Below, in pieces: positions 1 through 64,000 of a DNA stretch of 64,000 nt. The stretch is from assembly GCF_003369835.1 (NCBI RefSeq), contig NZ_QPMJ01000001.1:124001-188000 (forward strand). Direction: 5' to 3'. The stretch comes from Halorussus rarus (lineage in GTDB: Archaea; Halobacteriota; Halobacteria; Halobacteriales; Haladaptataceae). The notes beneath the pieces are model-generated. The model was not told the DNA's origin. It did not search any database and saw nothing but the letters and a program-made list of their open reading frames with translations. A program made the position numbers and the translations under genes. The stretch's first letter is position 1; the number at the start of each line of letters is the position of its first letter.

Positions 1-2
1 GG

Positions 3-770
3 GTCCTGTTCGTCGCCAACACGAAGCGCGACAGCGTCACGACCATCGGCACCGAGGTCGTCGACGCGCTCGAACGGAAGGGCGAGCAGATCGTCGACCC
101 GGTCGCCGCCGACCTCCGCGAGCGGGGCGTCGACTGCGAGACCGAGGTTGTCCAGGGCGACCCGGCGAGCACCATCGCCGACTACGCCGAGTCGCAGGGA
201 ATGGACCTCGTGGTGATGCCGACCCACGGCCGCGACGGCCTCTCGCGGCTCCTGCTCGGCAGCGTCACCGAGAAGACGGTGCGGCTGTCGGACGTGCCCG
301 TGCTGACCATCCGCTCCCACGACGACGCCCGCACGTCGTTCCCCTACGAGGACGTCCTGGTCCCGACCGACGGGAGCAACGCGGCGGAGGCGGCGGTCGA
401 CGAAGCGGTCGACCTCGCGGCCGCCCTCGACGCGACGGTCCACGCCGTCTCGGTGGTCGACGACACGTCGCTTGGCTTCGACGTCCGGTCGGCCTCGGCC
501 AGCGAGGGATTCGAGGACGTCGCGGAGGAGGCGGTGGCCGACGTGGCCGCCCGGGCCGAGGATGCCGGGGTCGACGCCGTCGCGGAGGAGATTCTCCGCG
601 GGCGAGTCCACCGACAGCTCCTGCGGTACGTCGACGACAACGACGTCGACCTGGTCGCGATGGGGACGACCGGTCGCGGCGGCACCGACCGGGTGCTGCT
701 CGGTAGCGTCACCGAGCGCCTCGTCCGCTCCTCGCCGGTGCCCGTACTGACGGTGCGCCGGCAGACCTAA
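3..770 (+). CDS. Tandem universal stress protein (UspA), 5' end outside window
   Basis: The reading frame is open from the first bases, so the gene starts upstream of the window; 255 residues are visible. Two UspA units can be seen. The first ends with the nucleotide-binding motif GRDGLSRLLLGS and a PVLTIR strand. The second begins VLVPTDGSNAAE and ends with GRGGTDRVLLGSV and PVLTVR. Both carry the G-2x-G-9x-G(S/T) pattern of ATP-binding UspA proteins. Such tandem proteins are common soluble cytoplasmic stress proteins in haloarchaea; the specific stress cannot be read from the sequence. Confidence 0.9.
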   Translation, partial: VLFVANTKRDSVTTIGTEVVDALERKGEQIVDPVAADLRERGVDCETEVVQGDPASTIADYAESQGMDLVVMPTHGRDGLSRLLLGSVTEKTVRLSDVPVLTIRSHDDARTSFPYEDVLVPTDGSNAAEAAVDEAVDLAAALDATVHAVSVVDDTSLGFDVRSASASEGFEDVAEEAVADVAARAEDAGVDAVAEEILRGRVHRQLLRYVDDNDVDLVAMGTTGRGGTDRVLLGSVTERLVRSSPVPVLTVRRQT

Positions 771-795
771 CGGCCCGGTCGTCGTTCCGGGACGT

Positions 796-924
796 ATGGA
801 CCCGCGAGTCCGTACCCACGCCGAGATTCTCGTCGACATGAGCGACGAGTCGTACATCGAAGTCGACGGCGAGGTGGTCCAGCGCAACGGGACGTTCACG
901 TTCGAGGACGGCTTCGAGAGCTGA
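796..924 (+). pseudogene. Small 42-residue ORF, probable remnant of an M29 aminopeptidase
   Basis: A short acidic ORF with ATG and TGA, 25 nt after the UspA gene. It opens MDPRVRTHAEILVD, which from memory resembles the N-terminus of haloarchaeal M29 (thermophilic-type) aminopeptidases. It closes with VDGEVVQRNGTFTFEDGF, which resembles the C-terminal strand of the same family. The roughly 350 residues normally between, with the metal ligands, are absent. I infer an internal deletion that fused both ends, or retention of the C-terminus only. It could instead be a genuine small protein; the reading frame is intact and its codon use matches the neighbours. Confidence 0.4.
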
Positions 925-1124
925 TTAGTCGTCGTTTCGCGCCGTTTTGAGCGGCTCCTCGACTGACTCGCACTCTCGGGGGAGAGATTAAAACGGAAGA
1001 CGCGATGAATCCCGGCCGTGACCTGAGACCCGCCGCGCAGGCGGCCAAGGAGAGAGTGCCGCGAGCCCCTGCGCGGATTCGAACGCGGCCTGTTCGCCAC
1101 TTCGTTCCGCTCGGAGCGACGCAG

Positions 1125-1820
1125 TTAAACCACGTCGCCGCGGACGGTAGCGCCCTCCTGGCGCTTCCGGTAGGACTCGACAGCCGCGGCGGCCTCGTCG
1201 GTCTTGGACTCGTCCATGCCGAGCATCTCCAGCGCGTCGGGCAGCGTCGGGAAGGCGAGTTCGCTCTCTCGGAGTTTGCGCAGGGCCTCGTCGCTGCGCT
1301 GGCCACCGGCGGACGAGTCCGCCGAACCTCGCCTCGCTTCGCTCGGCTCACCCCCGACCCAGAGGCAGACGCCGCGGGGGTCCAGAATCTGCTCGTAGGC
1401 CTCGCGCTGCATCGCGCCCTTGAGTCGCTGAGTCACGTTGTCCTCGAAGCTGGAGTTGCAGACCTCGAGGTGGACCGGCTCGTCCTCGGGCAGCAGGTGG
1501 GCGGCCAGGCACTTCTCTGGCGCGGCGTGGCCGCTGTCGTTCGCCCGGAGGTACTCGGGGTGTTGCTCAGCCCACTCCGCCCGGACGGTCTTGCCGACCC
1601 CCTCGACGCCGTGGGACTTCCGGAAGCGCTCGGCGGCGTCGCCGTCGTCGCCCCGCAGGAGGATGTCCTTGGTGACGTACACGTCGAGTCGCTCGACCGG
1701 GTCGAGGCCGAGTGCGACGTCGCCGTAGACCCAGAGCTCCCGGACCGGGACCGGCATGGTCTCGTCCTCGACGGCGGCGAGGATGTCCTCGACGCGTTCG
1801 ATCGCCTCGTCTCGGTTCAT
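1125..1820 (-). CDS. Conserved haloarchaeal protein (DUF7095-like)
   Basis: A soluble acidic protein of 231 residues beginning MNRDEAIERVEDIL. The start at 1820 was chosen because upstream codons encode a Pro/Asn/Arg-rich stretch unlike a haloarchaeal N-terminus. Recognisable blocks are PVPVRELWVYGDVALGLDP, HGVEGVGKTVRAEW, APEKCLAAHLL and QILDPRGVCLW. These match, from memory, a family found only in haloarchaea (DUF7095) with no known function. Between the WVGG and SDEALRKLRES segments there is an extra Arg/Ser/Ala-rich stretch encoded by hairpin-rich DNA (about 1296-1345), which looks inserted in frame. Confidence 0.7.
   Translation of the reverse strand: MNRDEAIERVEDILAAVEDETMPVPVRELWVYGDVALGLDPVERLDVYVTKDILLRGDDGDAAERFRKSHGVEGVGKTVRAEWAEQHPEYLRANDSGHAAPEKCLAAHLLPEDEPVHLEVCNSSFEDNVTQRLKGAMQREAYEQILDPRGVCLWVGGEPSEARRGSADSSAGGQRSDEALRKLRESELAFPTLPDALEMLGMDESKTDEAAAAVESYRKRQEGATVRGDVV
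1296..1345. repeat. Hairpin insertion element inside the DUF7095-like gene
   Basis: A perfect 8-bp inverted repeat, CGGCGGAC/GTCCGCCG, lies at 1307-1324 with a 2-nt loop. It is followed by a second, imperfect GAA-loop hairpin-like segment at about 1327-1345. On the minus strand the element encodes an Arg/Ser/Ala-rich stretch without disturbing the frame. The architecture resembles the segments at 5633-5678 and 61652-61695. Confidence 0.5.
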
Positions 1821-1951
1821 GGATTCCCGGTTCGGGTTCGGAGCGGTTAACGGTGCCGTGTTCTCGACTCGAGACGGTCGTCGGTTCGCGAGTGCTCGCG
1901 AGTTCGACGGGAGGCAGTCCAACTAGGCCGCAGAAATTCGGCCGACCGGCC

Positions 1952-2347
1952 TCAGTGCTCGGCCGCGACCGGCTGCTGCTCGTACTTGTCGCGGAACTCC
2001 TGGACCAGCTGACCCATCTTGGCGTACCAGTCGTTGAGCATCCGCTGCATGTCGTCGGCCACCTCGTCGGGGTCGGTCGGCCGGTAGACGTGGTAGTAGC
2101 CGCCCTGCTCGTAGTTGACCTGCTCCTTCTGGACGAAGCCCGCCTGGAGGAGCCGCTGGATGGACCGGTACGCCGTCGAGCGCTCGCGGTCGACCCGGTC
2201 GGACACCTCGTCGATCGTCAGCGGTTCCTCGGTCTCGACCAGCGCCTGGAAGCACTCGCGGTCGAGCTCTTTCAGGCCGTGGATGCACTCCAGCAGCCCC
2301 TCGCACTCCATGTCCTTCTGGAGGTATTCAGCCATCGAGTCAGCCAT
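1952..2347 (-). CDS. Winged helix-turn-helix transcriptional regulator of the sulfur cluster
   Basis: A 131-residue DNA-binding protein. Residues about 35-85 form a winged HTH (LTIDEVSDRVDRERSTAYRS with a following QRLLQAGFVQKEQ wing), similar to TrmB/ArsR-like haloarchaeal regulators. A C-terminal helix (WYAKMGQLVQEFRDKYEQQ) may dimerise. The ATG at 2347 was chosen because a TATA-like CTTTTACG (2373-2380, minus strand) lies about 26 nt upstream, which predicts a leaderless mRNA. It is the last gene of the sulfur cluster on this strand and has its own promoter. Its TATGCAAAAC promoter block is shared with the rhodanese/MBL gene at 5037-6281, so I infer it regulates the cluster and itself. Confidence 0.75.
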   Translation of the reverse strand: MADSMAEYLQKDMECEGLLECIHGLKELDRECFQALVETEEPLTIDEVSDRVDRERSTAYRSIQRLLQAGFVQKEQVNYEQGGYYHVYRPTDPDEVADDMQRMLNDWYAKMGQLVQEFRDKYEQQPVAAEH

Positions 2348-2372
2348 TATGCCCCAGGGTAGGGACCAGGCA

Positions 2373-2391
2373 CGTAAAAGGTTTTGCATAC
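2373..2391 (-). promoter_or_regulatory. Promoter of the HTH regulator with GTATGCAAAAC element
   Basis: On the minus strand GTATGCAAAACCTTTTACG joins a purine-rich BRE-like block to a TATA element. The block TATGCAAAnCC recurs directly upstream of the TATA box of the rhodanese/MBL gene (6309-6327), suggesting co-regulation. Confidence 0.5.
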
Positions 2392-2425
2392 CCTGTACAA
2401 CACTGCACCGCGCGGCCGCGCCGGG

Positions 2426-3463
2426 TCAGTCGCCGGACGACGCGGCGGGCTCGGCGGTCTCGGCGCGGAGTTCCCGGACGGAACTCGCCACGACCGCACC
2501 GCTGACGAGCAGCGCGGCGCCGAGGATGATGGCGAGGCTGACCGCGTCGAGGACGGGCATCTCGACGATGCCGCCGACCTTCCGGACCGCGACCGCGACG
2601 GCGCCCAGCAGCAGCATCGCGCCGAAGTACACCTTGATGTCGTCCTCGTCGACGAGGCCCGTGGCCGCGGCACCGAGTCGCGCGCCGAGCGCGCTCCCGG
2701 CGAGCAGCGGAGCGACGATGGTCAGATTGACCGCGCCGTCCATCGCGTACAGGAAGCTCCCGAGCCCGCCCGAGAACACGATCTCGAACAGGTCGGTCCC
2801 GACCGCGACCGGCACCGGGACGCCGATGAGGTAGAACAGGGCGGGCATCCGGATGAAGCCGCCCCCGACCCCGAGGAAGCCCGACAGCAGGCCCGTCGCG
2901 AACGCGACGCCGAGTATCATCCAGAGCGAGACGCGCACGCCGCCCCGGAGCTTCATCATCGGCGGAACCCGGTACGACTGGATCGTCTTGGCAATATCGG
3001 GAATGTCGTCCGCGTCGAGTTCCCCGTCGGTCTCCGCCTCGTGGCTGACCCCTCCGCCGCTCTCACCCTTGACCGCGTTGTAGGTGATGAAGACGCCGAT
3101 GCCGCCGAGCAGCGCCACGTACGCGACGCTGACGACGGTGTCGGCCAACCCGGCGCGCTGGAGCCAGTGGAGTCCGATCTTCCCGACTTCGATGCCGGCG
3201 GTCGTGCCGGCGATCATCAGGACCCCGAGCTTGTAGTCGACCTGCCCGAGGTCGCGGTGCTTGAGCGTCGCGATGACCGAGGTCCCGAACACGAACGCGA
3301 GCCCGGACGCGACCGCGACGTCGGTCCGGTAGCCCATCACGAGCAGCGCGGGCGTGACGAGGAACGACCCTCCCATCCCGAAGAAGCCGAACAGGAGGCC
3401 GATGAGCAGGCCGAATCCGGCGAACATCCCCAGCAGGGGCCCGGCGACGCCGAACAGTTCCAT
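2426..3463 (-). CDS. TauE/SafE-family sulfur-anion exporter
   Basis: An integral membrane protein of 345 residues with about eight hydrophobic segments in two repeats. Each repeat opens with the family's glycine-rich motif: FGFFGMGGSFLVTPAL near residue 25 and GFLGVGGGFIRMPAL near residue 195. A hydrophilic acidic cytoplasmic linker (residues about 140-170) separates the halves. TauE/SafE proteins export or exchange sulfite, sulfonates or sulfoacetate. Here it sits 2 nt behind a 49-residue membrane protein in a sulfur cluster, so export of sulfite or thiosulfate is the likely role. The exact substrate is inference. Confidence 0.88.
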   Translation of the reverse strand: MELFGVAGPLLGMFAGFGLLIGLLFGFFGMGGSFLVTPALLVMGYRTDVAVASGLAFVFGTSVIATLKHRDLGQVDYKLGVLMIAGTTAGIEVGKIGLHWLQRAGLADTVVSVAYVALLGGIGVFITYNAVKGESGGGVSHEAETDGELDADDIPDIAKTIQSYRVPPMMKLRGGVRVSLWMILGVAFATGLLSGFLGVGGGFIRMPALFYLIGVPVPVAVGTDLFEIVFSGGLGSFLYAMDGAVNLTIVAPLLAGSALGARLGAAATGLVDEDDIKVYFGAMLLLGAVAVAVRKVGGIVEMPVLDAVSLAIILGAALLVSGAVVASSVRELRAETAEPAASSGD

Positions 3464-3465
3464 CG

Positions 3466-3615
3466 TCAGTCACCCCGGAGGACTGCGGTGACGGTCGGCC
3501 CGAGCAGTCGCTCCAGGGCGCCGTAGCCGACGTACAGTACCACCGCCTCCAGCAGCACCGCGCCGATCAGCGCGGCGGCCCCGACGGGCCCGGAGAGGGT
3601 CTCAAGTCCGAACAT
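3466..3615 (-). CDS. Small membrane protein (DUF7512-like), partner of TauE
   Basis: A 49-residue protein, MFGLETLSGPVGAAALIG..., with one long transmembrane helix rich in Val/Leu/Ala, then YGALERLLGP and a short polar tail. The family (DUF7512, recognised from memory) is found next to TauE-type exporters in haloarchaea. The stop is 2 nt from the exporter start, so translation is probably coupled. I infer a small accessory subunit of the exporter; no activity is known. A TATA box (minus strand ATTAAATAG, 3684-3692) lies about 70 nt upstream, implying a short 5' leader. Confidence 0.65.
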   Translation of the reverse strand: MFGLETLSGPVGAAALIGAVLLEAVVLYVGYGALERLLGPTVTAVLRGD

Positions 3616-4023
3616 GGTTCGACCACCGTTTCAGTATTGTGAGCATCATGGGTTTCTGTGCGGTCGAGGGTATCCGCCACCCCTATTTAATGGTTTTGGG
3701 AAAAATATGCAATACTATCTTGCTATCCTACGCATAGTTAGGCATACGTTATGCGTGACTACAGCCTCGCGGAGACGGCGAAGAAGCACCGTAATCCGAG
3801 TTCCGAACGGTGGTTCGTCGGTCCGCGCGCGAAAGCCGCCACCTGACAGGTGGATTTCGATACCTGATATTGTCTCTCCGGACAATACTGTCGGCAGTCC
3901 GAAATCGTTCGTCGTTCCGGTCGTGCAACGTCGGGCCCGAGACGCGTGCCGACCGACAACGCGGTGGCTCTCCGGAGCTAGAACGCGGCGTCGAGAAACG
4001 TGTGAAGTCGTTCGGGTGGCGTT
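3616..4023. promoter_or_regulatory. 408-nt non-coding regulatory region of the sulfur exporter operon
   Basis: No convincing gene. It holds the minus-strand TATA box (3684-3692), AGTATTG-type sites at 3633-3639 and 3704-3718 (minus strand GATAGTATTGCATAT), and a GCATA-rich stretch at 3735-3756 (GCATAGTTAGGCATACG then TTATGC). The remainder, about 3760-4023, shows nothing I can name. Confidence 0.55.
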
Positions 4024-4530
4024 TCAGTCGCCGGTCGCGACGGCCGAGTCGGCGTCGTCGCTCCGTCCGCGCCAGACGCCCTGGGCGTACGCGCCGACGA
4101 ACATCCCGGCGATGGCCAGCAGGATGGGGTAGTTGCCGATGCCGAGGCTGGCGTAGGCGGCGCCCGGACAGATGCCCGAGACGCCCCAGCCGACGCCGAA
4201 GACGACCCCGCCCGTGAGGACGTTGCGGTCGAACGACTTGAGCCGCCGGGCGTACGCCCGGCCGGTCAGTGGCGCCCGGTCGAGGAACCGGGTGCCGATC
4301 GCGAACGCGGCGCCCGCCACGATCGAGCCGACGCCCATCACGAACAGCAGGCCGAAGTCCTCGAACTGGAGGAAGTCCAGCACGACCTCGGGCCGGGCCA
4401 TGTGGCTCAGGCCGAGCCCGAAGCCGAATATCAGCCCGCCGACCACGACGAGGGGCATGAACAGGGGGTGGCGGTCCTGTCCGTCCCCCGCGTCGGTGCG
4501 GCTCCCGGCGTCGCTCGCGGGACCGCTCAC
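4024..4530 (-). CDS. YeeE/YedE-type thiosulfate transporter, C-terminal half (DUF6691-like)
   Basis: A 168-residue membrane protein with a GTG start at 4530 that overlaps the upstream stop by 4 nt (GTGA). After a polar N-terminus come about four hydrophobic segments, including LIFGFGLGLSHMARPEVV and GVGWGVSGICPGAAYASLG. The SGICPG motif (Cys about 121) matches one of the conserved cysteines along the thiosulfate path of TsuA/YeeE transporters. Canonical proteins of this family are single chains about twice as long, so this and the next gene are a split version. Membrane location and thiosulfate import are inferred from the family. Confidence 0.8.
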   Translation of the reverse strand: MSGPASDAGSRTDAGDGQDRHPLFMPLVVVGGLIFGFGLGLSHMARPEVVLDFLQFEDFGLLFVMGVGSIVAGAAFAIGTRFLDRAPLTGRAYARRLKSFDRNVLTGGVVFGVGWGVSGICPGAAYASLGIGNYPILLAIAGMFVGAYAQGVWRGRSDDADSAVATGD

Positions 4531-5012
4531 GGCGTCACCCCCGCGGCCTGCAGGAGCTGAGCCGTCACGATCGCGACCACGAGGAACGTGGCCACGTTGA
4601 CCAGCGAGGTGGGCGCGACCGACCCGACGCCGCAGATGCCGTGGCCGGAGGTGCACCCCTTGCCGATTCTGGTGCCGATGCCGACCAGGACGCCCCCGCC
4701 GAGCAGCCGCCACCACGAGACTTCGGTCGTCCAGCCGAAGTCACCGAACGCGACGGCGTAGACCGCCGCGCCCGCGACGATGCTCAGGGTGAACGCGACC
4801 CGCCAGTCGCGGGAGGCGACGTACTTCGCGCGGTTGAACCGCGGCACGTCCGAGACGTACGACAGCGTGGACTCGAGGAACGTGCTGGCCCCGGCCGGGA
4901 TCGCGGTGCCGAGGTAGATCGCGGCGACGCCCAGTCCGATGAGCGCCCCGCCCGCGGCGTACCGCCAGATCCCGTGGGGGAACAGCTCCCCGAACGTCAC
5001 GAGTGGTTCCAT
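4527..5012 (-). CDS. YeeE/YedE-type thiosulfate transporter, N-terminal half
   Basis: A 161-residue protein with about four membrane segments. It carries the hallmark GKGCTSGHGICG (Cys about 120 and 127), which corresponds to the first conserved cysteine loop of TsuA/YeeE transporters. It starts 24 nt after the rhodanese/MBL gene and overlaps the second half by 4 nt, so all three are probably one transcript. The two halves should assemble into one pore. In bacteria TsuA works with a TusA-like carrier (TsuB); here tusA lies just across the divergent promoter, which supports sulfur import and relay. Confidence 0.82.
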   Translation of the reverse strand: MEPLVTFGELFPHGIWRYAAGGALIGLGVAAIYLGTAIPAGASTFLESTLSYVSDVPRFNRAKYVASRDWRVAFTLSIVAGAAVYAVAFGDFGWTTEVSWWRLLGGGVLVGIGTRIGKGCTSGHGICGVGSVAPTSLVNVATFLVVAIVTAQLLQAAGVTP

Positions 5013-5036
5013 AGTGGTCTCTCAGTCCTCGGGAGT

Positions 5037-6281
5037 TTAGTCGCTGGTCATCGCGTCGGAACTCGCCGCGCAGTTGTTCGGTCCGAGTTCGAGCTCGAAC
5101 GCCTCCTCGTCGGTCTGGTCCTCCCGACCGAGGTTGGTCGCGATGACCTCCTCGTAGTTGGCGGGCCGGGGCGGCATGTCCGAGAGCACGAGGTCGACGA
5201 ACTCCTCCTCGTCCATCGTCAACGCGTCCATCTTCTCAGTGAGGTTGCCGATGGTCTCGGTGTAGGTGCCGTCCTCGCGCGTGTCGGCGGCGTCGCTGAA
5301 GTGGGCGCCGCCCACCACGACGTCGTCGTCGAGCGCGAGCACGCGCTCCTGGAGCGACTCGTAGAGCTGGCGGGCCGCGTCGGGTGCGCCCTCGTCGCCG
5401 CCCTCGAGGTCGGGCCGGGCCACGCTCTCGGCGAACAGGCCGTCGCCCGTCAGGAGGACGGCGTCGTCGACGAGGTACGAGGTCATGCCCGTGGTGTGAC
5501 CGGGCGTGAACACGGTCTCGATCTCGACGTCGCCCACCGCGAACGCGTCGCCGTCCTCGGCGTGGGTGACCGTCTCGTCGTAGGTGACGCCGCGGTCGAT
5601 GGCGGCCGCCGGGAGGACGCCCTCGACGTCCTCAGAACGCTCTGCGTTCTGATGGGCTGCATCGGACGAAGTCTGATGAACGCCGTCGTCGACCAGTTCG
5701 CGGACGCCGGAGACGTGGTCGGCGTGGACGTGGGTGTCGATGGCGTACGTCAGGTCCGCGCCGAGCGCGCGGGCGTCCTGCAGGTAGGTGTCGGTGAACG
5801 CCCGCAGGGGGTCGACCACCGCGGCCTCGTCGCCCGAGACCACGAGATAGCTCATGCACCCGCTGGAGGGGCGCTGGTACTGCGCGACCGTCGCGTCGGT
5901 GTCGGCGTCGATCTCCCTGTACTCGAAGATGCGCGCCCAGCCCTGCATCCCGTCCGCGAGGTTGCGGGCCTCGTAGCCGCGCTCGATCAGTTCGCCGGCG
6001 ACGTACTCGCTGGAGTCGCCCTTCGCGCAGACGACCGCGATCTCGCGGTCGTCAGGCAATTGATCGAAGACCTCCTCGTCGGGCTCGCCAGCGAGGAACT
6101 CGAAGTAGGGGACGTTGAGCGATTCGACGCTCTCGCCGTCGATGGCCCACTCCTCGACGTCGTCGGGGACGCGCGTGTCGAGGATGAACACGTCCTCGCC
6201 GGCGTCGATGCTCTCTTTCAGCGTCTCGGGCTCGATGCTGTCGACCTCCACGTCGGGGGTCGGGAACTCTGGTTCGCTCAT
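5037..6281 (-). CDS. Rhodanese-metallo-beta-lactamase fusion (persulfide dioxygenase-like)
   Basis: A 414-residue soluble protein. Residues about 10-120 are a rhodanese domain with active-site Cys 85 in VVCAKGDSS. Residues about 130-380 are a metallo-beta-lactamase fold with the metal motif THVHADH (184-190), FTPGHTTGM and VLLTGDGLF. The order differs from many bacterial fusions, where the rhodanese domain follows the MBL domain. ETHE1-type enzymes oxidise glutathione or protein persulfide to sulfite, and the rhodanese domain shuttles sulfane sulfur. Residues about 201-219 (TSSDAAHQNAERSED) are an extra segment encoded by two hairpins (5633-5678), just after the metal motif. First gene of the minus-strand operon with the split transporter. 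Confidence 0.85.
   Translation of the reverse strand: MSEPEFPTPDVEVDSIEPETLKESIDAGEDVFILDTRVPDDVEEWAIDGESVESLNVPYFEFLAGEPDEEVFDQLPDDREIAVVCAKGDSSEYVAGELIERGYEARNLADGMQGWARIFEYREIDADTDATVAQYQRPSSGCMSYLVVSGDEAAVVDPLRAFTDTYLQDARALGADLTYAIDTHVHADHVSGVRELVDDGVHQTSSDAAHQNAERSEDVEGVLPAAAIDRGVTYDETVTHAEDGDAFAVGDVEIETVFTPGHTTGMTSYLVDDAVLLTGDGLFAESVARPDLEGGDEGAPDAARQLYESLQERVLALDDDVVVGGAHFSDAADTREDGTYTETIGNLTEKMDALTMDEEEFVDLVLSDMPPRPANYEEVIATNLGREDQTDEEAFELELGPNNCAASSDAMTSD
5633..5678. repeat. Double-hairpin insertion inside the rhodanese/MBL gene
   Basis: CAGAACGC-TCT-GCGTTCTG (5633-5651) is a perfect 8-bp hairpin. CATCGGAC-GAA-GTCTGATG (5660-5678) is a second with one G-T mismatch. Together with flanking bases they add a polar, His/Ser/Asp/Glu-rich segment to the protein while keeping the frame. 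Two adjacent 8-bp stems with 3-nt loops suggest a small mobile palindromic element. Confidence 0.6.
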
Positions 6282-6308
6282 TACGGGTAAACCTAACCGG
6301 TCGCTCCC

Positions 6309-6339
6309 TCATAAGGGTTTGCATAGTATTGCGCAATAT
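6309..6339 (-). promoter_or_regulatory. Promoter and palindromic operator of the rhodanese/MBL operon
   Basis: The minus strand has a TATA-like CTTATGAG at 6309-6316, 28 nt from the ATG (leaderless). Immediately upstream lies GCATAGTATTGCGCAATATC (6321-6340, plus strand). Its core, TATTGCGCAATA (6328-6339), is a perfect 12-bp palindrome. AGTATTG also occurs at 3633 and, inverted, at 3710, in front of the exporter operon. Confidence 0.6.
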
Positions 6340-6556
6340 CAACAAAACAAATTCGCGGTGGCCTGGACGCTTCTCCACCCGGACTGGAATCGATACGTCC
6401 TTGAAGCCCTGATTCCGGCAAAATATTACTTCATCGCGTGCACACGTGCTGATCACCGTCGGAAGGAACTTGTCCGGCACGCCCAAGAACCAACAAGCTT
6501 TTATCCCGGCAACCGGTATTGCCTGGTACGCACAAGATAGACCACTGGTGTTACCA

Positions 6557-6814
6557 ATGAGTGAAGCATACGACATTACCGAGACGCTCGACGTGAAGGG
6601 ACAGTCCTGCCCGATGCCCGTCGTCAAGTCCAAGCAGGCTGCCGACGGACTCGACGAGGGCGAGGTGCTGGAAGTGATCGCGACCGACTCCGGCAGTGTG
6701 AGCGACATCGAAGGCTGGGCGAACACGACCGACGGCGTCGAACTCCTCGACCAGGACGAGGGCGAGGAGGGCGGCGAGGCGGTCTTCAAGCACTACGTCC
6801 GCAAGACCGAATAA
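6557..6814 (+). CDS. tusA: TusA-family sulfur carrier protein
   Basis: An 85-residue protein starting MSEAYDITETLDVKGQSCPMPVVK. The CPxP motif with sulfur-carrying Cys 18 after a short N-terminal strand, and the length, are diagnostic of TusA/SirA proteins, which pass persulfide sulfur between enzymes. A TATA-like CTTTTATCC lies at about 6500, and the ATG follows TTACCA. The gene is 1 nt from dsrE and divergent from the thiosulfate transporter operon. It may serve as the TsuB-like acceptor for imported thiosulfate sulfur or as donor to the persulfide-oxidising enzymes. Confidence 0.9.
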   Translation: MSEAYDITETLDVKGQSCPMPVVKSKQAADGLDEGEVLEVIATDSGSVSDIEGWANTTDGVELLDQDEGEEGGEAVFKHYVRKTE

Positions 6815-6815
6815 C

Positions 6816-7400
6816 ATGAGCACGGACACGCCGCAGAGTCCCGACCCCGACGCCAGCGCCGAGGCGGTCGCGGACCTGCAGGACCGCGTCGACGAACTGG
6901 AGGACGAACTGTCGGCGGTGAAGGCAGATGAGGGCGACGGACAGAAGAAGATGACCATCGTCGCCACGAAGGGCACCTTCGACATGGCGTACCCGCCGCT
7001 CATCCTCGCCAGCACCGCGGCGGCGTTCGGCTGGGACGTCGTGGTGTTCCACACGTTCTGGGGGCTCGACATCCTCCACGAGGAGAAGTCGAAGGACCTC
7101 AAGATGAGCGCGGTCGGCAACCCGAACATGCCGATGCCCAACGCGGTCGCCGCACTCCCGTTCATGGACTCGATGGCGACCAGGATGATGGAGAAGAAGA
7201 TCGACGAGCAGGGCACCGCGACCATCGAGGAACTGATCGAGCTGTCGCTGGACACCGGCGTCGACCTCCAGGCCTGCCAGATGACGATGGAGCTGATGGA
7301 TTACGACGAGTCCGAGATGTACGACGACGTGACGACCGGCGTCGGGGCGGCCACCGCGCTCGAGCACATGGCCGACGCCGACATCCAGCTGCTCATCTGA
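6816..7400 (+). CDS. DsrE/DsrF/DrsH-like sulfur-transfer protein
   Basis: A 194-residue protein. Residues about 18-38 form a charged coiled-coil-like helix (VADLQDRVDELEDELSAVK). Residues 45-194 form the DsrE-like fold with MTIVATKGTFDMAYPPL and the conserved cysteine LQACQMT (Cys 154), the probable persulfide site. DsrE-like proteins exchange sulfane sulfur with TusA. The 1-nt spacing from tusA indicates an operon and supports a direct partnership. It resembles the peroxiredoxin-family/DsrE-like group more than the DsrEFH heterohexamer subunits. Confidence 0.85.
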   Translation: MSTDTPQSPDPDASAEAVADLQDRVDELEDELSAVKADEGDGQKKMTIVATKGTFDMAYPPLILASTAAAFGWDVVVFHTFWGLDILHEEKSKDLKMSAVGNPNMPMPNAVAALPFMDSMATRMMEKKIDEQGTATIEELIELSLDTGVDLQACQMTMELMDYDESEMYDDVTTGVGAATALEHMADADIQLLI

Positions 7401-7420
7401 CCCCGGCTACGCTCCCTGGT

Positions 7421-7460
7421 CTGACCGACCGACATCGACCGACATCGACCGCAACCGACC
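7421..7460. repeat. Period-10 degenerate tandem repeat between dsrE and the second MBL gene
   Basis: Four consecutive 10-mers end in cgacc: ctgaccgacc, gacatcgacc, gacatcgacc, gcaaccgacc. The two middle copies are identical. They sit in the 136-nt gap upstream of the rhodanese/MBL gene at 7537. Confidence 0.5.
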
Positions 7461-7536
7461 GCCGCGTCGCGGTCTTGCACTGTTTTCACAGCGGCAATCA
7501 GGATTAAGGCCGCGGGCGCCGAGAGTCCCCGACGAG

Positions 7537-8682
7537 ATGCCAGCGAAAGTGACCCCTCGACGGTTGGCCGACATGCTCGACACCGGCGAGGAGTTCGTCC
7601 TCCTCGACACCCGCGGCGACGAGAGCTACGACTCCTGGCACGTCCGGGGCGCCGAGCAGTTCCCGTTCGACGCCGAAGAGGACCTGACCGACGACCGAAA
7701 GGCCGAACTCGACGACCTGCTGGACGGCCAGGACGAGATCGTGACCATCTGTGCGAAGGGTATCACCTCCGACCACTTCGCCGAGGAGTTGAGCGAGGCG
7801 GGATACGACGACGTGGCGGTCGTCACCGGCGGCATGGAGGCCTGGAGCCAGGTGTACGACGCGGTGCCCGTGGAGACCGACGGACCCGCCGAGATCGTGC
7901 AGGTCCAGCGCCGCGCGAAGGGGTGTCTGGGCTACCTCGTCGCCGACCCCGGGGCGGGCGAGGCGGCGGTCGTGGACGCCACCCGCCACGCCGCGGAGTT
8001 CCGCGCGGCGGCCGACGAGCGCGACTGGGAGATCACCCGCGTCCTCGACACCCACGTCCACGCCGATCACGTCTCGGGCGGCCGGGACCTCGCGGCGGAA
8101 CTCGGCGTTCCCTACCACCTGAGCGAGGCCGCCCGCGAGCGCGACGTGGCCTACGACTTCGCGCCCCTCGACCGCAACGAGGTGGTCGAGGTCGGTGACG
8201 TCCAGCTCAAGGCGCTCCGCGCGCCGGGCCACACCACCGAGTCGGTCAACCTGCTCGTGAACCGGGAGGCAGTTCTGACCGCCGACACCCTCCACGTCGG
8301 GTCGGTCGGCCGGACCGAACTGGAGTTCGGCGACGAGGACGCCGCGGAGGGCGCCCGGATGCAGTACGAGTCGCTCCACCGCACGATCCTGGCCGAGCCG
8401 GACGACCTCGCGGTCCTGCCGGGTCACGTCGAGGTCACCGGCGACGGCGAGTTCGCCTACGGGCGACCGGGCGAGCCGGTGCGCGCGACGGTCGGCGAGG
8501 CCAGAACCGCCTTCGACCTGCTCCGGGCGAGCGAGGACGAGTTCGTCGAGCGCCTGACGGCGGGCGACCGGGAGAAGCCGCCGAACTTCGAGCGGATTAT
8601 CGCGGTCAACCGCGGCGCCGAGGACGTGCCGATGGACGAAGCGACCGAACTGGAGCTGGGGCCGAACAACTGCTCTGCGTAA
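7537..8682 (+). CDS. Second rhodanese-metallo-beta-lactamase fusion protein
   Basis: A 381-residue paralogue of the 5037-6281 protein with the same order: rhodanese domain first (Cys 72 in TICAKGITSD), then a metallo-beta-lactamase domain with THVHADHVSGG (about 172-182), RAPGHTTESVN and VLPGHVEV. Both paralogues end with ELELGPNNC followed by Ser/Ala residues, so the C-terminal cysteine is conserved and may be functional. It lacks the insertion after the metal motif, which supports insertion in the other copy. Probable role: persulfide oxidation or sulfane-sulfur transfer in the cytoplasm. GATTAAGG at about 7502 may be its TATA box. Confidence 0.85.
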   Translation: MPAKVTPRRLADMLDTGEEFVLLDTRGDESYDSWHVRGAEQFPFDAEEDLTDDRKAELDDLLDGQDEIVTICAKGITSDHFAEELSEAGYDDVAVVTGGMEAWSQVYDAVPVETDGPAEIVQVQRRAKGCLGYLVADPGAGEAAVVDATRHAAEFRAAADERDWEITRVLDTHVHADHVSGGRDLAAELGVPYHLSEAARERDVAYDFAPLDRNEVVEVGDVQLKALRAPGHTTESVNLLVNREAVLTADTLHVGSVGRTELEFGDEDAAEGARMQYESLHRTILAEPDDLAVLPGHVEVTGDGEFAYGRPGEPVRATVGEARTAFDLLRASEDEFVERLTAGDREKPPNFERIIAVNRGAEDVPMDEATELELGPNNCSA

Positions 8683-8885
8683 CGCAGTCAGACGCCCTTT
8701 CGAGTAGGTGACTCGCCGTTTTCGCCCCGTCCACTCGGTCGTCCGGAGTCCCGGTGCTAACCGAAGATAAATTTGATACTGCTATATCGAATATCCGTCA
8801 TCGGACCGTTCCGTCTCCCCCTACGACCTTCCTCGAACAGCCCGGACGCGAGCTAGTATGCCCGGAATCGGACGTTTCGGTCGAT

Positions 8886-9779
8886 TCACCGGAACAGCAG
8901 GTCGAGCTGGTGGGCGACGTACACCAGTTCCGCGTCGTCGATCTGGTCGCGTCGCTCGACTGCCCACTCGGTCAGCCGCCGGTCCGGCACCGCGGCCTCA
9001 GCGCGAACTGCGCGCTCGATCAGTGCGACGATGCAACGCAGGAAGTAGCGCTCGTCGGCGGGATACCCCCCGTCGCGCGGCCGGACCACCCAGTCGGAGC
9101 CGCCGGCCGCGAGGACGCCCGCGCCCCCGGTCTCCTCCGCAGGTTCAGCATCTTCGGACGCGAGCGCGAGCAGGCGCCGGCCCGCCTCGCTCTCGCCCGA
9201 GGCGTCGAGGTGGCGGTGGAACGCGTCGAACAGTTCTTCTTCGAAGCCGGGGTCGGCGGACGGCTCGAACGCGGTCTCGCCGTCGTAGGTGATAGGACAG
9301 TACGCCAGGCCGTCGGGTGCCAGCGCGTCCCGGAACGCCGCGAGCGCGTCGGCCGGGTCCACCAGGTCGACGAAGGCGTGGGCGACCACGAGGTCGGCCG
9401 GCTCGTCGAGCGACGCGAGGAACTCGAAGGCGTCGGCGGTCCGGAACGCCACCTCGACCCGCCGGTGCCCTCGCGAGCAGACGAATCGGTCGCCTGCGCG
9501 CCGGATCGCATAGCCGAGCGCGGCGGCGCGCGCGGGCAGGCGCTCGCGCGCGGCCGCGACGTTTCGTTCTTCGATGTCGACCGCGGTGTAGCGCACGCGG
9601 TCGGGGGGCCACGACCGGGCGAGCAGTCGGGTGACCGCCGACCCGGTGCCTGCGCCCACCTCGACCGCGCGGAGTCGGTCGCGGTCCCGGAGTTCCTCGG
9701 CGAGGCGAGTCTCGACGCGCCGGTTCAGCGCCCGGTCGTCGACGCTCCGTTTCGCGGAGAGGTACCGCCGGAAGTTCAC
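8886..9779 (-). CDS. Class I SAM-dependent methyltransferase of the pterin/GT4 cluster
   Basis: A 297-residue protein with the SAM-binding motif VEVGAGTGSAV (about 39-49), an acidic strand end YTAVDIEE and a post-motif DLVVAHAFVDLVDP. The C-terminal third is Arg/Ala-rich and unlike well-known subfamilies. Its start overlaps the stop of the glycosyltransferase by 4 nt, so both are co-translated. The substrate is unknown; the neighbours suggest a glycosylated or pterin-like small molecule. It is the last gene of the cluster. Confidence 0.8.
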   Translation of the reverse strand: MNFRRYLSAKRSVDDRALNRRVETRLAEELRDRDRLRAVEVGAGTGSAVTRLLARSWPPDRVRYTAVDIEERNVAAARERLPARAAALGYAIRRAGDRFVCSRGHRRVEVAFRTADAFEFLASLDEPADLVVAHAFVDLVDPADALAAFRDALAPDGLAYCPITYDGETAFEPSADPGFEEELFDAFHRHLDASGESEAGRRLLALASEDAEPAEETGGAGVLAAGGSDWVVRPRDGGYPADERYFLRCIVALIERAVRAEAAVPDRRLTEWAVERRDQIDDAELVYVAHQLDLLFR

Positions 9780-10879
9780 TGTCGGGCCTCCTCCCCGGGT
9801 CGGCCGGGTTGCGGCGTCGATTCCCGCCCCTCGGCGACTGCTTCGAGGAAGCGCCGGGCCTTCCCCATCGACTCGTCCCAGCTCGGGTGGCGCTCAAACC
9901 GGCGGCGGGCGGCGATCCCCATCTCGCGCAGGCGCTCGCGGTCGACCAGGACGGTCTCGACCGCCTCGGCGACCGCCGCGGCGTCGCCCGGCGGGACGAG
10001 GAACCCGTCCTCGCCGTGGGTGACGAGTTCGGGTGCGCCCCCGGCCGTCGTCGCGAGCGCGGGGAGGCCGAACGCCATCCCCTCCAGGTAGGCGACGCCG
10101 TAGCCCTCGACCCGCGAGGGGACCGCGAGCAGGTGGCTCTCCGCGAGTCGGTCGGCGAGCGCGTCGTCCGGGAGTCGTCCCTCGAACCGGACGCCGTCGG
10201 CGATGCCCAGGTTCCGGGCGCACTGGCGGGTCTCGCGGGCGTATTCCGAGTCGGCGGACTCGCTGCCGACGACCGACAGGTGCCAGTCGCCCGGCACGCG
10301 GGCGAGGCCGTCGAGCAGCACGTGGAGGCCCTTCCGCGGGACGAGGTTGCCGACGAAGCAGATTCTGAGTGATTCGCGTTCGGCCCGCGCCGCGATTGCG
10401 TCCGCGTCTACGTCGGGGTCAAACCGATCGCCGGCGGGCCGGACGACCGCCGACGGACGGGGTCCCGCGAGTCGCTCGGCGTCGCGTCGGGTCGCCTCGC
10501 TGGCGTAGATCGCGGCGTCGACGCTCCGGAGGTAGCGCCGCTCGACCGCGCGGTAGACCGGCTGCTGCCACGCGGGCCACCGCTCGCTGCTCCGGAGGTG
10601 GTGGACGACGGCCACGACCGGCGCGTCGACCGCTCGATTGTGGCCGATTAGCGAGGGGTGGCAGAGCTCGTCCTCGACCAGCAGGTCGAACCCACGGAGC
10701 CGGCGGCGGACTCGCGGGTCGAGACTGTCGGCGAGCGCGCGCGGGTAGTCGCGCCACGGGAGCGAGACCTCCGAGACGCGGTGGCCGGCCGCCCGGAGCG
10801 CGGTCGCGAGCTTCCGGTCGTAGAGGAAGCCGCCGCTGGTGGTCTCGAGGTCGCCGTAGACCACCAGGCCGACGCGCAT
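9776..10879 (-). CDS. GT4-family glycosyltransferase
   Basis: A 367-residue GT-B protein. The N-terminal half has the acceptor-side Rossmann fold (MRVGLVVYGDLETTSGGF). The C-terminal half carries FVGNLVPRKGLHVLLDG and the GT4 signature EGYGVAYLEGMAFGLP with the two glutamates spaced by seven residues, followed by GGAPELV. It has no membrane segment or signal peptide, so it is cytoplasmic. It lies 9 nt after the pterin-synthase-like gene and overlaps the methyltransferase. Donor and acceptor are unknown; the context argues for a soluble metabolite rather than a cell-surface polymer. Confidence 0.88.
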   Translation of the reverse strand: MRVGLVVYGDLETTSGGFLYDRKLATALRAAGHRVSEVSLPWRDYPRALADSLDPRVRRRLRGFDLLVEDELCHPSLIGHNRAVDAPVVAVVHHLRSSERWPAWQQPVYRAVERRYLRSVDAAIYASEATRRDAERLAGPRPSAVVRPAGDRFDPDVDADAIAARAERESLRICFVGNLVPRKGLHVLLDGLARVPGDWHLSVVGSESADSEYARETRQCARNLGIADGVRFEGRLPDDALADRLAESHLLAVPSRVEGYGVAYLEGMAFGLPALATTAGGAPELVTHGEDGFLVPPGDAAAVAEAVETVLVDRERLREMGIAARRRFERHPSWDESMGKARRFLEAVAEGRESTPQPGRPGEEARQ

Positions 10880-10888
10880 GGCGGCCGG

Positions 10889-11266
10889 TCAGACCTCCCG
10901 CCGGTGGGACGCCCGCGCCACGTCGTCCTCCCGGAGTTCGACCGTCAGCGACTCGACCTCGGGGGCGTCGAGGCCGTCCCAGAACCGCCGGCCGAAGACG
11001 CGCGCGAAGTGTTCGAGGCTGGGGTTGAGCCCCTCGAACGCCGGCAGGTCGTTGAGCGTCTCGTCCCGGTAGCGGTCGACCGCGGCGTCGACGCGCTCCT
11101 CGACGGCGTCGATGTCCGCGAGGTAACCGTACTCGTTCAGGTCCCCTCCTTCTAGACGGACCTCCGCTGTGTAGTGGTGGGAGTGGAGGTCGCCCTCGGG
11201 ACCGGGGTCGGGGACCGTCAGGAAGTGCTGGGCCACGAAGCTGCGCCGGACCGTGACGGTGTACAT
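10889..11266 (-). CDS. 6-pyruvoyl-tetrahydropterin synthase / 6-carboxytetrahydropterin synthase homologue
   Basis: A 125-residue T-fold enzyme, MYTVTVRRSFVAQHFL. The zinc ligands are visible as H14 and the LHSHHY motif (about 27-32). The usual catalytic cysteine a few residues before the second histidine pair is absent; PGPEGD stands there, with a glutamate that could take its role as in PTPS-III enzymes. QueD makes carboxytetrahydropterin for queuosine and archaeosine; PTPS-III forms hydroxymethyl-dihydropterin. Linkage to a glycosyltransferase and a methyltransferase rather than to queC/queE argues for a different pterin product. This is inference. Confidence 0.82.
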   Translation of the reverse strand: MYTVTVRRSFVAQHFLTVPDPGPEGDLHSHHYTAEVRLEGGDLNEYGYLADIDAVEERVDAAVDRYRDETLNDLPAFEGLNPSLEHFARVFGRRFWDGLDAPEVESLTVELREDDVARASHRREV

Positions 11267-11381
11267 TCCACTACCGACACGACCGCTACCGGCTTGAAAG
11301 TCGGGGCCGGGTTCGAGGCGGACTCTCCGCGAAACGAATCCCGATTCTCGGCGACGGTGCGGCCGCGACCGGAGCGAAAAT

Positions 11382-12416
11382 TCAGTACCGGAAGGTCACG
11401 CCGAGCGCCTCCCCGGGATTCTCGTCGAGCAGGGCGTACGCCTCGTCGGCTGCTCCGACGTCGAACTCGTGGGTCACGAACCGCTCGGGGTCGAGGTCCC
11501 GGAGCCGGTCCCACGCCACCGCCAACCGGCGGTCCTTCGACCACCGCCCCCGGAGCGCCGGGTCGATGGTGCTGACCTGGCTGCTCTCGATGCTGATTCG
11601 GCTCCGGTGGAACCGCCCGCCGAGGTCCAGCTCCGCGGGTTTGGTGCCGTACCACGACCCGACCACCACCCGGCCGTCGTAGCCGGTCGCCGCGACGGCG
11701 TCGTCCAGCGCCTCGGGGGCGCCCGAGAGCTCGTAGGTCAGGTCCGCGCCGGCGAACTCGTCGCCCAATCGCTCCCGGAGCCGGTCGCCGACGTCGGCGT
11801 CGACTTCAGCCGCTCCGGCCGGGTCGAGCGCGGCGTCGGCGCCGAGTTCCAGCGACCGCTCGCGCCGGGCGGGGTGGCGGTCGACCGTCGCCAGGGCGGC
11901 CAGCGGGCAATCGGCCAGCAGCGCGGTGGTCAGCAGGCCGACCACGCCCTGGCCGAACACCGCCGCGCGCTCGCCGAGTCGCGGCGCGCCGTCCTGCACG
12001 AGGTTCACCGCGGTCTCGACGTTCGGCAGGAACGTCGCCGCCGCCGCCGAGCAGTCGTCGGGCACGGCCACCACGTCGTCGACCGACGCGCAGAAGCGGC
12101 TCTCGTGGGGATTGAACGCGAGTACGCGACGGTCGGCCCACGAAGCGTCGACGTCCGGTCCGGTCGCAGTCACCCGGCCGACGACCGCGTAACCGTACCG
12201 GAGCGGGAACTCGAACTCCTCGGAGAGAGCGTCGATGGTCGCGTCGGCGGCCATCCCGGTCGGCACCTCGCCGCGGTAGACCAGCAGTTCGGTGCCGGGG
12301 CTGACCGCCGAGCGCTCGGCCCGGACCCGGACCTCCCCCTCGCCGGGGTCGTCCACCTCGCGCTCGCGCACCTCGACCTCGCCGTCCCCCGTGAAGTAGA
12401 CCGACCGTGCTGACAT
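11382..12416 (-). CDS. MDR-family dehydrogenase lacking the zinc site (BchC-like)
   Basis: A 344-residue medium-chain dehydrogenase/reductase. The N-terminal GroES-like domain contains SAVSPGTELLVYRG where zinc alcohol dehydrogenases have their catalytic cysteine, and RYGYAVVG where they have GHE. Both catalytic zinc ligands are therefore missing. The nucleotide-binding motif is FGQGVVGLL (about 154-162). This pattern resembles BchC-type and related zinc-independent members. A TATA-like ATCATAAGTC (minus strand, about 12468-12477) lies upstream. First gene of the cluster, 115 nt before the pterin-synthase homologue; it probably oxidises or reduces the same small molecule. Confidence 0.78.
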   Translation of the reverse strand: MSARSVYFTGDGEVEVREREVDDPGEGEVRVRAERSAVSPGTELLVYRGEVPTGMAADATIDALSEEFEFPLRYGYAVVGRVTATGPDVDASWADRRVLAFNPHESRFCASVDDVVAVPDDCSAAAATFLPNVETAVNLVQDGAPRLGERAAVFGQGVVGLLTTALLADCPLAALATVDRHPARRERSLELGADAALDPAGAAEVDADVGDRLRERLGDEFAGADLTYELSGAPEALDDAVAATGYDGRVVVGSWYGTKPAELDLGGRFHRSRISIESSQVSTIDPALRGRWSKDRRLAVAWDRLRDLDPERFVTHEFDVGAADEAYALLDENPGEALGVTFRY

Positions 12417-12497
12417 GCTCCCCGTCCCGACGGCTCGGCACCGTCCGCCCGGGCTACGACAGGTCGACTTATGATTCTTTGCCCGAAAACAGCCGAC

Positions 12498-13097
12498 TCA
12501 GTCCGACTCCCCGCCGAGGAGCTCTCGGACCGCCCCGCAGACCCGCTGGGCCAGCGGCCGGAGCACCCGGTTCGCGCCGACGCCGAGGTAGGCCCGGGGC
12601 GGCGAGAATTCGTGGTCGGCCGACCGCGCCCGGAGAGCCAGCGCCACCGCGCGGTGGTTGCCGTCGGCCAGGAACCGGGGGACGCAGCCCTCCCTCGTCG
12701 AGACCACCAGCGGTCCCTCGGGCATCTCGTCGACGAAGTCCACGACGGTCCCGACGTCGGCGCCGGTCTCGGCCGCCAGCGCGTCGGGGTCGCCGCGGAC
12801 GATGCGGTCGGCCGCGCCCCGGACCGTGCCGTCGGGCGAGAGCGCGCGCCACCGGAGGTTCTGCGGCCCTTCGACCACCTCCAACGACTCGACCGCCTCG
12901 CGGTCGAGGGTCGTCTCGCGCCACCGGACCGGCGCGTCCCGCCAGACGAACGCGGCCGCGCCGGGCTTGCGCTCCAGCAGCTCGTCGAGCGCCTCCCGCT
13001 CGGACAGCGAGTCGACGGGGAACCACTCGGCGTCGGGCTTGCTCCGCTCGACCCGGAGCCACTCGCGGAGCACCTCGTCCTGGGGTACGCGGCGCAT
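12498..13097 (-). CDS. Haloarchaeal protein with ParB-like DGNHR motif
   Basis: A 199-residue acidic soluble protein. The only motif I recognise is VPRFLADGNHRAVALALRA (about 155-173), which resembles the DGxHR motif of ParB/Srx-like nuclease folds, where the His-Arg pair contacts phosphate. Nearby VVDFVDEMPEGPLVVSTREG could be the preceding strand-helix. The start MRRVPQDEVLREWL at 13097 was preferred because the codons upstream are Ser/Thr/Arg-rich and overlap the preceding gene. It follows the 71-residue gene by 25 nt on the same strand. Function unknown. Confidence 0.6.
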   Translation of the reverse strand: MRRVPQDEVLREWLRVERSKPDAEWFPVDSLSEREALDELLERKPGAAAFVWRDAPVRWRETTLDREAVESLEVVEGPQNLRWRALSPDGTVRGAADRIVRGDPDALAAETGADVGTVVDFVDEMPEGPLVVSTREGCVPRFLADGNHRAVALALRARSADHEFSPPRAYLGVGANRVLRPLAQRVCGAVRELLGGESD

Positions 13098-13122
13098 CGA
13101 CGGCGCTACGCCGCCCAGCCAC

Positions 13123-13338
13123 TCAACTCCCCGGTTCGTCGGTCGCCCGGTCGTCGCCGTCCTCCCCGAGCAGGTCGTGGATGTCCTCCTCGTCGAGGAG
13201 GTCGACGAGATTCTCGCCGTCATCCCACTCCCGGCGCTCCTCGTCGGTCAGCCAGTTCGACGGCTCGGTACCTTCCGTCTCCATCGCGGCTTCGAGCTTC
13301 TCGTCGAGGTCCTCGGGGTCGTACCCACCCACCGGCAT
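13123..13338 (-). CDS. Small acidic haloarchaeal protein
   Basis: A 71-residue, very acidic protein, MPVGGYDPEDLDEKLEAAME..., with NWLTDEERREWDDGENLVDLLDEEDIHDLLGEDGD in its second half. No membrane segment or cysteine is present. The ATG at 13338 has a TATA-like CATAAGGC about 25 nt upstream (minus strand, around 13362), consistent with a leaderless mRNA, so I reject longer starts. It precedes the DGNHR protein by 25 nt. I do not recognise a family; an acidic adaptor or inhibitor is possible but unsupported. Confidence 0.6.
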   Translation of the reverse strand: MPVGGYDPEDLDEKLEAAMETEGTEPSNWLTDEERREWDDGENLVDLLDEEDIHDLLGEDGDDRATDEPGS

Positions 13339-13656
13339 GGGTCCGCGTACGCTTCGGCCCGCCTTATGCTCCGGGGCCGACCGGCTCGTCAGAGAGACCG
13401 GCTGTCCGAGGTACCGGATTGGCGTGCGTGCCGGCTGACCGTGGAGTCCGCCGGAACCGCTCCGAGGGCGGGAACTAGCGGCTCCTGCGCCCGTTCCCGT
13501 AGAAATTGCACGTTTTACATCTGTAACCCGCGCGCTTCTCCGTTGCCCGGACCTGAGATGTCGGATTCGAGACCGGACGACGATTTGATATAGCACTGAT
13601 TCATTCATCAGTTCGAGGCGAAACCGACAAACGCCCGGAACCCGACCTCACGAGCG
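13339..13656. other. Divergent non-coding region upstream of ncsA
   Basis: A 318-nt gap between divergent genes. It holds the minus-strand TATA-like CATAAGGC near 13362 and AT-rich patches at about 13500-13522 and 13579-13612 that may carry the ncsA promoter. No small ORF or RNA structure was convincing. Confidence 0.4.
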
Positions 13657-14628
13657 ATGGACTGCGACAAGTGCGACCGGGAGGCGGTGATGCACGCCGC
13701 CTACTCGGGACTGCATCTCTGCGAGGACCACTTCACCGCGTCGGTGGACAAGCGCGTCCGGCGGCGCGTCCGGGAGGACGACCTCGTGCCCGACGACGCC
13801 ACGCCCGAGAACCCCCAGACGTGGGTCGTCGGCCTCTCCGGCGGCAAGGACAGCGTGGTCCTCACCGACATCCTCCACCGGACCTTCGAGAAGGACCCCC
13901 GCATCGAACTGGTCGCGCTCACCGTCCACGAGGGCATCGAGGGGTACCGCGACGAGAGCGTCGACGCCTGCGTGGAGCTGACCGAGGAGCTGGGCATCCG
14001 CCACGAGCTGGTCACCTACGAGGAGGAGTTCGACGTCCGGATGGACGACGTCGTGGAGAAAGACCCCGAGGGGATGGCCGCGTGCGCCTACTGCGGCGTG
14101 TTCCGGCGGGACCTGTTGGAGTCCTACGCCGAGGAGTTCGGCGCCGACAAGCTGCTGACGGGTCACAACCTCGACGACGAGGCCGAGACCGCGCTGATGA
14201 ACTTCCTGGAGGGCGACGTCGCCCAGATCGCCAAGCACTTCGACGCGAGCCTCGGGGGGTTCGACGAGCGGGGCGAGCAGGACGACTTCGTTCCACGCGC
14301 CAAACCGCTCCGGGACGTCCCCGAGAAGGAGGTCGCGCTCTACGCTCACCTCAACGACCTCCCGGCCCACATCACCGAGTGCCCCCACGCCAGCGAGGCC
14401 TACCGCGGGGAGATCCAGGAGCTCATCCACGAACTCGAGGAGAACCACCCGGGGACCCGCCACTCCATCATGTCGGGCTACGAGGAGCTGGCGTCGCTGG
14501 CCGCCGAGCAGTTCGGCGCCCGCGAGGAGGGCGACACCGACCTGGGCGAGTGCGAGCGCTGCGGCGCCTCGACCACCCGCGACGTCTGCCGGAAGTGCTC
14601 GCTGCTCGACGCGATCCACGCGGCCTGA
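13657..14628 (+). CDS. ncsA: tRNA 2-thiolation protein NcsA (TtuA/Ncs6 family)
   Basis: A 323-residue PP-loop ATPase with SGGKDS at 61-66, which adenylates wobble uridine 34 for sulfur insertion. The N-terminal zinc finger is CDKCDREAV...LHLCEDH, the central cysteines are in ACAYCGVFRR (catalytic or iron-sulfur ligands) and in TECPHASEAY, and the C-terminal zinc ribbon is CERCGAS...CRKCSLL. In Haloferax the ubiquitin-like SAMP2 delivers the sulfur. Gene order facing ftsZ2 matches other haloarchaea. The sulfur cluster a few kilobases away may feed it but is not required to. Confidence 0.93.
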   Translation: MDCDKCDREAVMHAAYSGLHLCEDHFTASVDKRVRRRVREDDLVPDDATPENPQTWVVGLSGGKDSVVLTDILHRTFEKDPRIELVALTVHEGIEGYRDESVDACVELTEELGIRHELVTYEEEFDVRMDDVVEKDPEGMAACAYCGVFRRDLLESYAEEFGADKLLTGHNLDDEAETALMNFLEGDVAQIAKHFDASLGGFDERGEQDDFVPRAKPLRDVPEKEVALYAHLNDLPAHITECPHASEAYRGEIQELIHELEENHPGTRHSIMSGYEELASLAAEQFGAREEGDTDLGECERCGASTTRDVCRKCSLLDAIHAA

Positions 14629-14766
14629 CCCTTCGCGGCTCGACGACTGGGGACGCCGACGAACTGGTTCGACGTTCGGCGAGGATGCGTCGCTCGGTTG
14701 GTGACTGATTCAGCGCGACAAAAAGCGTATCGACGATTCGACGGTGAACCGGAATCGGACGGTCCG

Positions 14767-15990
14767 TCAGCGAATGACGTCGAGACCGTTGTTCTGCTCC
14801 ACCGGGTCCTGTCCGCCGTCGCTCTTGGCGCCCCACGAGTCGTCCGACTGCTCGGCGCTGTGGGTCTCGCCCGTCCCGCCGAGCTCCTCGACGTTCTGGC
14901 TGGCGTCGAACGACTGGGCGTCGACGTCGCCCATCTGCTGGCGCGACTTGTCGGCCTGCTTCTGGGTGCTCGGGCCGAGGACCTGGGCGCTCTGGACCCC
15001 GGTCATGATGGCCATGACCCGGACCTTGCCCTTGTAGTTGTCCTGGATGCGCGCGCCCCAGATGACGTTCGCGCTGGCCTCGAGGCGCTCGGTGATGTTG
15101 CTGGCGATGGACTCGGCCTCCTTGAGCGTGAGGTCCGGGCCGCCCGTGATGTGGACGAGGCCGCCGGAGGCCCCGCGGTAGTCCACGTCGAGCAGCGGGT
15201 GGTTCATCGCGTCGCGGACGACCTCCTCGGTCTTGTTCTTGTCCTGGGTCTCGCCGACCAGCATCACCGCGACTCCGCCCTGGTTCATGATCGAGGTCAT
15301 GTCGGCGTAGTCGAGGTTGATGAGCGAGGGCTGGGTGATCGTCTCGGAGATGCCCTTGACCGTCTCGGCGATGATCTGGTCCATCACCGAGAACGCCTTG
15401 CCGATGGGCAGGTTCGGGACGTAGTCCAGCAGCCGGTTGTTGTCGAGCACGATGATGGAGTCGGCCTCGTTGCGGAGCTTCTCGAGCCCCTCCTCGGCCT
15501 TCACCGTGCGCGCGCGCTCGACGTTGAACGGCGTCGAGACCATCCCGACGACGATTGCACCCTGCTCCTTGGCGATTTTCGAGACGACCGGCGCCGCGCC
15601 GGTGCCCGTGCCGCCGCCCATGCCTGCGGTGACGAACACGAGGTCCGCGTCGCCGAGTACCTCCTTGATGGTGCCCTGGGCCATCTCGGTCGCGCGCTCG
15701 CCCATCGAGGGGTCGCCGCCCGCGCCGAGCCCGTTGGTCAGGGACTTGCCGACCAGGATCTTGGTGTCGGCTTCGATCATCTTGAGGTGCTGCTTGTCGG
15801 TGTTGATGGCGACGGTGTCCGCCCCTTCGACGCCGATGTTGTAGAGCCGGTTGACGGTGTTGTTGCCGGCGCCGCCGCAGCCGACGATCACGATGCGGGG
15901 GTCGCCGAACTCGTCGCCGTTCGTGGACGCCTCCATCTCGCGGCTCTCTTGCTCGGCGTTCTCCAGCGCGTCCTGAACGATATCCTGCAT
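14767..15990 (-). CDS. ftsZ2: Cell division protein FtsZ2
   Basis: A 407-residue tubulin-fold GTPase. The N-terminal tail [15 protein letters not shown] is typical of archaeal FtsZ2. The T1 loop is [14 protein letters not shown] (about 36-49), the tubulin signature is GGGTGTG (125-131), and the synergy loop lies around [13 protein letters not shown] Gln/Ser/Asp-rich linker leads to the conserved C-terminal peptide NNGLDVIR. FtsZ2 acts with FtsZ1 and SepF at midcell and is the paralogue needed for constriction in Haloferax. It lies 3 nt behind cdrS, so the two are co-transcribed. Confidence 0.95.
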
Positions 15991-15993
15991 CGT

Positions 15994-16176
15994 TTACACC
16001 TTGGCCCACGACCGCTTGTTCGTCGTTTGCTCGGTCGTGCCCTCCTCGTGTTCGTTCAGCATATCTCGAACGGCCGCCCGGATCGCCTCGCTCCGGTTCG
16101 GGAACTCTCCCGTCTCGACCATCTGTTCGACCTCTTCTATCTGCTGCTTCGGAATGCGGAGTGTCACACGCTCCAT
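15994..16176 (-). CDS. cdrS: Ribbon-helix-helix cell division regulator CdrS
   Basis: A 60-residue ribbon-helix-helix protein. The beta-strand is [17 protein letters not shown], helix 1 continues to [22 protein letters not shown], and a polar tail ends KRSWAKV. Identity rests on location directly before ftsZ2 and on the length. In Halobacterium and Haloferax, CdrS co-regulates the cell-division gene set and is encoded with ftsZ2. It has a leader of about 130 nt containing GTAAGAC repeats. Confidence 0.93.
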
Positions 16177-16200
16177 GTTTCTGTAATTCCCCTGTTGTTA

Positions 16201-16369
16201 GTAAGACGGCGCGCGACTTCCCGCGCGTCTGTTGTCTTACGGCAGGTGAGCCCGGGACGCGGGGTTTCGGCCACGTTCCGGGCCGCCGTGTAAGACGACC
16301 GTCTTACGCGAACGTACCCACATAGTCAAAACTTAAATAGTTAACGCCCAGCGTAAAACGTCGTCTTAC
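16201..16369 (-). promoter_or_regulatory. cdrS-ftsZ2 promoter with repeated GTAAGAC/GTCTTAC sites
   Basis: The heptamer GTAAGAC or its complement occurs at 16201-16207, 16234-16240, 16290-16296, 16301-16307 and 16363-16369. The middle pair forms the perfect palindrome GTAAGAC-GACC-GTCTTAC (16290-16307). A minus-strand TATTTAAG (16333-16340) places the transcription start near 16305, that is, inside the palindrome. The last copy overlaps the cdrL stop codon. The arrangement fits an operator for a ribbon-helix-helix regulator such as CdrL. Confidence 0.7.
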
Positions 16370-17058
16370 GACCGGTCGAGGACGTCGGCCGCGGGCGTTC
16401 GGCGGCCGCAGCTGGGGCAGAAGCCCCAGTCCGAGCGCACTTCGTCGCCGCACTCGCAGAAGACGCGCCGGGCGGCCTTCTCCCCGCAGTTCGGGCAGTA
16501 GACGTGGTCGTCGGACAGCGACTCGCCGCACTGGCCGCAGACGCTCTCGGTCTCGGCCGGCGGGTCGCGGCCCTCGGCACCGCGTCCCCGGTCCGACGCG
16601 GGGGCGTCCGACACGTCGGACGCCGCCCGGCCGGTTCGCTCGGTCGACGACTCGTCGGTCCGGACCGCGGCGTCGGTCTCCAGCGTCACGTTGACGTTTA
16701 CGTCGCGGCCGCGCTCGTCGAGGCGGTCGCGCTCGCGGCGGCGGGCCTCCCACGCGGCGAGGCGGTCGGCGACGAGTTCGTCCACGCGCTCGGCGAGGAC
16801 GTCGTCGAGGCTGCCGGAGCCCCGACGCTCGGGCCGACCGGCGTCCCGGGGCTCCGGGGCGGCGTCGCGGCGCGGAGCGGGGTCGGCGTCGACCTCGCCG
16901 CCGCGCTCGCGGTCCGGGACCCGAGTCGCGCCCGCGTCACCGCCGGACTCGTCGAGGTAGGCGCGCAGCGCCTCGCGCATGATCTCGCTCTTGGAGGCGT
17001 CGCGGCCCTCGATTCGCTCGACCAGTTCCTCGTCCGCGCGGAAGGTTATCTTACTCAT
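16366..17058 (-). CDS. cdrL: CdrL-type ribbon-helix-helix regulator with C-terminal zinc ribbons
   Basis: A 230-residue protein. Residues 1-40 are a ribbon-helix-helix domain (MSKITFRADEELVERIE...SKSEIMREALRAYLDE). A long disordered Arg/Asp-rich linker follows. The end has two zinc-ribbon units, CGQCGESLSDDHVYCPNCG and CECGDEVRSDWGFCPSCG. CdrL binds the cdrS-ftsZ2 promoter in Halobacterium. Position directly upstream of cdrS and the domain order support the name. The zinc ribbons could mediate protein contacts. Confidence 0.85.
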   Translation of the reverse strand: MSKITFRADEELVERIEGRDASKSEIMREALRAYLDESGGDAGATRVPDRERGGEVDADPAPRRDAAPEPRDAGRPERRGSGSLDDVLAERVDELVADRLAAWEARRRERDRLDERGRDVNVNVTLETDAAVRTDESSTERTGRAASDVSDAPASDRGRGAEGRDPPAETESVCGQCGESLSDDHVYCPNCGEKAARRVFCECGDEVRSDWGFCPSCGRRTPAADVLDRS

Positions 17059-17547
17059 GTGCCAGTTCGTCCCACACTATGACGACCATCCTATTTCAAT
17101 CTTCCCAAACATGTCTAACGACCGTGCGACGACGGGAGACGAGCCGCCTTCCCGCGGTTCTCCGGGTTCTCCTTCGTCGGTGGGTCTCCGTGCTGCTATG
17201 TCTCCAGATTCGGTATGTTCCGTCTTCGGAGCGGACTGCCGTCCTTCCCGCACCGGGACATGACTGCGACCGGGGAGGTGGCTGGCCGCCTCCGACAGCG
17301 AGTGTGCGGGTCCGCGCTGCCCGTCGCCGCGTCTGTCTGGCCGGCCGGGTCCTCATCGGTGGCGACGTGTCTGTCGTAAAGAACGCGGATAGTTTAGTTC
17401 GGTACGTTCCAACGGGCATCGTTCGCCCTCCGGCAACTGTCCGCACTCGCGCGAATTCGGGCCGGTCGCGGTCGACTCCGTCCCGGGGTCGCCACCGGTG
17501 AATAATAACCCTTAAGTCTGGCAGGGCACCTACGTGAAACTGCGTGC
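17059..17547. other. 489-nt region without recognisable genes upstream of tRNA-Tyr
   Basis: Only scattered arginine-rich shadow frames are found. Near 17090-17100 (minus strand) ATTGAAATAGG may be the cdrL TATA box. At 17501-17516 AATAATAACCCTTAAG is a plausible TATA/BRE for the tRNA gene. I see nothing else that I can name. Confidence 0.4.
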
Positions 17548-17621
17548 CCGCCCTTAGCTCAGACTGGTAGAGCAGTCGACTGTAGATCGACTTGTCCCCC
17601 GTTCAAATCGGGGAGGGCGGA
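17548..17621 (+). tRNA. tRNA-Tyr (anticodon GTA)
   Basis: A complete 74-nt cloverleaf. The acceptor CCGCCCT pairs with AGGGCGG, with discriminator A at 17621. The D arm is GCTC/GAGC, the anticodon stem GTCGA/TCGAC with loop CTGTAGA (anticodon GTA at 17582-17584), and the T arm CCCCG-TTCAAAT-CGGGG. CCA is not encoded. No intron is present. The last 21 nt plus two flanking bases are repeated at 17738-17760. Confidence 0.96.
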
Positions 17622-17623
17622 CT
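17601..17623 (+). repeat. Direct repeat copy 1: 3' end of tRNA-Tyr
   Basis: gttcaaatcggggagggcgg plus act is the T-loop-to-discriminator part of the tRNA gene and two following bases. It matches copy 2 at 17738-17760 in 22 of 23 positions. Such duplications of a tRNA 3' end mark integrase attachment sites. Confidence 0.7.
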
Positions 17624-17737
17624 GATTTCTCTCGGCGCAACGCGAGGGAGCGACCGAGCCGCGCCGAGTGGATCAGCGATCCCCGTGCCGATTTGAGCTT
17701 GTGAGTCGCGCGCAGCGAAGCGAGCACGTCTTACAGT

Positions 17738-17760
17738 GTTCGAATCGGGGAGGGCGGACT
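17738..17760 (+). repeat. Direct repeat copy 2: displaced tRNA-Tyr 3' end (att-like)
   Basis: gttcgaatcggggagggcgg plus act lies 137 nt downstream of copy 1, with one A-to-G change in the T loop. No acceptor 5' half is present, so it is not a tRNA gene. The 114 nt between the copies contain an inverted repeat CTCGGCGC/GCGCCGAG and the motif agcgaagcgagc. This looks like the scar of an integrated element that was mostly lost. Confidence 0.65.
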
Positions 17761-18153
17761 TCTCCGCCGAACGAACCACGTTCGACAGACAGCGACGTGT
17801 TTTCGGTGTTGATACCCCGTCTCCGCCCAGTGAGTCGACCGGGTGGCCCGGTGAACTCTCCGCCTCTGTTCCGGCAGGACCGACAACAACCAGATGGTCA
17901 TACCTTAGCACCACTTCCCGGTTCCGAGCCCATCCCTCGCGGGCAGGAGGTAGGGCTGTCAGACCGGACGCGGACCGCCTGAGTGAGCCCTGTGGGGCGT
18001 TTAGACTGCTCGGCAGAAGATGCGCCCGTCGACTTCGCGTTATGGGGTGAAGTGTCCTCAAGGCGGCCGTCCCTCGGGCGTGTGGCGACGTATCTCGGTG
18101 CGGAAAACTGCCATGGAAGTGGTCTTTTATCGGAGTGAGAAGTAATCCGGTGT
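17761..18153. other. Non-coding stretch between att-like repeat and Lrp-type regulator
   Basis: No credible ORF. GTCTTTTATCGG at about 18121-18132 is a TATA-like element about 25 nt before the ATG at 18154. The rest has no recognised RNA or repeat. Confidence 0.4.
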
Positions 18154-18639
18154 ATGGATACCTACGAACTGGACGAGATCGACAAAGGCATCCTCTACTA
18201 TCTCCAGCAAGACGCGCGTAACAGCACCAGTACCGATATGGCCGAGCAGTTAGACATCGCCGCCAGTACGGTGCGGAACCGCCTCTCTCGTATGCAGGAT
18301 GAAGGCGTTATCAAGCGCTACATCCCGCGGCTCGACTACGAGAAGGCCGGGTATCCGCTTCGAGTTCTGTTTACCTGTACCGCATCAGGTACCCCCGAGA
18401 GTATCTGCCACGACGTTCTCGACCAGGAAGGCGTCGTCGCTGTCCGCGAACTGCTCGCCGGTCAGGAGAACCTCCACATCGAGGTAGTCGGGACAGATAC
18501 CCAACACCTGACGGACACAGCGGAACGCCTCCGCAATATGGGACTCGAGATCGTACGGTCGGACGTGTTGAAGGAACAGGTCCAACAGCCGTTCAACGAC
18601 TTCGGAACGTCCGTCGTCGACGGCGATGAACGGGACTAA
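18154..18639 (+). CDS. Lrp/AsnC-family transcriptional regulator
   Basis: A 161-residue protein. Residues 1-60 form the AsnC-type winged HTH (LDEIDKGILYYLQQDARNS, then IAASTVRNRLSRMQDEGVIKRY). Residues about 65-140 form the ligand-binding/RAM-like domain (LRVLFTCTASGTPESICHDVL...). A TATA-like TTTTATCGG about 27 nt upstream suggests a leaderless mRNA. Its codons are noticeably richer in A and T than the surrounding chromosome (for example runs such as tactatctccagcaagac), which supports acquisition with the small island next to tRNA-Tyr. The ligand is unknown. Confidence 0.88.
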   Translation: MDTYELDEIDKGILYYLQQDARNSTSTDMAEQLDIAASTVRNRLSRMQDEGVIKRYIPRLDYEKAGYPLRVLFTCTASGTPESICHDVLDQEGVVAVRELLAGQENLHIEVVGTDTQHLTDTAERLRNMGLEIVRSDVLKEQVQQPFNDFGTSVVDGDERD

Positions 18640-18694
18640 CCGGAAGTAACTCGCCACGTTCAGTTCTGCTGATGTAGCATCTCTAGGGGAAACG

Positions 18695-18716
18695 GTATAG
18701 CAGATATATCTGATAC
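18695..18716. promoter_or_regulatory. Palindrome upstream of the HalOD1/zinc-ribbon pair
   Basis: CAGATATATCTG (18701-18712) is a perfect 12-bp palindrome, flanked by GTAT and ATAC. It sits 65-76 nt before the ATG of the HalOD1 gene. It may be an operator, perhaps for the adjacent Lrp-type protein. Confidence 0.45.
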
Positions 18717-18776
18717 AGGGGGACAGAAAAGCAAATTCCCCTTGATTTTTTGCCCTGGTGTCCGTACCCTCGCCGG

Positions 18777-19037
18777 ATGTCCGAGTTTGATGCCTGGACC
18801 CCCTCAGAGCGAATCGTCTCGAAGGTGTCTCACCGAGAGAACGTGGACCCGGTGGAATTGCAACCTCCCCTCAACGAGGTCGTCGATTTGGACGCCTTGG
18901 ATGCGCTCTTTGCCTCCCGTAACGGTCGAACAACCCGCGACGCCGACGGACACGTCGAGTTCACCTACGAGGGGTATCGAATTTGGGTCGAAAGCGATGG
19001 GGTGATCGACATCGACGAAGTAGGAGGTGGGGAATGA
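18777..19037 (+). CDS. HalOD1-domain protein
   Basis: An 86-residue protein, MSEFDAWTPSERIVSKVSHRENVDP, then ELQPPLNEVVDLDALDALF and HVEFTYEGYRIWVESDG. This order (short helix, PPL-like turn, DALDALF helix, two beta strands) matches the haloarchaeal output domain HalOD1, seen alone or at the end of signalling proteins. The function of the domain is not known. The stop overlaps the next start by 4 nt (ATGA), so the pair is co-translated. Lower GC than the core genome. Confidence 0.75.
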   Translation: MSEFDAWTPSERIVSKVSHRENVDPVELQPPLNEVVDLDALDALFASRNGRTTRDADGHVEFTYEGYRIWVESDGVIDIDEVGGGE

Positions 19038-19318
19038 CTGGGTACTCGTTCAAGTGCATCTTCTGCGATACCGTCATCGAGAACGACGTCGCTGATGGGG
19101 TGAAAGACGACGCACGGACTCACCTCGAAGACCATCGTACCGACCTCGAAGACGTGTTCTCTCTGGCGTTCGGCGGGACCAACTGTCACAACGACTGCGG
19201 GTACGTGTTCCCGGTCGGTGTCGACGAAGTTGCGGGGTTCGATTGCCCGGAGTGCGGTCACGACAACTTCCCGTCGTTCGTCCAGCAGTACATCTACTGG
19301 CGAATCGAGGCTCGGTAG
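19034..19318 (+). CDS. Small two-zinc-finger protein
   Basis: A 94-residue protein. The first finger is FKCIFCDTV with a downstream HLEDH (C2H2-like spacing). The second is a zinc ribbon with cysteines in NCHNDCGY and DCPECGHDN. Such small multi-zinc proteins in haloarchaea are DNA- or protein-binding adaptors; no specific function is known. It overlaps the HalOD1 gene start-to-stop, so the two products probably act together. Lower GC supports membership in the island. Confidence 0.7.
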   Translation: MTGYSFKCIFCDTVIENDVADGVKDDARTHLEDHRTDLEDVFSLAFGGTNCHNDCGYVFPVGVDEVAGFDCPECGHDNFPSFVQQYIYWRIEAR

Positions 19319-19540
19319 ACCATTCTCCGGGTAGTCGAGTGATCCAAACGCGAGCTCCCATTGGGCCTCGTTGGACCCCCTGGAGGGAGAAACAGACGAG
19401 GTCTGGTTCGGGTATCTCGCCGCCGAGCTCGCCCCGACTCAGCCGCGATTCGGTCTCTCGCCCGAATTTCGCCCGCGGGACGCGCCTGTGCGAGAATCAC
19501 TTCCGCGTGGTCCTCCTCTGCGTCGACACTCTGCTCCCGG

Positions 19541-19738
19541 CTAACTGCCGGAGTCGCCGACGAGCGACGGCGGGCACTCGTGGTTCCCGGCGCGGTACTT
19601 CGCGTACTTTATCCCGCAGCGCGGGCACTGCACCGTCACGCGGTTCGCGTACCAGATGCCGCCGTAGAGCAGACCGACCAGGTAGAGGAAGTTGGGGGAC
19701 AGGATGCTCAGATAGACGGTCGCGAAGTCGATTGCCAT
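19541..19738 (-). CDS. Small membrane protein with zinc ribbon
   Basis: A 65-residue protein. One hydrophobic helix (about residues 6-28, VYLSILSPNFLYLVGLLYGG) is followed by TVQCPRCGIKYAKYRAGNHECPP. The CPRCG and HECPP half-sites can form one zinc site on the cytoplasmic side. It stands alone on its strand with no clear partner. The start at 19738 is the only one in frame that keeps the helix at the N-terminus. Function unknown. Confidence 0.6.
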   Translation of the reverse strand: MAIDFATVYLSILSPNFLYLVGLLYGGIWYANRVTVQCPRCGIKYAKYRAGNHECPPSLVGDSGS

Positions 19739-19947
19739 TCGTTCCCGAGCCCCTCCGGTTCACCGTAGGGGATCCTCCGTGTCAGTTCTTCCCAAGCAGA
19801 GGGTCGGTTCGTCGGACCGACCACGACAGCCACCTGCCCCGGCTTTCTCCTCGCGTCCGGGGCGAAGTGAATCCGCGCCGCTGCGCGCCCCGGTCGAATC
19901 TACTGCGTTCCGAACCGAGCGCCGTCCGGACCGCGAACGCCGACGGC

Positions 19948-20268
19948 TCAGGGGTTCGGGTCCTGGACCTCGACGATCCTGGCGTTGTCGACGTACTCCT
20001 CCTCGCCGCCCTTCCGGATCTGGATGGTCATGCCCGGCAGGTCCTCGTGGGTCTTCTCCTGTGGCACCGAGACGGCCGTCACCTCCTCCAGCGTCATCGA
20101 GCGCCGGAGCAGCGTCTCGTCGCCTTCGGTCACGCGCTCCCACTCCTCGGCCGCGAGGTCGTCTTTGCCGAAGTAGTCCTCGGCGTCGCGGTCCGGGGAC
20201 ACGTCGCCCTCCGACCGGACCTCGTCGTCGGCGTCGTCGCGCTGGTACTGTTCGAGGTTGACGAGCAT
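19948..20268 (-). CDS. Conserved acidic haloarchaeal protein of unknown function
   Basis: A 106-residue acidic soluble protein, MLVNLEQYQRDDADDEVRSEG, with RDAEDYFGKDDLAAEEWERV in the middle and GMTIQIRKGGEEEYVDNARIVEVQDPNP at the end. Predicted strands after residue 60 suggest a small beta-rich domain. No catalytic motif, cysteine or membrane segment is visible. Codon use is like that of its neighbours. I do not recognise the family. Confidence 0.6.
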   Translation of the reverse strand: MLVNLEQYQRDDADDEVRSEGDVSPDRDAEDYFGKDDLAAEEWERVTEGDETLLRRSMTLEEVTAVSVPQEKTHEDLPGMTIQIRKGGEEEYVDNARIVEVQDPNP

Positions 20269-20371
20269 GCCCGGGCTTGCACGCGCGCGGTGATAATTGA
20301 CATGGCCGGACGTCGTCGCGGCGGCCGGCGGTCCACGCTGCGGGCGCCCGACGATGTCGGAATCGGCGCCG

Positions 20372-21970
20372 TCAGTCGACGGCCCGGGCGTCGAGCCACT
20401 CGGTCCCCAGGTAGTAGAGGCCGCCGAGCGAGACGCCCCAGACGAGGTGGCTCCCGAGAGCGGTCGGGCCGAGGTTCGGGACCGGCGCCGGGATCCCGAC
20501 GAGTCGGAGCCACACGGGCATGACGACGCCCGCGGCGACGGCCCAAAGGAGTACCCCCCACGCCGCTCCGGCGAGGACGTGGCCGCCGGGCCCGTCGACC
20601 CGCCTGCCCGGGCCGGCGGTGAGCAGCCCCGTGAACACCATCCCGAACACGACGCTGTGGAACTCGTGAGTCACCCAGCCGACGACCGGGTGCGCGACGC
20701 CGTACAGCGCCCCGATGACCGGAATCACGCTCGCGACCGCCTGGCTGAACGCCCCCATCGCGACGCCCGCGACGAGGGCGGCGCCGACCGCGACCGCCAG
20801 CCGCGGCGTCGCGACTCCGTACGCCCGGTCCGCCGACGGGCCCGTGCCGGGGAACGCCGACCCCGTCGCGCGGACCAGCGACACCGCGACGGTCGTTCCC
20901 GCGTCGGAGACGTCCGTCGAGACCCCGCCGCGGAACCGCTCGACCAGCAGCCGGACGACGTTGAGACCGAAGCCGCTCGCGGGGTCGTCGTGTTCGGCGA
21001 CCGCGCCCGTCTCGAGTATCGACCGCTGGCGGTCGGGCAGCCCCGGGCCGTCGTCGGCCACGCGGACCGTCGCGCGCTGGCCGGCGACGTCGACGCTCAC
21101 CTCGACCCGTGGCGCCTCGGCGTCGTTGTGTTCGACCGCGTTGTCGAGCAGGTGCTCGAAGAGCCGGTCCAGTTGCGAGTTCGCCCACACCGGGACCGGC
21201 CCGTCGAACCCCTGGCCGAGGACGTACTCGGCGTCCGGGTGGCGCTCGCGGACCGCTTCGATGCTGCGGTCGAGGCACTCGACCAGGTCGACCGCGACCA
21301 GGTCGGTCTCGGCCGACCGGGCGGACTCGGTCAGGTACTGCACGTCCTCGATGGTGTCGACGATGTGGCCGGAGCGCCGCCGGATGACCTCGACCGCCCG
21401 GTCGCCTCGGGGGTCGTCCCCTCCTGCGCCCCCGTCGCGGTCGGCGACGACGTCGGCGTACCCCGAGATGGCGGTGACCGAGTTGAGCACCTCGTGGCGG
21501 AGGATGCGGTTCAGCGTCACGAGCCGGTTGGCCTGCCACCGGAGCTCTCCGCGCTGGCGCTCGCTCCGGGCGGCGTACACCCCGGTCAGCGTCCCGCCGA
21601 CGCCGCCGCCGATGAGGAAGTTCGAGAGGTACGCCTCCGAGAGGGTCGCCCCCACGCCGCCGACGCCGCGGGGGTTCGACCCGAGCAGGGTGAGTCCGAC
21701 GAGCGCCGCCATCGCCCCGGTCCCGGCCAGACACCAGACCGCGGTGCGCCGGACGAACGCCGGGTCGAACGGCCCGACGACCAGCGCCACGCCGAACGCC
21801 GCCAGGAGGAGGCCCAGGACCAGCGGGAGCAGGCCCGCGAGGTAGAACGCGGTCGGCTCCTCGTAGGCGGCCAGCGTCACGGTGAACCTGGTGAGGAAGA
21901 ACCCGATACCGGCGACGGTGAGGCCGCCCAGCGTGACGCTTCGCGGGAACGAGGCCGACGGAACGCTCAT
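20372..21970 (-). CDS. Membrane histidine kinase with a second membrane domain after the kinase core
   Basis: A 532-residue protein. The N-terminal part (about 1-140) has around four transmembrane helices. The H-box is LNRILRHEVLNSVTAISGY (phosphoacceptor His near 157), the N-box QLDRLFEHLLDNAVEHND and the G-box RVADDGPGLPD, followed by GFGLNVV. Unusually, the last 150 residues again hold about four hydrophobic helices (TPRLAVAVGAALVAG, VWGVSLGGLYYLG). The ATG at 21970 is favoured by TTATATAA at 21997-22008, giving a short-leader mRNA. No response regulator is adjacent, as usual for haloarchaeal orphan kinases. Confidence 0.83.
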   Translation of the reverse strand: MSVPSASFPRSVTLGGLTVAGIGFFLTRFTVTLAAYEEPTAFYLAGLLPLVLGLLLAAFGVALVVGPFDPAFVRRTAVWCLAGTGAMAALVGLTLLGSNPRGVGGVGATLSEAYLSNFLIGGGVGGTLTGVYAARSERQRGELRWQANRLVTLNRILRHEVLNSVTAISGYADVVADRDGGAGGDDPRGDRAVEVIRRRSGHIVDTIEDVQYLTESARSAETDLVAVDLVECLDRSIEAVRERHPDAEYVLGQGFDGPVPVWANSQLDRLFEHLLDNAVEHNDAEAPRVEVSVDVAGQRATVRVADDGPGLPDRQRSILETGAVAEHDDPASGFGLNVVRLLVERFRGGVSTDVSDAGTTVAVSLVRATGSAFPGTGPSADRAYGVATPRLAVAVGAALVAGVAMGAFSQAVASVIPVIGALYGVAHPVVGWVTHEFHSVVFGMVFTGLLTAGPGRRVDGPGGHVLAGAAWGVLLWAVAAGVVMPVWLRLVGIPAPVPNLGPTALGSHLVWGVSLGGLYYLGTEWLDARAVD

Positions 21971-22116
21971 GGTATTTGTTCGCACCTCTCTCGACTATTA
22001 TATAACTATCTGTGCATAGCCCCGGTGCTCTCCGGGAGTCGGTTCCGGGAATCGGTCCGAAAACGTCCGAGTCGGCGACCGCACGCCGCAACGCGTCTCT
22101 ACGGAGCCACGACCGC

Positions 22117-23952
22117 TCAGGGAGTCACGCCCCAGATGGCGGCGATGCCGAGCGTCGTCACGACCGTCAACAGCAACTGGAGCGGCGCGCCCACCCGCAC
22201 GTAGTCGGTGAACCGGTAGCCGCCGGGGCTGTACACCATCAGGTTCGTCTGGTAGCCCATCGGCGTCATGAAGGCCGTGGAGGCCGCGAACGTGACCGCG
22301 AGCGAGAACGCGAACGCGCTCGCGCCCGCCTCGCCCGCGGTGCCGACCGCGATGGGCAGCACCAGCGCCACGCTGGCGACCGGCGTGATGAGATTGGCCA
22401 GCAGCCCGGTCAGGAGGTAGAACAGCCCCAGCGTGGCTATCGCGGGGAGGGTCGCCGAGGCCGCGGTCACGTAGGCCGCGAGCAGCTGGGCGGCGCCGGT
22501 CTGCTCCATCGCGAGGCCGAGCGGGATGACCCCGGCGAGCAGGAAGATGACCTCCCAGTCGACCGCGTCGTAGGCGTCGGCGGGCCGGACGACGTCGCCG
22601 ACCACCATCGCCACCACGCCGCCGAGCGCCGCGATGGAGATGGGAAGCAGGTCGGCGGCCGCGACCGCGATGACGCCCGCGACGATGCCGACCGCGAGCG
22701 CGGCCCGCCCGCGGTCGATGGGTTCGGGTTCGATGTCGAGCCCGCCGCCGACCGTCTCGGTGACCTGGAGGTCGCCCGACTCCTCGAGGTGGTCGAGGCC
22801 GACCCGCGTGGCGTGTACCAGCAGCCCGTCGCCCTCGTCGAGTACCGCGTCGCCCACGTCCTCGACCACGAGCGTCTCCCCGCGCCGGACCGCCAGCACC
22901 GTCGCGTCGTAACGCTCGCTCACCTTCGTCTCGCCGACCGCTCGCCCGACGAATCCGGAGTTCGCGGGCACGATGACCTCCGCGAGCGTGCCCCGGCCCT
23001 CGCCGAGCGCGAGTTCCTCCTCGGTGACCTCGGCCCGCGGGAGCCGGCGCAGGTCGCACGCCTCGACGAACGCCGACACCGTCTCCTCGTCGGCCCGGAC
23101 GGTCAGCACGTCGCCGGCCTCTATCTCCCGGTCGGTCCGGGACGCCACGAACGTCTCCTCGCCCCGGATGATCTGGAGTATCTTGCAGTCCTCGGTGCGG
23201 GCCTCGGCGACGCTCCGGCCCACCAGCGGCGACGACGGCCGGACGTACACCCGGGCGAGTCGGCCTCCCAGCCCGAACTCCTCGGTCAGGTCGTGCGGCG
23301 CGATGCGGGCGGGCAGCAGCCACTGGCCCACCGTGAGCAGGTAGACCGTGCCGACGAGTAGCACGATCACGCCCAGCGGCGTGAACTGGAACATCGAGAA
23401 CGGCGCGCCCGCCACCCCGAGGTCGGCCGCGAGCGAGCTCGCCACCAGGTTCGTCGCGGTGCCGACCAGCGTCAGCGTCCCGCCGAGCATCGCGGCGTAC
23501 GACAGCGGAATCAGCAGCTTCGACGGGGAGGCGTGGGTCCGGTCGGCCAGGTCCGTTATCATCGGGATGAACAGCGCCACGACCGGCGTGTTGTTGACCA
23601 CACCCGCCAGCGGTCCGGTGATGGCGACCGTCGCGGTCAGCAGCCGGTTCCTGTCGCCGCCGGTGAACCGGGCGACCGCGACCTCGAGCCGCTCGACCAC
23701 CCCGGTCGCCTGGACTCCGGCGCTCAGGATGTACATCGCGACGATGGTGACGGTCGCGGGGTTCGCGAACCCCGAGATGGCGTCCTCGGGGGAGACGCGG
23801 GTGAACTCCCGGAGCACCACGAGCGAGACCAGCACCGCCAGCGCGGTCGTGTCGGACGGGATCGCCTCGGTGACGAACAGCGCCACCGCGACGGCGACGA
23901 TGCCGAAGACCACGAGCACGTCGACGGTCGGGGCGGGAGCTCCCTGCAGCAT
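22117..23952 (-). CDS. SLC13-family anion permease with two RCK_C (TrkA-C) domains
   Basis: A 611-residue membrane protein. Two transmembrane blocks (about 1-215 and 420-611) flank two cytoplasmic TrkA-C domains (about 225-400; SSPLVGRSVAEARTEDCKILQIIRGEE and NSGFVGRAVGETKVSERYDATVLAV). Family motifs include GVVNNTPVVALFIPM, GTATNLV and TPMGYQTNLMVYSPGGYRF. Close bacterial relatives move sulfate or other divalent anions and dicarboxylates with sodium. Placement does not show the substrate. It reads toward the histidine kinase gene, which has its own promoter. Confidence 0.88.
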   Translation of the reverse strand: MLQGAPAPTVDVLVVFGIVAVAVALFVTEAIPSDTTALAVLVSLVVLREFTRVSPEDAISGFANPATVTIVAMYILSAGVQATGVVERLEVAVARFTGGDRNRLLTATVAITGPLAGVVNNTPVVALFIPMITDLADRTHASPSKLLIPLSYAAMLGGTLTLVGTATNLVASSLAADLGVAGAPFSMFQFTPLGVIVLLVGTVYLLTVGQWLLPARIAPHDLTEEFGLGGRLARVYVRPSSPLVGRSVAEARTEDCKILQIIRGEETFVASRTDREIEAGDVLTVRADEETVSAFVEACDLRRLPRAEVTEEELALGEGRGTLAEVIVPANSGFVGRAVGETKVSERYDATVLAVRRGETLVVEDVGDAVLDEGDGLLVHATRVGLDHLEESGDLQVTETVGGGLDIEPEPIDRGRAALAVGIVAGVIAVAAADLLPISIAALGGVVAMVVGDVVRPADAYDAVDWEVIFLLAGVIPLGLAMEQTGAAQLLAAYVTAASATLPAIATLGLFYLLTGLLANLITPVASVALVLPIAVGTAGEAGASAFAFSLAVTFAASTAFMTPMGYQTNLMVYSPGGYRFTDYVRVGAPLQLLLTVVTTLGIAAIWGVTP

Positions 23953-24043
23953 CGTCCGGAGTATCGGAGAAGGGTCACGTTAGCGTTCCGGTGGCCGTGT
24001 CGCGGCGGCCGCGGACCCGGTACTCGCGGGCCGCGGCGACCGC

Positions 24044-24577
24044 TCACGCCAGGCCGAAGCTGTCGGGGTCCGGCCGGCCGAGCAGGTCGGTCAGGACCGC
24101 GTAGAGGTTCTCGACCTGCGGGTGACCGTCGTCGCGTCGACCGCGGTCGCCGATCCAGCGGTACCGGACCACGCCCTCGCAGTCCACGACGAAGCAGGCC
24201 CGGCGCGCCCGCGGCGCGACGCCGAACGCCCGGTAGGTCGCGCCGTAGGACCGCGCTATCGAGAGGTCGCGGTCCGAGCAGAACGGGTAGGTCACGTCGA
24301 GGTAGTCGATGAACTCCCGGTTGGTCCGGGGCCGGGCGCGGTTGATTCCGACCACCCGGATCCGGTCGTCGGCCGCGAACCAGTCGTACTTGCCGACCGC
24401 GCGGCGCTCGGCGAACCCCTCCAGGTCGAAGTCGGTCGGCTGGAACACCAGCAGGACCGCGCCGTCCTCGACCAGCGACGACAGCGACGCCTCCGTCACC
24501 GACCCGTCGGGCGCCGCCAGCGGCGCGGTGAACTCCGGGGCTCGCGAACCGACCGCCGGACCGCCGGGGTCTCCCAT
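24044..24577 (-). CDS. Peroxiredoxin-like (AhpC/TSA fold) protein without peroxidatic cysteine
   Basis: A 177-residue thioredoxin-fold protein: VGSRAPEFTAPLAAPDG, VLLVFQPTDFDLEGFAE, VVGINRARPRTNREFID and YPFCSDRDLSIARSYGA. Peroxiredoxins have a cysteine at the end of PxDFxxxC; here the residue is glycine (PTDFDLEG). Other cysteines remain in YPFCSD, RACFVVDCEG. Activity as a peroxidase is therefore doubtful; a thiol-disulfide or binding role is possible. The start is uncertain: 24577 fits a leaderless mRNA from CTTTATGCC, while 24589 adds four residues. Confidence 0.78.
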   Translation of the reverse strand: MGDPGGPAVGSRAPEFTAPLAAPDGSVTEASLSSLVEDGAVLLVFQPTDFDLEGFAERRAVGKYDWFAADDRIRVVGINRARPRTNREFIDYLDVTYPFCSDRDLSIARSYGATYRAFGVAPRARRACFVVDCEGVVRYRWIGDRGRRDDGHPQVENLYAVLTDLLGRPDPDSFGLA

Positions 24578-24712
24578 CGTTCGCTGCATCTCCCGAGACC
24601 GGCATAAAGCTACGTCAGACACGAACAAGGCGGCGGACGTCTCCGACGGACCGGCCTCGGACTGACGAGCGGTCCGGCCCTTTTATAGCACCCTGCCGAG
24701 AACGCGCCTGAC

Positions 24713-25063
24713 ATGGTGACGTCACTGGTCGGCGACGCGCTGGTCCTCGTGGCGCTGCTCGGCTTCTACGGGGGGCTGGCACGGGACCTCGGCGCGACCA
24801 CCGAGTTCCTGGCCCCGCGGCTCGGCCTCGGGCTCTCGCTGGGCGCCTACGTCGCGGGCGGCGTCGGCGCGCTGCTGGCGCTGGCGACGGTCGCGGTCGA
24901 GGTGGTCAGCGCCGGATCGGGCCCCGCCAGCGAGGCCGCGGCCGCGGTCGGCCTGGGCCTGCTGTTCGCGGCGGTCTTCGGACTGTTCTTCCGGTTCGGC
25001 ACCGCGGTGTACGCCGTGCTACTCCGGATCGGGCTGGGGCTGCGTCCCGACGACCGGGAGTGA
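24713..25063 (+). CDS. Small four-helix-type membrane protein of unknown function
   Basis: A 116-residue hydrophobic protein with about three to four membrane helices (LVGDALVLVALLGFYGGLA, GLSLGAYVAGGVGALLALATVAVEVV, LGLLFAAVFGLFFRFG) and a short charged end LRPDDRE. CTTTTATAGC about 30 nt upstream of the ATG is a good TATA box. I recognise no family. It is followed by the M24 protein gene after 80 nt on the same strand. Confidence 0.6.
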   Translation: MVTSLVGDALVLVALLGFYGGLARDLGATTEFLAPRLGLGLSLGAYVAGGVGALLALATVAVEVVSAGSGPASEAAAAVGLGLLFAAVFGLFFRFGTAVYAVLLRIGLGLRPDDRE

Positions 25064-25143
25064 AACGGGCTCGCCGCCGCAGAACTCCCCGACAGGTGGC
25101 CGGCACGTCAACGTTTAACCCCGAGGGTTGCGTGGGTCGACGC

Positions 25144-26346
25144 ATGCCGACGCGCGTACCCGACGCCGAATTCCGGGACCGACTCGCCGCCGTCCGCGAC
25201 CGCATCGCCGACGCCGGCGCCGACGCGGGGGTCTGGTTCGGCGCGACCAGCATCGAGTACCTGACCGGGTTCGACCACATCCAGACCGAGCGGCCGGTGG
25301 TCCTGGCGGTGACCGCCGACCGGGTCGCCGTGACCGTCCCCCGCCTCGAGGTCGAGCGGGTGGAGTCGAACCCCCGCATCGACGCGGTCCACCACTACTT
25401 CGACTACCCCGGCGGAAATCCGGTCGAGACTGCCGCTCGGATGCTGTCGGACCTCGACGCCGAGTCGGTCGCCGCCGACGCCGACGGCGCGCCGGGCGTG
25501 ATGGGCTACGAGGGCCCGCAGCTCTCGAAGTTCGTCGACGTCGAGACCCAGAGCTGGGTCGACCGGCTGCGGTGGGCCAAGTCCGACGCCGAGGTCGACC
25601 TGGTCCGCGAGTCCGCCCGGTGGGGCAACCTCGCCCACCGCTATCTCGCCGACCACACCGAGGTGGGCGAGCACCCCGCGACCGTGAGCCAGCGCGCCTC
25701 GCTGGAGGCGTCCCGCGCGATGCTCGATACGCTGGGCGATGAGTACGTCCCGCGCACGCGCGGGGACGGCCCCGCGATGGCGGGGTTCATCACCGGCGAG
25801 CAGACCGCCCTGCCCCACGGCCACACCGCGAACCGCCGGCTGCGGGAGGGCGACGTGCTGGTCACGGGCGCCACCGCCAACGTCGACGGCTACTTCTCGG
25901 AGCTCGAGCGCACGATGTTCCTCGGCGAGCCCACCGACGAGCAGGCCCACTACTTCGAGCTGATGCTGGAGGCCCAGACCGCCGCCATCGACGCGCTCGG
26001 GCCGGGCGTCGAACTCGCCTACGTCGACGAGCAGGTGTGGGACTTCTTCGCCGAGCAGGGCGTCGCCGACCTCGCCCAGCACCACGTCGGCCACAACATC
26101 GGGCTGGGCGCCCACGAACCGCCGTACATCGACCGCGGGTGGACCGACCACTGCGAGTCCCGGGACGGCCGCGAGGACGGGGACGCCGAGATGGAGCCCG
26201 GCCACGTCTACACCATCGAGCCGGGCATCTACACAGACGAGTACGGCTACCGCCACTCGGACACCGTGGCCGTCACCGAGGACGGCACCGAGATGCTGAC
26301 CTACTACCCGCGGGACCTCGAATCGAACGTCATCCGGGTCGAGTAG
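25144..26346 (+). CDS. M24-family (pita-bread fold) protein with incomplete metal site
   Basis: A 400-residue protein: N-terminal creatinase-like domain (about 1-150), then the pita-bread domain (about 155-395). The start MPTRVPDAEFRDRL at 25144 is preferred over longer Arg-rich options. In Xaa-Pro peptidases the five ligands are D, D, H, E, E. Here the positions read VLVTGAT (Asp to Thr), YFSELERT (Asp to Glu), GHNIGLGAHEPP (His kept), YTIEPGIY (Glu kept) and GYRHSDTVAV (Glu to Ser). The dimetal site is therefore incomplete, as in creatinase, which is metal-free. Annotation as Xaa-Pro dipeptidase should be taken with caution. Confidence 0.82.
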   Translation: MPTRVPDAEFRDRLAAVRDRIADAGADAGVWFGATSIEYLTGFDHIQTERPVVLAVTADRVAVTVPRLEVERVESNPRIDAVHHYFDYPGGNPVETAARMLSDLDAESVAADADGAPGVMGYEGPQLSKFVDVETQSWVDRLRWAKSDAEVDLVRESARWGNLAHRYLADHTEVGEHPATVSQRASLEASRAMLDTLGDEYVPRTRGDGPAMAGFITGEQTALPHGHTANRRLREGDVLVTGATANVDGYFSELERTMFLGEPTDEQAHYFELMLEAQTAAIDALGPGVELAYVDEQVWDFFAEQGVADLAQHHVGHNIGLGAHEPPYIDRGWTDHCESRDGREDGDAEMEPGHVYTIEPGIYTDEYGYRHSDTVAVTEDGTEMLTYYPRDLESNVIRVE

Positions 26347-26366
26347 GCGGCTCCGACGCGAGACCG

Positions 26367-27992
26367 CTACCGCTCTGGGGACGGCGCGGCGTCGCGGTCG
26401 GCCGCCGCCGCGGCGTCCGGGGGCGCCCGCTCGAACCGCAGGCGGACGACGCTCCCCCGGGGCGTCCGCTCGTCGAACGACACCGCGCCGCCCGACTCGC
26501 GGACGATCCAGTTCACCAGCCAGAGCCCGAGCCCGCTCGCGTGGTCGAGCGGCGTCTCGTACCCCCGTTCGAGCACCGCGACCTCCTCGTCCGGGATTCC
26601 GGGGCCGTTGTCGGCGACCCGGACCGTCACGCCGTCTTCGGACCCGCAGTCGAACGTCACGTCGATGCGGGGCTCGTCCGCGTCGTTGTGTTCGACCCCG
26701 TTGTCGAACAGGTTCCTGATCGCCGACTCCACGAGCGGATGGGCGTACACGCGGCAGGCGTCACAGTCGGGACCGTCCGCGACGACCGTCGGGTAGTCGC
26801 GCCGGACGCGGTCGAGCTGGGTCCCGACGACGGCGGCGATGTCGACGACCCGTCGCTCCTCGCCCTCGTTCTGGAGCAGGCGCTCGACGTCCCGTATCTG
26901 GTCGCCGGTCTGGACGAGCCCGGCGGCCTGCTCGCGTATCGTCGCCGCGCTCCGGGCCGCGGCCTCGTCGGTCGCGTCCTCGACCAGCAGGTCGGCGTGA
27001 CCCTCGATGACGTTCGCGGCGTTCCGGAGGTCGTGGCGGAACACCCGGTTCAGTACCGTGAGCTGTCGATTGAGCCGCTCGGCCTCGTCCCGGGCGGTCT
27101 CGAGTTCCTGTTCGCGGTCCGCGCGCTCGAGCGCGGTCTGGGTGTTCGCCGCCAGGATCCGGGCCAGCGAGACGTCCATCTCGTCGAACGCGCCGGGCTC
27201 GGTCGACCCGACGTTCATCACCCCGTACTCGCCGAGCGGGAGCACGATCTCGCTCCGGATCGGCGTGTCCTCGCTGTGTCGGCCCGCCGCCTCGCGCACG
27301 TCGTCGAACACCATCGTCTCGTCCGCCCGGAACGCCTCCCACGACAGGCTGTCGTCTCCGGTGTAGGTCGGCGTCTCTCCGACCAGGTCGTCGGCGTCGT
27401 CGGTCTGGGCGACCGGACGCAGCACGTCGTCGGCGCCGTCGTAGAGCCAGCACGTGTTGATGCGGAAGCCGAGGATGTCTCGGGCGGCCTCGACCGCCTG
27501 CGAGGCGACAGCCTCCCTGTCGGACGTCTCGACCAGCGTCCGGGTCCTGGCGTGGAGCTCGTCGAGCGCCCGTTCGCGCGCCCGGATCGTCCGCCGCTGG
27601 CGGCGCCGCTCGGCGTCGTACACGCCGACGACGAACCCGACGAAGGCCCCGCCCGTGGCGGTGTCGAGCACGACGAACCACCGGTCGACCATGGTCGCTC
27701 CGTGGGCCCTCTGGTAGAGGATGATGAGGACCGCACCGAGACCCAGGACCGCGACGCCCACGACGCACCATGTCCCGACGCGGCGAGCGCCGGCGGCGGC
27801 GAGCCCGCTCCGCCACAGCCAGACGCCGCCGAGCGCCACCCCGACGCTGACGGCCATCGGGAGGAGGACGCCGAAGACGAGGGTCGCCAGCGACTCGTCT
27901 TCGCCGACAGCGCGGGCGGCGTGGAGGAGGAACAGCCCGACACCGAGCCCGGAGACGGCGACCGACCCGGCCAGTCCGCTCGAATTGCGCAT
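26367..27992 (-). CDS. Membrane GAF-domain histidine kinase
   Basis: A 541-residue sensor kinase. About four transmembrane helices lie in residues 1-125, then a helical linker, a GAF domain (about 145-290; FRINTCWLYDGADDVLRP, RSEIVLPLGEYGVMNVGS), the H-box LNRVFRHDLRNAANVIEGH, N-box ESAIRNLFDNGVEHND, G1 VRVADNGPGIPD and GLGLWLVN. The ATG at 27992 is favoured because AAGTATAACTC lies about 28 nt upstream. It is divergent from the cobamide operon with a shared 130-nt promoter region; a regulatory link is only a possibility. No response regulator is nearby. Confidence 0.85.
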   Translation of the reverse strand: MRNSSGLAGSVAVSGLGVGLFLLHAARAVGEDESLATLVFGVLLPMAVSVGVALGGVWLWRSGLAAAGARRVGTWCVVGVAVLGLGAVLIILYQRAHGATMVDRWFVVLDTATGGAFVGFVVGVYDAERRRQRRTIRARERALDELHARTRTLVETSDREAVASQAVEAARDILGFRINTCWLYDGADDVLRPVAQTDDADDLVGETPTYTGDDSLSWEAFRADETMVFDDVREAAGRHSEDTPIRSEIVLPLGEYGVMNVGSTEPGAFDEMDVSLARILAANTQTALERADREQELETARDEAERLNRQLTVLNRVFRHDLRNAANVIEGHADLLVEDATDEAAARSAATIREQAAGLVQTGDQIRDVERLLQNEGEERRVVDIAAVVGTQLDRVRRDYPTVVADGPDCDACRVYAHPLVESAIRNLFDNGVEHNDADEPRIDVTFDCGSEDGVTVRVADNGPGIPDEEVAVLERGYETPLDHASGLGLWLVNWIVRESGGAVSFDERTPRGSVVRLRFERAPPDAAAAADRDAAPSPER

Positions 27993-28122
27993 TCTGCGGA
28001 GTAGTATCATCGAACTGAGTTATACTTTTGGACCCGGCGCCCCGCCACCGGGCTCTCGGTCCGGTCTCGCCGGCCCGTCGCGGTCCGACCGATTCAAGTC
28101 TGCTTGGACTAATACCGACGTA

Positions 28123-28746
28123 GTGGCAGTCTCGTTCGACCTCTTCGGCACGCTGGTCAGGGCCGACCGCCCGGCCGACCCCGCGGACGCGGTCGCCGCG
28201 GAGCTCCGCGAGCGGGGCGTCGCGGTGCCCGACGACTGGACCGACGCCTACCGGGAGGTCCACGTCGACGCCCCGGCGGGCGCGGAGGTCCCGCTGCCGG
28301 CCCACGTCAGTGCCGCCCTCGCCAGCAGGGGCGTCAGCGCGCCCGGCAACGCGGCCCGCCGGGCTGTCGTGGCCGCATTCGACCCCGACGTGGAGACCCG
28401 GGAGGGCGCGGTCGAGGCGGTCCGAGCGGCGAGCGACCGGGGGCCGGTCGCCGTCCTCTCGAACTGCGCCGTCCCCCAGCTCGCCCGCCAGGCGCTGATT
28501 CGCTCCGACCTCGACCGCGACGCCCTCGACGCCGTGGTCACCAGCGCCGCCTGCGGGTGGCGCAAGCCCGACGCCCGGGCGTTCGAGACCTGCGCCGACC
28601 GACTCGGCGTCCCGGTCGCTGACCTCGTCCACGTCGGCGACGACTCCCGGACCGACGGCGGTATCGCGGACTGTGGCGGCGAGGCGGTCCTGCTCGACGA
28701 CGTCCCGCTGACCGACGTCCCCGCGTGGCTGGAGGGTCGGCGGTGA
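28123..28746 (+). CDS. HAD-superfamily hydrolase heading the cobamide operon
   Basis: A 207-residue HAD protein with a GTG start. Motif I is VSFDLFGTLV (nucleophile Asp near 6), motif II VLSNCAVP, motif III GWRKPDARAFE and motif IV VGDDSRTD. The residue two after the nucleophile is Phe rather than the Asp of classical phosphatases, so phosphatase chemistry is not assured. It overlaps cbiB by 4 nt. Cobamide synthesis needs removal of the phosphate from adenosylcobalamin-5'-phosphate; no CobC or CobZ is seen here, so this protein is a candidate by position. That assignment is inference. Confidence 0.8.
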   Translation: MAVSFDLFGTLVRADRPADPADAVAAELRERGVAVPDDWTDAYREVHVDAPAGAEVPLPAHVSAALASRGVSAPGNAARRAVVAAFDPDVETREGAVEAVRAASDRGPVAVLSNCAVPQLARQALIRSDLDRDALDAVVTSAACGWRKPDARAFETCADRLGVPVADLVHVGDDSRTDGGIADCGGEAVLLDDVPLTDVPAWLEGRR

Positions 28747-29840
28747 CGCCGGCGACGCCGCTCGCGGTCGGCGGTCTCCCGCAGGGAGCAGGACCCGCGG
28801 TCGCAATTGCAATCGCGCTCCTGCTGGACGCCGCGGTCGCCGAACCCCCGCGGGGACTCCACCCGGTCGCGCGGTTCGGATCGCTGGTCGCCCGCGCCGA
28901 CCGGGAGTGGTCGCGGCCCCGCCTCGCGGGCGCGGTCGTCGCCGCGGCGCTCCCGCTGCTGGCGGCCGCGGCGGTGGCGCTCGCGGTGGCGCTCGCAGCC
29001 CACCTCCACCCGCTCGCCGGCGTCCTCGCGGCCGGACTGGTCGTCTTCGCGACGACCAGCCTCCGGATGCTGGTCTCGACGGCCGCCGGGGTGGTCGCCG
29101 CGACCGAGGCCGACCTGCCGACCGCCCGCGAGCGCCTGCGGGCGCTGGCCGGACGGGACGCCGCCGCGCTCTCGGCCGGCGAGGTCCGGAGCGCCGCGGT
29201 CGAGAGCGCGGCCGAGAACCTCGCCGACGGCGCCGTGGCCGCGCTGCTGGCGTTCGCGCTCCTCGCGCCCGTCTCGCTGTCGCTGGGCGCCGGCGCCGCC
29301 GCGTGGGCGAAGGCGGTCAACACCCTCGACTCGATGCTCGGGTACCCCGGCAAGCCCCACGGCACCGCGAGCGCCCGCCTCGACGACGCGGTGATGTGGA
29401 TTCCCGCGCGTGTGAGCGCGGTACTGCTCGCGGTCGCCGCGCTCGCCCGCGGCGGGATTTCGGGTCGCTCCGGCCTGTCGGCCACCGGGTCGGCTGGCGA
29501 GTCGACCGCCTCGGGCGGGCGCAGCCCGGTCGCCTCGCTGTCGGCCGGCCGCCGGTGGGCCGACGCCCCGCCCTCCCCGAACTCCGGGTGGCCGATGGCC
29601 ACGCTGGCGGCGGTCCTCGACGCGCGGTTGGAGAAGCCGGGCGTCTACGTCCTGAATCCCGAGGCCGGCCTGCCGTCGGTCGAGACCGCGCGCGCCGGCG
29701 TCCGGGTGGTCGCGGTCGCGGGCGCGCTGGCCTTCGCGGTCGCGGGCGCGCTGGCGCTGCTGGTCGGCGGAATCGCCGCGGATGTCGGTTCGGCGGTCGC
29801 ACCGCTCTCGGTCCTCCCGGAGGTGGTCGCGTGGTACTGA
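28743..29840 (+). CDS. cbiB: Adenosylcobinamide-phosphate synthase CbiB
   Basis: A 365-residue membrane protein with a GTG start overlapping the HAD stop by 4 nt. About five membrane segments are visible. Family blocks: LLLDAAVAEPPRGLHPVARFG at the start, ESAAENLADGAVAALLAFA, AWAKAVNTLDSMLGYP and ARLDDAVMWIPARVSAVLL. CbiB joins aminopropanol phosphate to adenosylcobyric acid. A hydrophilic Ser/Gly-rich segment (about 240-285) before NSGWPMATLAAVLD looks longer than in bacterial CbiB. It overlaps cobS by 10 nt. Confidence 0.92.
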   Translation: MTPATPLAVGGLPQGAGPAVAIAIALLLDAAVAEPPRGLHPVARFGSLVARADREWSRPRLAGAVVAAALPLLAAAAVALAVALAAHLHPLAGVLAAGLVVFATTSLRMLVSTAAGVVAATEADLPTARERLRALAGRDAAALSAGEVRSAAVESAAENLADGAVAALLAFALLAPVSLSLGAGAAAWAKAVNTLDSMLGYPGKPHGTASARLDDAVMWIPARVSAVLLAVAALARGGISGRSGLSATGSAGESTASGGRSPVASLSAGRRWADAPPSPNSGWPMATLAAVLDARLEKPGVYVLNPEAGLPSVETARAGVRVVAVAGALAFAVAGALALLVGGIAADVGSAVAPLSVLPEVVAWY

Positions 29841-30607
29841 CCGCGACGAAGGGCGCGCTCGGGTTCCTGACCCGGCTCCCGACCGGCCGGAGCGAGGCGG
29901 CGTGGACCGCCTTCAGCGAGACGCCGGCGGCGTTCCCGCTGGCAGGGTGGGTCGCGGGCGCGCTGGCCGCGACGCCGCTGGTCGCGCCGGCCCTCGTCCC
30001 GATTCCGGGTCCGACCGCCGCGTTCGGCTACCTGCTCGCGCTCTACGCCGTCACGGGAATCAACCACGCCGACGGGGTGGCCGACCTCGGCGACGCAGCG
30101 GTCGTCCACGGCGACGCCGAGGACCGCCGGGCGGTGTTGAAGGACACGGAGGTCGGCGTCGGGGCCGTCCTGGCGCTCGGTCTCGTGCTCGTCGGCCTCG
30201 CGCTCGCCGCGCTGTCGCTGGCCGGCCTCCCGCCGTCTGCGCATCCCACCGCCGTCCTCGGCGTGCCGGCGGCCGTCGCTATCGTCGTCGCCGCCGAGGT
30301 CGGCGCCAAGACCGGCATGGCCGCGCTGGCCTGCCTCGGCGACCCCGCCTTCGAGGGCCTCGGCTCGGCGTTCACCGGGAACGACCCGGCCGCGCTGGTC
30401 GCCCCGGCGCTGGTCGCGGCCCCGGTCGCCCTCCTCGGCGCCCCCGCGGTCGCCGCGCTCGTCGGCGCCGTCGCCGCCGCGCTCGCACTGCTGTCGTGGA
30501 GCGAAGCCCGACTCGGCGGGGTCAACGGCGACGTCTTCGGCGCGACGAACGAACTCGCCCGCCTCGCGGGCCTCCACCTGGGGGTGGTCGCGTGGACGCT
30601 CTGGTGA
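29831..30607 (+). CDS. cobS: Adenosylcobinamide-GDP ribazoletransferase (cobalamin synthase) CobS
   Basis: A 258-residue integral membrane enzyme with a GTG start inside the end of cbiB. It opens TATKGALGFLTRLPTGR. The conserved acidic metal/phosphate motif is GINHADGVADLGDA (about 75-88), followed by VLKDTEVGVGAV and AEVGAKTGMAALACLGD. It condenses adenosylcobinamide-GDP with alpha-ribazole (phosphate) at the membrane. It overlaps cobY by 16 nt. Confidence 0.92.
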   Translation: MVLTATKGALGFLTRLPTGRSEAAWTAFSETPAAFPLAGWVAGALAATPLVAPALVPIPGPTAAFGYLLALYAVTGINHADGVADLGDAAVVHGDAEDRRAVLKDTEVGVGAVLALGLVLVGLALAALSLAGLPPSAHPTAVLGVPAAVAIVVAAEVGAKTGMAALACLGDPAFEGLGSAFTGNDPAALVAPALVAAPVALLGAPAVAALVGAVAAALALLSWSEARLGGVNGDVFGATNELARLAGLHLGVVAWTLW

Positions 30608-31197
30608 TGTGCGGCGGTCGAGGCACCCGCCTCGACGCGGAGCGCGAGAAGCCCCTGTTCGAGGTCGCCGGGCGACCCATGCTCGCCCGGGTCGCCGACG
30701 CGCTCGCCGAGAGCGAGGTCGGAACCGTCTATGCTGTCGTCTCTCCGAATGCACCTGAGACACGGAAATTCGCCACCGAACACGACTCGCTCTCGACCAT
30801 CGAGTCGCCGGGAGACGGGTACGTGACGGACCTCCAGACCGCCCTCGACGCGGTCGAGACCCCGGTCCTCACGGTCGCGGCCGACCTGCCGCTGCTCGAC
30901 GCCGACGCCGTGAACGCGGTCCTCGACGCGTACGCGACGCGCCGGGACTCCGACCCCGTACCATCCGGCCCGCCCTCCCTGACCGTCTGCGTCCCGGCCG
31001 CGCTCAAGCGCGCACTCGGGGCGAGCGCGGACACCATCTTCGAACCGAGCGACGGTGACGGCCGGGAACTCGCCCCGGCCGGCGTCAACGTCGTCGCTGA
31101 GACCGACACCGAAACCATGTACGAGACCTACGACGCGCGACTGGCAGTGAACGTGAACCGACTCTCGGACGCCGACCTCGCGGAGGGGTTGCTGTGA
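30592..31197 (+). CDS. cobY: NTP:adenosylcobinamide-phosphate nucleotidyltransferase CobY
   Basis: A 201-residue nucleotidyltransferase with a GTG start, [23 protein letters not shown], the GTP-binding signature. [16 protein letters not shown] carries the Asp of the metal site. CobY is the archaeal non-orthologous replacement of bacterial CobU; it guanylates adenosylcobinamide phosphate and has no kinase activity, fitting salvage through CbiZ and CbiB. The stop overlaps the next start by 4 nt. Confidence 0.92.
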
Positions 31198-32228
31198 GGC
31201 TGGTGCTGTTCGCCGGGACGACCCGGACCGCGGAGATCGACGGCATCAGCGCGGCGGGCGCCGACCCCGACCTGATGGCCCACACGCCCAGCGCGGACGC
31301 CGAGATACTCGAGTACGGCCGGCCGGTCCGGGCGCCCGTCGTGCCGGTCAGCCCCTCGGGCTGCCCGACGCCCGCAGTGGCGACCCGCGCGGTCCGCGAG
31401 TGCGCCGACTTCCCGACGACCGTGGTGGACGCCGGCCTGACCGAACCCACCGCCGCGCCGACCGTCACCGTGGGCGCGCGCCCCGGCGACGACGTCCGCG
31501 AGGCGGACCCGGTGCCGACCGCGCCGGGCGCCTTCGCCGCGGCCCGCGAGTTCGGCCGGCGACTCCCCGACGACGAGGTGCTGGTCGCCGAGACCATCCC
31601 CGGGGGCACCACGACCGCGCTGGGCGTGCTGACAGTCCTCGGCGAGGAACGCGGGGTCTCCTCCTCGCTTCCGGACAACCCCGTCGAGCGCAAGCGCGAG
31701 GTGGTCGGCGAAGCCCTCGACGCGAGCGGCCTCGGCCCGGGCGACGCGGCCGGCGACCCCCGCCTCGCGGTCCGGCGCGTCGGCGACCCCGTGCTGGCGA
31801 GCGCCGCCGGATTCGTGGTAGGGGCCGCGGCGTCGGGCACCACAATCACGTTGGCCGGCGGCACTCAGTTAGTCGCGGTCGCCGCGCTCGCGCGCCACGC
31901 CGACTGCGAGGCGCCGCTCGAACTCGCGACGACCGCGTTCGTCGCCGAGGACCCCGCGGTCGACCTCCGTTCCGCCGCGGTCGACTTCGACCTCGACGTG
32001 ACCGTCACCGACCCCGACTTCGACGGGGTCGACCACCCCGCGATGGCCCGGTTCGCCGCGGGCGAGGCCAAGGAGGGCGTCGGCATGGGCGGCGCGCTCG
32101 CGCTCGCCGAGCGCCGGGGAGTCGAGATGGCGCGCGTCCGCGACCGGATTCGCGCGGTGTATGACGACCTGCTCGACTCGGGGGCGGGAGAAGTGACGCC
32201 ATCCGGAGGCGCGGATGGACCCCGATAG
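31194..32228 (+). CDS. cobT: CobT-like nicotinate-nucleotide phosphoribosyltransferase (UPF0284)
   Basis: A 344-residue protein. Visible blocks are [76 protein letters not shown] and [19 protein letters not shown]. These match the archaeal UPF0284 branch of CobT, which activates the lower-ligand base as alpha-ribazole phosphate. The GTG start overlaps the cobY stop (GTGA). No lower-ligand synthesis gene is adjacent. It overlaps cobD by 14 nt. Confidence 0.88.
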
Positions 32229-33249
32229 CGTCCGCGAGGCCGGCCGGGTCCCCCACGGCGGGACCGACGACCCCGACCTGCTGGAGTTCAGCGCGAACAC
32301 CAACCCCCGGACGCCCCCGGGCGTCGAGGAGGTCCACGTCGACGCGCTCGAGGCCGCCCGGTCGTATCCGGACGACGACTACCCCGAGTTCCGGACCGCG
32401 GCGGCCGACTTCGTGGGCTGCGGCTCCGAGGACGTGGTCCCGACGCCGGGCGGCCTCGCGGCGCTCCGCCTGACCTTCGCGACCCGGGTCTCGCCCGGCG
32501 ACTCGGTCCTCGTTCCCTACCCCAGTTTCGGCGAGTACGCCCGCGAAATCTGCCTCCAGGGCGGGAATGCCGAGTTCGTCCCCCACGACGACCTGCTCGA
32601 CGCCGACCCGACCGACCGCGCCGCGGCCGTGGTCTGCAACCCCAACAACCCGACCGGCGACGCCTACGACCACGACGCCCTCCGCGAGTTCGCGGCCCGG
32701 TGCCGGGACGCCGACTGCCTGCTCGTCGCCGACGAGGCGTTCCTGGGGTTCACCGACCGCCCCTCGCTCGCGGGCACCGAGGGCGTCGCCGTCGCGCGCT
32801 CGCTGACCAAGCTCTTCGGCCTGCCCGGACTCCGCGCCGGGTTCGCGGTCGCGACCGGCGACCTCGGCGACGACCTCGCGACCGCCCGGCGGGCCTGGAG
32901 CCTCGGCGCGCCGGCGGCCCGAGTCGGCGCCCACTGCCTGCGCCAGTCGGGGTTCGTCGCCGAGACCCGCGAGCGCGTCCGGCGGGAGCGCGCCCGGATG
33001 GCCGACGCGCTCGGCGAGGAGTTCGGCGTCTACGCGCCCGGGGGACCGCCGCTCTCGTCGTCCTCGGCGCCCTTCGTCCTGCTCGACACCGGCGAGCGCG
33101 ACCCCGCCGACGTCGTCCGGAGCGCCCGCGACCGCGGCGTCGCGATCCGGGACGCCACGACGTTCCGGGGCCTCGACTCCCACGTCCGGGTCGCGGTCCG
33201 CGCGCCCGAGGCGAACGACCGACTGCTGGCGGTGCTCGCCGATGTCTGA
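32215..33249 (+). CDS. cobD: L-threonine-O-3-phosphate decarboxylase CobD
   Basis: A 344-residue PLP enzyme of the aspartate aminotransferase fold. [13 protein letters not shown] is the N-terminal signature, CNPNNPTGD binds the cofactor region, VADEAFLGF holds the pyridine-N Asp, and [15 protein letters not shown] carries the Schiff-base lysine (K199). It supplies (R)-1-amino-2-propanol phosphate to CbiB. The start lies within the end of cobT. Some relatives are histidinol-phosphate aminotransferases; the operon settles the choice. Confidence 0.9.
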
Positions 33250-33997
33250 GCGGGCGGGCGACGGGGTGTTCGAGACCGAGGTCAGCGACGGCGTCCTCCG
33301 GGTGCGCCGCGAGGGCGCCCGCTGGCTCTCGACCGGGTGGGCCGGCGGCCGGCGCGAGGCCGACGCGGCCTACAACGTCTCGGTGCCCGAGGGGTTCGAC
33401 CGGACCGACCTCGACGCCTACCTCGCCGAGCGCCGGGCCGCGGCCGGATTCGACGACACCGGTCCGGCCCTACTCACCGGCGTCGACCTCCGGCACGCCC
33501 GGGGCGCGCGCCTCGGTCCGGTCGCGGCGGTGGCGACCGCCGGCCTCTCGAACCCGGCGGCCCTGCCGATGCCCGACGGCGACCGGCGACCCTCCGTACC
33601 ACCGGGGTCGGGCGGTTCCGACGGCCGGTCCCCGCCCGACCCCGGTACCGTCAACGTCGTCGTCGGCACCGACCGGGCGCTCGACGGGGGCGCGCTGGCG
33701 AACCTGCTCGCAGTGGCGGTCGAGGCCAAGGCCGCCGCACTGCTGGCCGAGACGGGCTTTCCCGGAACGACGAGCGACGCCGCCATCGCGGCCTGCGACC
33801 CGACGGGCGAGCCGGCCGCCTTCTCGGGCAGCGCCACCGAGGTCGGCGCCTGCGTCCGGGCCTGCGTCCGGGAGGCCGTGCGCGCGAGTCTCGACTCGCG
33901 GTACGGGGAGACCGACGAGACGATTCCGGAATCAGTGGCCGACGCCGACCACGGCGTCGTGACCGACCGTCGCGCAGACGTCTTCGAGGTCGGATAG
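33242..33997 (+). CDS. cbiZ: Adenosylcobinamide amidohydrolase CbiZ
   Basis: A 251-residue protein with the CbiZ blocks WLSTGWAGGRREADAAYNVSVPEGF, ALLTGVDLRHARGAR, VAAVATAGLSNPAA, VGTDRALDGGALANLLAVAVEAKAAALLE-like and GSATEVGACVRACVREAVRAS. CbiZ removes the aminopropanol side chain from adenosylcobinamide or foreign cobamides, giving adenosylcobyric acid that CbiB can reuse. This makes the operon a salvage and remodelling pathway. A Pro/Ser/Gly-rich stretch about 110-135 is probably a surface loop. It overlaps cobD by 8 nt and ends the operon. Confidence 0.93.
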   Translation: MSERAGDGVFETEVSDGVLRVRREGARWLSTGWAGGRREADAAYNVSVPEGFDRTDLDAYLAERRAAAGFDDTGPALLTGVDLRHARGARLGPVAAVATAGLSNPAALPMPDGDRRPSVPPGSGGSDGRSPPDPGTVNVVVGTDRALDGGALANLLAVAVEAKAAALLAETGFPGTTSDAAIAACDPTGEPAAFSGSATEVGACVRACVREAVRASLDSRYGETDETIPESVADADHGVVTDRRADVFEVG

Positions 33998-34080
33998 CCG
34001 CGGCCGGCGTCGGCGACCCGGCAACCGCGCCGTCGCGGGCGGGCGCGACGACGTCGCCGTCGTCAATCGGAGGTCGTCGC

Positions 34081-34599
34081 TCACTCGATGCGGAACGTCG
34101 TCTCGGCGGTGAGCCGGTCGGCCCCGCGGACGGCGTCGATGCCGACCGCGAGCGTGTGCTCGCCCCGCTCGGCGGCCCGCCACTCGCGCTCGCTCTCGCG
34201 GATTCGCTGGTCCCACCGCCGGTGGAACAGCTTTCGCTCGCTCCGGCCGAACTGGAGGCGGGCGCGCTCGGCCGGGGCGTCCGCGGGGAGCTCCGACGAC
34301 TCGTCGAGGCCGTCGAGCGACCACGACCACCGCCCGGGCGTGGCCGTCACGAGCGTCACGGGGACGGGGAGCCGGTTTGAGAACGAGACGCGGAACCGGA
34401 CCTGCTCGTCCGGGGCGTAGGTGTCCCTGTCGGTCTCGACGTCGACCGTCACCGCGTAGGGGCGGAGCGTGGCCGGGAAGAGGGCGTGGCTCAGGTTGTC
34501 CCAGTTGACGTGTCCGCCGCGGCGCTCCGCCCCGTCGTTGGGGACGAAGGGGTCCTCGTCGTCGCGCCGGAGCGCCTCCGACTCGTAGATGCGGCGCAT
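34081..34599 (-). CDS. Haloarchaeal protein with a beta-sandwich-like domain, function unknown
   Basis: A 172-residue soluble protein, MRRIYESEALRRDDEDPF. Residues about 45-170 alternate strands: AVTVDVETDRDTYAPDEQVRFRVSFSN, PVTLVTATPGRWSWSLDG and GEHTLAVGIDAVRG. This resembles an immunoglobulin-like or BsuPI-type fold (DTYAPDEQVRF is typical of macroglobulin/Ig strands). There is no signal peptide, so it is probably cytoplasmic. It stands between convergent and co-directional neighbours without a visible partner. Confidence 0.62.
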   Translation of the reverse strand: MRRIYESEALRRDDEDPFVPNDGAERRGGHVNWDNLSHALFPATLRPYAVTVDVETDRDTYAPDEQVRFRVSFSNRLPVPVTLVTATPGRWSWSLDGLDESSELPADAPAERARLQFGRSERKLFHRRWDQRIRESEREWRAAERGEHTLAVGIDAVRGADRLTAETTFRIE

Positions 34600-34678
34600 A
34601 TCCGCAGAAGGGAACCGACCGAGATAAAGCCACCGCCGGGTGCGGCGGGGGCGGCCGCCGTCGTGACCTCGGACGGGA

Positions 34679-35698
34679 CTACCCCATCTCGGCCTCGACG
34701 TCCTCGTAGTAGGGGCAGGCGATACCGTGCTCGCCGTCGACGTCGCGGAGGTCGGGGTGGTCGTCCCACTCGCCGCACTCCTCGCGCGCGATGGGGCAGC
34801 GGGTGTGGAACTTACAGCCCGACGGCGGGTTCATCGGCGACGGCACGTTGCCCTCGAGGATGACCCGGTCGGCCTCCCACAGCGGGTCCGGTTCGGGGAT
34901 GGCCGACAGCAGCGACCGCGTGTACGGGTGGTACGGCGGCGAGAACACCTCCTCGGTGGTGCCGAACTCGACGACCTCGCCCAGGTACATCACCGCGATC
35001 CTGTCGGCGATGTGCTCGACCACGCTGAGGTCGTGGGCGATGAACAGGTACGACAGGCCGAACTCGTCCTGGAGGTCCTCCAGCAGATTCAGGATCTGGG
35101 CCTGCACGCTCACGTCGAGCGCCGACACCGGCTCGTCGCAGACGATGAACTCGGGGTCGACCGCCAGCGCCCGGGCGATGCCGATGCGCTGGCGCTGTCC
35201 GCCCGAGAACTCGTGGGGGTACCGGGAGGCGTGGCTCGCCTGCATCCCGACCGTCTCGAGCAGCTCCTCGACCCGCTCCTCGCGCTCCTGCCCGTCGGCG
35301 AGGCCGTGGATGTCCAGCGCCTCGCCGACGATGTCGCTGATCGTGAGCCGCGGGTTGAGCGACGCGAACGGGTTCTGGAAGATGTACTGCAGGTCGGTCC
35401 GGTACTCCCGGAGTTCGCTCTCCGACAGCTCGGCCAGGTCGGTGCCGTCGTAGTAGACCGAGCCCGCGGTCGCGTCCTCGAGCCCGAGCATCGTCCGCCC
35501 CAGCGAGGACTTGCCGCAGCCCGACTCGCCGACCAGCCCGACCGTCTCGCCCGGGGCGATCTCGATGTCGACCCCGTCGACGGCCCTGACGGTCTCGGAC
35601 TCGCCGAGCAGCCGGTCGAGGAACCCCTCGTCGGTGGTGTAGTGCTTGGTGAGGTTCTCGGTGCGGACGACCGGCTCGCCGTCCTGGCGGCCGCTCAT
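34679..35698 (-). CDS. Dipeptide/oligopeptide ABC transporter ATPase (DppF/OppF type)
   Basis: A 339-residue ATPase. Walker A is GESGCGKSS (about 55), Q-loop IFQNPFASLNP, signature EFSGGQRQRIGIARAL and Walker B FIVCDEPVSALD. The C-terminal oligopeptide_HTH/OppF extension has cysteines in GCKFHTRCPIAREECGEW and ACPYYED, which in relatives bind an iron-sulfur cluster. It overlaps the DppD-type gene by 4 nt. The two ATPases power import of peptides or related small molecules. Confidence 0.93.
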   Translation of the reverse strand: MSGRQDGEPVVRTENLTKHYTTDEGFLDRLLGESETVRAVDGVDIEIAPGETVGLVGESGCGKSSLGRTMLGLEDATAGSVYYDGTDLAELSESELREYRTDLQYIFQNPFASLNPRLTISDIVGEALDIHGLADGQEREERVEELLETVGMQASHASRYPHEFSGGQRQRIGIARALAVDPEFIVCDEPVSALDVSVQAQILNLLEDLQDEFGLSYLFIAHDLSVVEHIADRIAVMYLGEVVEFGTTEEVFSPPYHPYTRSLLSAIPEPDPLWEADRVILEGNVPSPMNPPSGCKFHTRCPIAREECGEWDDHPDLRDVDGEHGIACPYYEDVEAEMG

Positions 35699-36996
35699 CG
35701 CGGCTCACCCCCGTCGGTCGCGGCGTCCTCGCGTCCGTCGGTCGCAGTATCCTCGCGTATCTCGATGTCGAAGTCCAGCCCCCTGGAGAGCTCGCCGACG
35801 TACTCTAGACACGCCGCCGCGTGGACCGTCGGGTCGGTCTGGTCGGCGGGCGTGCCGTCGGCCGTATCGGTGAGCCGGGGGTCGCGCTTCGTGCAGACCT
35901 CCTCGGCGTACGGACACCGGGGGTAGAAGCTGCAGCCCGAGGGGAGCTGGACCAGGTCGGGCATCGTGCCCGGAATCGTGTCGAGCCGGTCGCGCTCGTC
36001 GCCGATGCGCGGGATCGACCCCATGAGCCCGACGGTGTAGGGGTGCTTGGGCTCGTAGTACAGCTCCTCGACCGGCGCCTTCTCGACGGCCCGGCCGGCG
36101 TACATCACCATCACGCGCTCGCAGACCTCCGCGACCACGCCGAGGTCGTGGGTGATGAGCTGGATCGCCGCGCCGAACTCCTCCGAGAGCTCCTCGAGGA
36201 GTTCGAGTATCTGGGCCTCGATGGTGACGTCGAGCGCGGTGGTCGGCTCGTCGGCGATGATGAGGTCGGGGTCGCACGACAGCGCGATGGCGATGACCGC
36301 GCGCTGCTGCATCCCGCCCGAGAACTCGTGGGGGTAGTCGGAGTACCGCTCCCCGGGGTCGGGGATGCCGACCTGGTCGAGCATCTCGACGGCCCGGTCG
36401 CGGACCGCCTGCCCGTCGAGGTCCATGTGGACCCGGATGGCCTCGGCGATCTGCTCGCCGATCGTGTACACCGGATTCAGCGCGGTGTGGGGGTCCTGGA
36501 AGATCATGGCGATGTCGCCGCCACGGAGCATCCGCATCGCCTCGTCGGGCGCGTCCAGCAGGTCGACGTGGCCCGCCTCGATCCGGAGCCGGCCGTCGCT
36601 GGTGTCGGTGGCGACCTCCTCGGACCGCTCGCGAACGACCGCGCCGGGGTCGTCGGTGCGAACCTCGCCGTCGTCGATGACTTCGGTGACGTGGACGAAC
36701 CCCTCGCCGTCTCCGGTCGCGACGCCGTCGGGGAACCGACGGGCGAGCTTGGCGACCGCCGTCTCCGAGCGGAATCGGATGGTGCCGCCCTCGATGCGGC
36801 CGGGGTCGTCGATGAGCCGCATCAGCGACAGGCTGGTGACCGACTTGCCGGCGCCGGACTCGCCGACGACGGCGAACCGCTCGCCCCGCCCGACGGTGTA
36901 GGAGACGCCGTCGACCGCCTTCACCTCGCCCTCCTCGGTGTAGAAGCTGGTCCGGAGGTCCTCGACCTCCAGCAGGGGCGCGTCGGTCGCCGACAT
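35695..36996 (-). CDS. Dipeptide/oligopeptide ABC transporter ATPase (DppD/OppD type) with extra segment
   Basis: A 433-residue ATPase, about 90-100 longer than the usual 330-340. Walker A is GESGAGKSV, Q-loop IFQDPHTALNP, signature EFSGGMQQRAVIAIAL and Walker B LIIADEPTTALD. Between GGTIRFRSE and HVDLLDAPDE (about residues 77-150) an acidic segment is inserted before the Q-loop. The C-terminal cysteine motif is GCSFYPRCPYAEEVC, then AACLEYV. The start at 36996 overlaps the permease stop (TGATG), showing operon order. Confidence 0.92.
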   Translation of the reverse strand: MSATDAPLLEVEDLRTSFYTEEGEVKAVDGVSYTVGRGERFAVVGESGAGKSVTSLSLMRLIDDPGRIEGGTIRFRSETAVAKLARRFPDGVATGDGEGFVHVTEVIDDGEVRTDDPGAVVRERSEEVATDTSDGRLRIEAGHVDLLDAPDEAMRMLRGGDIAMIFQDPHTALNPVYTIGEQIAEAIRVHMDLDGQAVRDRAVEMLDQVGIPDPGERYSDYPHEFSGGMQQRAVIAIALSCDPDLIIADEPTTALDVTIEAQILELLEELSEEFGAAIQLITHDLGVVAEVCERVMVMYAGRAVEKAPVEELYYEPKHPYTVGLMGSIPRIGDERDRLDTIPGTMPDLVQLPSGCSFYPRCPYAEEVCTKRDPRLTDTADGTPADQTDPTVHAAACLEYVGELSRGLDFDIEIREDTATDGREDAATDGGEPR

Positions 36997-38024
36997 CACC
37001 GGACACCCCGGTTCCCGCCGGCGGTGTCCTGCGGGTCGATGGCGTCGCGGATCCCGTCGCCGACGAGGTTGATCGAGAGGACGAACAGGAAGATGGCCAG
37101 TCCGGGGAAGACGGTGATCCACCACTGGCCCTGGATCAGGCTCTGGCGGCCCGAGGAGAGCATGCTGCCCCACTCGGAGGTGCCGGGCTGGAGCCCCAGG
37201 CCGAGGAAGCCCAGCGCGGCGGCCGTCAGCACGATGGTGCCGACGCCGAGCGTCGCCTGGACGATGACCGGCGCGATGGCGTTGGGCACGATGTGCCGGA
37301 AGATGATCGACCGGTCGCGGGCGCCGAGCGCCCGCGCGGCGGTGACGTACTCGCTCTCCTTGATGGAGAGTATCTCGCCCCGGATGATCCGGGCGTAGCC
37401 GATCCACGCGACCAGCACCAGCGCCAGGATTATCTTCCAGAACCCCTGGCCCAGCACCGCGATGAGCGCGATGGCCAGCACGAGGAACGGGAACGAGTAG
37501 AGGATGTCGACGACGCGCATGATCGCCTCGTCGACCCAGCCGCCGTAGTAGCCGGCGATGGCGCCGAGCGGGACGCCGACCGACAGCGCGATGGCGACGG
37601 TGATGAACCCGATGGACAGGCTGAACCGCCCGCCGTACATCACCCGCGAGAATATGTCCTTGCCCGACCAGTCGGTGCCGAACAGGTGGGCGGCCGACGG
37701 CGGCTGCTTGAGCGCGCCGAAGTTCGACTGCCCGGGGTCGAACGGCGCCAGCGAGAACGGCTGGACCGTGACGCCCTCGACGACGACCGGGCGGGCGAAC
37801 ACCGCCGCGACCGCCATCACCGCGATGATTCCGAGGCCGATGATCGCGCTCCGGTTGCGCTTGAACCGCTGCCACGCGCGGGCGCGCCGCGAGCGACGGA
37901 CGGTGCTCTCTTCGGGGTTCCAGTCGAACAGTTCGCCGCGATCGTCGAGTTCGGCGGCGTCGAATCCGGTCACCCGGATGCGGCCGCGTTCGGTCGTCGG
38001 AGATCTCGATGAGTCGTATGACAT
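36996..38024 (-). CDS. Dipeptide-type ABC permease (DppC/OppC type)
   Basis: A 342-residue permease with a long acidic N-terminal region, then the first helix (AIIGLGIIAVMAVAAVFA), an extracytoplasmic loop ending FGTDWSGKDIFSRVMYG and the BPD transport domain with the EAA loop (EYVTAARALGARDRSIIFRHI). About six membrane segments are present. It pairs with the DppB-type permease encoded just upstream, 1 nt away. Confidence 0.93.
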   Translation of the reverse strand: MSYDSSRSPTTERGRIRVTGFDAAELDDRGELFDWNPEESTVRRSRRARAWQRFKRNRSAIIGLGIIAVMAVAAVFARPVVVEGVTVQPFSLAPFDPGQSNFGALKQPPSAAHLFGTDWSGKDIFSRVMYGGRFSLSIGFITVAIALSVGVPLGAIAGYYGGWVDEAIMRVVDILYSFPFLVLAIALIAVLGQGFWKIILALVLVAWIGYARIIRGEILSIKESEYVTAARALGARDRSIIFRHIVPNAIAPVIVQATLGVGTIVLTAAALGFLGLGLQPGTSEWGSMLSSGRQSLIQGQWWITVFPGLAIFLFVLSINLVGDGIRDAIDPQDTAGGNRGVR

Positions 38025-38025
38025 G

Positions 38026-38973
38026 TCAGTATCTGATGCGAGGGTCGAGCCACGAGTAGGCGATGTCCGCGAGCAGGTTCGCGAACACGATCGTCGTTGC
38101 GATCAACAGGACGACGGCCTGCAGGATGGGGAAGTCCCGCTGGGTGATGGCGTCGATGAGCAGCCGACCGACGCCGGGCCACGAGAACACCTGCTCGACG
38201 ACGACCGCGCCGTCGACCAGGAAGGCGATCTGCAGCGCCGCGACCGTGATGACGGAGATGAGGGAGTTTCGCAGGACGTGCTTGATGATGACCGTGCGCT
38301 CGGGGAGGCCCTTCGCCCGGGCGGTCCGGACGTAGTCCTCGCTGAGCTCCTCGACCATCGACGAGCGGGTGAGCCGCATGATGAGCGCGGCCGACGCCGT
38401 CCCGAGCGTGATCGCCGGCAGCACCATGAACTTGAACATCGCCGGCGTCAGCAGCGGTTTGTCCGGCGGGATGACGCGGAAGAAGCCCAGTTCGACGCTG
38501 AACACCAGCAGCAGCATCAGGCCCAGCCAGAAGTTGGGCGTCGCGATGCCCAGCAGCGCGCCCACGCGGCTCACCTCGTCGGCCGGTTTCCCCTTCTTCA
38601 CCGCCGAGAAGATGCCGACGGGGATGCCGATGCCGACCGCGATCAGGAAGCCGAACCCGCCGAGTGCCAGCGTGTTCGGGAGCCGGCTGAGGATGGCCTC
38701 CGCGACGCTCCGGTTCGAGACGACCGACCGGCCGAAGTCGAGCGCGACCGCGTCCGTGAACCACAGCCAGTACTGGACGTAGACCGGCTCGTCGAGGTTG
38801 TACTGGGCCTCGAGCTGGGCTCGCAGCTCCGGCGTCGCCTCCTGGAACTGGAGGATGTAGTCGACCGGGGTCCCCGGAAGCAGCTTCGTAAGCGAGAACG
38901 TCAGCACCGACACGCCCAGTAGCACCGGAATCGTGATTAGTAACCGCTTGACGAGGTATTTCTGAAGTGACAT
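38026..38973 (-). CDS. Dipeptide-type ABC permease (DppB/OppB type)
   Basis: A 315-residue permease. It opens YLVKRLLITIPVLLGVSVLTF, the standard first helix of the DppB family, then LLPGTPVDYIL. The EAA loop is DYVRTARAKGLPERTVIIKHVLRNS and the C-terminus is IAYSWLDPRIRY. It lies 21 nt behind the solute-binding protein gene and 1 nt before the second permease, so the five genes form one operon read leftwards. Confidence 0.93.
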   Translation of the reverse strand: MSLQKYLVKRLLITIPVLLGVSVLTFSLTKLLPGTPVDYILQFQEATPELRAQLEAQYNLDEPVYVQYWLWFTDAVALDFGRSVVSNRSVAEAILSRLPNTLALGGFGFLIAVGIGIPVGIFSAVKKGKPADEVSRVGALLGIATPNFWLGLMLLLVFSVELGFFRVIPPDKPLLTPAMFKFMVLPAITLGTASAALIMRLTRSSMVEELSEDYVRTARAKGLPERTVIIKHVLRNSLISVITVAALQIAFLVDGAVVVEQVFSWPGVGRLLIDAITQRDFPILQAVVLLIATTIVFANLLADIAYSWLDPRIRY

Positions 38974-38994
38974 AAATGGGGGTCGGCCGGGGTT

Positions 38995-40707
38995 CTACTT
39001 CGTGAGCTCGGTGTTCGCGTCCGAGGCCGGGGCGTAGATGCCCTGGAACTCGCTCCCGTTGATCGGGTAGGTCTGGAAGCCCTTCACGCGATCCGTGTGG
39101 AACGCGTCCATCTCCATGCCGAACCGGATGTACGTCATCGGCGCGTCGCGACACAGAATCTCCATCAGGTCCTTGTAGATCTCGGCCCGCTCCTGGGTGT
39201 CGTACGTCGACAGGCCCTCCGCGAGGAGGCTGTCGACTTCGTCGTTCGCGTAGTGGGCCATGTTGAAGCCGTTGGGCGTGAATCCGCCGCTGTGGACCAG
39301 GTTGTAGACGTACGCGTCGGGGTCCCAGCCGCCGGACCAACCGACCGCGATGAGCTCGTTCTTGCTCGCCGACTTCTCGCTGAGGATCTTGCCCACGTAC
39401 GTGTTCCACTCGAACTGCTCGACGCTCACGTCGAAGTAGTCGGTGGAGTTGAGGCTCTCCGCGATGAGCTGTGCCCACCGGACGCGCTGGGGGTTCTCGT
39501 TCGAGATGATCGTGGTCTTGAACGGGGTCTGGACGTCCGAGTTCGCGAACCCTTCTTCGAGGAGCGTGTTGGCCTTCTCCTGGTTGTACCCGAGGTACTC
39601 CTCGCCCATCTGCTGGTTGAACTCCTCGGAGGTGAAGTCGGCCGCGAGCGGCGACACCGGCGTGTACGCCGGGATGCCGATGCCGTTGTAGACCGACTTG
39701 ACGATGGCGTCACGCGGAACGAGCCGCGAGATACCCCGCCGCACCTTCGCGTTGTCGAACGGCGCCAGCTTCGTCGGGAACGACAGCAGGTCGAACCCGC
39801 CGGCCTGGCGCTCGGTGACGGTGAACTTGTCGTTGCTCTTGAGGTCCGAGACGCTCCCCGCCGGCGGCGCGTTGATCATGTCCACGTCGCCGCCCTGCAG
39901 CGCCGCCAGCTGAGCGGACTGCTCGATGATGACGCGGAACGTGATGCGCTCGATGGACGGCTGGGCCGGCACCGAGTCGCTGCCCGAGAACCAGTAGTCG
40001 CCGTTGCGCTCGATGCGGAACAGGCTGTCGGGCTGGTGCTCGACGAACGTGTACGGGCCCGTCCCCACGGGGTTCTCCGCGAGGCTGAGCTCGTCGCTCG
40101 CGGCCTCGGCCGGCACGATGGGGAGCGCGGCGAGGGTGTACTTCAGCGGGGCGTAGTCGTCCGAGAGGGTGAGGTCGAGCGTGTAGTCGTCGACGACTTC
40201 CGACGACTTGTACCACTTGTAGACCTCCGACTCGTTCGGGCTGCCCTTGTACCGCTCGTACGACGACTTGACGTCCTGGGCTGTGAGCTCCTTGCCGTTG
40301 TGGAACGTGACGCCCTCGCGGAGGTTCACCCGCCAGGTGAGGTCGGCGTCGGTCTGCTCGACCGACTTCGCGAGAACCGGCTGGATCTCGCCGTCGAAGT
40401 CGACCTGGAGCAGCGACTCGTACACCAGTCCGAACGCCTTCTGTGAGGTGGTGTCGGTCGCCTTGGTCGGGTCGAAGTTCTTCACGTCCGCGCCGAAGGT
40501 CGCGATCAGTTCGCTGCCGGTCTGACCGCCGCTCGAGTCCTGGGTCGTCGCCTCGTCGGTCGTCGTCCCCTCGTCGGTCGTGGTCGTGGACTGGTCGTCG
40601 CTCGTGCCGGAACAGCCGGCGAGCCCCGCGACGCCTGCGAGCCCCAGCGACTGAACGAGCTTTCGTCGGCCGATATCGAATCTGCCAGTATTGTCAGAAC
40701 GAGGCAT
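38995..40707 (-). CDS. Family 5 solute-binding lipoprotein of the dipeptide-type ABC transporter
   Basis: A 570-residue secreted lipoprotein. The N-terminus carries a Tat signal, RRKLVQSLGLAGVAGLAGC, with a lipobox LAGC. A Thr/Asp/Ser-rich linker (about 36-65) links it to the membrane. Family 5 blocks follow: NFDPTKATDTTSQKAFGLVYESL, REGVTFHNGKELTAQDV and GTGPYTFVEHQPD. The ATG at 40707 has ATTATACG about 25 nt upstream. The ligand may be a peptide, but family 5 proteins also bind nickel, haem or sugars. Confidence 0.92.
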   Translation of the reverse strand: MPRSDNTGRFDIGRRKLVQSLGLAGVAGLAGCSGTSDDQSTTTTDEGTTTDEATTQDSSGGQTGSELIATFGADVKNFDPTKATDTTSQKAFGLVYESLLQVDFDGEIQPVLAKSVEQTDADLTWRVNLREGVTFHNGKELTAQDVKSSYERYKGSPNESEVYKWYKSSEVVDDYTLDLTLSDDYAPLKYTLAALPIVPAEAASDELSLAENPVGTGPYTFVEHQPDSLFRIERNGDYWFSGSDSVPAQPSIERITFRVIIEQSAQLAALQGGDVDMINAPPAGSVSDLKSNDKFTVTERQAGGFDLLSFPTKLAPFDNAKVRRGISRLVPRDAIVKSVYNGIGIPAYTPVSPLAADFTSEEFNQQMGEEYLGYNQEKANTLLEEGFANSDVQTPFKTTIISNENPQRVRWAQLIAESLNSTDYFDVSVEQFEWNTYVGKILSEKSASKNELIAVGWSGGWDPDAYVYNLVHSGGFTPNGFNMAHYANDEVDSLLAEGLSTYDTQERAEIYKDLMEILCRDAPMTYIRFGMEMDAFHTDRVKGFQTYPINGSEFQGIYAPASDANTELTK

Positions 40708-40730
40708 ACTAACTATGCCCAAGGCATAAC
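40704..40730 (-). promoter_or_regulatory. Inverted GCATA repeats spanning the start of the solute-binding protein gene
   Basis: GGCATA-ctaac-TATGCC (40704-40720) is a 6-bp inverted repeat covering the ATG. A third GGCATAAC follows at about 40722-40729, next to the TATA box. GCATAGTTAG, present here on the minus strand, recurs at 3736-3745 before the sulfur exporter operon. Confidence 0.45.
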
Positions 40731-40943
40731 GTATAATGTTTTCGAATAGGTGAATCGATTGGAGATACAGAACGCGTGTATTGTATTTCCGACTACCCCC
40801 TGTTCATAATCCTCCTGTAATCCGGTGGCCCTTGCGAGATGCGCAGATTCTTGGCCCGTCGCTCACAACCTCGACCGAGAGCGGCCGCTCGGCGCGCCGG
40901 GGTCCGACGACTCGCACGCGCGGACCGGGGGCCACCGGTATCA

Positions 40944-41135
40944 ATGACAGGCGACGATCCGTTCCGGACCGACAGCGGCATCGAACCCGCCGACACCGAG
41001 GCGTTCGGCCTCGCGCGGGACTGGTGGAGCGACGGCGAGAGCAGGACCACCGCGGCGCTCGGCGGCGGACCGAGTACCGATGCCGCTCCGTCTCACCGCG
41101 CTCCGATGACCCGAAGGGGGACCGATTCCCGATGA
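40944..41135 (+). pseudogene. Truncated cobalamin adenosyltransferase (CobA/CobO) remnant
   Basis: A 63-residue ORF immediately before cbiP. Residues about 17-40, [20 protein letters not shown], align with the conserved start of haloarchaeal CobA/CobO (FGLVQxWWGDGKGKTTAALG). The Walker A glycine-lysine residues are changed (SDGESRTT instead of GDGKGKTT), and after AALG the family resemblance stops. The remaining 150 or so residues are missing and neither other frame continues them. I infer a decayed gene whose 3' part was deleted. It overlaps cbiP by 4 nt, so it may still couple translation. Confidence 0.6.
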
Positions 41136-42619
41136 CCCGGACGATCCTCGTCGCCGGCACCGCAAGCCACGTCGGCAAGAGCACGGTCGCCGCGGGCCTC
41201 TGTCGCCTGCTCGCCCGCCGGGGCGTCTCGGTCGCGCCCTACAAGGCCCAGAACATGAGCAACAACGCCCGCGCCGTCGCGACCCCGAACGGCGGCTGGG
41301 GGGAGATCGGCGTCTCACAGTACGTCCAGGCGCGGGCCGCCGGGGTCGTCCCGACGACCGACCACAACCCGGTCCTGCTCAAGCCCCGGGGCGACGGCGA
41401 GAGCCAGCTCGTCGTCGACGGCGAGGCGGTCGGCCACCTCTCGGCCGGGTCGTACTACGACGACCACTGGGACCGAGCGAGGGCGGCCGCCCGCGAGGCC
41501 CACGGGCGACTCGCGGCCGACCGCGACGTCGTGGTCGCGGAGGGCGCGGGCTCCATCGCCGAGCTCAACCTCCGGGACCGCGACCTCGCCAACGTCGAGA
41601 CCGCCCGCTTTGCGGACGCCGACATCCTGCTGGTCGCGGACATCGAGCGCGGCGGGATGTTCGCCAGCGTCGTCGGCACGCTCGAACTGCTGCCCGACGA
41701 CCTCCGCGACCGCGTGGTCGGCGTCGTCGTCACCAAGTTCCGGGGCGACCGCGACCTGCTCGACCCCGGCCTGGACGAACTCGAGGCGAGAACGGGCGTC
41801 CCGGTCCTCGGGGTGCTCCCCTACGACGACCCCGGTCTGCCGGCCGAGGACAGCGTCTCGCTCCCGTCGCCGGACGAGTCGGCGGTCCGCGGCGGCGACG
41901 ACGAGGTCCCCGACGACGCGGCCGTGACGGTCGCGGTGCCCCGACTCCCCCGCATCTCGAACTTCACCGACCTCGAACCGCTGGCGCGCGAGCCCGGCGT
42001 CCGGGTGGCCTACCGCCCGCCGGACGCGGAGTTCGGCGACGCCGACGCGGTGGTCCTGCCGGGTACGAAGAACACGGTCGACGACCTGCTGGCGCTCCGC
42101 GAGGCCGGCTTCGGCGAGCGCCTCGCCGCCTTCGACGGCCCGGTCGTCGGCCTCTGCGGGGGCTACCAGCTGCTCGGCGAGCGCATCGCGAACGCCGACG
42201 TCGAGGGGACCGGCGACCGCGAGGAGGTGGACGGGTTCGGCCTGCTCCCGGTCGAGACCCGGTTCTCGCCGGACAAGCGGGTCGAGCGCGCCGAGCGCGA
42301 CCTGACCGGAGTCGGCCCGCTCGGCGGCGCGACGGGGACCGCGTCGGGCTACGAGATCCACATGGGCGAGACCGACCTCGTCGGCGACGTCGACCGGCCC
42401 TTCCCGGACGCGGGGGCCGCGACCGACCGCGTGCTGGGGACCTACCTCCACGGCATCTTCGAGAACGACGCCGCGCGCGACGGGTTCCTCGACGCGGTCT
42501 TCGAGTCGGCCGGCGTCCCGCGGCCGTCTCCCGAGTCGGACCGGGGCGACCCCTCCGACGCCGCCGCGGACCTGCTGGCCGACCACCTCGAACTGGCCTC
42601 CCTGCTGCCGGCGGAGTGA
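41132..42619 (+). CDS. cbiP: Adenosylcobyric acid synthase CbiP (CobQ)
   Basis: A 495-residue glutamine-dependent amidotransferase. The N-terminal dethiobiotin-synthetase-like ATPase has [19 protein letters not shown] and QNMSNNARA. The C-terminal class I glutaminase-like domain has the nucleophile in [14 protein letters not shown] and the histidine region in [11 protein letters not shown]. It amidates adenosylcobyrinic acid a,c-diamide at four side chains. The start [14 protein letters not shown] is clear. It stands apart from the cobamide operon, 7 kb downstream, across the ABC transporter. Confidence 0.92.
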
Positions 42620-42687
42620 CTCGATGCAGTCCGACAACTCGGTGCGCCGACCAGAATACTGACCGTCTCGCAGTTCAAAGTCCGGCC

Positions 42688-43608
42688 GTGTCCCTCCTCG
42701 ATTCCCGGCGAGCGCGGTCTGCGGCCGCCCTGACCGCAATCGCTCTCGTAGCGGGCCTCGCGATGCTTGTCGGCGCGCTCCGACGCGGACCCGCCCGCGC
42801 TCGCGACGTGCCGCTCAGCCCCCTTACCGCCGGTCGGCGCGTCGGCGCGGACTACCCCGAGCGCCGGAGCATCGTCGCCGACGGCGACGTCGCCGGCGAG
42901 ATGGACGACATGGACGCGTACGCCGGTCCAGAGTTCGACCCGGAGGCGGTCGCCCCCGCGGTCCGGGACTTCTACGAGCGCACGGCCGACTACCGGCTCA
43001 GCTACGCCGTGCGCTGGCACCGGCCGTTCCGCTTCGGTGCGGCGCTCGCCAGCCGTCTGACCGGCCGCATCGAGCAGTTGAATCTCCCCGGTCCGGACGA
43101 GTCGAGCGGCGCCCCCGGCGCCGATGCCCGGGAACTGGGGAGCCGGTTCGCCCGCGTCGACCCCGAGGTCGACCCCCGGCCCGGCGCGCGGGCCTGGGTC
43201 CGGACGAACGCGGCGGGCGAGGCGGTCTTCGTGGCTATCTACGCCCACCACGAGCGCGACGCGACCCGGTACGTCAACATCGCGGTGCCGCTTCCGGGCG
43301 CGAACCTGAGCACGGTGCTCCGGCCGGTGAATCTCGACGACGGCAGCGGGGGTATCGAACTCACGACGCTCGGCGATTCTACGGACGGCGACGAGGGGTT
43401 GTACCTGGCGACGCCGCTCGGTAACGTCGCGCTCCCGCTCGACCAGCGGTTCCGGGTGTGGCCCGCCGAGGGTGACTTCTCGGATCCCGACTCGCTGGCT
43501 CGGGTGACGGGTGAGAACGCCGCGATCGTCGCCAGCCACGAGATGTGGCTGTTCGGCCGGCAGTTCCTCACGATTCGGTACACCGGCAGCGAGCGGACCC
43601 CGGAATAG
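42688..43608 (+). CDS. Membrane-anchored haloarchaeal protein of unknown function
   Basis: A 306-residue protein with a GTG start. One N-terminal helix (about 10-32, SAAALTAIALVAGLAMLVGAL) may be a signal anchor; the rest appears soluble and beta-rich. Segments include FDPEAVAPAVRDFYERTADYRLSYAV, GEAVFVAIYAHHERDATRYVNIAVPLPGAN and EMWLFGRQFLTIRYTG. The start is placed at 42688 because upstream codons lie in Arg/Cys-rich sequence. No family recognised. It is convergent with the SDR gene. Confidence 0.62.
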   Translation: MSLLDSRRARSAAALTAIALVAGLAMLVGALRRGPARARDVPLSPLTAGRRVGADYPERRSIVADGDVAGEMDDMDAYAGPEFDPEAVAPAVRDFYERTADYRLSYAVRWHRPFRFGAALASRLTGRIEQLNLPGPDESSGAPGADARELGSRFARVDPEVDPRPGARAWVRTNAAGEAVFVAIYAHHERDATRYVNIAVPLPGANLSTVLRPVNLDDGSGGIELTTLGDSTDGDEGLYLATPLGNVALPLDQRFRVWPAEGDFSDPDSLARVTGENAAIVASHEMWLFGRQFLTIRYTGSERTPE

Positions 43609-43657
43609 CGCGAGTCGATGACGAGAAGGCGAAGTCGGGGTAGCTCCCGCGGGTCGG

Positions 43658-44437
43658 TCAAACGTCGGGCGTCTCCATGATGCGGGGGACGCCCGCCGCG
43701 GTGATGGTCTCGCCGACGAGGTACGAGGCGGCGTCGCTGGCGAGGAACTGCGCGATGTCGGCGATCTCCTCGGAGGTGCCGATCCGGCGCTCGACGTCGC
43801 CGCGGTCGATGTTGTCGGCGCTGACGCCCATCTGGCTCTCGACGCCGGGCGTGGCGACGAACCCGGGCGCGATGCAGTTGACGCGGACGTCATCGCTCGC
43901 CCATTCGAACGCCAGCGTCGACGTGAGGTTGATGACGCCGGCCTTGGCCGCGCCGTAGTGGCTCATGTGGGGCGAGCCCTTCTGGCCCGCGACGCTGGCG
44001 AGGTTGATGACCGCGCCGCCGCCGTCCTCTCGCATGCGCTCGCCCGCGACCTGGGTGCAGTGGAAGGTGCCGTGGAGGTTGATGTCCACGATGGTCTCCC
44101 AGCCGTTCTCGCTGATGTCCGCGAACGGCGCCATGAAGCTCGCGCCGGCGTTGTTGACCAGCACGTCGACGCCGCCGAACTCCTCGACGGTCGCGTCGAC
44201 CAGCGCCTCGACCGCGTCGCGGTCGGTCACGTCGCACTCGACGGCGAGCGCCGACCCCTCGCGGTCGCTGTCGGCGATGCCCTCGGCGACCGGTTCGACG
44301 TTCTCCTGCTCGCGCGAGCAGACCACGACGTCGGCGCCGTCGTCGGCGAACCGCTCGGCGATGGTCCGCCCGATGCCGCTCGACGCGCCCGTTACGATGG
44401 CCGTTTGCCCGTCGACGCCGAACTGCTCGGTCGTCAC
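43658..44437 (-). CDS. Short-chain dehydrogenase/reductase (FabG-like)
   Basis: A 259-residue classical SDR with a GTG start. TAIVTGASSGIG is the cofactor-binding motif, VLVNNAGAS the NNAG motif, and the catalytic tetrad is visible as Asn, NLASVAGQ (Ser), YGAAK (Tyr, Lys). APGFVATP and LVGETITAAG follow. The basic residue at CSREQENV suggests NADP(H) or mixed preference. Divergent from the acyl-CoA ligase at 44578 across 140 nt, so likely co-regulated. It probably acts on 3-hydroxy or 3-oxo acyl-CoA. Confidence 0.88.
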   Translation of the reverse strand: MTTEQFGVDGQTAIVTGASSGIGRTIAERFADDGADVVVCSREQENVEPVAEGIADSDREGSALAVECDVTDRDAVEALVDATVEEFGGVDVLVNNAGASFMAPFADISENGWETIVDINLHGTFHCTQVAGERMREDGGGAVINLASVAGQKGSPHMSHYGAAKAGVINLTSTLAFEWASDDVRVNCIAPGFVATPGVESQMGVSADNIDRGDVERRIGTSEEIADIAQFLASDAASYLVGETITAAGVPRIMETPDV

Positions 44438-44477
44438 GCGACTCCCTCCGCGGTCGGTTGCTGCGGAACGATGGTTA

Positions 44478-44577
44478 CCATTGTTAACTACGCCGAAGAA
44501 TACTCGCCCGTCGTTAATAAATGTGGGCGAGGTATTGCAATCGTTATCTTGATTTAGAATGCCAGTCATTACCACTC
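44478..44577. promoter_or_regulatory. Divergent promoter between SDR and acyl-CoA ligase genes
   Basis: The 140-nt gap contains ATGGT-T-ACCAT (5-bp arms, about 44473-44483) followed by TTGTTAAC, a GTTAATAAATG AT-rich core near 44512 and TATTGCAATC near 44535. The ligase ATG follows at 44578. A shared operator is likely, but the regulator is not encoded here. Confidence 0.4.
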
Positions 44578-46143
44578 ATGGACAAGTCCGCGTTCACCGA
44601 GGGCGCACGGTCGGGCAACGTCGCGCGCCTCCACGACGAGACGGCCGAGCGCCACGCCGAGGACCTGGCGCTTGAGATGCGAGGGTCGGAACTCACCCAC
44701 GGAGGGCTCCGGGACCGCTCGGCGCGATTCGCGGGCGGACTGCGCGACCTCGGAGTCGACGTCGGCGACCGGGTGCTGCTGTACCTGCCGAACTGTCCGG
44801 AGTACGTCGTCGCCGCGCTCGGGACACTGAAGGCGGGCGCCGTGGCGTCGCCGATGAACCCCCAGTACAAGGCCCGGGAGATCGGCCACCAGCTCGACGA
44901 CACCGAAGCGTCGGTCGTCGTCACCCACGCCGCGCTCCGGGACCACCTCGCCGAGGCCCTCCGGGAGACCGACCGGAGTCCGGCGGTCGTCACGGTGGGC
45001 CCCTCGGACGACCTCCCCGAAGGCGACGTCGCCTTCGCGACCGTTGACGGTGAAGCAATCACGGTCGACAGAGAGAGCGAGGACGTCGCGCTCCAGCCGT
45101 ACACCAGCGGGACGACCGGCCAGCCCAAGGGCGTGCTGCTCACCCACCGCAACCTCCGTGCCCAGGCGTTCTCGGGGTTCGAACTGGTCGACGTCGACCC
45201 CGGCGAGGACCGGAGCCTCGCGGTCCTGCCGCTGTACCACATCACGGGGTTCGTCCACTCGACGTGGCAGACGCTGGTCCGGGGCGGCGCGGTGTACGTC
45301 CGCAACCCCGCCGAGTGGGACGCCGAGGACGCGATGCGGACCATCGAGGCGGAGGGCATCACGGGGTTCATCGGCGTCGCGGCGATGTACGTCGACCTCG
45401 TCAACCACGAGGCGTTCGGCGAGTACGACCTGTCGAGCCTCCGGGAGACCGGCCAGGGCGGCGCGAAGATGCCCGTCGCGGTCCAGCGGGAGTTCGAGTC
45501 GGTCGCCGGCGTCGACGCCTGGGAGGGGTACGGCCTCACCGAGACCACCGCGGCGACCCACACCGGCGCGGGGACGACCTTCGGCCACCGACTGGGGACC
45601 ATCGGCCAACCGCTGCGGATGACCGACGCCAAGGTCGTCGACGAGTCGGGCGCGGAGGTCCCGCCGGGTGAGGAGGGCGAACTCCTGGTCCGGGGCCCGC
45701 AGGTGATGAAGGGGTACCACGATCTGCCCGAGGCGAACGACGCGGCGTTCACCGAGGCGGGATACTTCCGGACCGGCGACGTCGCGCGGCGCGACCCGGA
45801 CAACTACTACGAGATCATCGACCGGAAGAAGCACATGATCAACACCGCGGGGTACAACGTCTACCCGAGCGAGGTCGAGGAACTGCTCTTCGAGCACGAG
45901 GGGGTCGCCGACGCCGCGGTGGTCGGGGTCCCCGACGACCGCCGGGGCGAGACAGTGAAGGCGTTCATCGTGCCTGCTCCGGACGCCGAGGTGACGCCCG
46001 AGGAGCTCAAACAGTTCTGCCTCGACAACCTCGCGGAGTACAAGCACCCCCGAGAGGTCGAGTTCGTCGAGGAACTCCCCCGGACCGCGAGCGGGAAGGT
46101 CCAGAAGTTCAAGCTGGTCGAGGGCGAGGAGGACGAGAGCTGA
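44578..46143 (+). CDS. Long-chain-type acyl-CoA synthetase (AMP-forming ligase)
   Basis: A 521-residue class I adenylate-forming enzyme. A3 motif YTSGTTGQPKGVLLTHRN, A5 EGYGLTETTAATH, A7/A8 YFRTGDVARRDPDNYYEIIDRKKHMI and A10 PRTASGKVQKF are all intact. It makes CoA esters from a carboxylic acid, ATP and CoA. The stop lies 2 nt from the HAD gene start, so both are one transcript. With the ACAD10/11-like dehydrogenase and the APH kinase next door it is the obvious activating enzyme. The substrate is unknown. Confidence 0.9.
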   Translation: MDKSAFTEGARSGNVARLHDETAERHAEDLALEMRGSELTHGGLRDRSARFAGGLRDLGVDVGDRVLLYLPNCPEYVVAALGTLKAGAVASPMNPQYKAREIGHQLDDTEASVVVTHAALRDHLAEALRETDRSPAVVTVGPSDDLPEGDVAFATVDGEAITVDRESEDVALQPYTSGTTGQPKGVLLTHRNLRAQAFSGFELVDVDPGEDRSLAVLPLYHITGFVHSTWQTLVRGGAVYVRNPAEWDAEDAMRTIEAEGITGFIGVAAMYVDLVNHEAFGEYDLSSLRETGQGGAKMPVAVQREFESVAGVDAWEGYGLTETTAATHTGAGTTFGHRLGTIGQPLRMTDAKVVDESGAEVPPGEEGELLVRGPQVMKGYHDLPEANDAAFTEAGYFRTGDVARRDPDNYYEIIDRKKHMINTAGYNVYPSEVEELLFEHEGVADAAVVGVPDDRRGETVKAFIVPAPDAEVTPEELKQFCLDNLAEYKHPREVEFVEELPRTASGKVQKFKLVEGEEDES

Positions 46144-46145
46144 CC

Positions 46146-46910
46146 GTGCCGGGCGGCGAACCCGAATCCGACTACCGGGCGGTGTTCTGGGACATCGGCG
46201 GCGTCGTCCTCGACCCGGACTCGGTCCGCGAGGCCCACGAGGCGTTCGTCCGGCGCGTGGTCGCGGAGCACGCGTCCGATACGTCGGTCGGGGAGGAGAT
46301 CGAGACGGCCGACGCCATCGAGACGTGGCGGACCGCGGTCGGCGAGTACTTCCGGGCGCGCGACGGGACGGAGTTCCGATCGGCCCGGCGCGGCTACCAC
46401 CGGGCGGTCGCCGAAGTCGTCGGCGAGGAGATTCCCGAGGACGAGTGGCGGCCCCTCTTCGAGGCGGCGACTGCGGGGACGCTCCGCCCCGAACCCGACG
46501 CGGCCGAGACCGTCGAGCGGCTCGCCGAGACCGACCTCCACGTCGGCGTCGTCAGCGACGTCGACACCGAGGAGGGCCTGCGCATCCTGGAAGAGTTCGG
46601 CGTGCGGGACCGGTTCGACTCGATAACCACCTCCGAGATGGTCGGTCGGACCAAGCCCGACCGCCGGATGTTCGAGACTGCCTTGGAGGAGGCCGGACTG
46701 TCACCCGACGCCGCCCCGGAGTCGGTCATGATCGGCGACCGGTACGACCACGACATGGCCGGCGCGAAGGAGTTGGGACTGACGACCGTCGCGTACGGCG
46801 CCGAAGACGGGCCTGCGGTCGATTACGAGGTCGAGAATCTGCGAGAGGTGCTGGCCGTCGTCGGCGTAGCTGACCGGGACGATTCTACCGTCGAGAATCG
46901 AGAGAATTGA
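46146..46910 (+). CDS. HAD-superfamily protein, ACAD10 N-domain-like
   Basis: A 254-residue HAD hydrolase with a GTG start 2 nt behind the ligase. Motif I is VFWDIGGVVLD (Asp near 16), motif II VVSDVDT, motif III GRTKPDRRMFE and motif IV MIGDRYDHDM. The D-x-G-G-V-V form of motif I, without the second Asp, is also seen in the HAD domain of ACAD10 and in soluble epoxide hydrolase relatives. The 3' end faces the ACAD gene with only 3 nt between. Whether it hydrolyses a phosphate or is structural is unknown. Confidence 0.85.
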   Translation: MPGGEPESDYRAVFWDIGGVVLDPDSVREAHEAFVRRVVAEHASDTSVGEEIETADAIETWRTAVGEYFRARDGTEFRSARRGYHRAVAEVVGEEIPEDEWRPLFEAATAGTLRPEPDAAETVERLAETDLHVGVVSDVDTEEGLRILEEFGVRDRFDSITTSEMVGRTKPDRRMFETALEEAGLSPDAAPESVMIGDRYDHDMAGAKELGLTTVAYGAEDGPAVDYEVENLREVLAVVGVADRDDSTVENREN

Positions 46911-46913
46911 GAC

Positions 46914-48131
46914 CTACCCGTCGTCGAACCGGAGCAGGTGCTCGACCTCGCTCCGGTCGGTGTCCTCGAAGGCGTTGCGCGCGATGACGCGCTTGTGGAC
47001 CTCGTCGGCGCCGTCGATGATGCGGAACTGCCGGACGTTCTCGTAGAAGTCCGCCAGCGGCAGGTCCTTCCCGATGCCGTTGCCGCCGCAGATCTGGACC
47101 GCGGTGTCGATGGCGTTCTGCGCGACGTTCGCGGCGAACGTCTTGCTCATCGCCACCTCGATGCGGGCCTCCTCGCCGGCGGCGATCTGGCGGGCGGCGT
47201 GCCGGACCATCGTCCGGACCGCGTGGAGCCGGGTCTCGGCCTCGGCGACCTCGAACCGGAGCGCCTGCTTGTCCGACAGCGTCCCGTCGAACGCCCGGCG
47301 CTCCTCGGCGTAGGCCTTCGCCACGTCGAGCGCGCGCTCGGCCATCCCGGAGAAGCGCATGCAGTGGGTCAGGCGGGCCGGGCCGAGGCGCCGCTGGGCG
47401 ATGGCGAACCCGGCGTTCTCCTCGCCGAGCAGGTTCTCCTCGGGCACCCGGACGTTCTCGTACCTGATCTCGGCGTGGCTCCCGCCGGTGAGGCCGCCGC
47501 CGAGGTGCGGGATGTCGCGCTGGATCTCGACGCCGGGGGTGTCGGCGGGCACGAGAAAGATCGAACAGCCCTGGTAGGGGTGGGCGTCCTGGTCGGTCCG
47601 GGCCATCACCAGCAGCACGTCGGCCTCGCTGCCCTGCGTGGTCCACCACTTGTGGCCGTCGATGACCCACTCGTCACCGTCCTTCTCCGCGGTCGTCCGG
47701 ATCATCTTCGGGTCCGACCCCGCGCCGGGCATCGGCTCGGTCATCGAGAACCCCGACCGGACCTCGCCCTCGACCAGCGGGCGGAGCCACTCGTCCTTCT
47801 GCTCGTCGGTGCCGACTATCTCGAGCGTGTGCATGTTGCCCTCGTCGGGCGCGTCGACGCGGATGGCCGCGGGCCCGAGCAGGCTCCGGCCGGCTTCCTC
47901 GAAGACGGGCAGGACCTCGCGGAAGTCCATCCCCATCCCGCCGTACTCCTCGGGTATCTGGGGCGCGTACACGTCGCGCTCTCTCGCTGCCTCGCGGAGG
48001 TCCGCCAGGACCTCCGACGGGACCGGTCCTGCGCCGAGGTACTCGCGCTCGACGGGCACCACCTCCTCGCGGACGAAGGTCCGGGCGCGCTCGGCGACCT
48101 CCTGGCCGCTCGCCGGGTCGTCGTACTCCAT
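46914..48131 (-). CDS. ACAD10/ACAD11-like acyl-CoA dehydrogenase
   Basis: A 405-residue flavoprotein of the acyl-CoA dehydrogenase fold. FSMTEPMPGAGSDP binds FAD and substrate, then GHKWWTTQGSEADVLLVMA, and RRLGPARLTHCMRFSGMAE (about 248-266), a block typical of the ACAD10/11 branch. ICGGNGIGKDLP and DGADEVHKRVIAR complete the C-terminal domain. In mammals this branch works with a fused APH kinase to remove a 4-phospho group from 4-phosphoryl acyl-CoA. GCTTTTACATCG (minus strand, about 48157-48168) gives a leaderless mRNA. Divergent from the APH gene. Confidence 0.87.
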   Translation of the reverse strand: MEYDDPASGQEVAERARTFVREEVVPVEREYLGAGPVPSEVLADLREAARERDVYAPQIPEEYGGMGMDFREVLPVFEEAGRSLLGPAAIRVDAPDEGNMHTLEIVGTDEQKDEWLRPLVEGEVRSGFSMTEPMPGAGSDPKMIRTTAEKDGDEWVIDGHKWWTTQGSEADVLLVMARTDQDAHPYQGCSIFLVPADTPGVEIQRDIPHLGGGLTGGSHAEIRYENVRVPEENLLGEENAGFAIAQRRLGPARLTHCMRFSGMAERALDVAKAYAEERRAFDGTLSDKQALRFEVAEAETRLHAVRTMVRHAARQIAAGEEARIEVAMSKTFAANVAQNAIDTAVQICGGNGIGKDLPLADFYENVRQFRIIDGADEVHKRVIARNAFEDTDRSEVEHLLRFDDG

Positions 48132-48297
48132 ACCTGCTACCTCTTCGCAACGATGTAAAAGCATTTCCCCGATTCCGTTACCCTCGTAAGTTCTATACCG
48201 GAGTTGTCCGTACAATCGACGCGAACGACCGGGCCGAGCGAACGCCCGCGCGGCGGGCCGCCGGCCCAGCAACCGCACGACGCGGTGGGACGAACCT

Positions 48298-49410
48298 ATG
48301 ACAGGAAGCGACGACGCCACGACCGAAGCCGGACGCGACGCGGCCGCCGACGAGAGTGACTACTTCGAGCGACTCGTCGACCGCGACGCGCTCCGGGAGT
48401 ACCTGACCGACCGACTCGGCGACGCCGGGGAGTTCGCCGTCAGCCACCACGGCGAGGGCCACTCCAACGAGACGCTGTTCGTGACGTGGGGCGACCGGGA
48501 ACTGGTCGTCCGACGGCCGCCGCCGGGCGAGACCGCCGACACCGCCCACGACGTGCTCCGGGAGTACCGCGTGATGGACGCGCTCCAGGACACCGACGTC
48601 CCGGTGCCGACGACCGTGCTGGCCTGCGAGAACCACGACGTCCTCGGCAGTGACTTCTACGTGATGGACCGGGTCGCGGGCGACGTGCTCCGGGACGCCG
48701 AGCCCGACCGCTTCGGGACGGCCGGAGCCCGACAGCGCGTCGGCGAGGAGCTGGTCGACACCCTCGCAGCCGTCCACGGGGTCGATTACGAGGACGTCGG
48801 TCTGGGCGAGTTCGGCCACCCGCCGGGCTACACCGAGCGCCAGGTCGAGCGCTGGACCAAGCAGCTCGAGTGGGCGTTCGAGCGCACCGCCGACGAGCGC
48901 ACGGTGCCGGAACTCCGGAAGGTCGGCGACTGGCTCGCCGAGCACTGCCCGACCGACCACGAGCACGCGCTGGTCCACGGCGACTACAAGCTCGACAACG
49001 TCATGTTCGCGCCGGGGACGCCCCCGGAGCTGGCCGCGGTGTTCGACTGGGAGATGGCGACGCTGGGCGATCCGCTGGCCGACCTGGGCTGGATGCTGTC
49101 GTACTGGCGCGACCCCGGCGACCCCGACCCCGCCTCGCCCGAGCTCGAAGCGACGTTCATGGAGGCGGAGGGCTACCCGACTCGGCGGGAACTGGTCGAC
49201 CGGTACGAGGCGGCCACCGGTATCGAGTACGAGCGCGACCGGTTCTACCGCTCGCTGGCGGTGTACAAGCTGGCCGCGCTCGGCGAGATGTTCTACCGGC
49301 GCTACCTCGAGGGCAACAGCGACGACCCGATGTACCCGGTGATGGAGCACCGGGTGCCCGACCTGGCCGCGCGCGCGAAGCGCATCATCGACGGCGACGA
49401 ACCGCTGTGA
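48298..49410 (+). CDS. APH-family phosphotransferase (ACAD10/11 kinase-domain-like)
   Basis: A 370-residue kinase-fold protein. An acidic N-tail precedes the nucleotide lobe (GEGHSNETLFVTWGDRELVVRRPP). The catalytic Brenner-type motif is ALVHGDYKLDN (about 224-234; Asp 229 general base, Asn 234), and the metal-binding Asp is in VFDWEMATLGDPLADLGW (Asp 250). The HGDYKLDN, WEMATLGDP and RRPP blocks are typical of ACAD10/11 kinase domains rather than antibiotic kinases. Divergent from the ACAD gene and followed by an SDR. Confidence 0.86.
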   Translation: MTGSDDATTEAGRDAAADESDYFERLVDRDALREYLTDRLGDAGEFAVSHHGEGHSNETLFVTWGDRELVVRRPPPGETADTAHDVLREYRVMDALQDTDVPVPTTVLACENHDVLGSDFYVMDRVAGDVLRDAEPDRFGTAGARQRVGEELVDTLAAVHGVDYEDVGLGEFGHPPGYTERQVERWTKQLEWAFERTADERTVPELRKVGDWLAEHCPTDHEHALVHGDYKLDNVMFAPGTPPELAAVFDWEMATLGDPLADLGWMLSYWRDPGDPDPASPELEATFMEAEGYPTRRELVDRYEAATGIEYERDRFYRSLAVYKLAALGEMFYRRYLEGNSDDPMYPVMEHRVPDLAARAKRIIDGDEPL

Positions 49411-49498
49411 GACGTCTTTAAATAACGATTCACTATCAGCACCGCCAGCGGCGACCCGACCGGGGCGTTTTCGTTCTCGAAAGCCCCCGCCCGGTCGC

Positions 49499-49563
49499 GG
49501 TCGCTCAGCGACATATCCTCGGTTCGCCTTGGGCTCACCTCGGATAGGGGTCGCTGAGACGAC
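49499..49563. repeat. Long imperfect inverted repeat between APH and SDR genes
   Basis: ggtcgctcagcgacatatcc at 49499-49518 pairs with the complement of cggataggggtcgctgagac and gacc (49541-49564) over about 16 of 20 positions, leaving a loop of about 20 nt. It lies in the 279-nt gap that also holds a TTTAAATAACG TATA-like element at about 49417. It could be a terminator-like or small RNA structure. Confidence 0.4.
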
Positions 49564-49689
49564 CAGGCGTTGCGCGACCGGGCGGCCCCTTTCAGTCCCA
49601 CCCTCGGTTGTCTGTGTAGCCTGCCAACACTCCCTCGAACACCCCCGCGCGACCCAATCGTTTTGCCGCCGTGCGCCGACACTCGACCC

Positions 49690-50460
49690 ATGACAGACCT
49701 CGACGCCTTCGACCTCTCCGGCACCGTCGCCGTGGTCACCGGCGGCACCCGCGGCATCGGCCGCGCCGTCGCTCGCGGGTTCGCCGACGCCGGGGCCGAC
49801 GTGGTCCCCACGTCCCGAACCGAGGAGACGGTCGAGGACGCCGTCGCGGACGTGCGCGACCGCGGGGCGTCGTCGCTGGTCGCGCCGACCGACGTGACCG
49901 ACGAGGCCGCGGTCCGGGACCTGTTCGACCGGGTCGACGACGAACTCGGCGGGGTCGACGCGGTGGTGAACAACGCGGGCATCAACCCCGACGCCGCGCT
50001 CGGCCCGCCCGAGGACGTCGACAGCGAGGCGTTCGAGTTCACGACCGACGTGAACCTCGGCGGCGCGTTCCACTGCGCGCGGGCCGCGGCCGAGTCCCTC
50101 GCGGAGCGCGGCGGGACCGTCGTCAACGTCGCCAGCGTCGGCGGTCTGGTGGGCCTGCCGCGCCAGCACCCCTACGTCGCCTCGAAGCACGGGCTGGTCG
50201 GCCTCACCAAGAGCATGGCGCTCGACTGGGCGCCCGACGTCCGGGTCAACGCCCTTGCGCCGGGGTACGTCCGGACCGACCTCACCGAGGAACTGCAGGA
50301 GAACGAGCGCCTCCGGAAGTCCATCGTCGACCGGACCCCGCTGGCCCGGTTCGCCGACCCCGAGGAGATAGCCGGCCCCGCGGTCTTCCTGGCCAGCGAC
50401 GCCGCCTCGTACGTCACCGGCGAGTGTCTCGCGGTCGACGGCGGGTGGACGGCGCGTTGA
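49690..50460 (+). CDS. Short-chain dehydrogenase/reductase (FabG-like)
   Basis: A 256-residue classical SDR. TVAVVTGGTRGIG is the coenzyme motif, VVNNAGINPD the NNAG motif and NVASVGGLVGLPRQHPYVASKHGLVG holds Ser, Tyr and Lys of the active site. C-terminal ALAPGYVRTDLTEEL and YVTGECLAVDGG are intact. It begins 279 nt after the APH gene and is probably expressed separately. A role on a 3-hydroxyacyl-CoA formed after the ACAD step is reasonable but inferred. Confidence 0.88.
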   Translation: MTDLDAFDLSGTVAVVTGGTRGIGRAVARGFADAGADVVPTSRTEETVEDAVADVRDRGASSLVAPTDVTDEAAVRDLFDRVDDELGGVDAVVNNAGINPDAALGPPEDVDSEAFEFTTDVNLGGAFHCARAAAESLAERGGTVVNVASVGGLVGLPRQHPYVASKHGLVGLTKSMALDWAPDVRVNALAPGYVRTDLTEELQENERLRKSIVDRTPLARFADPEEIAGPAVFLASDAASYVTGECLAVDGGWTAR

Positions 50461-50546
50461 ACCGGGTTCCGCCGGGACACGCCCCGAGAACGACCGGCGA
50501 CGGGGAATCAAAATCGTCATGACCGCCCGGTCTCTTGGAGTGGGTA

Positions 50547-52001
50547 ATGGGCTACCTGTCGAGGAGCATCGAGCGTATCGGGGGGCGGCGCCTCGTCCTG
50601 GCCCTCGGCGGCTTCTACGTAGCGACTGCCGCGGCCTTTCCGGTCACCCCGGTCGCCGGGGACCGGTCGACAGGTGACGTGCTGATAATATCGCTGCTCG
50701 TCGGCGCGAGCGGACTCGTGCTCTCTTACGGCGGCTATCGACTCTCGCGGACGAACATCCGCCCGGACCTCTACCACGTGGTCGCCGGGTGGTGCGTCCG
50801 CGCCGTCGGGGTCATGGTCGGCATCCTGCTCTTCATCTCGCTCGTCACGGGCCTGAGCGACCCCCTCGCGAACGTCCTCATCCTCTCGGCGCTCGCCAGC
50901 GTGGCCGGCCTCGGGATGGGCTATCACGACGGCCGCGCCAAGACGCGGGCGGTCGACGCCGAGGAGCACAGCCGGGAACTCGAACGCTACCGGGCCATCG
51001 TCGAGACGGTCAACGACGGCATCTTCGTCGCCGACGCCGACGACCGCTTCACGCTGGTCAACGACGCGTACTGCGAGATGATGGGGTACGACCGCGAGGA
51101 GCTCATCGGTTCGCCCACCTCGCTCGTCGCGGACGAGACGGAAGAGGACGTGGCGGCCATCCTGGAGGAGGTCGACCGCGACCTGACGGCCGGGCCGTCG
51201 GAGACGAACACGTACGAGACGTCGCTGGAGACCGCGTCCGGGGAGACGTTCGATGCCGAGTGGAGCGTCGCGCCGCTCCCGAACTCGGCCGGCGGCGCTC
51301 CCGACCGGGTCGTCGTGGTGCGCGACGTCACCGAGCGCAACGAGCGCGAGCGCCGGCTCGAACGCCAGAACGAGCAGCTGGACAGCTTCGCCAGCCTGCT
51401 CGCCCACGAACTGCGCAACCCCGTCACCATCGGTCAGATATACAGCCAGCAGCTCTCGCGCGAGGAGAACCCGGAGGCGGTCGAGTACGTCGCGGAGGCG
51501 TTCGACCGCATCGAGGACATCATCGACGTCATGCTGCTCGTGGCGCGGGGCCGCGACGCGATCTCCGAGTGCTCGGCGGTGAATCTCGCGGACGCGGCGC
51601 GCGAGGCGTGGACCGAGGTCGACGCCCCCGACGCGACGCTGGAACTCGACGTCGACCAGACGGTCGAAGCGGACGCGACGTACATCCGGCACCTGTTCCG
51701 AAATCTGTTCGAAAACGCCGTGGAGCACGGCGGGACGGACGTCACGGTCACGGTCGGCACCCTGCCGACCGGGTTCTACGTGGCCGACGACGGCCGCGGC
51801 ATCGACCTCGACGAGCGGGCGACGGTGTTCGAGACGGGATACACGTCCGCCGCCAGCGAGGGCGGGATGGGACTGGGACTCACGTTCGTCCAGGAGATGG
51901 CGACCGCCTACGAATGGGAGTGCTCGGTGGCGGAGAGTACCGCAGGTGGAGCGCAGTTCGAATTCGAGAACGTGACCCGGACGCCGACCGCGACCGAGTA
52001 G
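50547..52001 (+). CDS. Membrane PAS-domain histidine kinase
   Basis: A 484-residue kinase. About four transmembrane helices occupy residues 10-130, a PAS domain about 150-270 (YRAIVETVNDGIFVADADDRF, GYDREELIG), then the H-box SFASLLAHELRNPVTIGQ, the N-box HLFRNLFENAVEHGG and G-boxes YVADDGRGID and GMGLGLTFVQ. The ATG at 50547 is the first that keeps the helix at the N-terminus. No response regulator lies nearby. Its neighbour before it is the SDR gene, 86 nt upstream. Confidence 0.88.
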   Translation: MGYLSRSIERIGGRRLVLALGGFYVATAAAFPVTPVAGDRSTGDVLIISLLVGASGLVLSYGGYRLSRTNIRPDLYHVVAGWCVRAVGVMVGILLFISLVTGLSDPLANVLILSALASVAGLGMGYHDGRAKTRAVDAEEHSRELERYRAIVETVNDGIFVADADDRFTLVNDAYCEMMGYDREELIGSPTSLVADETEEDVAAILEEVDRDLTAGPSETNTYETSLETASGETFDAEWSVAPLPNSAGGAPDRVVVVRDVTERNERERRLERQNEQLDSFASLLAHELRNPVTIGQIYSQQLSREENPEAVEYVAEAFDRIEDIIDVMLLVARGRDAISECSAVNLADAAREAWTEVDAPDATLELDVDQTVEADATYIRHLFRNLFENAVEHGGTDVTVTVGTLPTGFYVADDGRGIDLDERATVFETGYTSAASEGGMGLGLTFVQEMATAYEWECSVAESTAGGAQFEFENVTRTPTATE

Positions 52002-52099
52002 TTCCCGCCCGACCGCGGCGGAGTCGCGTCCCGACGCAGAGACCGCGCCCGCAACGACTCCGGAATTTCTATGCCACAGGGTGACGTGAGTCCGTGTCC

Positions 52100-52924
52100 A
52101 TGTCCGACAGCGACGAACCGGCCGACAGCGCGCCTGCCCTCGACCTCGGATTCACCGTCGGCCTCGACATGGCGTTCGAGCAGGCCGTCTCGTGGGCCGC
52201 GAGCGAGGGGTTCGATTTCGTCGAGGTGCTGCTCGACGGCCCCTACGCCCGCGAGCGCATCGCCGACCGGGCCGACTCGATGCGGGCGACCCTGGAGGGG
52301 GCCGAGATGGGCGTCGTGGTCCACCTGCCCTTCGCGGTCGACCCCGGCTCGCCCTTCTCGCCCGTGCGGGAGGGTGCGGTCGCCGAACTCACCGCGGGGA
52401 TGGACCTCGCCGTCGACCTCGGCGCCGAGACGGTGGTGTTCCACCCCTCCTCGGACGCCTGGGACCTGGGGTGGACCGAGGCGGAGTGCCGCGAGTTCGT
52501 GCACGCCGGCCTGGACGACCTGATCCCGGCCGCCCGCGACCGCGGCCTGGCGCCCTGCGTGGAGAACGTCGTCTCGAGCTACTACGACGTGACGACGTTC
52601 GACGAACTGCTGGAACGCTATCCGGACGCGTTGATGACGTTCGACACGAGCCACGCGCTGCTCGCCGGGACGGACGAGGCCGAGATGGCCGAGTTCTGCC
52701 GGGCGCACGCCGACCGCATCGGTCACCTCCACCTCGTCGACACCCGGGGCGGCGACGACGAGCACCTGCCCGTCGGGATGGGGCGCATCGACTTCGCGAC
52801 GGTGCTGGCGGCGCTGGCCGACGAGGGCTGGTCGGGCACCGCGACCCTCGAAATCGGTACCGAGGACTACGACACCATCGCGCTCGGGAAGCGCCACGTC
52901 GAGGAACTGCTGGGCGGCGCCTGA
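52100..52924 (+). CDS. TIM-barrel sugar-phosphate isomerase/epimerase family protein
   Basis: A 274-residue AP-endonuclease-2-type TIM barrel. Metal-ligand blocks: VEVLLDGP, VVVHLPFAV, VVFHPSSDAW, CVENVVSS (Glu), LMTFDTSHAL (Asp, His), HLHLVDT and GTATLEIG (Glu). The family includes xylose isomerase-like epimerases, endonuclease IV and some cobamide phosphodiesterases; the substrate is unknown here. The ATG at 52100 is preferred over the GTG two codons upstream because a leaderless mRNA is likely. Confidence 0.78.
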   Translation: MSDSDEPADSAPALDLGFTVGLDMAFEQAVSWAASEGFDFVEVLLDGPYARERIADRADSMRATLEGAEMGVVVHLPFAVDPGSPFSPVREGAVAELTAGMDLAVDLGAETVVFHPSSDAWDLGWTEAECREFVHAGLDDLIPAARDRGLAPCVENVVSSYYDVTTFDELLERYPDALMTFDTSHALLAGTDEAEMAEFCRAHADRIGHLHLVDTRGGDDEHLPVGMGRIDFATVLAALADEGWSGTATLEIGTEDYDTIALGKRHVEELLGGA

Positions 52925-53032
52925 CGGCGGGCGTCGGTCGCGTCGGTTCCGATCACGACCGTGACGGATGCCACCGACCAGCACGTTTTATGTCGTCCCC
53001 GTCGTACGAGGGTGCTACTTCCGAGGAGCACC

Positions 53033-54700
53033 ATGTCCTGGCGCATCACGCTCGACGCCGACACCTACGAGCGGGCCCGCGAGGAGTTCTCGTGGGACGA
53101 GATACCCGACGACTACAACGCCGCCCGCGACCTGGTCGGCAAGCACGAGGACCCCGACCGGCCCGCGCTGTACCAGGCGTATCCCGACGGGTCGCGGGAG
53201 ACCTACACCTTCGGCGACTTAGACGACCTGTCGGACACTGTCGCCCGCGGGCTGGCCGACCGCGGGGTCGGGCGCGGCGACCGCGTGGCGGTGGTCGTGC
53301 CCCAGAAGCCCGCCAACCCCATCACGCACCTCGCGTGCTGGAAGCTCGGCGCGGTGTCGCTGCCGCTGTCGGTGCTGTTCGGCGAGGACGCGCTCCGCTA
53401 CCGGCTCGACGACTCGGGCGCGACCGCGGTCGTCGCCGACGATTCGGTGCTCGATACCGTACAGGCGGTCCGCGGGGACTGCCCCGACCTCGCTCACGTC
53501 GTCGCGGTCGACCCCGACGGGACACCGGCAGACGTCGAACCGTTCGCGGCCCTCCGCGAGGAAGTGGATCGGGCGGCCGGATTCGGGGTCGCCGACACCG
53601 ACGCCGCCACGCCGGCAATCGTGATGTACACCAGCGGGAGCACCGGCCCGCCGAAGGGCGTGCTCCACGGCCACGGCGTCTGGCTGGGCCACTGCCCGGC
53701 GTTCTACATGTACTTCGAGCGGGACGTCGACGAGTCGGTGTTCTGGACGCCCGCCGACTGGGCCTGGATCGGCGCGCTCGGCGACCTCGTCTTCCCGGCG
53801 TGGCACCACGGCCGCCCGGTGGTCGGCTACCCGATGGGCGGGTTCGACGCCGGGACCGCCTACGACCTCCTGGCGGAGTTCGACGTCACCGACGCCTTCC
53901 TCCCGCCGACCGCCATCCGGATGATGATGGACGTCGCGGACCCGGCCGAGCGGTACGACCTCGACCTGAAGGCGGTCTGCTCGGGCGGCGAGCCGTTGAC
54001 GCCCGAGATACTCGACTGGGCCGACGAGGCGCTGTCGGGCGTCGCGGTCAACGAGCTCTACGGCCAGACCGAGGCCAACCTGCTGGTGGCCAACTGCCGG
54101 GACTGGTTCCCGGCGCGGGCGGGCAGCATGGGCAAGCCCGTCCCCGGCCACGACGTGGCCGTCCTCGACGCCGAGACCGGCGAGCGCCGCCCGCAGGGGG
54201 AGGTCGGGATGATCGCCGTCCGGCGCGGCGACGACCCGGTCGTCTTCCGCGAGTACTGGAACCAGCCCGAGAAGACCGCGGCCGCGAGCGTCACCGGCCC
54301 AGACGGGTCCGAGTGGCACCTGACCGGCGACCTCGGGTACCGCGACGACGACGGCTACTTCTGGTTCAAGGCCCGTGACGACGACGTCATCATCACCGCG
54401 GGCTACCGCGTCGGGCCCGGCGAGGTCGAGAGCGCGATCCTCGAACACCCGGACGTCGAGCAGGTGGGCGTCGTCGGCGTCCCCGACGAGCGGCGCGGCG
54501 AGATAATCAAGGCGTTCGTCCAGCCGGTTCCCGGCGTCGCCGGCGACGACGCGCTCCGCGAGGAGATCCGGAACCTGGTCCGGGACCGACTGGCGAAGCA
54601 CGAGTACCCCCGGGAGGTCGCGTTCCTCGACGAACTCCCCCAGACCACGACCGGGAAGATACAGCGCCGGAAGCTCCGCGACCGCGAGTCCTCCGAGTAG
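53033..54700 (+). CDS. Medium-chain-type acyl-CoA synthetase (AMP-binding)
   Basis: A 555-residue adenylate-forming enzyme closer to acetyl/medium-chain ligases: TSGSTGPPKGVLHGHG (A3), FWTPADWAWIGALGD, NELYGQTEANLL (A5), GDLGYRDDDGYFWFKARDDDVI (A8) and PQTTTGKIQRRKLRD with the catalytic lysine near the end. The ATG at 53033 lies about 45 nt after CACGTTTTATG. Preferred substrate may be a medium or aryl carboxylate. Its nearest neighbours do not settle it. Confidence 0.88.
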   Translation: MSWRITLDADTYERAREEFSWDEIPDDYNAARDLVGKHEDPDRPALYQAYPDGSRETYTFGDLDDLSDTVARGLADRGVGRGDRVAVVVPQKPANPITHLACWKLGAVSLPLSVLFGEDALRYRLDDSGATAVVADDSVLDTVQAVRGDCPDLAHVVAVDPDGTPADVEPFAALREEVDRAAGFGVADTDAATPAIVMYTSGSTGPPKGVLHGHGVWLGHCPAFYMYFERDVDESVFWTPADWAWIGALGDLVFPAWHHGRPVVGYPMGGFDAGTAYDLLAEFDVTDAFLPPTAIRMMMDVADPAERYDLDLKAVCSGGEPLTPEILDWADEALSGVAVNELYGQTEANLLVANCRDWFPARAGSMGKPVPGHDVAVLDAETGERRPQGEVGMIAVRRGDDPVVFREYWNQPEKTAAASVTGPDGSEWHLTGDLGYRDDDGYFWFKARDDDVIITAGYRVGPGEVESAILEHPDVEQVGVVGVPDERRGEIIKAFVQPVPGVAGDDALREEIRNLVRDRLAKHEYPREVAFLDELPQTTTGKIQRRKLRDRESSE

Positions 54701-54824
54701 GCCGGCGGCCGGCGGCGAACCGCCGGAGGGCGACGACTGGTCCCGTACGGCTCTCGCCGGCGGACGCGTGCCTTGTAACGCTTCTGCCCCAAGTCCTAAC
54801 GACGTCGCGGCCCTTCGAACGGAC

Positions 54825-55130
54825 GTGTCCGACGACCGCTCATACAACGACGACGCAGAGTACGGAACCGACGCGTACGACGACGAGACCGCCGGACGCG
54901 ACGAGTACAGGGACGACGTCTACGACGATGGGTACGCCGATGACGACGAGTACGATTCGGCGTACGACGACGAGGACGACGACGGTAGCTGGTGGGACGA
55001 GGGGCTCATCGGCCTGCTCCTCGTCGCCGGGGTCGTCCTGTTCTTCTTCCCGGAGCCGTTCACCTCGACCGTCGGCATCGCGCTCATCGCGCTCGGCATC
55101 ATCGCGTGGGCCGCCGACGCGCTGATGTAA
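54825..55130 (+). CDS. Very acidic small membrane protein
   Basis: A 101-residue protein. The N-terminal 60 residues are almost all Asp, Glu, Tyr and Gly in DDEY-type repeats. The end has two hydrophobic helices (LIGLLLVAGVVLFFF and VGIALIALGIIAWAADALM). The GTG start at 54825 follows the reading frame but the ATG/GTG choice is uncertain. The pattern, an acidic cytoplasmic tail on a membrane hairpin, is seen in several haloarchaeal proteins of unknown role. Convergent with livF. Confidence 0.55.
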   Translation: MSDDRSYNDDAEYGTDAYDDETAGRDEYRDDVYDDGYADDDEYDSAYDDEDDDGSWWDEGLIGLLLVAGVVLFFFPEPFTSTVGIALIALGIIAWAADALM

Positions 55131-55140
55131 TCGCACCGAG

Positions 55141-55164
55141 CGGGGACGACGCTCCTCGTCCCCG
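55141..55164. terminator. Hairpin between convergent genes
   Basis: CGGGGACGA-cgctcc-TCGTCCCCG is a perfect 9-bp stem with a 6-nt loop, lying 11 nt after one stop codon and 21 nt before the other. It is followed by aggaatttct on the plus strand. A bidirectional terminator is likely. Confidence 0.5.
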
Positions 55165-55184
55165 AGGAATTTCTACGCGACCGG

Positions 55185-55901
55185 TCAGTCCGACTCGGCG
55201 ACCGACACCGAGAGGTACTCCTCGAGCAGGTCCTCGCGCTCGCGGAGCTCCGGGACGCTGCCCTCCCAGACGTTCGACCCCTTCTCGATGATGTAGGCCC
55301 GCTCGGCCAGGTCGAGCGCGAACTGGACGTTCTGCTCGGTCAGCAGGACGGTGACGTCCCGCTCGACGATGTCCGCGAACACCCGGCGGAGATCGTCGAC
55401 GATGACCGGCGCGAGCCCCTCGGTCGGCTCGTCCAACAGCAGCAGGTCGGGGTTCTGGACCAGGGCCCGCCCGACCGACAGCATCTGCTGCTCGCCGCCC
55501 GAGAGGTCCCGACCGCGGCTGTCCCGGAGGTCGTCGAGCGTCGGGAACACGTCGTACATCTCCTCGACGTCCCGGGGGTCCTCGGCGGTCTCGGCCGCGA
55601 CCCGGAGGTTCTCCTCGACGGTCAGCGTCGGGAAGATGCGGCGGTCCTCGGGGACGAGCTTGATACCCATCCGGCTGATGCGGTTGACCGGGGTCGTCAC
55701 GATGTCGGTGTCCCGGTATCGGATGATCCCCTCGCGGCGGGGGACGGTGCCGACGATGCTCCGGAGCGTGGTGGTCTTGCCCGCGCCGTTCCGGCCGAGC
55801 AGCACCACCACCTCGTTCTCCTCGACCTCGAGCGAGAGGTCGAAGACGACGTGGCTGTTGCCGTAGTAGACGTTCACGTCGGCCATCTCCAGCAGCGCCA
55901 T
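55185..55901 (-). CDS. livF: Branched-chain-type ABC transporter ATPase LivF
   Basis: A 238-residue ATPase. Walker A is LLGRNGAGKTTTLRSI, Q-loop KLVPEDRRIFPTL, signature DLSGGEQQMLSVGRAL and Walker B LLLLDEPTEGLAP, all standard for LivF. The ATG at 55901 overlaps the livG stop (TGATG). It works with LivG beneath the LivH/LivM permeases at the membrane. Substrate class: branched-chain amino acids, amides, urea or carboxylates. Gene context favours a carboxylate here. Confidence 0.93.
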   Translation of the reverse strand: MALLEMADVNVYYGNSHVVFDLSLEVEENEVVVLLGRNGAGKTTTLRSIVGTVPRREGIIRYRDTDIVTTPVNRISRMGIKLVPEDRRIFPTLTVEENLRVAAETAEDPRDVEEMYDVFPTLDDLRDSRGRDLSGGEQQMLSVGRALVQNPDLLLLDEPTEGLAPVIVDDLRRVFADIVERDVTVLLTEQNVQFALDLAERAYIIEKGSNVWEGSVPELREREDLLEEYLSVSVAESD

Positions 55902-56842
55902 CACTCCTCACCTCCCAGGTAGGCCTCCCGGACGCGCTCGTCGGCCATCACCTCGTCGGGGGTGCCGTCGGCGATGAGCCGTCCGCCGTCGAACACCAGG
56001 ATGCGGTCGGAGATGCCCAGCACCACCTCCATGTCGTGCTCGGTGATGAGGAACGTCGTGTCGGTGCGCTCGTCGAGATCGCCGATGAGGTCGACCATCC
56101 GCCGGGTCTCTGTCGCGTTCATCCCGGCGGTCGGTTCGTCGAGCAGCACGACCGACGGGTCGGTTCCCAGCGCCAGCGCGATCTCGACCTTCCTGACGTC
56201 GCCGTGCGAGAGGTTCGCGCACTTCGTCTCGGCCACCCCCGTCAGGTTCGTCAGTTCGAGCACGCGCCGGGCCTCGGCGTTGAGGTCGTCGTCGGTGGCC
56301 GCGACCGACGTGAAGTCGAGCGTCCGGCCCTCCCGGCTGATGCGCGCGATGCGGACGTTCTCCAGCACGGTCAGCCGCTCGAACACGTTGTTTATCTGGA
56401 AGGCCCGGGCGAGGCCGAGCCGGTTTATCTCGTAGGGCTCCATCCCGGTCACGTCGACCAGTCCGTCGTCCCCGGTTTCCTCGGAACCGGTCGGGGCTCC
56501 CGCGTCGTCGGGCCCGGCCGAGGGTCCCGTCTCGTCGTCGCTCCCGCCGCCCGCCGCGGTGCCGCCGTCGGTGGCGGCGTCGCCGCCGGTCGAGCTGCCG
56601 CCGTCCGTCGCGGTCCCGCCGTCGCCGACGGCCTCCCCCTCGCGGCGGGGCCGGATGGCGACTCGCCCCGCCGAGGGCTCCAGTTGGCCCGCCAGCAGGT
56701 TGTAGAAGGTGGTCTTGCCCGCGCCGTTCGGGCCGATGATGCTGGTGATGTCGGCGTCGTCTATCGCGACGCTCACGTCGTCGACCGCGACCAGCGCGCC
56801 GAACCGCCGGGTCAGGCCGTCGGTCCGCAGGACGGTCGTCAC
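55901..56842 (-). CDS. livG: Branched-chain-type ABC transporter ATPase LivG with Gly/Asp-rich insertion
   Basis: A 313-residue ATPase, about 55-60 longer than usual. Walker A is IIGPNGAGKTTFYNLLAG, then after GRVAIRPRREGE a low-complexity stretch of Gly, Thr, Asp and Ser (about residues 68-125) precedes DVTGMEPYEINRLGLARAFQINNVF (Q-loop). Signature NLSHGDVRKVEIALAL and Walker B VVLLDEPTAGMN are intact. The insertion lies in a surface-loop position. It overlaps livH by 4 nt. Confidence 0.92.
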   Translation of the reverse strand: MTTVLRTDGLTRRFGALVAVDDVSVAIDDADITSIIGPNGAGKTTFYNLLAGQLEPSAGRVAIRPRREGEAVGDGGTATDGGSSTGGDAATDGGTAAGGGSDDETGPSAGPDDAGAPTGSEETGDDGLVDVTGMEPYEINRLGLARAFQINNVFERLTVLENVRIARISREGRTLDFTSVAATDDDLNAEARRVLELTNLTGVAETKCANLSHGDVRKVEIALALGTDPSVVLLDEPTAGMNATETRRMVDLIGDLDERTDTTFLITEHDMEVVLGISDRILVFDGGRLIADGTPDEVMADERVREAYLGGEE

Positions 56843-57753
56843 GTCGCTCCCTCCTCGCCGCCGAACAGCCCCTGGGGCTTGAGCACGAGCACGGCGATCA
56901 TCGCCAGGAACGGCAGCAGCTGGCCCGCCCCGGAGATGACGATGCTGCCGACCGCGATGAGCAGGCCGATGACGTACGCGCCGACGAACGCGCCCGTGAA
57001 CGAGCCGAGCCCGCCGATGACGACCACGACGAACGCGTTGATGATGACCTGGTTGCCCATCGCCGGGCTGACCGCCCCGACCGGCGCGGCGAGCGCGCCG
57101 CCGAGGCCGGCGAGGAGGGCGCCGACGAAGAACACGCCGGTGTAGAGCCGCGAGACGTCGATGCCCAGCAGTCGGGCCATGTCGCGGTCGCTCGCGGTCG
57201 CCCGGACCAGCCGACCGATGTTGGTGAACCGGAGTACCGCGAACAGCGCCCCGAGCACGACCAGCGACATCACCACGAGGAACGCCCGGTAGGTCGGCGC
57301 CGCCAGCGAGTCGGTGAACCGGACGGTGCCCTGGAGCCCGGCCGGCGGCGAGATGACGAACTGGCCGGTCCCGAAGGTGATGCGCGTGAGGTCGGTGAGT
57401 ATCAGCACGAACGCGAACGTCAGGAGCAACTGGTCTAGCACCTCCTCCTGACGGCCGTACAGCCGCCGGATGAAGCCCATCTCGATGAGCGCCCCGAGGA
57501 CGCCGACGACGACCAGGGCCGCGATCACGCCCGGCCAGAAACCGAGCCGCGGGAAGCTCACGCCGAACACGGTGAGGCCGTTGACCATCGTCACGGCCAC
57601 GTAGGCCCCGATCATGTACAGCGCGCCGTGTGCGAAGTTGAGCACGTCGAGCACGCCGAAGATGAGGCTCAGGCCGATGGCGACGAGGAACAGCTGGGCG
57701 CCGATGCTGAGGCCCGTTATCACCTGATCGGCGACCAGGCCGATGTCAACCAT
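56839..57753 (-). CDS. livH: Branched-chain-type ABC permease LivH
   Basis: A 304-residue permease with about eight membrane helices: GAQLFLVAIGLSLIFGVLDVLNFAHGALYMIGAYVA is the family N-terminal block, and AVSPAMGNQVIINAFVVVVIGGLGSFTGAF the C-terminal block. The ATG at 57753 has CGTTTAATCG about 27 nt upstream. First gene of livHGF, divergent from the binding-protein gene. Its usual partner LivM is encoded on the other strand at 59352. Confidence 0.93.
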   Translation of the reverse strand: MVDIGLVADQVITGLSIGAQLFLVAIGLSLIFGVLDVLNFAHGALYMIGAYVAVTMVNGLTVFGVSFPRLGFWPGVIAALVVVGVLGALIEMGFIRRLYGRQEEVLDQLLLTFAFVLILTDLTRITFGTGQFVISPPAGLQGTVRFTDSLAAPTYRAFLVVMSLVVLGALFAVLRFTNIGRLVRATASDRDMARLLGIDVSRLYTGVFFVGALLAGLGGALAAPVGAVSPAMGNQVIINAFVVVVIGGLGSFTGAFVGAYVIGLLIAVGSIVISGAGQLLPFLAMIAVLVLKPQGLFGGEEGAT

Positions 57754-57970
57754 ACGCACGACTCATCGAGAAAACGATTAAACGTTTCGCCGATTTCACC
57801 GGAGAATCGCAGGAAAACGCCGGAACAATTTCTATAAAATCAGGAAATGTGGATGTAATCCTGGACGGGAATAAAAGTAGCAAAAATTAGTGATAGAATC
57901 GAGACCGGTGACACCCCGTACTCAGGCGAAGGTATATGTTCGATTCTATCATCAAGGATTCGTGGGTTTC
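57754..57970. promoter_or_regulatory. Divergent liv promoter with perfect 12-bp inverted repeat
   Basis: TGATAGAATCGA (57891-57902) and TCGATTCTATCA (57940-57951) are exact reverse complements, 37 nt apart. A TATA-like GGTATATG (57931-57938) for the binding-protein gene sits directly before the second arm. On the other side GTTTAATCG serves livH. The position suggests looping or paired repressor binding that controls both halves of the transporter. Confidence 0.65.
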
Positions 57971-59320
57971 ATGACATCCGATAACAGTCCCCACGAAAAC
58001 GGGGACGGGGAAGCCGAATCGACGGGGTGGAATCGACGCGCCTTCCTCGGGACCGCCGGCGCGGCCGGCGCGACCGGGCTGGTGGGGCCGGTGGGGACCG
58101 TCACCGCACAGGACAACCCGATCCGGATCGGGGCGGTGTACCTGCTGTCGGGGCTGGGCCAGGCGCTGGGGGCGGCCTCGGTCGCGGCCGCCGAGCTCAC
58201 GGTCAAACGCATCAACGAGGCGGGCGGCATCCTCGACCGGGACGTCGAACTCGTCGTCCGGGACCACGAGAACAGCGCCGCGACCGCCAACCAGCACTTC
58301 CGGGACCTGGTCCAGCGCCAGAACGTGGCCGCGATGATCGGGCTGACCTCCTCGGGCGTGACGCTGTCGACCGCGCCCACGGTCGCCCAGTTGGGCGTCC
58401 CGCTCACGCTGACCGACATCGGGACGCCGTTCATCACCGAGCACGACGAGGACACGTACGGCGACAACGCCCAGGGGACCCGGGTCCACTTCCGGACCAA
58501 CGCGAACACCGCCATCAACACGTACGCGATGGCACGGTACGCCAACGAGAATCTGGACGTGACCCGGGTCGCCAACCTCGGACCGGACTACGCCTACGGC
58601 CAGCAGTGCTGGGAGTACTTCAAGGCGTTCTCGAACGCGATGGGCGCCGACTACGAGTACGTCGCCAGCCAGTTTCCCGAGGTGGGCGCCAGCAACATGA
58701 CCCCGCAGATAAACACGGTATCGAACGCGAACCCCGAACTGGTGTTCACCTCGTTCTGGGCCGGCGACGCGGTCACCTTCGTCCAGCAGGCGACCCAGCA
58801 GGGGCTGTTCGAGCAGGCCACCGACGTGTTCGACACGCTCGGCGCCGACCCGACGGTGTTCCAGGCGCTCGGAAACACCATGCCCGAGGGGGTCAGCTAC
58901 TCGTCGTGGTACTGGCACTCGACGTACGACAACGAAAACAACAACAGCTTCCTGGACGCCTGGAACCAGGAGTACCAGAACACCGACACCATCGGCGTCC
59001 CATCGTTCACCGGGCCGAGCGCGTGGTCGGCGCTCTGGATGTACAAGCGCGCGATGGAGAACGCCGGCAGCACCAACCCCGACGACGTCATCTCCCAGCT
59101 CGAGGGGATGCAGTACCAGGACGACCCGCGCGGGCCGATCAGCATCGACGCGAACTCCCACCAGGCCCAGGCCCCGACCATCATCGGGACCACCAGCAGC
59201 CAGGACGACGTCCCGTACGACGGGGTCGGACTCCAGCCCTCGGAGTCGATCAGCGTCGACCGCTCGACGCTCAGCGACATGCTGAGCCAGGCCGACACCA
59301 ACCTGCCGCCGGGCGTCTGA
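57971..59320 (+). CDS. Liv-type periplasmic-binding-fold substrate-binding protein
   Basis: A 449-residue exported protein. A Tat signal NRRAFLGTAGAAGATGLVG (about residues 21-39) is present, without a lipobox cysteine. The binding fold follows: PIRIGAVYLLSGLGQALG, NSAATANQHFRDLVQRQNVAAMIGLTSSGVTLSTAP, then an unusually aromatic/Asn-rich second lobe (SYSSWYWHSTYDNENNNSFLDAWNQEYQN). Such proteins serve HAAT transporters for amino acids, amides or aryl carboxylates. The substrate is not defined; its partner genes suggest a carboxylic acid. Confidence 0.9.
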   Translation: MTSDNSPHENGDGEAESTGWNRRAFLGTAGAAGATGLVGPVGTVTAQDNPIRIGAVYLLSGLGQALGAASVAAAELTVKRINEAGGILDRDVELVVRDHENSAATANQHFRDLVQRQNVAAMIGLTSSGVTLSTAPTVAQLGVPLTLTDIGTPFITEHDEDTYGDNAQGTRVHFRTNANTAINTYAMARYANENLDVTRVANLGPDYAYGQQCWEYFKAFSNAMGADYEYVASQFPEVGASNMTPQINTVSNANPELVFTSFWAGDAVTFVQQATQQGLFEQATDVFDTLGADPTVFQALGNTMPEGVSYSSWYWHSTYDNENNNSFLDAWNQEYQNTDTIGVPSFTGPSAWSALWMYKRAMENAGSTNPDDVISQLEGMQYQDDPRGPISIDANSHQAQAPTIIGTTSSQDDVPYDGVGLQPSESISVDRSTLSDMLSQADTNLPPGV

Positions 59321-59351
59321 GCCGGGGCGGCTCTCCAGTTCCTACCTTCAC

Positions 59352-60515
59352 ATGAGCTACACAGACACGGTACGCGAGCGCGTCCGGGACGGCGACCTGG
59401 CTGTCGTCGTCGCCGGCGTCGTCGTCCTCGCCCTGCTCGCGGGTGCGCCGCTGTACCTCGGGCCGGTCGAGACGTCGCTGCTCATCACGGTGCTGCTAGT
59501 CGCCATCTTCGGCACCGCGTTCAACCTGCTGTACGGCTACACCGGCCTGCTGTCGTTCGGCCACGCGATGTTCCTCGCGGTCGCCGCCTACGCGACCGCC
59601 AAGGTGTTCAACGTCGTCGGCCCCCTGCTGGGCCTCGAGGAGCTGTTCGGCGGCGCCAGCGTCCTTGCGACGTTCGCGCTCGCCGTCCTGGTGGGCGTCG
59701 GGTTCGCGACGCTGCTCGCGGTGCCCATCGGCTACCTCAGCGTCCAGCTCGAGGAGATCTACTTCGCGATGATCACGCTGTCGTTCAGCATGGCGGTGTT
59801 CGTGATGCTGCTCCAGGACATCACCGGCCAGCTCGCCGACCTCCTCGGCCTCGGCGAGACCGCCACCGAGCTGCTGGTCACCAACGGCGACGACGGGCTC
59901 ATCGTCTCCTACCAGGCGATGGGCGAGGTCGACCTGTTCGGGTGGGCGTTCACGTTCATGAACATCTCCGACTACCTCGCGTTCTACTTCGTCGTCCTGT
60001 CGGCGTTCGTCGGCTCGATGTACGCGCTCTGGCGGGTCGTCCGGTCGCCGTTCGGCCGGGTCTGCCTGGCCATCCGGGAGAACCCCGAGCGCGCCCGGTC
60101 GCTGGGCATCGACGTGACGCGCCACTCGTGGGCGACGTTCGTGGTCAGCGCGGCGTTCACCGGGCTGGTCGGCACGATGTGGGCGCCCCTCCAGAGCAGC
60201 GTCGTCCCGGGCATCGGCCACTGGACGTTCTCGGCCACGCCCGTGCTCGTGACCGTCATCGGCGGGCCGTACTCGTTCCTCGGCCCGACGGTGGGGTCGT
60301 TCGTCTACGAGTACATCCGGTTCACCATCGACCAGTACCCGGCGCTGGCGGCCCGGTGGCAGCTCGTGTTCGGCGTCATCCTGCTGTCGGTCGTGATGTT
60401 CTTCGAGAACGGCGTCACCGGCGGCATCCGGAGCCTGTGGGAGCGGGCGCGCGGCGAACTCTCGTCGGGCGACGCCGCGCCCGCCGAGGGCCGGGGCGAC
60501 CGGGAGCAGGGGTGA
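59352..60515 (+). CDS. livM: Branched-chain-type ABC permease LivM
   Basis: A 387-residue permease with about nine helices. FGTAFNLLYGYTGLLSFGHAMFLAVAAYATA is the standard first block, LSVQLEEIYFAMITLSFSMAVF the second, and SPFGRVCLAIRENPERARSLGID the coupling loop near residue 235. It follows the binding-protein gene by 31 nt and precedes an acyl-CoA ligase by 18 nt (ATG start), so uptake and CoA activation are encoded in one unit. Confidence 0.93.
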   Translation: MSYTDTVRERVRDGDLAVVVAGVVVLALLAGAPLYLGPVETSLLITVLLVAIFGTAFNLLYGYTGLLSFGHAMFLAVAAYATAKVFNVVGPLLGLEELFGGASVLATFALAVLVGVGFATLLAVPIGYLSVQLEEIYFAMITLSFSMAVFVMLLQDITGQLADLLGLGETATELLVTNGDDGLIVSYQAMGEVDLFGWAFTFMNISDYLAFYFVVLSAFVGSMYALWRVVRSPFGRVCLAIRENPERARSLGIDVTRHSWATFVVSAAFTGLVGTMWAPLQSSVVPGIGHWTFSATPVLVTVIGGPYSFLGPTVGSFVYEYIRFTIDQYPALAARWQLVFGVILLSVVMFFENGVTGGIRSLWERARGELSSGDAAPAEGRGDREQG

Positions 60516-60533
60516 CCCGCCGTGGCGACGGAG

Positions 60534-62201
60534 ATGACTATCCGCCCGTTCCTGTGGCGGGCCGCCAACCTGTTTCCCGGCACCGAGGTCGTCGCCCGGA
60601 CCCGCGACGGCGTCCACCGCTACGCCTACGCCGACGTCGACGACCGGGTCCGGTCGCTGGCTTCCGGCCTGGCCCACCTCGGCGTCGAGTCGGGCGACCG
60701 GGTGGGAACCTTCGGCTGGAACCACCACCGCCACTTCGAGGCGTACTACGCCGCGCCGCTGATGGGCGCGCAGTTACACACCATCAACGTCCAGTTGAGC
60801 GACGACCACGTCGAGTACATCGTGAACGACGCCGGCGACGACGTGCTGCTGGTCGACCCCGGCGACCCCTTCGAGACGGTCGAGCGCCTCTGGGACCGGT
60901 TCGAGACCGTCGAGACGGTGGTCGTGATGGGGACGGCGGACGACCTTCCCGACGACACGGACCTCCCGGCCCACGCCTTCGAGGACCTGATCGCCGACGG
61001 CTCGGCCGACTTCGACTGGCCCGATCTCGCGGGCGACCAGCCCGCCGGCATGTGCTACACCTCCGGAACCACGGGGAAGCCGAAGGGCGTCGAGTACACC
61101 CAGGAGATGATATACGCCCACTCCCTGATGGTGACGACCCCGGCGGCCATCGGCATCGAGGAGTCCGACGTGGTGCTGCCGGTCGTCCCGATGTTCCACG
61201 TCAACTCCTGGGAGTTCCCGTACGCAGCCACGATGGTCGGGGCCAAGCAGGTGTATCCGGGGCCGAGCCCGGACGCGGCCGACCTCGTCGACCTCGTCGA
61301 GTCGGAGGGCGTCACCCTCACCGCCGGGGTGCCGACGGTCTGGATAGACGTGCTGGACTACCTCGAGGACCACGACGCCGATATCTCCTCGCTCGAGCGC
61401 ATCGTCGTGGGCGGGAGCGCCGCGCCGGAGGGCGTGATGCGCCGGTACGAGGACGAGCACGGCGTGACCATCGACCACGCCTGGGGGATGACCGAGACGA
61501 TGAGCATCGGCAGCGTCTCTCGTCCGAAGGCGGGGATGGCCGACTGGGACCGCGAGGCCCGGTTCGCCAAGCGCGCCAAGCAGGGGCTGCTCTCGCCCGG
61601 CCTGGAGATGAAAATCGTGGACGATGACGGCGAGGAACTCCCCTGGGATAGCGCGGAGCGAAGCTCCGCGGACCATTCGAGCGGGCAGGGCCCGCGAGAA
61701 GACGGGGAAGCGGTCGGCGAACTGTACGTCCGCGGTCCCACGGTCGTCACCGAGTACTACAACCGGCCCGAAGCAAACCAGGAGGAGTTCGAGGGGGACT
61801 GGCTCAAGACCGGTGACATCGCCAGCATCGACGAGGACGGCTACATCGAGGTCGTGGACCGCGCGAAGGACGTTGTCAAGAGCGGCGGCGAGTGGATATC
61901 GACCATCGAACTCGAGAACGCGCTGATGGCCCACGAGGACGTGGTCGAGGCGGCGGTCATCGCGGTGCCCCACGAGCGGTGGCGCGAGCGACCCCTGGCC
62001 TGCGCGGTGGTCCGGGAGGGCGCCGACCTCTCGGCCGAGGACCTGCTGGCCTTCCTCGACGGGGAGTTCCCGGACTGGTGGCTTCCGGACGACGTCGCCT
62101 TCGTCGAGGAGGTCCCCCGGACCGCGACCGGCAAGTTCGACAAGAAGGTGCTGCGCGACCGGTTCGCCGACCCCGATCTCCGGTTCACACCCGGAGAGTA
62201 A
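60534..62201 (+). CDS. Acyl-CoA synthetase (AMP-forming), co-encoded with LivM
   Basis: A 555-residue adenylate-forming ligase: CYTSGTTGKPKGVEYTQE (A3), HAWGMTETMSIGSVS (A5), LKTGDIASIDEDGYIEVVDRAKDVVKSGGEW (A7-A9) and PRTATGKFDKKVLRD with the catalytic lysine. Residues about 374-391 (SAERSSADHSSGQGPRED) are a polar extra segment encoded by two hairpins at 61652-61695. A GTG at 60522 is an alternative start. Related to AlkK-type medium-chain ligases. It probably activates the acid imported by the Liv transporter. Confidence 0.9.
   Translation: MTIRPFLWRAANLFPGTEVVARTRDGVHRYAYADVDDRVRSLASGLAHLGVESGDRVGTFGWNHHRHFEAYYAAPLMGAQLHTINVQLSDDHVEYIVNDAGDDVLLVDPGDPFETVERLWDRFETVETVVVMGTADDLPDDTDLPAHAFEDLIADGSADFDWPDLAGDQPAGMCYTSGTTGKPKGVEYTQEMIYAHSLMVTTPAAIGIEESDVVLPVVPMFHVNSWEFPYAATMVGAKQVYPGPSPDAADLVDLVESEGVTLTAGVPTVWIDVLDYLEDHDADISSLERIVVGGSAAPEGVMRRYEDEHGVTIDHAWGMTETMSIGSVSRPKAGMADWDREARFAKRAKQGLLSPGLEMKIVDDDGEELPWDSAERSSADHSSGQGPREDGEAVGELYVRGPTVVTEYYNRPEANQEEFEGDWLKTGDIASIDEDGYIEVVDRAKDVVKSGGEWISTIELENALMAHEDVVEAAVIAVPHERWRERPLACAVVREGADLSAEDLLAFLDGEFPDWWLPDDVAFVEEVPRTATGKFDKKVLRDRFADPDLRFTPGE
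61652..61695. repeat. Double-hairpin insertion inside the acyl-CoA ligase gene
   Basis: CGCGGAGC-GAA-GCTCCGCG (61652-61670) is a perfect 8-bp hairpin and GCGGGC-agg-GCCCGC (61681-61695) a 6-bp one, 10 nt apart. They encode a polar Ser/Asp/Arg-rich loop in frame between two conserved adenylation motifs. GAA loop and 8-bp stem match the element at 5660-5678. Confidence 0.55.
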
Positions 62202-62344
62202 TCCGGCGCTCACCGGAGGAAGTTAACAACGGCTGGATTTCGACGACGAAAGACACCGATGTTTCCGATACGACCGCAACTATTTTACAGAGATAACTCG
62301 CTCCCGGTGGAGTTAAGGCGGCATGTCGCGAAACGGCGTAGCGT

Positions 62345-64000
62345 ATGACACGTCCTGACATCCGACGAGTGACGGTGCTCGGCGCGGGCAACATGGGCCA
62401 CGGCATCACCGAGGTCGCCGCGATGGCGGGCTACGACGTCACGATGCGCGACATCGAGGAGGACCTCGTCGAAGACGGCTACGACGACATCGAGTGGAGC
62501 CTCGAGAAACTGGCCGAGAAGGACCGCCTCGACGAGCCGGTCGAGGAGATCCTCGGGCGCATCGACACCGCGACCGACCTCGAGGCGGCGGTGTCGGACG
62601 CCGACCTCGTCGTCGAGGCGGCCCCCGAGCAGATGGACCTCAAGAAGGACATCTTCGGCGACCTCGACGAGTTCGCGCCCGACGATGCGATTCTGGCGTC
62701 GAACACCTCCAGCCTGAGCATCACCGAGATGGCGACCGCGACCTCGCGGCCCGAGGACGTGGTCGGGATGCACTTCTTCAACCCGCCGGTGAAGATGGAC
62801 CTCGTGGAGGTCATCTACGGCGAGGAGACCGACGACGACACCGCCGAGACCGCCTACGAGTTCGTGGAGTCGCTGGGCAAGACCCCTATCTACGTCCGGA
62901 AGGACGTCAACGGGTTCGTGGTCAACACGGTGCTCGGGCCGTTCACCGACGAGTCCGCGTGGATGGTCTCGAACGGCGAAGCCACCGTCCGGGAGGTCGA
63001 CGCCGCGATGGTCCACCAGCGCGGGTACCCGATGGGGCCCTTCGAGCTCGCCGACCTGACCGGCATCGACGTGGGCTACCACGTCCGGAAGGAGGCCGGT
63101 CGGCCGATTCCACCCATCACCGAGGAGAAGGTCGAGAACGACGAGCTCGGCCGGAAGACCGGCAAGGGGTTCTACGACTACGAGGACGGTGAGGGCGTGA
63201 ACTACGAACCGGGCGACGGCGAGGGCTTCGACACGCTGCGCGTCGAGGCCCGGATGATCAACGAGGCCGCCCGACTCGTCGGCGACGACGTGGCGACCCC
63301 CGAGGAGGTCGACACCGGGGTCAAGCTCGGGCTGGGCTTCCCGGAGGGCATCTGCCGGCGCGCGGACAAAATCGGGCTCGACACCGTCCTCGACAAACTC
63401 CGGACCCTCCGCGAGGAGACCGGCGAGGACCGGTTCGCGCCCGACGACTACCTGGTCGAACTCGTCGAGTCGGGCCGGACCGGCGAGGAGGCGGGCGCTG
63501 GCTTCCACGAGTACGGCGGCGCGGGCGACGGCCCCGGCGACTACCGGTTGCTGAACTACGAACTGTCGGACGACGGGCTCCTCGAAATCGAACTCGACCG
63601 GCCCGAGCGCATGAACGCGCTGTCGACCGATTTGCTGGACGAAATCGACGACCTGCTGTCGTCGGCCGACGTCGACGAGGTCCGGTGCGTCACCTTCGAG
63701 GGCGCGGGCGATCGGGCGTTCAGCGCCGGCGCCGACATCGGCGGATTCGCCGACGTCGACCCCACCGACGCGATGGACGTCACGCCCGCGTTCGAGACGG
63801 TCAACGACTTCGAGCGTCCGGTCGTCGCGAAGGTCGACGGCTACTGTCTGGGTGCGGGGCTGGAGCTTGCGCTCGCCTGCGACCTCCGCATCGCGACCGA
63901 GGGGAGCGAGTTCGGCTCGCCCGAGATCGGCCTGGGGCTCATCCCCGGCGGCGGCGGCACCCAGCGCCTGCTCCGCCTGCTCGGCGAGACCCGCGCGAAG
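62345..64000 (+). CDS. 3-hydroxyacyl-CoA dehydrogenase / enoyl-CoA hydratase fusion, 3' end outside window
   Basis: The frame is open to the last base; 552 codons are visible. Residues 1-390 are an HCDH: Rossmann motif VTVLGAGNMGHGITEVAAMAG, SNTSSLSITEMA with HFFNPPVKMDLVEVI, then the helical C-terminal domain (RGYPMGPFELADLTG, GFPEGICRRADK). From about 405 a crotonase domain starts (LEIELDRPERMNALS, FSAGADIGGF, CLGAGLELALACDLR). The HCDH-ECH order is the reverse of bacterial FadB and is typical of archaea. It catalyses hydration and oxidation in beta-oxidation. CTATTTTACAG at about 62279 is the possible TATA box. Confidence 0.92.
   Translation, partial: MTRPDIRRVTVLGAGNMGHGITEVAAMAGYDVTMRDIEEDLVEDGYDDIEWSLEKLAEKDRLDEPVEEILGRIDTATDLEAAVSDADLVVEAAPEQMDLKKDIFGDLDEFAPDDAILASNTSSLSITEMATATSRPEDVVGMHFFNPPVKMDLVEVIYGEETDDDTAETAYEFVESLGKTPIYVRKDVNGFVVNTVLGPFTDESAWMVSNGEATVREVDAAMVHQRGYPMGPFELADLTGIDVGYHVRKEAGRPIPPITEEKVENDELGRKTGKGFYDYEDGEGVNYEPGDGEGFDTLRVEARMINEAARLVGDDVATPEEVDTGVKLGLGFPEGICRRADKIGLDTVLDKLRTLREETGEDRFAPDDYLVELVESGRTGEEAGAGFHEYGGAGDGPGDYRLLNYELSDDGLLEIELDRPERMNALSTDLLDEIDDLLSSADVDEVRCVTFEGAGDRAFSAGADIGGFADVDPTDAMDVTPAFETVNDFERPVVAKVDGYCLGAGLELALACDLRIATEGSEFGSPEIGLGLIPGGGGTQRLLRLLGETRAK

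Follow-up and report, generated by a model that had tools for sequence, protein, structure and literature searches.

A haloarchaeal locus with separate HAD, acyl-CoA dehydrogenase and APH-fold kinase genes, predicted to act in 4-hydroxy acid degradation

Results

Gene content of the locus

We analysed a window of 64,000 nucleotides from Halorussus rarus, and all positions refer to this whole stretch of DNA (Table 1). A sequence-only reading had described neighbouring genes for a HAD protein, an acyl-CoA dehydrogenase (ACAD) and an APH-fold kinase, and we find the three genes in this place with family matches that agree with the description. The motifs that it quoted are all present: DIGGVV in motif I of the HAD protein, the RRLGPARLTHCMRFSG block in the ACAD and HGDYKLDN in the kinase. 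It was also right that 2 nt separate the end of an acyl-CoA ligase gene from the HAD start codon (TGA, CC, GTG) and that short-chain dehydrogenases (SDRs) lie on either side. The ACAD gene is encoded on the minus strand; HAD and ACAD are convergent with 3 nt between their ends, and ACAD and kinase are divergent with a 166-bp gap. As the ACAD runs opposite to the other two genes and the trio is not collinear, we dropped the reading of the three genes as a single operon.

Table 1. Positions of the features in the window
Feature	Position	Strand	Basis
SDR1, short-chain dehydrogenase	43658..44437	-	PF00106/PF13561; divergent to the ligase gene
AMP-forming acyl-CoA ligase	44578..46143	+	PF00501+PF13193
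HAD protein with cap, motif I D16-x-G18	46146..46910	+	PF00702, E 4e-21
LvaC/ACAD10/11-type acyl-CoA dehydrogenase	46914..48131	-	PF00441/PF02770/PF02771; residues and tree
Intergenic region, ACAD/kinase divergent	48132..48297		Position between genes
APH-fold kinase, predicted 4-hydroxyacyl-CoA kinase	48298..49410	+	PF01636, E 5e-50
SDR2, second short-chain dehydrogenase	49687..50460	+	PF13561
Liv/HAAT-type ABC transporter	55185..60515		Gene sequence; Peripla_BP_6
LivF	55185..55904	-	
LivG	55901..56842	-	
LivH	56839..57759	-	
Liv/HAAT binding protein	57890..59320	+	
LivM	59352..60515	+	
Further AMP-forming acyl-CoA ligase	60522..62201	+	PF00501
3HCDH-ECH fusion	62345..64000	+	PF02737+PF00725+PF00378; continues past the window edge

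Among the flanking genes, SDR1 is a candidate 4-ketoacyl-CoA reductase or 4-hydroxyacyl-CoA dehydrogenase, and the ligase next to the HAD gene may have a role like that of LvaE. The Liv/HAAT-type transporter is a possible uptake system; related ABC ATPases and a ligase adjoin kinase/ACAD genes in loci L063, L098, L114 and L129. The 3HCDH-ECH fusion would carry out the beta-oxidation steps next after 2-enoyl-CoA. Its family is present in at least 22 sampled loci of our neighbour map, whose counts are lower bounds since the simple gene caller reported shadow frames in place of some genes, the window kinase among them.

Plasmid pHME132 of Haloferax mediterranei ATCC 33500 (presumably the same strain as DSM 1411) carries 3HCDH-ECH, APH, ACAD, HAD and SDR genes together. 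This block is 82-86% identical to the window genes, with 66% for the HAD. Window SDR1 is 86% identical to the SDR adjoining the HAD gene on pHME132, and the 3HCDH-ECH fusion is 84% identical to the kinase-adjoining gene. H. mediterranei DSM 1411 grows on levulinic acid with a top rate of 0.097 per h (PMC12455835); this growth does not establish that the pHME132 block is responsible.

Conservation of the acyl-CoA dehydrogenase and the kinase

The window ACAD carries the full 4-phosphoacyl-CoA signature, comprising an R-x4-R-x2-H-x2-R block, HCMR and a catalytic Asp (IIDGADEVH), which align with R626, R631, H634, R637 and D753 of mouse ACAD11. In the mammalian ACAD10/11 enzymes, R626, H634 and R637 hold the phosphate and D753 is catalytic (PMC12440821, PMC11342911). 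We observed the full R/R/H/R block, with its phosphate-binding R/H/R set and HCMR, in 54/54 sampled haloarchaeal orthologues; none of the eight own-genome paralogues checked has the block, nor does MCAD. The catalytic residue is Asp in all 54 orthologues, and Glu in MCAD and in the six own-genome paralogues where it was readable. This signature leads us to predict that the window ACAD converts 4-phosphoacyl-CoA to 2-enoyl-CoA by phosphate elimination.

The ACAD tree agrees with the earlier assignment to the ACAD10/11 branch. The sequence-only reading had named a position outside that clade as a refutation; the tree places the window ACAD within an ACAD10/11-LvaC superclade (support 100/100), apart from ordinary ACADs. 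Within it, the haloarchaeal sequences form one deep clade of their own (100/100). The window ACAD is 48% identical to bacterial sequences and 35% identical to ACAD11, whereas LvaC is 56-62% identical to ACAD10/11 (PMC11342911). Thus, the window ACAD represents a deep branch other than LvaC. Several haloarchaeal genomes contain 2-4 ACAD copies.

The kinase belongs to the same APH family as its proposed counterparts, as had been claimed, and the key residues are kept. D229, N234 and R181 (mouse D220, N225 and R176, that is, the catalytic Asp and Asn and the CoA-contacting Arg) are invariant in 57/57 kinases, as is the R88-E89 pair of helix alphaC; the alignment position of the published R86 is ambiguous. 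Matches in the PDB include 9o56, 3dxp and ACAD11 (8v3v, 1e-48). In the kinase tree the haloarchaeal clade is recovered at 89/89, and support is weak (44/97) for the deeper forks, among them the one that relates this clade to the ACAD11 kinase. We know of no assayed enzyme from the haloarchaeal ACAD/kinase clade or its bacterial sister group.

Co-occurrence and linkage in Halobacteria

We surveyed 242 Halobacteria genomes for these genes. Kinase and ACAD have an identical distribution, with both present in 124 genomes and neither in 118 (Fisher 3e-72, ignoring kinship). The two genes are also concordant inside seven genera in which some genomes have the pair and others lack it. Furthermore, all 87 genomes with the HAD are among the 124, and 46/46 genomes with a ligase of the close clade (identity of at least 58%) also bear kinase and ACAD.

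A lack of conserved adjacency had likewise been named as a refutation, but linkage is kept across nine haloarchaeal families. ACAD and kinase are at most 5 kb apart in 73/119 genomes; the remaining 46 have them farther apart or on separate contigs. The divergent arrangement within 500 bp occurs in 55 genomes of 24 genera. In 56 genomes no more than 5 kb separate the HAD gene from the kinase or the ACAD, and in 55 the HAD gene shares the strand of a kinase at most 5 kb away; two relatives from the genus of the window carry kinase and ACAD but no HAD. The ligase and HAD genes are same-strand neighbours in seven genomes of three families, and an SDR2 orthologue lies on the ACAD strand, at most 5 kb from the ACAD, in 34 genomes. 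No fused HAD/kinase/ACAD reading frame was seen in the haloarchaeal loci examined, and a haloarchaeal gene fusion is thus unsupported.

The HAD protein

Motif I of the HAD protein reads D-x-G, with Gly replacing the second Asp of the canonical phosphatase DxD in 34/34 orthologues. The nucleophile D16 is invariant, and motifs II-IV are intact (S137-D, K170-P-D, G197DRYxHD). The best profile score is to the PH0459-like TIGR02253 (90 bits), compared to 40 bits for TIGR02247 (cut-off 125), which we take to be the subfamily of the HAD of ACAD10. The predicted structure (pLDDT 92; one plasmid-record row was omitted from the alignment) has PH0459/BH32 as the nearest PDB fold. In about 84 bacterial loci, searched by HMM and motif, we found no HAD next to the kinase, and two weak matches (35-36 bits) adjoin the ACAD.

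Discussion

We propose that the locus is a module with which haloarchaea catabolise 4-hydroxy acids and, probably, also 4-keto acids such as levulinate, a reading to which we assign a probability of roughly 75%. The ligase would convert the acid to its acyl-CoA, and an SDR would reduce the 4-keto to the 4-hydroxy form where needed. The APH-fold kinase would then phosphorylate the 4-hydroxyl group of the acyl-CoA, and the atypical ACAD, with its bound FAD and catalytic Asp, would expel the phosphate to give 2-enoyl-CoA, which the 3HCDH-ECH fusion would pass into beta-oxidation. The same mechanism is established for the relatives LvaA/LvaC of Pseudomonas putida and mammalian ACAD10/11 (PMC12440821, PMC11342911). 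The earlier prediction of a 4-hydroxy acid degradation system is borne out insofar as the neighbouring ligase, SDRs and 3HCDH-ECH fusion fit this route; the substrate itself is a prediction. Against the module reading count the identity of only 35% between the ACAD and ACAD11, the unlinked pair in 46/119 genomes and the pair-bearing genomes without the HAD.

The HAD protein would have an accessory function, either as a brake on the kinase or in dephosphorylating stalled 4-phosphoacyl-CoA, and we consider the two roles equally tentative. As an active phosphatase, it could serve as a repair enzyme or a futile-cycle valve. The invariant nucleophile and intact motifs II-IV are consistent with activity, and a phosphatase without the second Asp, YihX of Escherichia coli, is active. 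Moreover, kinase and phosphatase recur together, as a histidine phosphatase adjoins the kinase in some bacterial clusters (Thermus, Azospirillum, Marinobacter). The uniform Gly at the second DxD position argues against activity, however, and the HAD of ACAD10, which likewise lacks this Asp, has negligible phosphatase activity on 4-phosphohydroxyhexanoyl-CoA (PMC11342911). The lack of this Asp in both is in turn consistent with a regulatory, non-catalytic role in which the HAD holds the kinase back, an effect reported for the HAD domain of ACAD10, and so are the confinement of the HAD to kinase-bearing genomes (87/87) and its frequent position near the kinase on the same strand. Yet the HAD is missing from 37/124 genomes and therefore the pathway does not require it, and its best NCBIfam match is not the ACAD10 subfamily. 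A rather speculative extension is that haloarchaea have their own 4-hydroxyacyl-CoA kinase/ACAD system, and that they independently brought in a free-standing, catalytically altered HAD from another subfamily as a control on the kinase. The outcome would be convergent with the HAD-kinase arrangement of animal ACAD10, with some bacteria using DUF6285 or histidine-phosphatase partners.

The chemistry could also serve another gamma-hydroxyacyl-CoA, such as one derived from a terpenoid or from an aromatic side chain. That the natural substrate of the ACAD and kinase is such a bulky compound (terpenoid, sterol-like or with an aromatic side chain) and not levulinate or fatty 4-hydroxy acids appears unlikely, but it draws on several observations. 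Bacterial relatives occur in varied catabolic clusters, for instance in Rhodococcus rhodochrous, where nitronate monooxygenase and enoyl-CoA hydratase genes are nearby, and in Deinococcus, together with MaoC and SDRs; multiple ACAD copies per genome suggest differing substrates; and the window contains the Liv-type transporter and several ligases. On the other hand, levulinate supports growth of H. mediterranei, which carries this block, and the ligase and SDR set fits the lva pathway. That an ordinary fatty acyl-CoA dehydrogenase and an unrelated aminoglycoside-type phosphotransferase are neighbours by chance, beyond which generic annotation does not go, is largely refuted by the catalytic Asp in place of Glu, the R/H/R phosphate set and the 124/124 co-occurrence, and we regard it as highly improbable.

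We found no archaeal version of the 4-hydroxy acid kinase/ACAD pathway in the literature searched. The catabolic module that we favour would be an archaeal branch of a pathway for which the bacterial enzymes were identified in 2017 and the mammalian ones in 2024-2025. H. mediterranei combines these genes with growth on levulinate and is a tractable organism, and the module may account for the levulinate use of this bioplastic-producing archaeon. The locus also provides a natural, unfused parts list of ACAD10, so that the effect of a HAD without DxD on the kinase can be addressed with three separate proteins.

Comparison with known systems

The sequence-only reading took animal ACAD10/11 as its model. 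The shared superclade agrees with this, but the haloarchaeal ACADs form a separate deep clade nearer to bacterial ACADs, and the bacterial lva pathway is the better precedent. As described in the two ACAD10/11 papers (PMC12440821, PMC11342911), this Pseudomonas putida pathway (LvaA kinase, LvaB, LvaC ACAD, LvaD SDR, LvaE ligase) likewise has an unfused kinase and phosphate-eliminating ACAD together with a ligase and an SDR, and its ACAD has the same active-site residues as the window ACAD. The lva genes form a collinear operon, whereas the haloarchaeal genes are dispersed or divergent with the ACAD on the opposite strand. A DUF6285 protein (LvaB-type) was found in 0/116 Halobacteria genomes, and the HAD is present here instead. 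That DUF6285 corresponds to LvaB is suggested by the gene order kinase-DUF6285-ACAD-SDR-ligase in a Pseudomonas peradeniyensis locus (L155). We rejected this locus as the lva operon itself, as its ACAD is 34% identical to ACAD11 compared to 56% for LvaC, and we regard it as a parallel operon.

The proteins closest to the window HAD in fold and sequence are PH0459 (PDB 1x42), the engineered BH32 proteins and TIGR02253-type HADs, at 27-29% identity and with no known link to a kinase. The mammalian fusions ACAD11 (kinase-ACAD) and ACAD10 (HAD-kinase-ACAD) have a parts list in common with the haloarchaeal locus. The likeness extends to the R/R/H/R set and Asp of the ACAD, the D/N/R residues of the kinase and the missing second DxD Asp of the ACAD10 HAD. 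The claim that the locus reproduces the domain set of animal ACAD10 thus holds for the presence of HAD, kinase and ACAD, as a parallel and not as evidence of common descent, since the haloarchaeal HAD scores best to another subfamily model. The haloarchaeal genes are unfused and belong to a separate clade. The contexts also differ, with peroxisomal and mitochondrial fatty acids for ACAD10/11 and a predicted catabolic role in haloarchaea.

Layout of the locus

The sequence-only reading placed a HAD protein, an acyl-CoA dehydrogenase (ACAD) and an APH-fold kinase side by side, following a ligase by 2 nt and flanked by short-chain dehydrogenases (SDRs), and this arrangement is correct (see table). 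The ligase and HAD genes are probably cotranscribed. The HAD gene converges with the ACAD gene, which is separated from the divergent kinase gene by a gap of 166 bp. Beyond SDR2 lie a Liv-type transporter, flanked by two further AMP-ligases, and a fusion of 3-hydroxyacyl-CoA dehydrogenase and enoyl-CoA hydratase (3HCDH-ECH). Related ABC genes and a ligase also occur beside kinase/ACAD at loci of other families (L063, L098, L114 and L129). The PAS histidine kinase could be a sensor of the pathway substrate, whereas the two upstream genes apparently have no relation to the module.

Features of the window and of one bacterial comparison locus
Feature	Position	Strand	Remark
Extracellular solute-binding protein family 5	38995-40722		upstream
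CobQ-like cobyric acid synthase	41024-42619		upstream
SDR1	43658-44437	-	
AMP-ligase	44578-46143	+	
HAD	46146-46910	+	
ACAD	46914-48131	-	
APH kinase	48298-49410	+	
SDR2	49687-50460	+	
PAS histidine kinase with archaeal 4TM region (HisKA_4TM)	50535-52001		between SDR2 and xylose-isomerase-like TIM-barrel protein
Liv/HAAT-type ABC transporter, complete	55185-60515	both	split into two blocks that diverge: LivF, LivG and LivH on minus, binding protein and LivM on plus
3HCDH-ECH fusion	62345-64000		continues past window edge
Pseudomonas peradeniyensis operon	5537-10756 of locus L155		kinase-DUF6285-ACAD-SDR-ligase

Co-occurrence in Halobacteria

The window's relatives at class level are the Halobacteria. 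Calling ACAD presence at E of at most 1e-75 and kinase presence by a clear gap in E-values, we found ACAD in 124 of 242 genomes and the kinase in exactly the same 124 (Fisher 3e-72, ignoring the relatedness of the genomes). Seven genera (g1, g5, g7, g13, g17, g20 and g48) are mixed for the pair, and both genes were gained or lost together. The two genes lie within 5 kb in 73/119 genomes across nine families, and 55 of these close pairs are divergent and at most 500 bp apart. All 87 genomes with HAD carry the pair; in 56 it lies within 5 kb of the kinase or ACAD, and near the kinase it is on the kinase strand every time. Twenty genomes, from five families, have all three genes within 5 kb. Like HAD, the close ligase clade is confined to pair-bearing genomes (46/46), and SDR2 was found in 80 of the 124 and in 6 others. 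The phylum sample gave no orthologue-strength matches outside genomes shared with the Halobacteria sample.

In the class sample, four genomes (G028, G144, G199, G036) hold two to four ACAD copies and up to six kinases; such multiplicity in several haloarchaea suggests substrate specialisation. A gene for a hydrolase of metallo-beta-lactamase fold (cluster c11) turns up repeatedly next to HAD and SDR (L068 5000-6000, L131, L133, L108, L089, L080); its product would fit a lactonase for 4-hydroxy-acid lactones.

Dehydrogenase and kinase

In mouse ACAD11, R626, H634 and R637 (the HCMR motif plus an Arg that precedes it) recognise 4-phosphoacyl-CoA beside the catalytic D753, while R631 is common to ACADs generally (PMC12440821). 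At the aligned positions the window ACAD has R, R, H and R, with Asp at the catalytic position, and all are kept in 54/54 sampled haloarchaeal orthologues. The block is absent from human MCAD and from the eight ACADs that rank next in the window's own genome, and their catalytic residue, wherever readable, is Glu. A tree of 85 rows (LG+C20+PMSF) unites ACAD11, its bacterial relatives and the haloarchaeal proteins against ordinary ACADs (100/100). The haloarchaeal proteins form a single clade (100/100) that adjoins a bacterial group (94/89), not ACAD11; the window ACAD is 48% identical to its best bacterial match (Dictyobacter vulcani) and 35% to mouse ACAD11.

The window kinase matches the ACAD11 kinase domain at 1e-48, and the bacterial structures 9o56 and 3dxp more strongly. 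The catalytic Asp, the Asn, the residue aligned with the CoA-contacting R176 and the Arg-Glu pair of helix alphaC are invariant in 57/57 haloarchaeal kinases; R86 of the mammalian work had no unambiguous counterpart in the alignment. The kinase tree, less resolved than that of ACAD, places the haloarchaea in one clade (89/89), with the ACAD11 kinase in the same family across a weak fork. Taken together, the sequences support well the predicted haloarchaeal 4-hydroxy-acid degradation system.

Levulinate

The closest annotated match is Haloferax mediterranei. Plasmid pHME132 of strain ATCC 33500 carries 3HCDH-ECH, kinase, ACAD, HAD and SDR consecutively, with identities to the window of 84% (for the 3HCDH-ECH gene beside the kinase), 82%, 83%, 66% and 86%. 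Strain DSM 1411 grows on levulinic acid at 0.097 per h at 0.6 g/L (2025 study, PMC12455835); the passages on this growth name no genes. In bacteria, levulinate is degraded through the lva route. The block is suggestive of a link to levulinate growth rather than proof of it.

Comparison with ACAD10 and the lva pathway

The likeness to animal ACAD10 (a HAD-kinase-ACAD fusion) is real in parts; for HAD it is a likeness rather than established descent. TIGR02253 has the best E-value in the list and matches each of the 29 members tested, whereas the window protein reaches 40 bits against TIGR02247, the subfamily of ACAD10 (cut-off 125). Judged through these family models, a shared origin of the two HADs is unlikely. 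The structure predicted for HAD (pLDDT 92) comes closest to PH0459/BH32. All 34 orthologues share the motif I sequence D-x-G-G-V and so lack the second Asp of DxD, which by itself is no proof of inactivity; motifs II-IV are preserved.

In about 84 bacterial loci the kinase mostly adjoins ACAD, and no HAD was found beside them except two weak matches (35-36 bits) near ACADs. Some include DUF6285, which from gene order we infer to be LvaB, and a few of those also a histidine phosphatase (Thermus, Azospirillum, Marinobacter); in L046 (9999-10999), L047 and L164 the kinase is followed by both. Kinases linked to DUF6285 are highly divergent, scoring about 56-85 bits against the haloarchaeal HMM. 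DUF6285 itself occurs in 0/116 Halobacteria, in a search for which Caulobacter and Thermus served as positive controls. The L155 operon has an lva-like gene set, yet its ACAD shares only 34% identity with ACAD11; it is a second, uncharacterised lva-like operon. The literature searched, with subscription journals mostly outside its scope, describes no archaeal version of the pathway. Judged from sequence, the closest model for the locus is the lva pathway of Pseudomonas putida, of which it would be a deep haloarchaeal branch.
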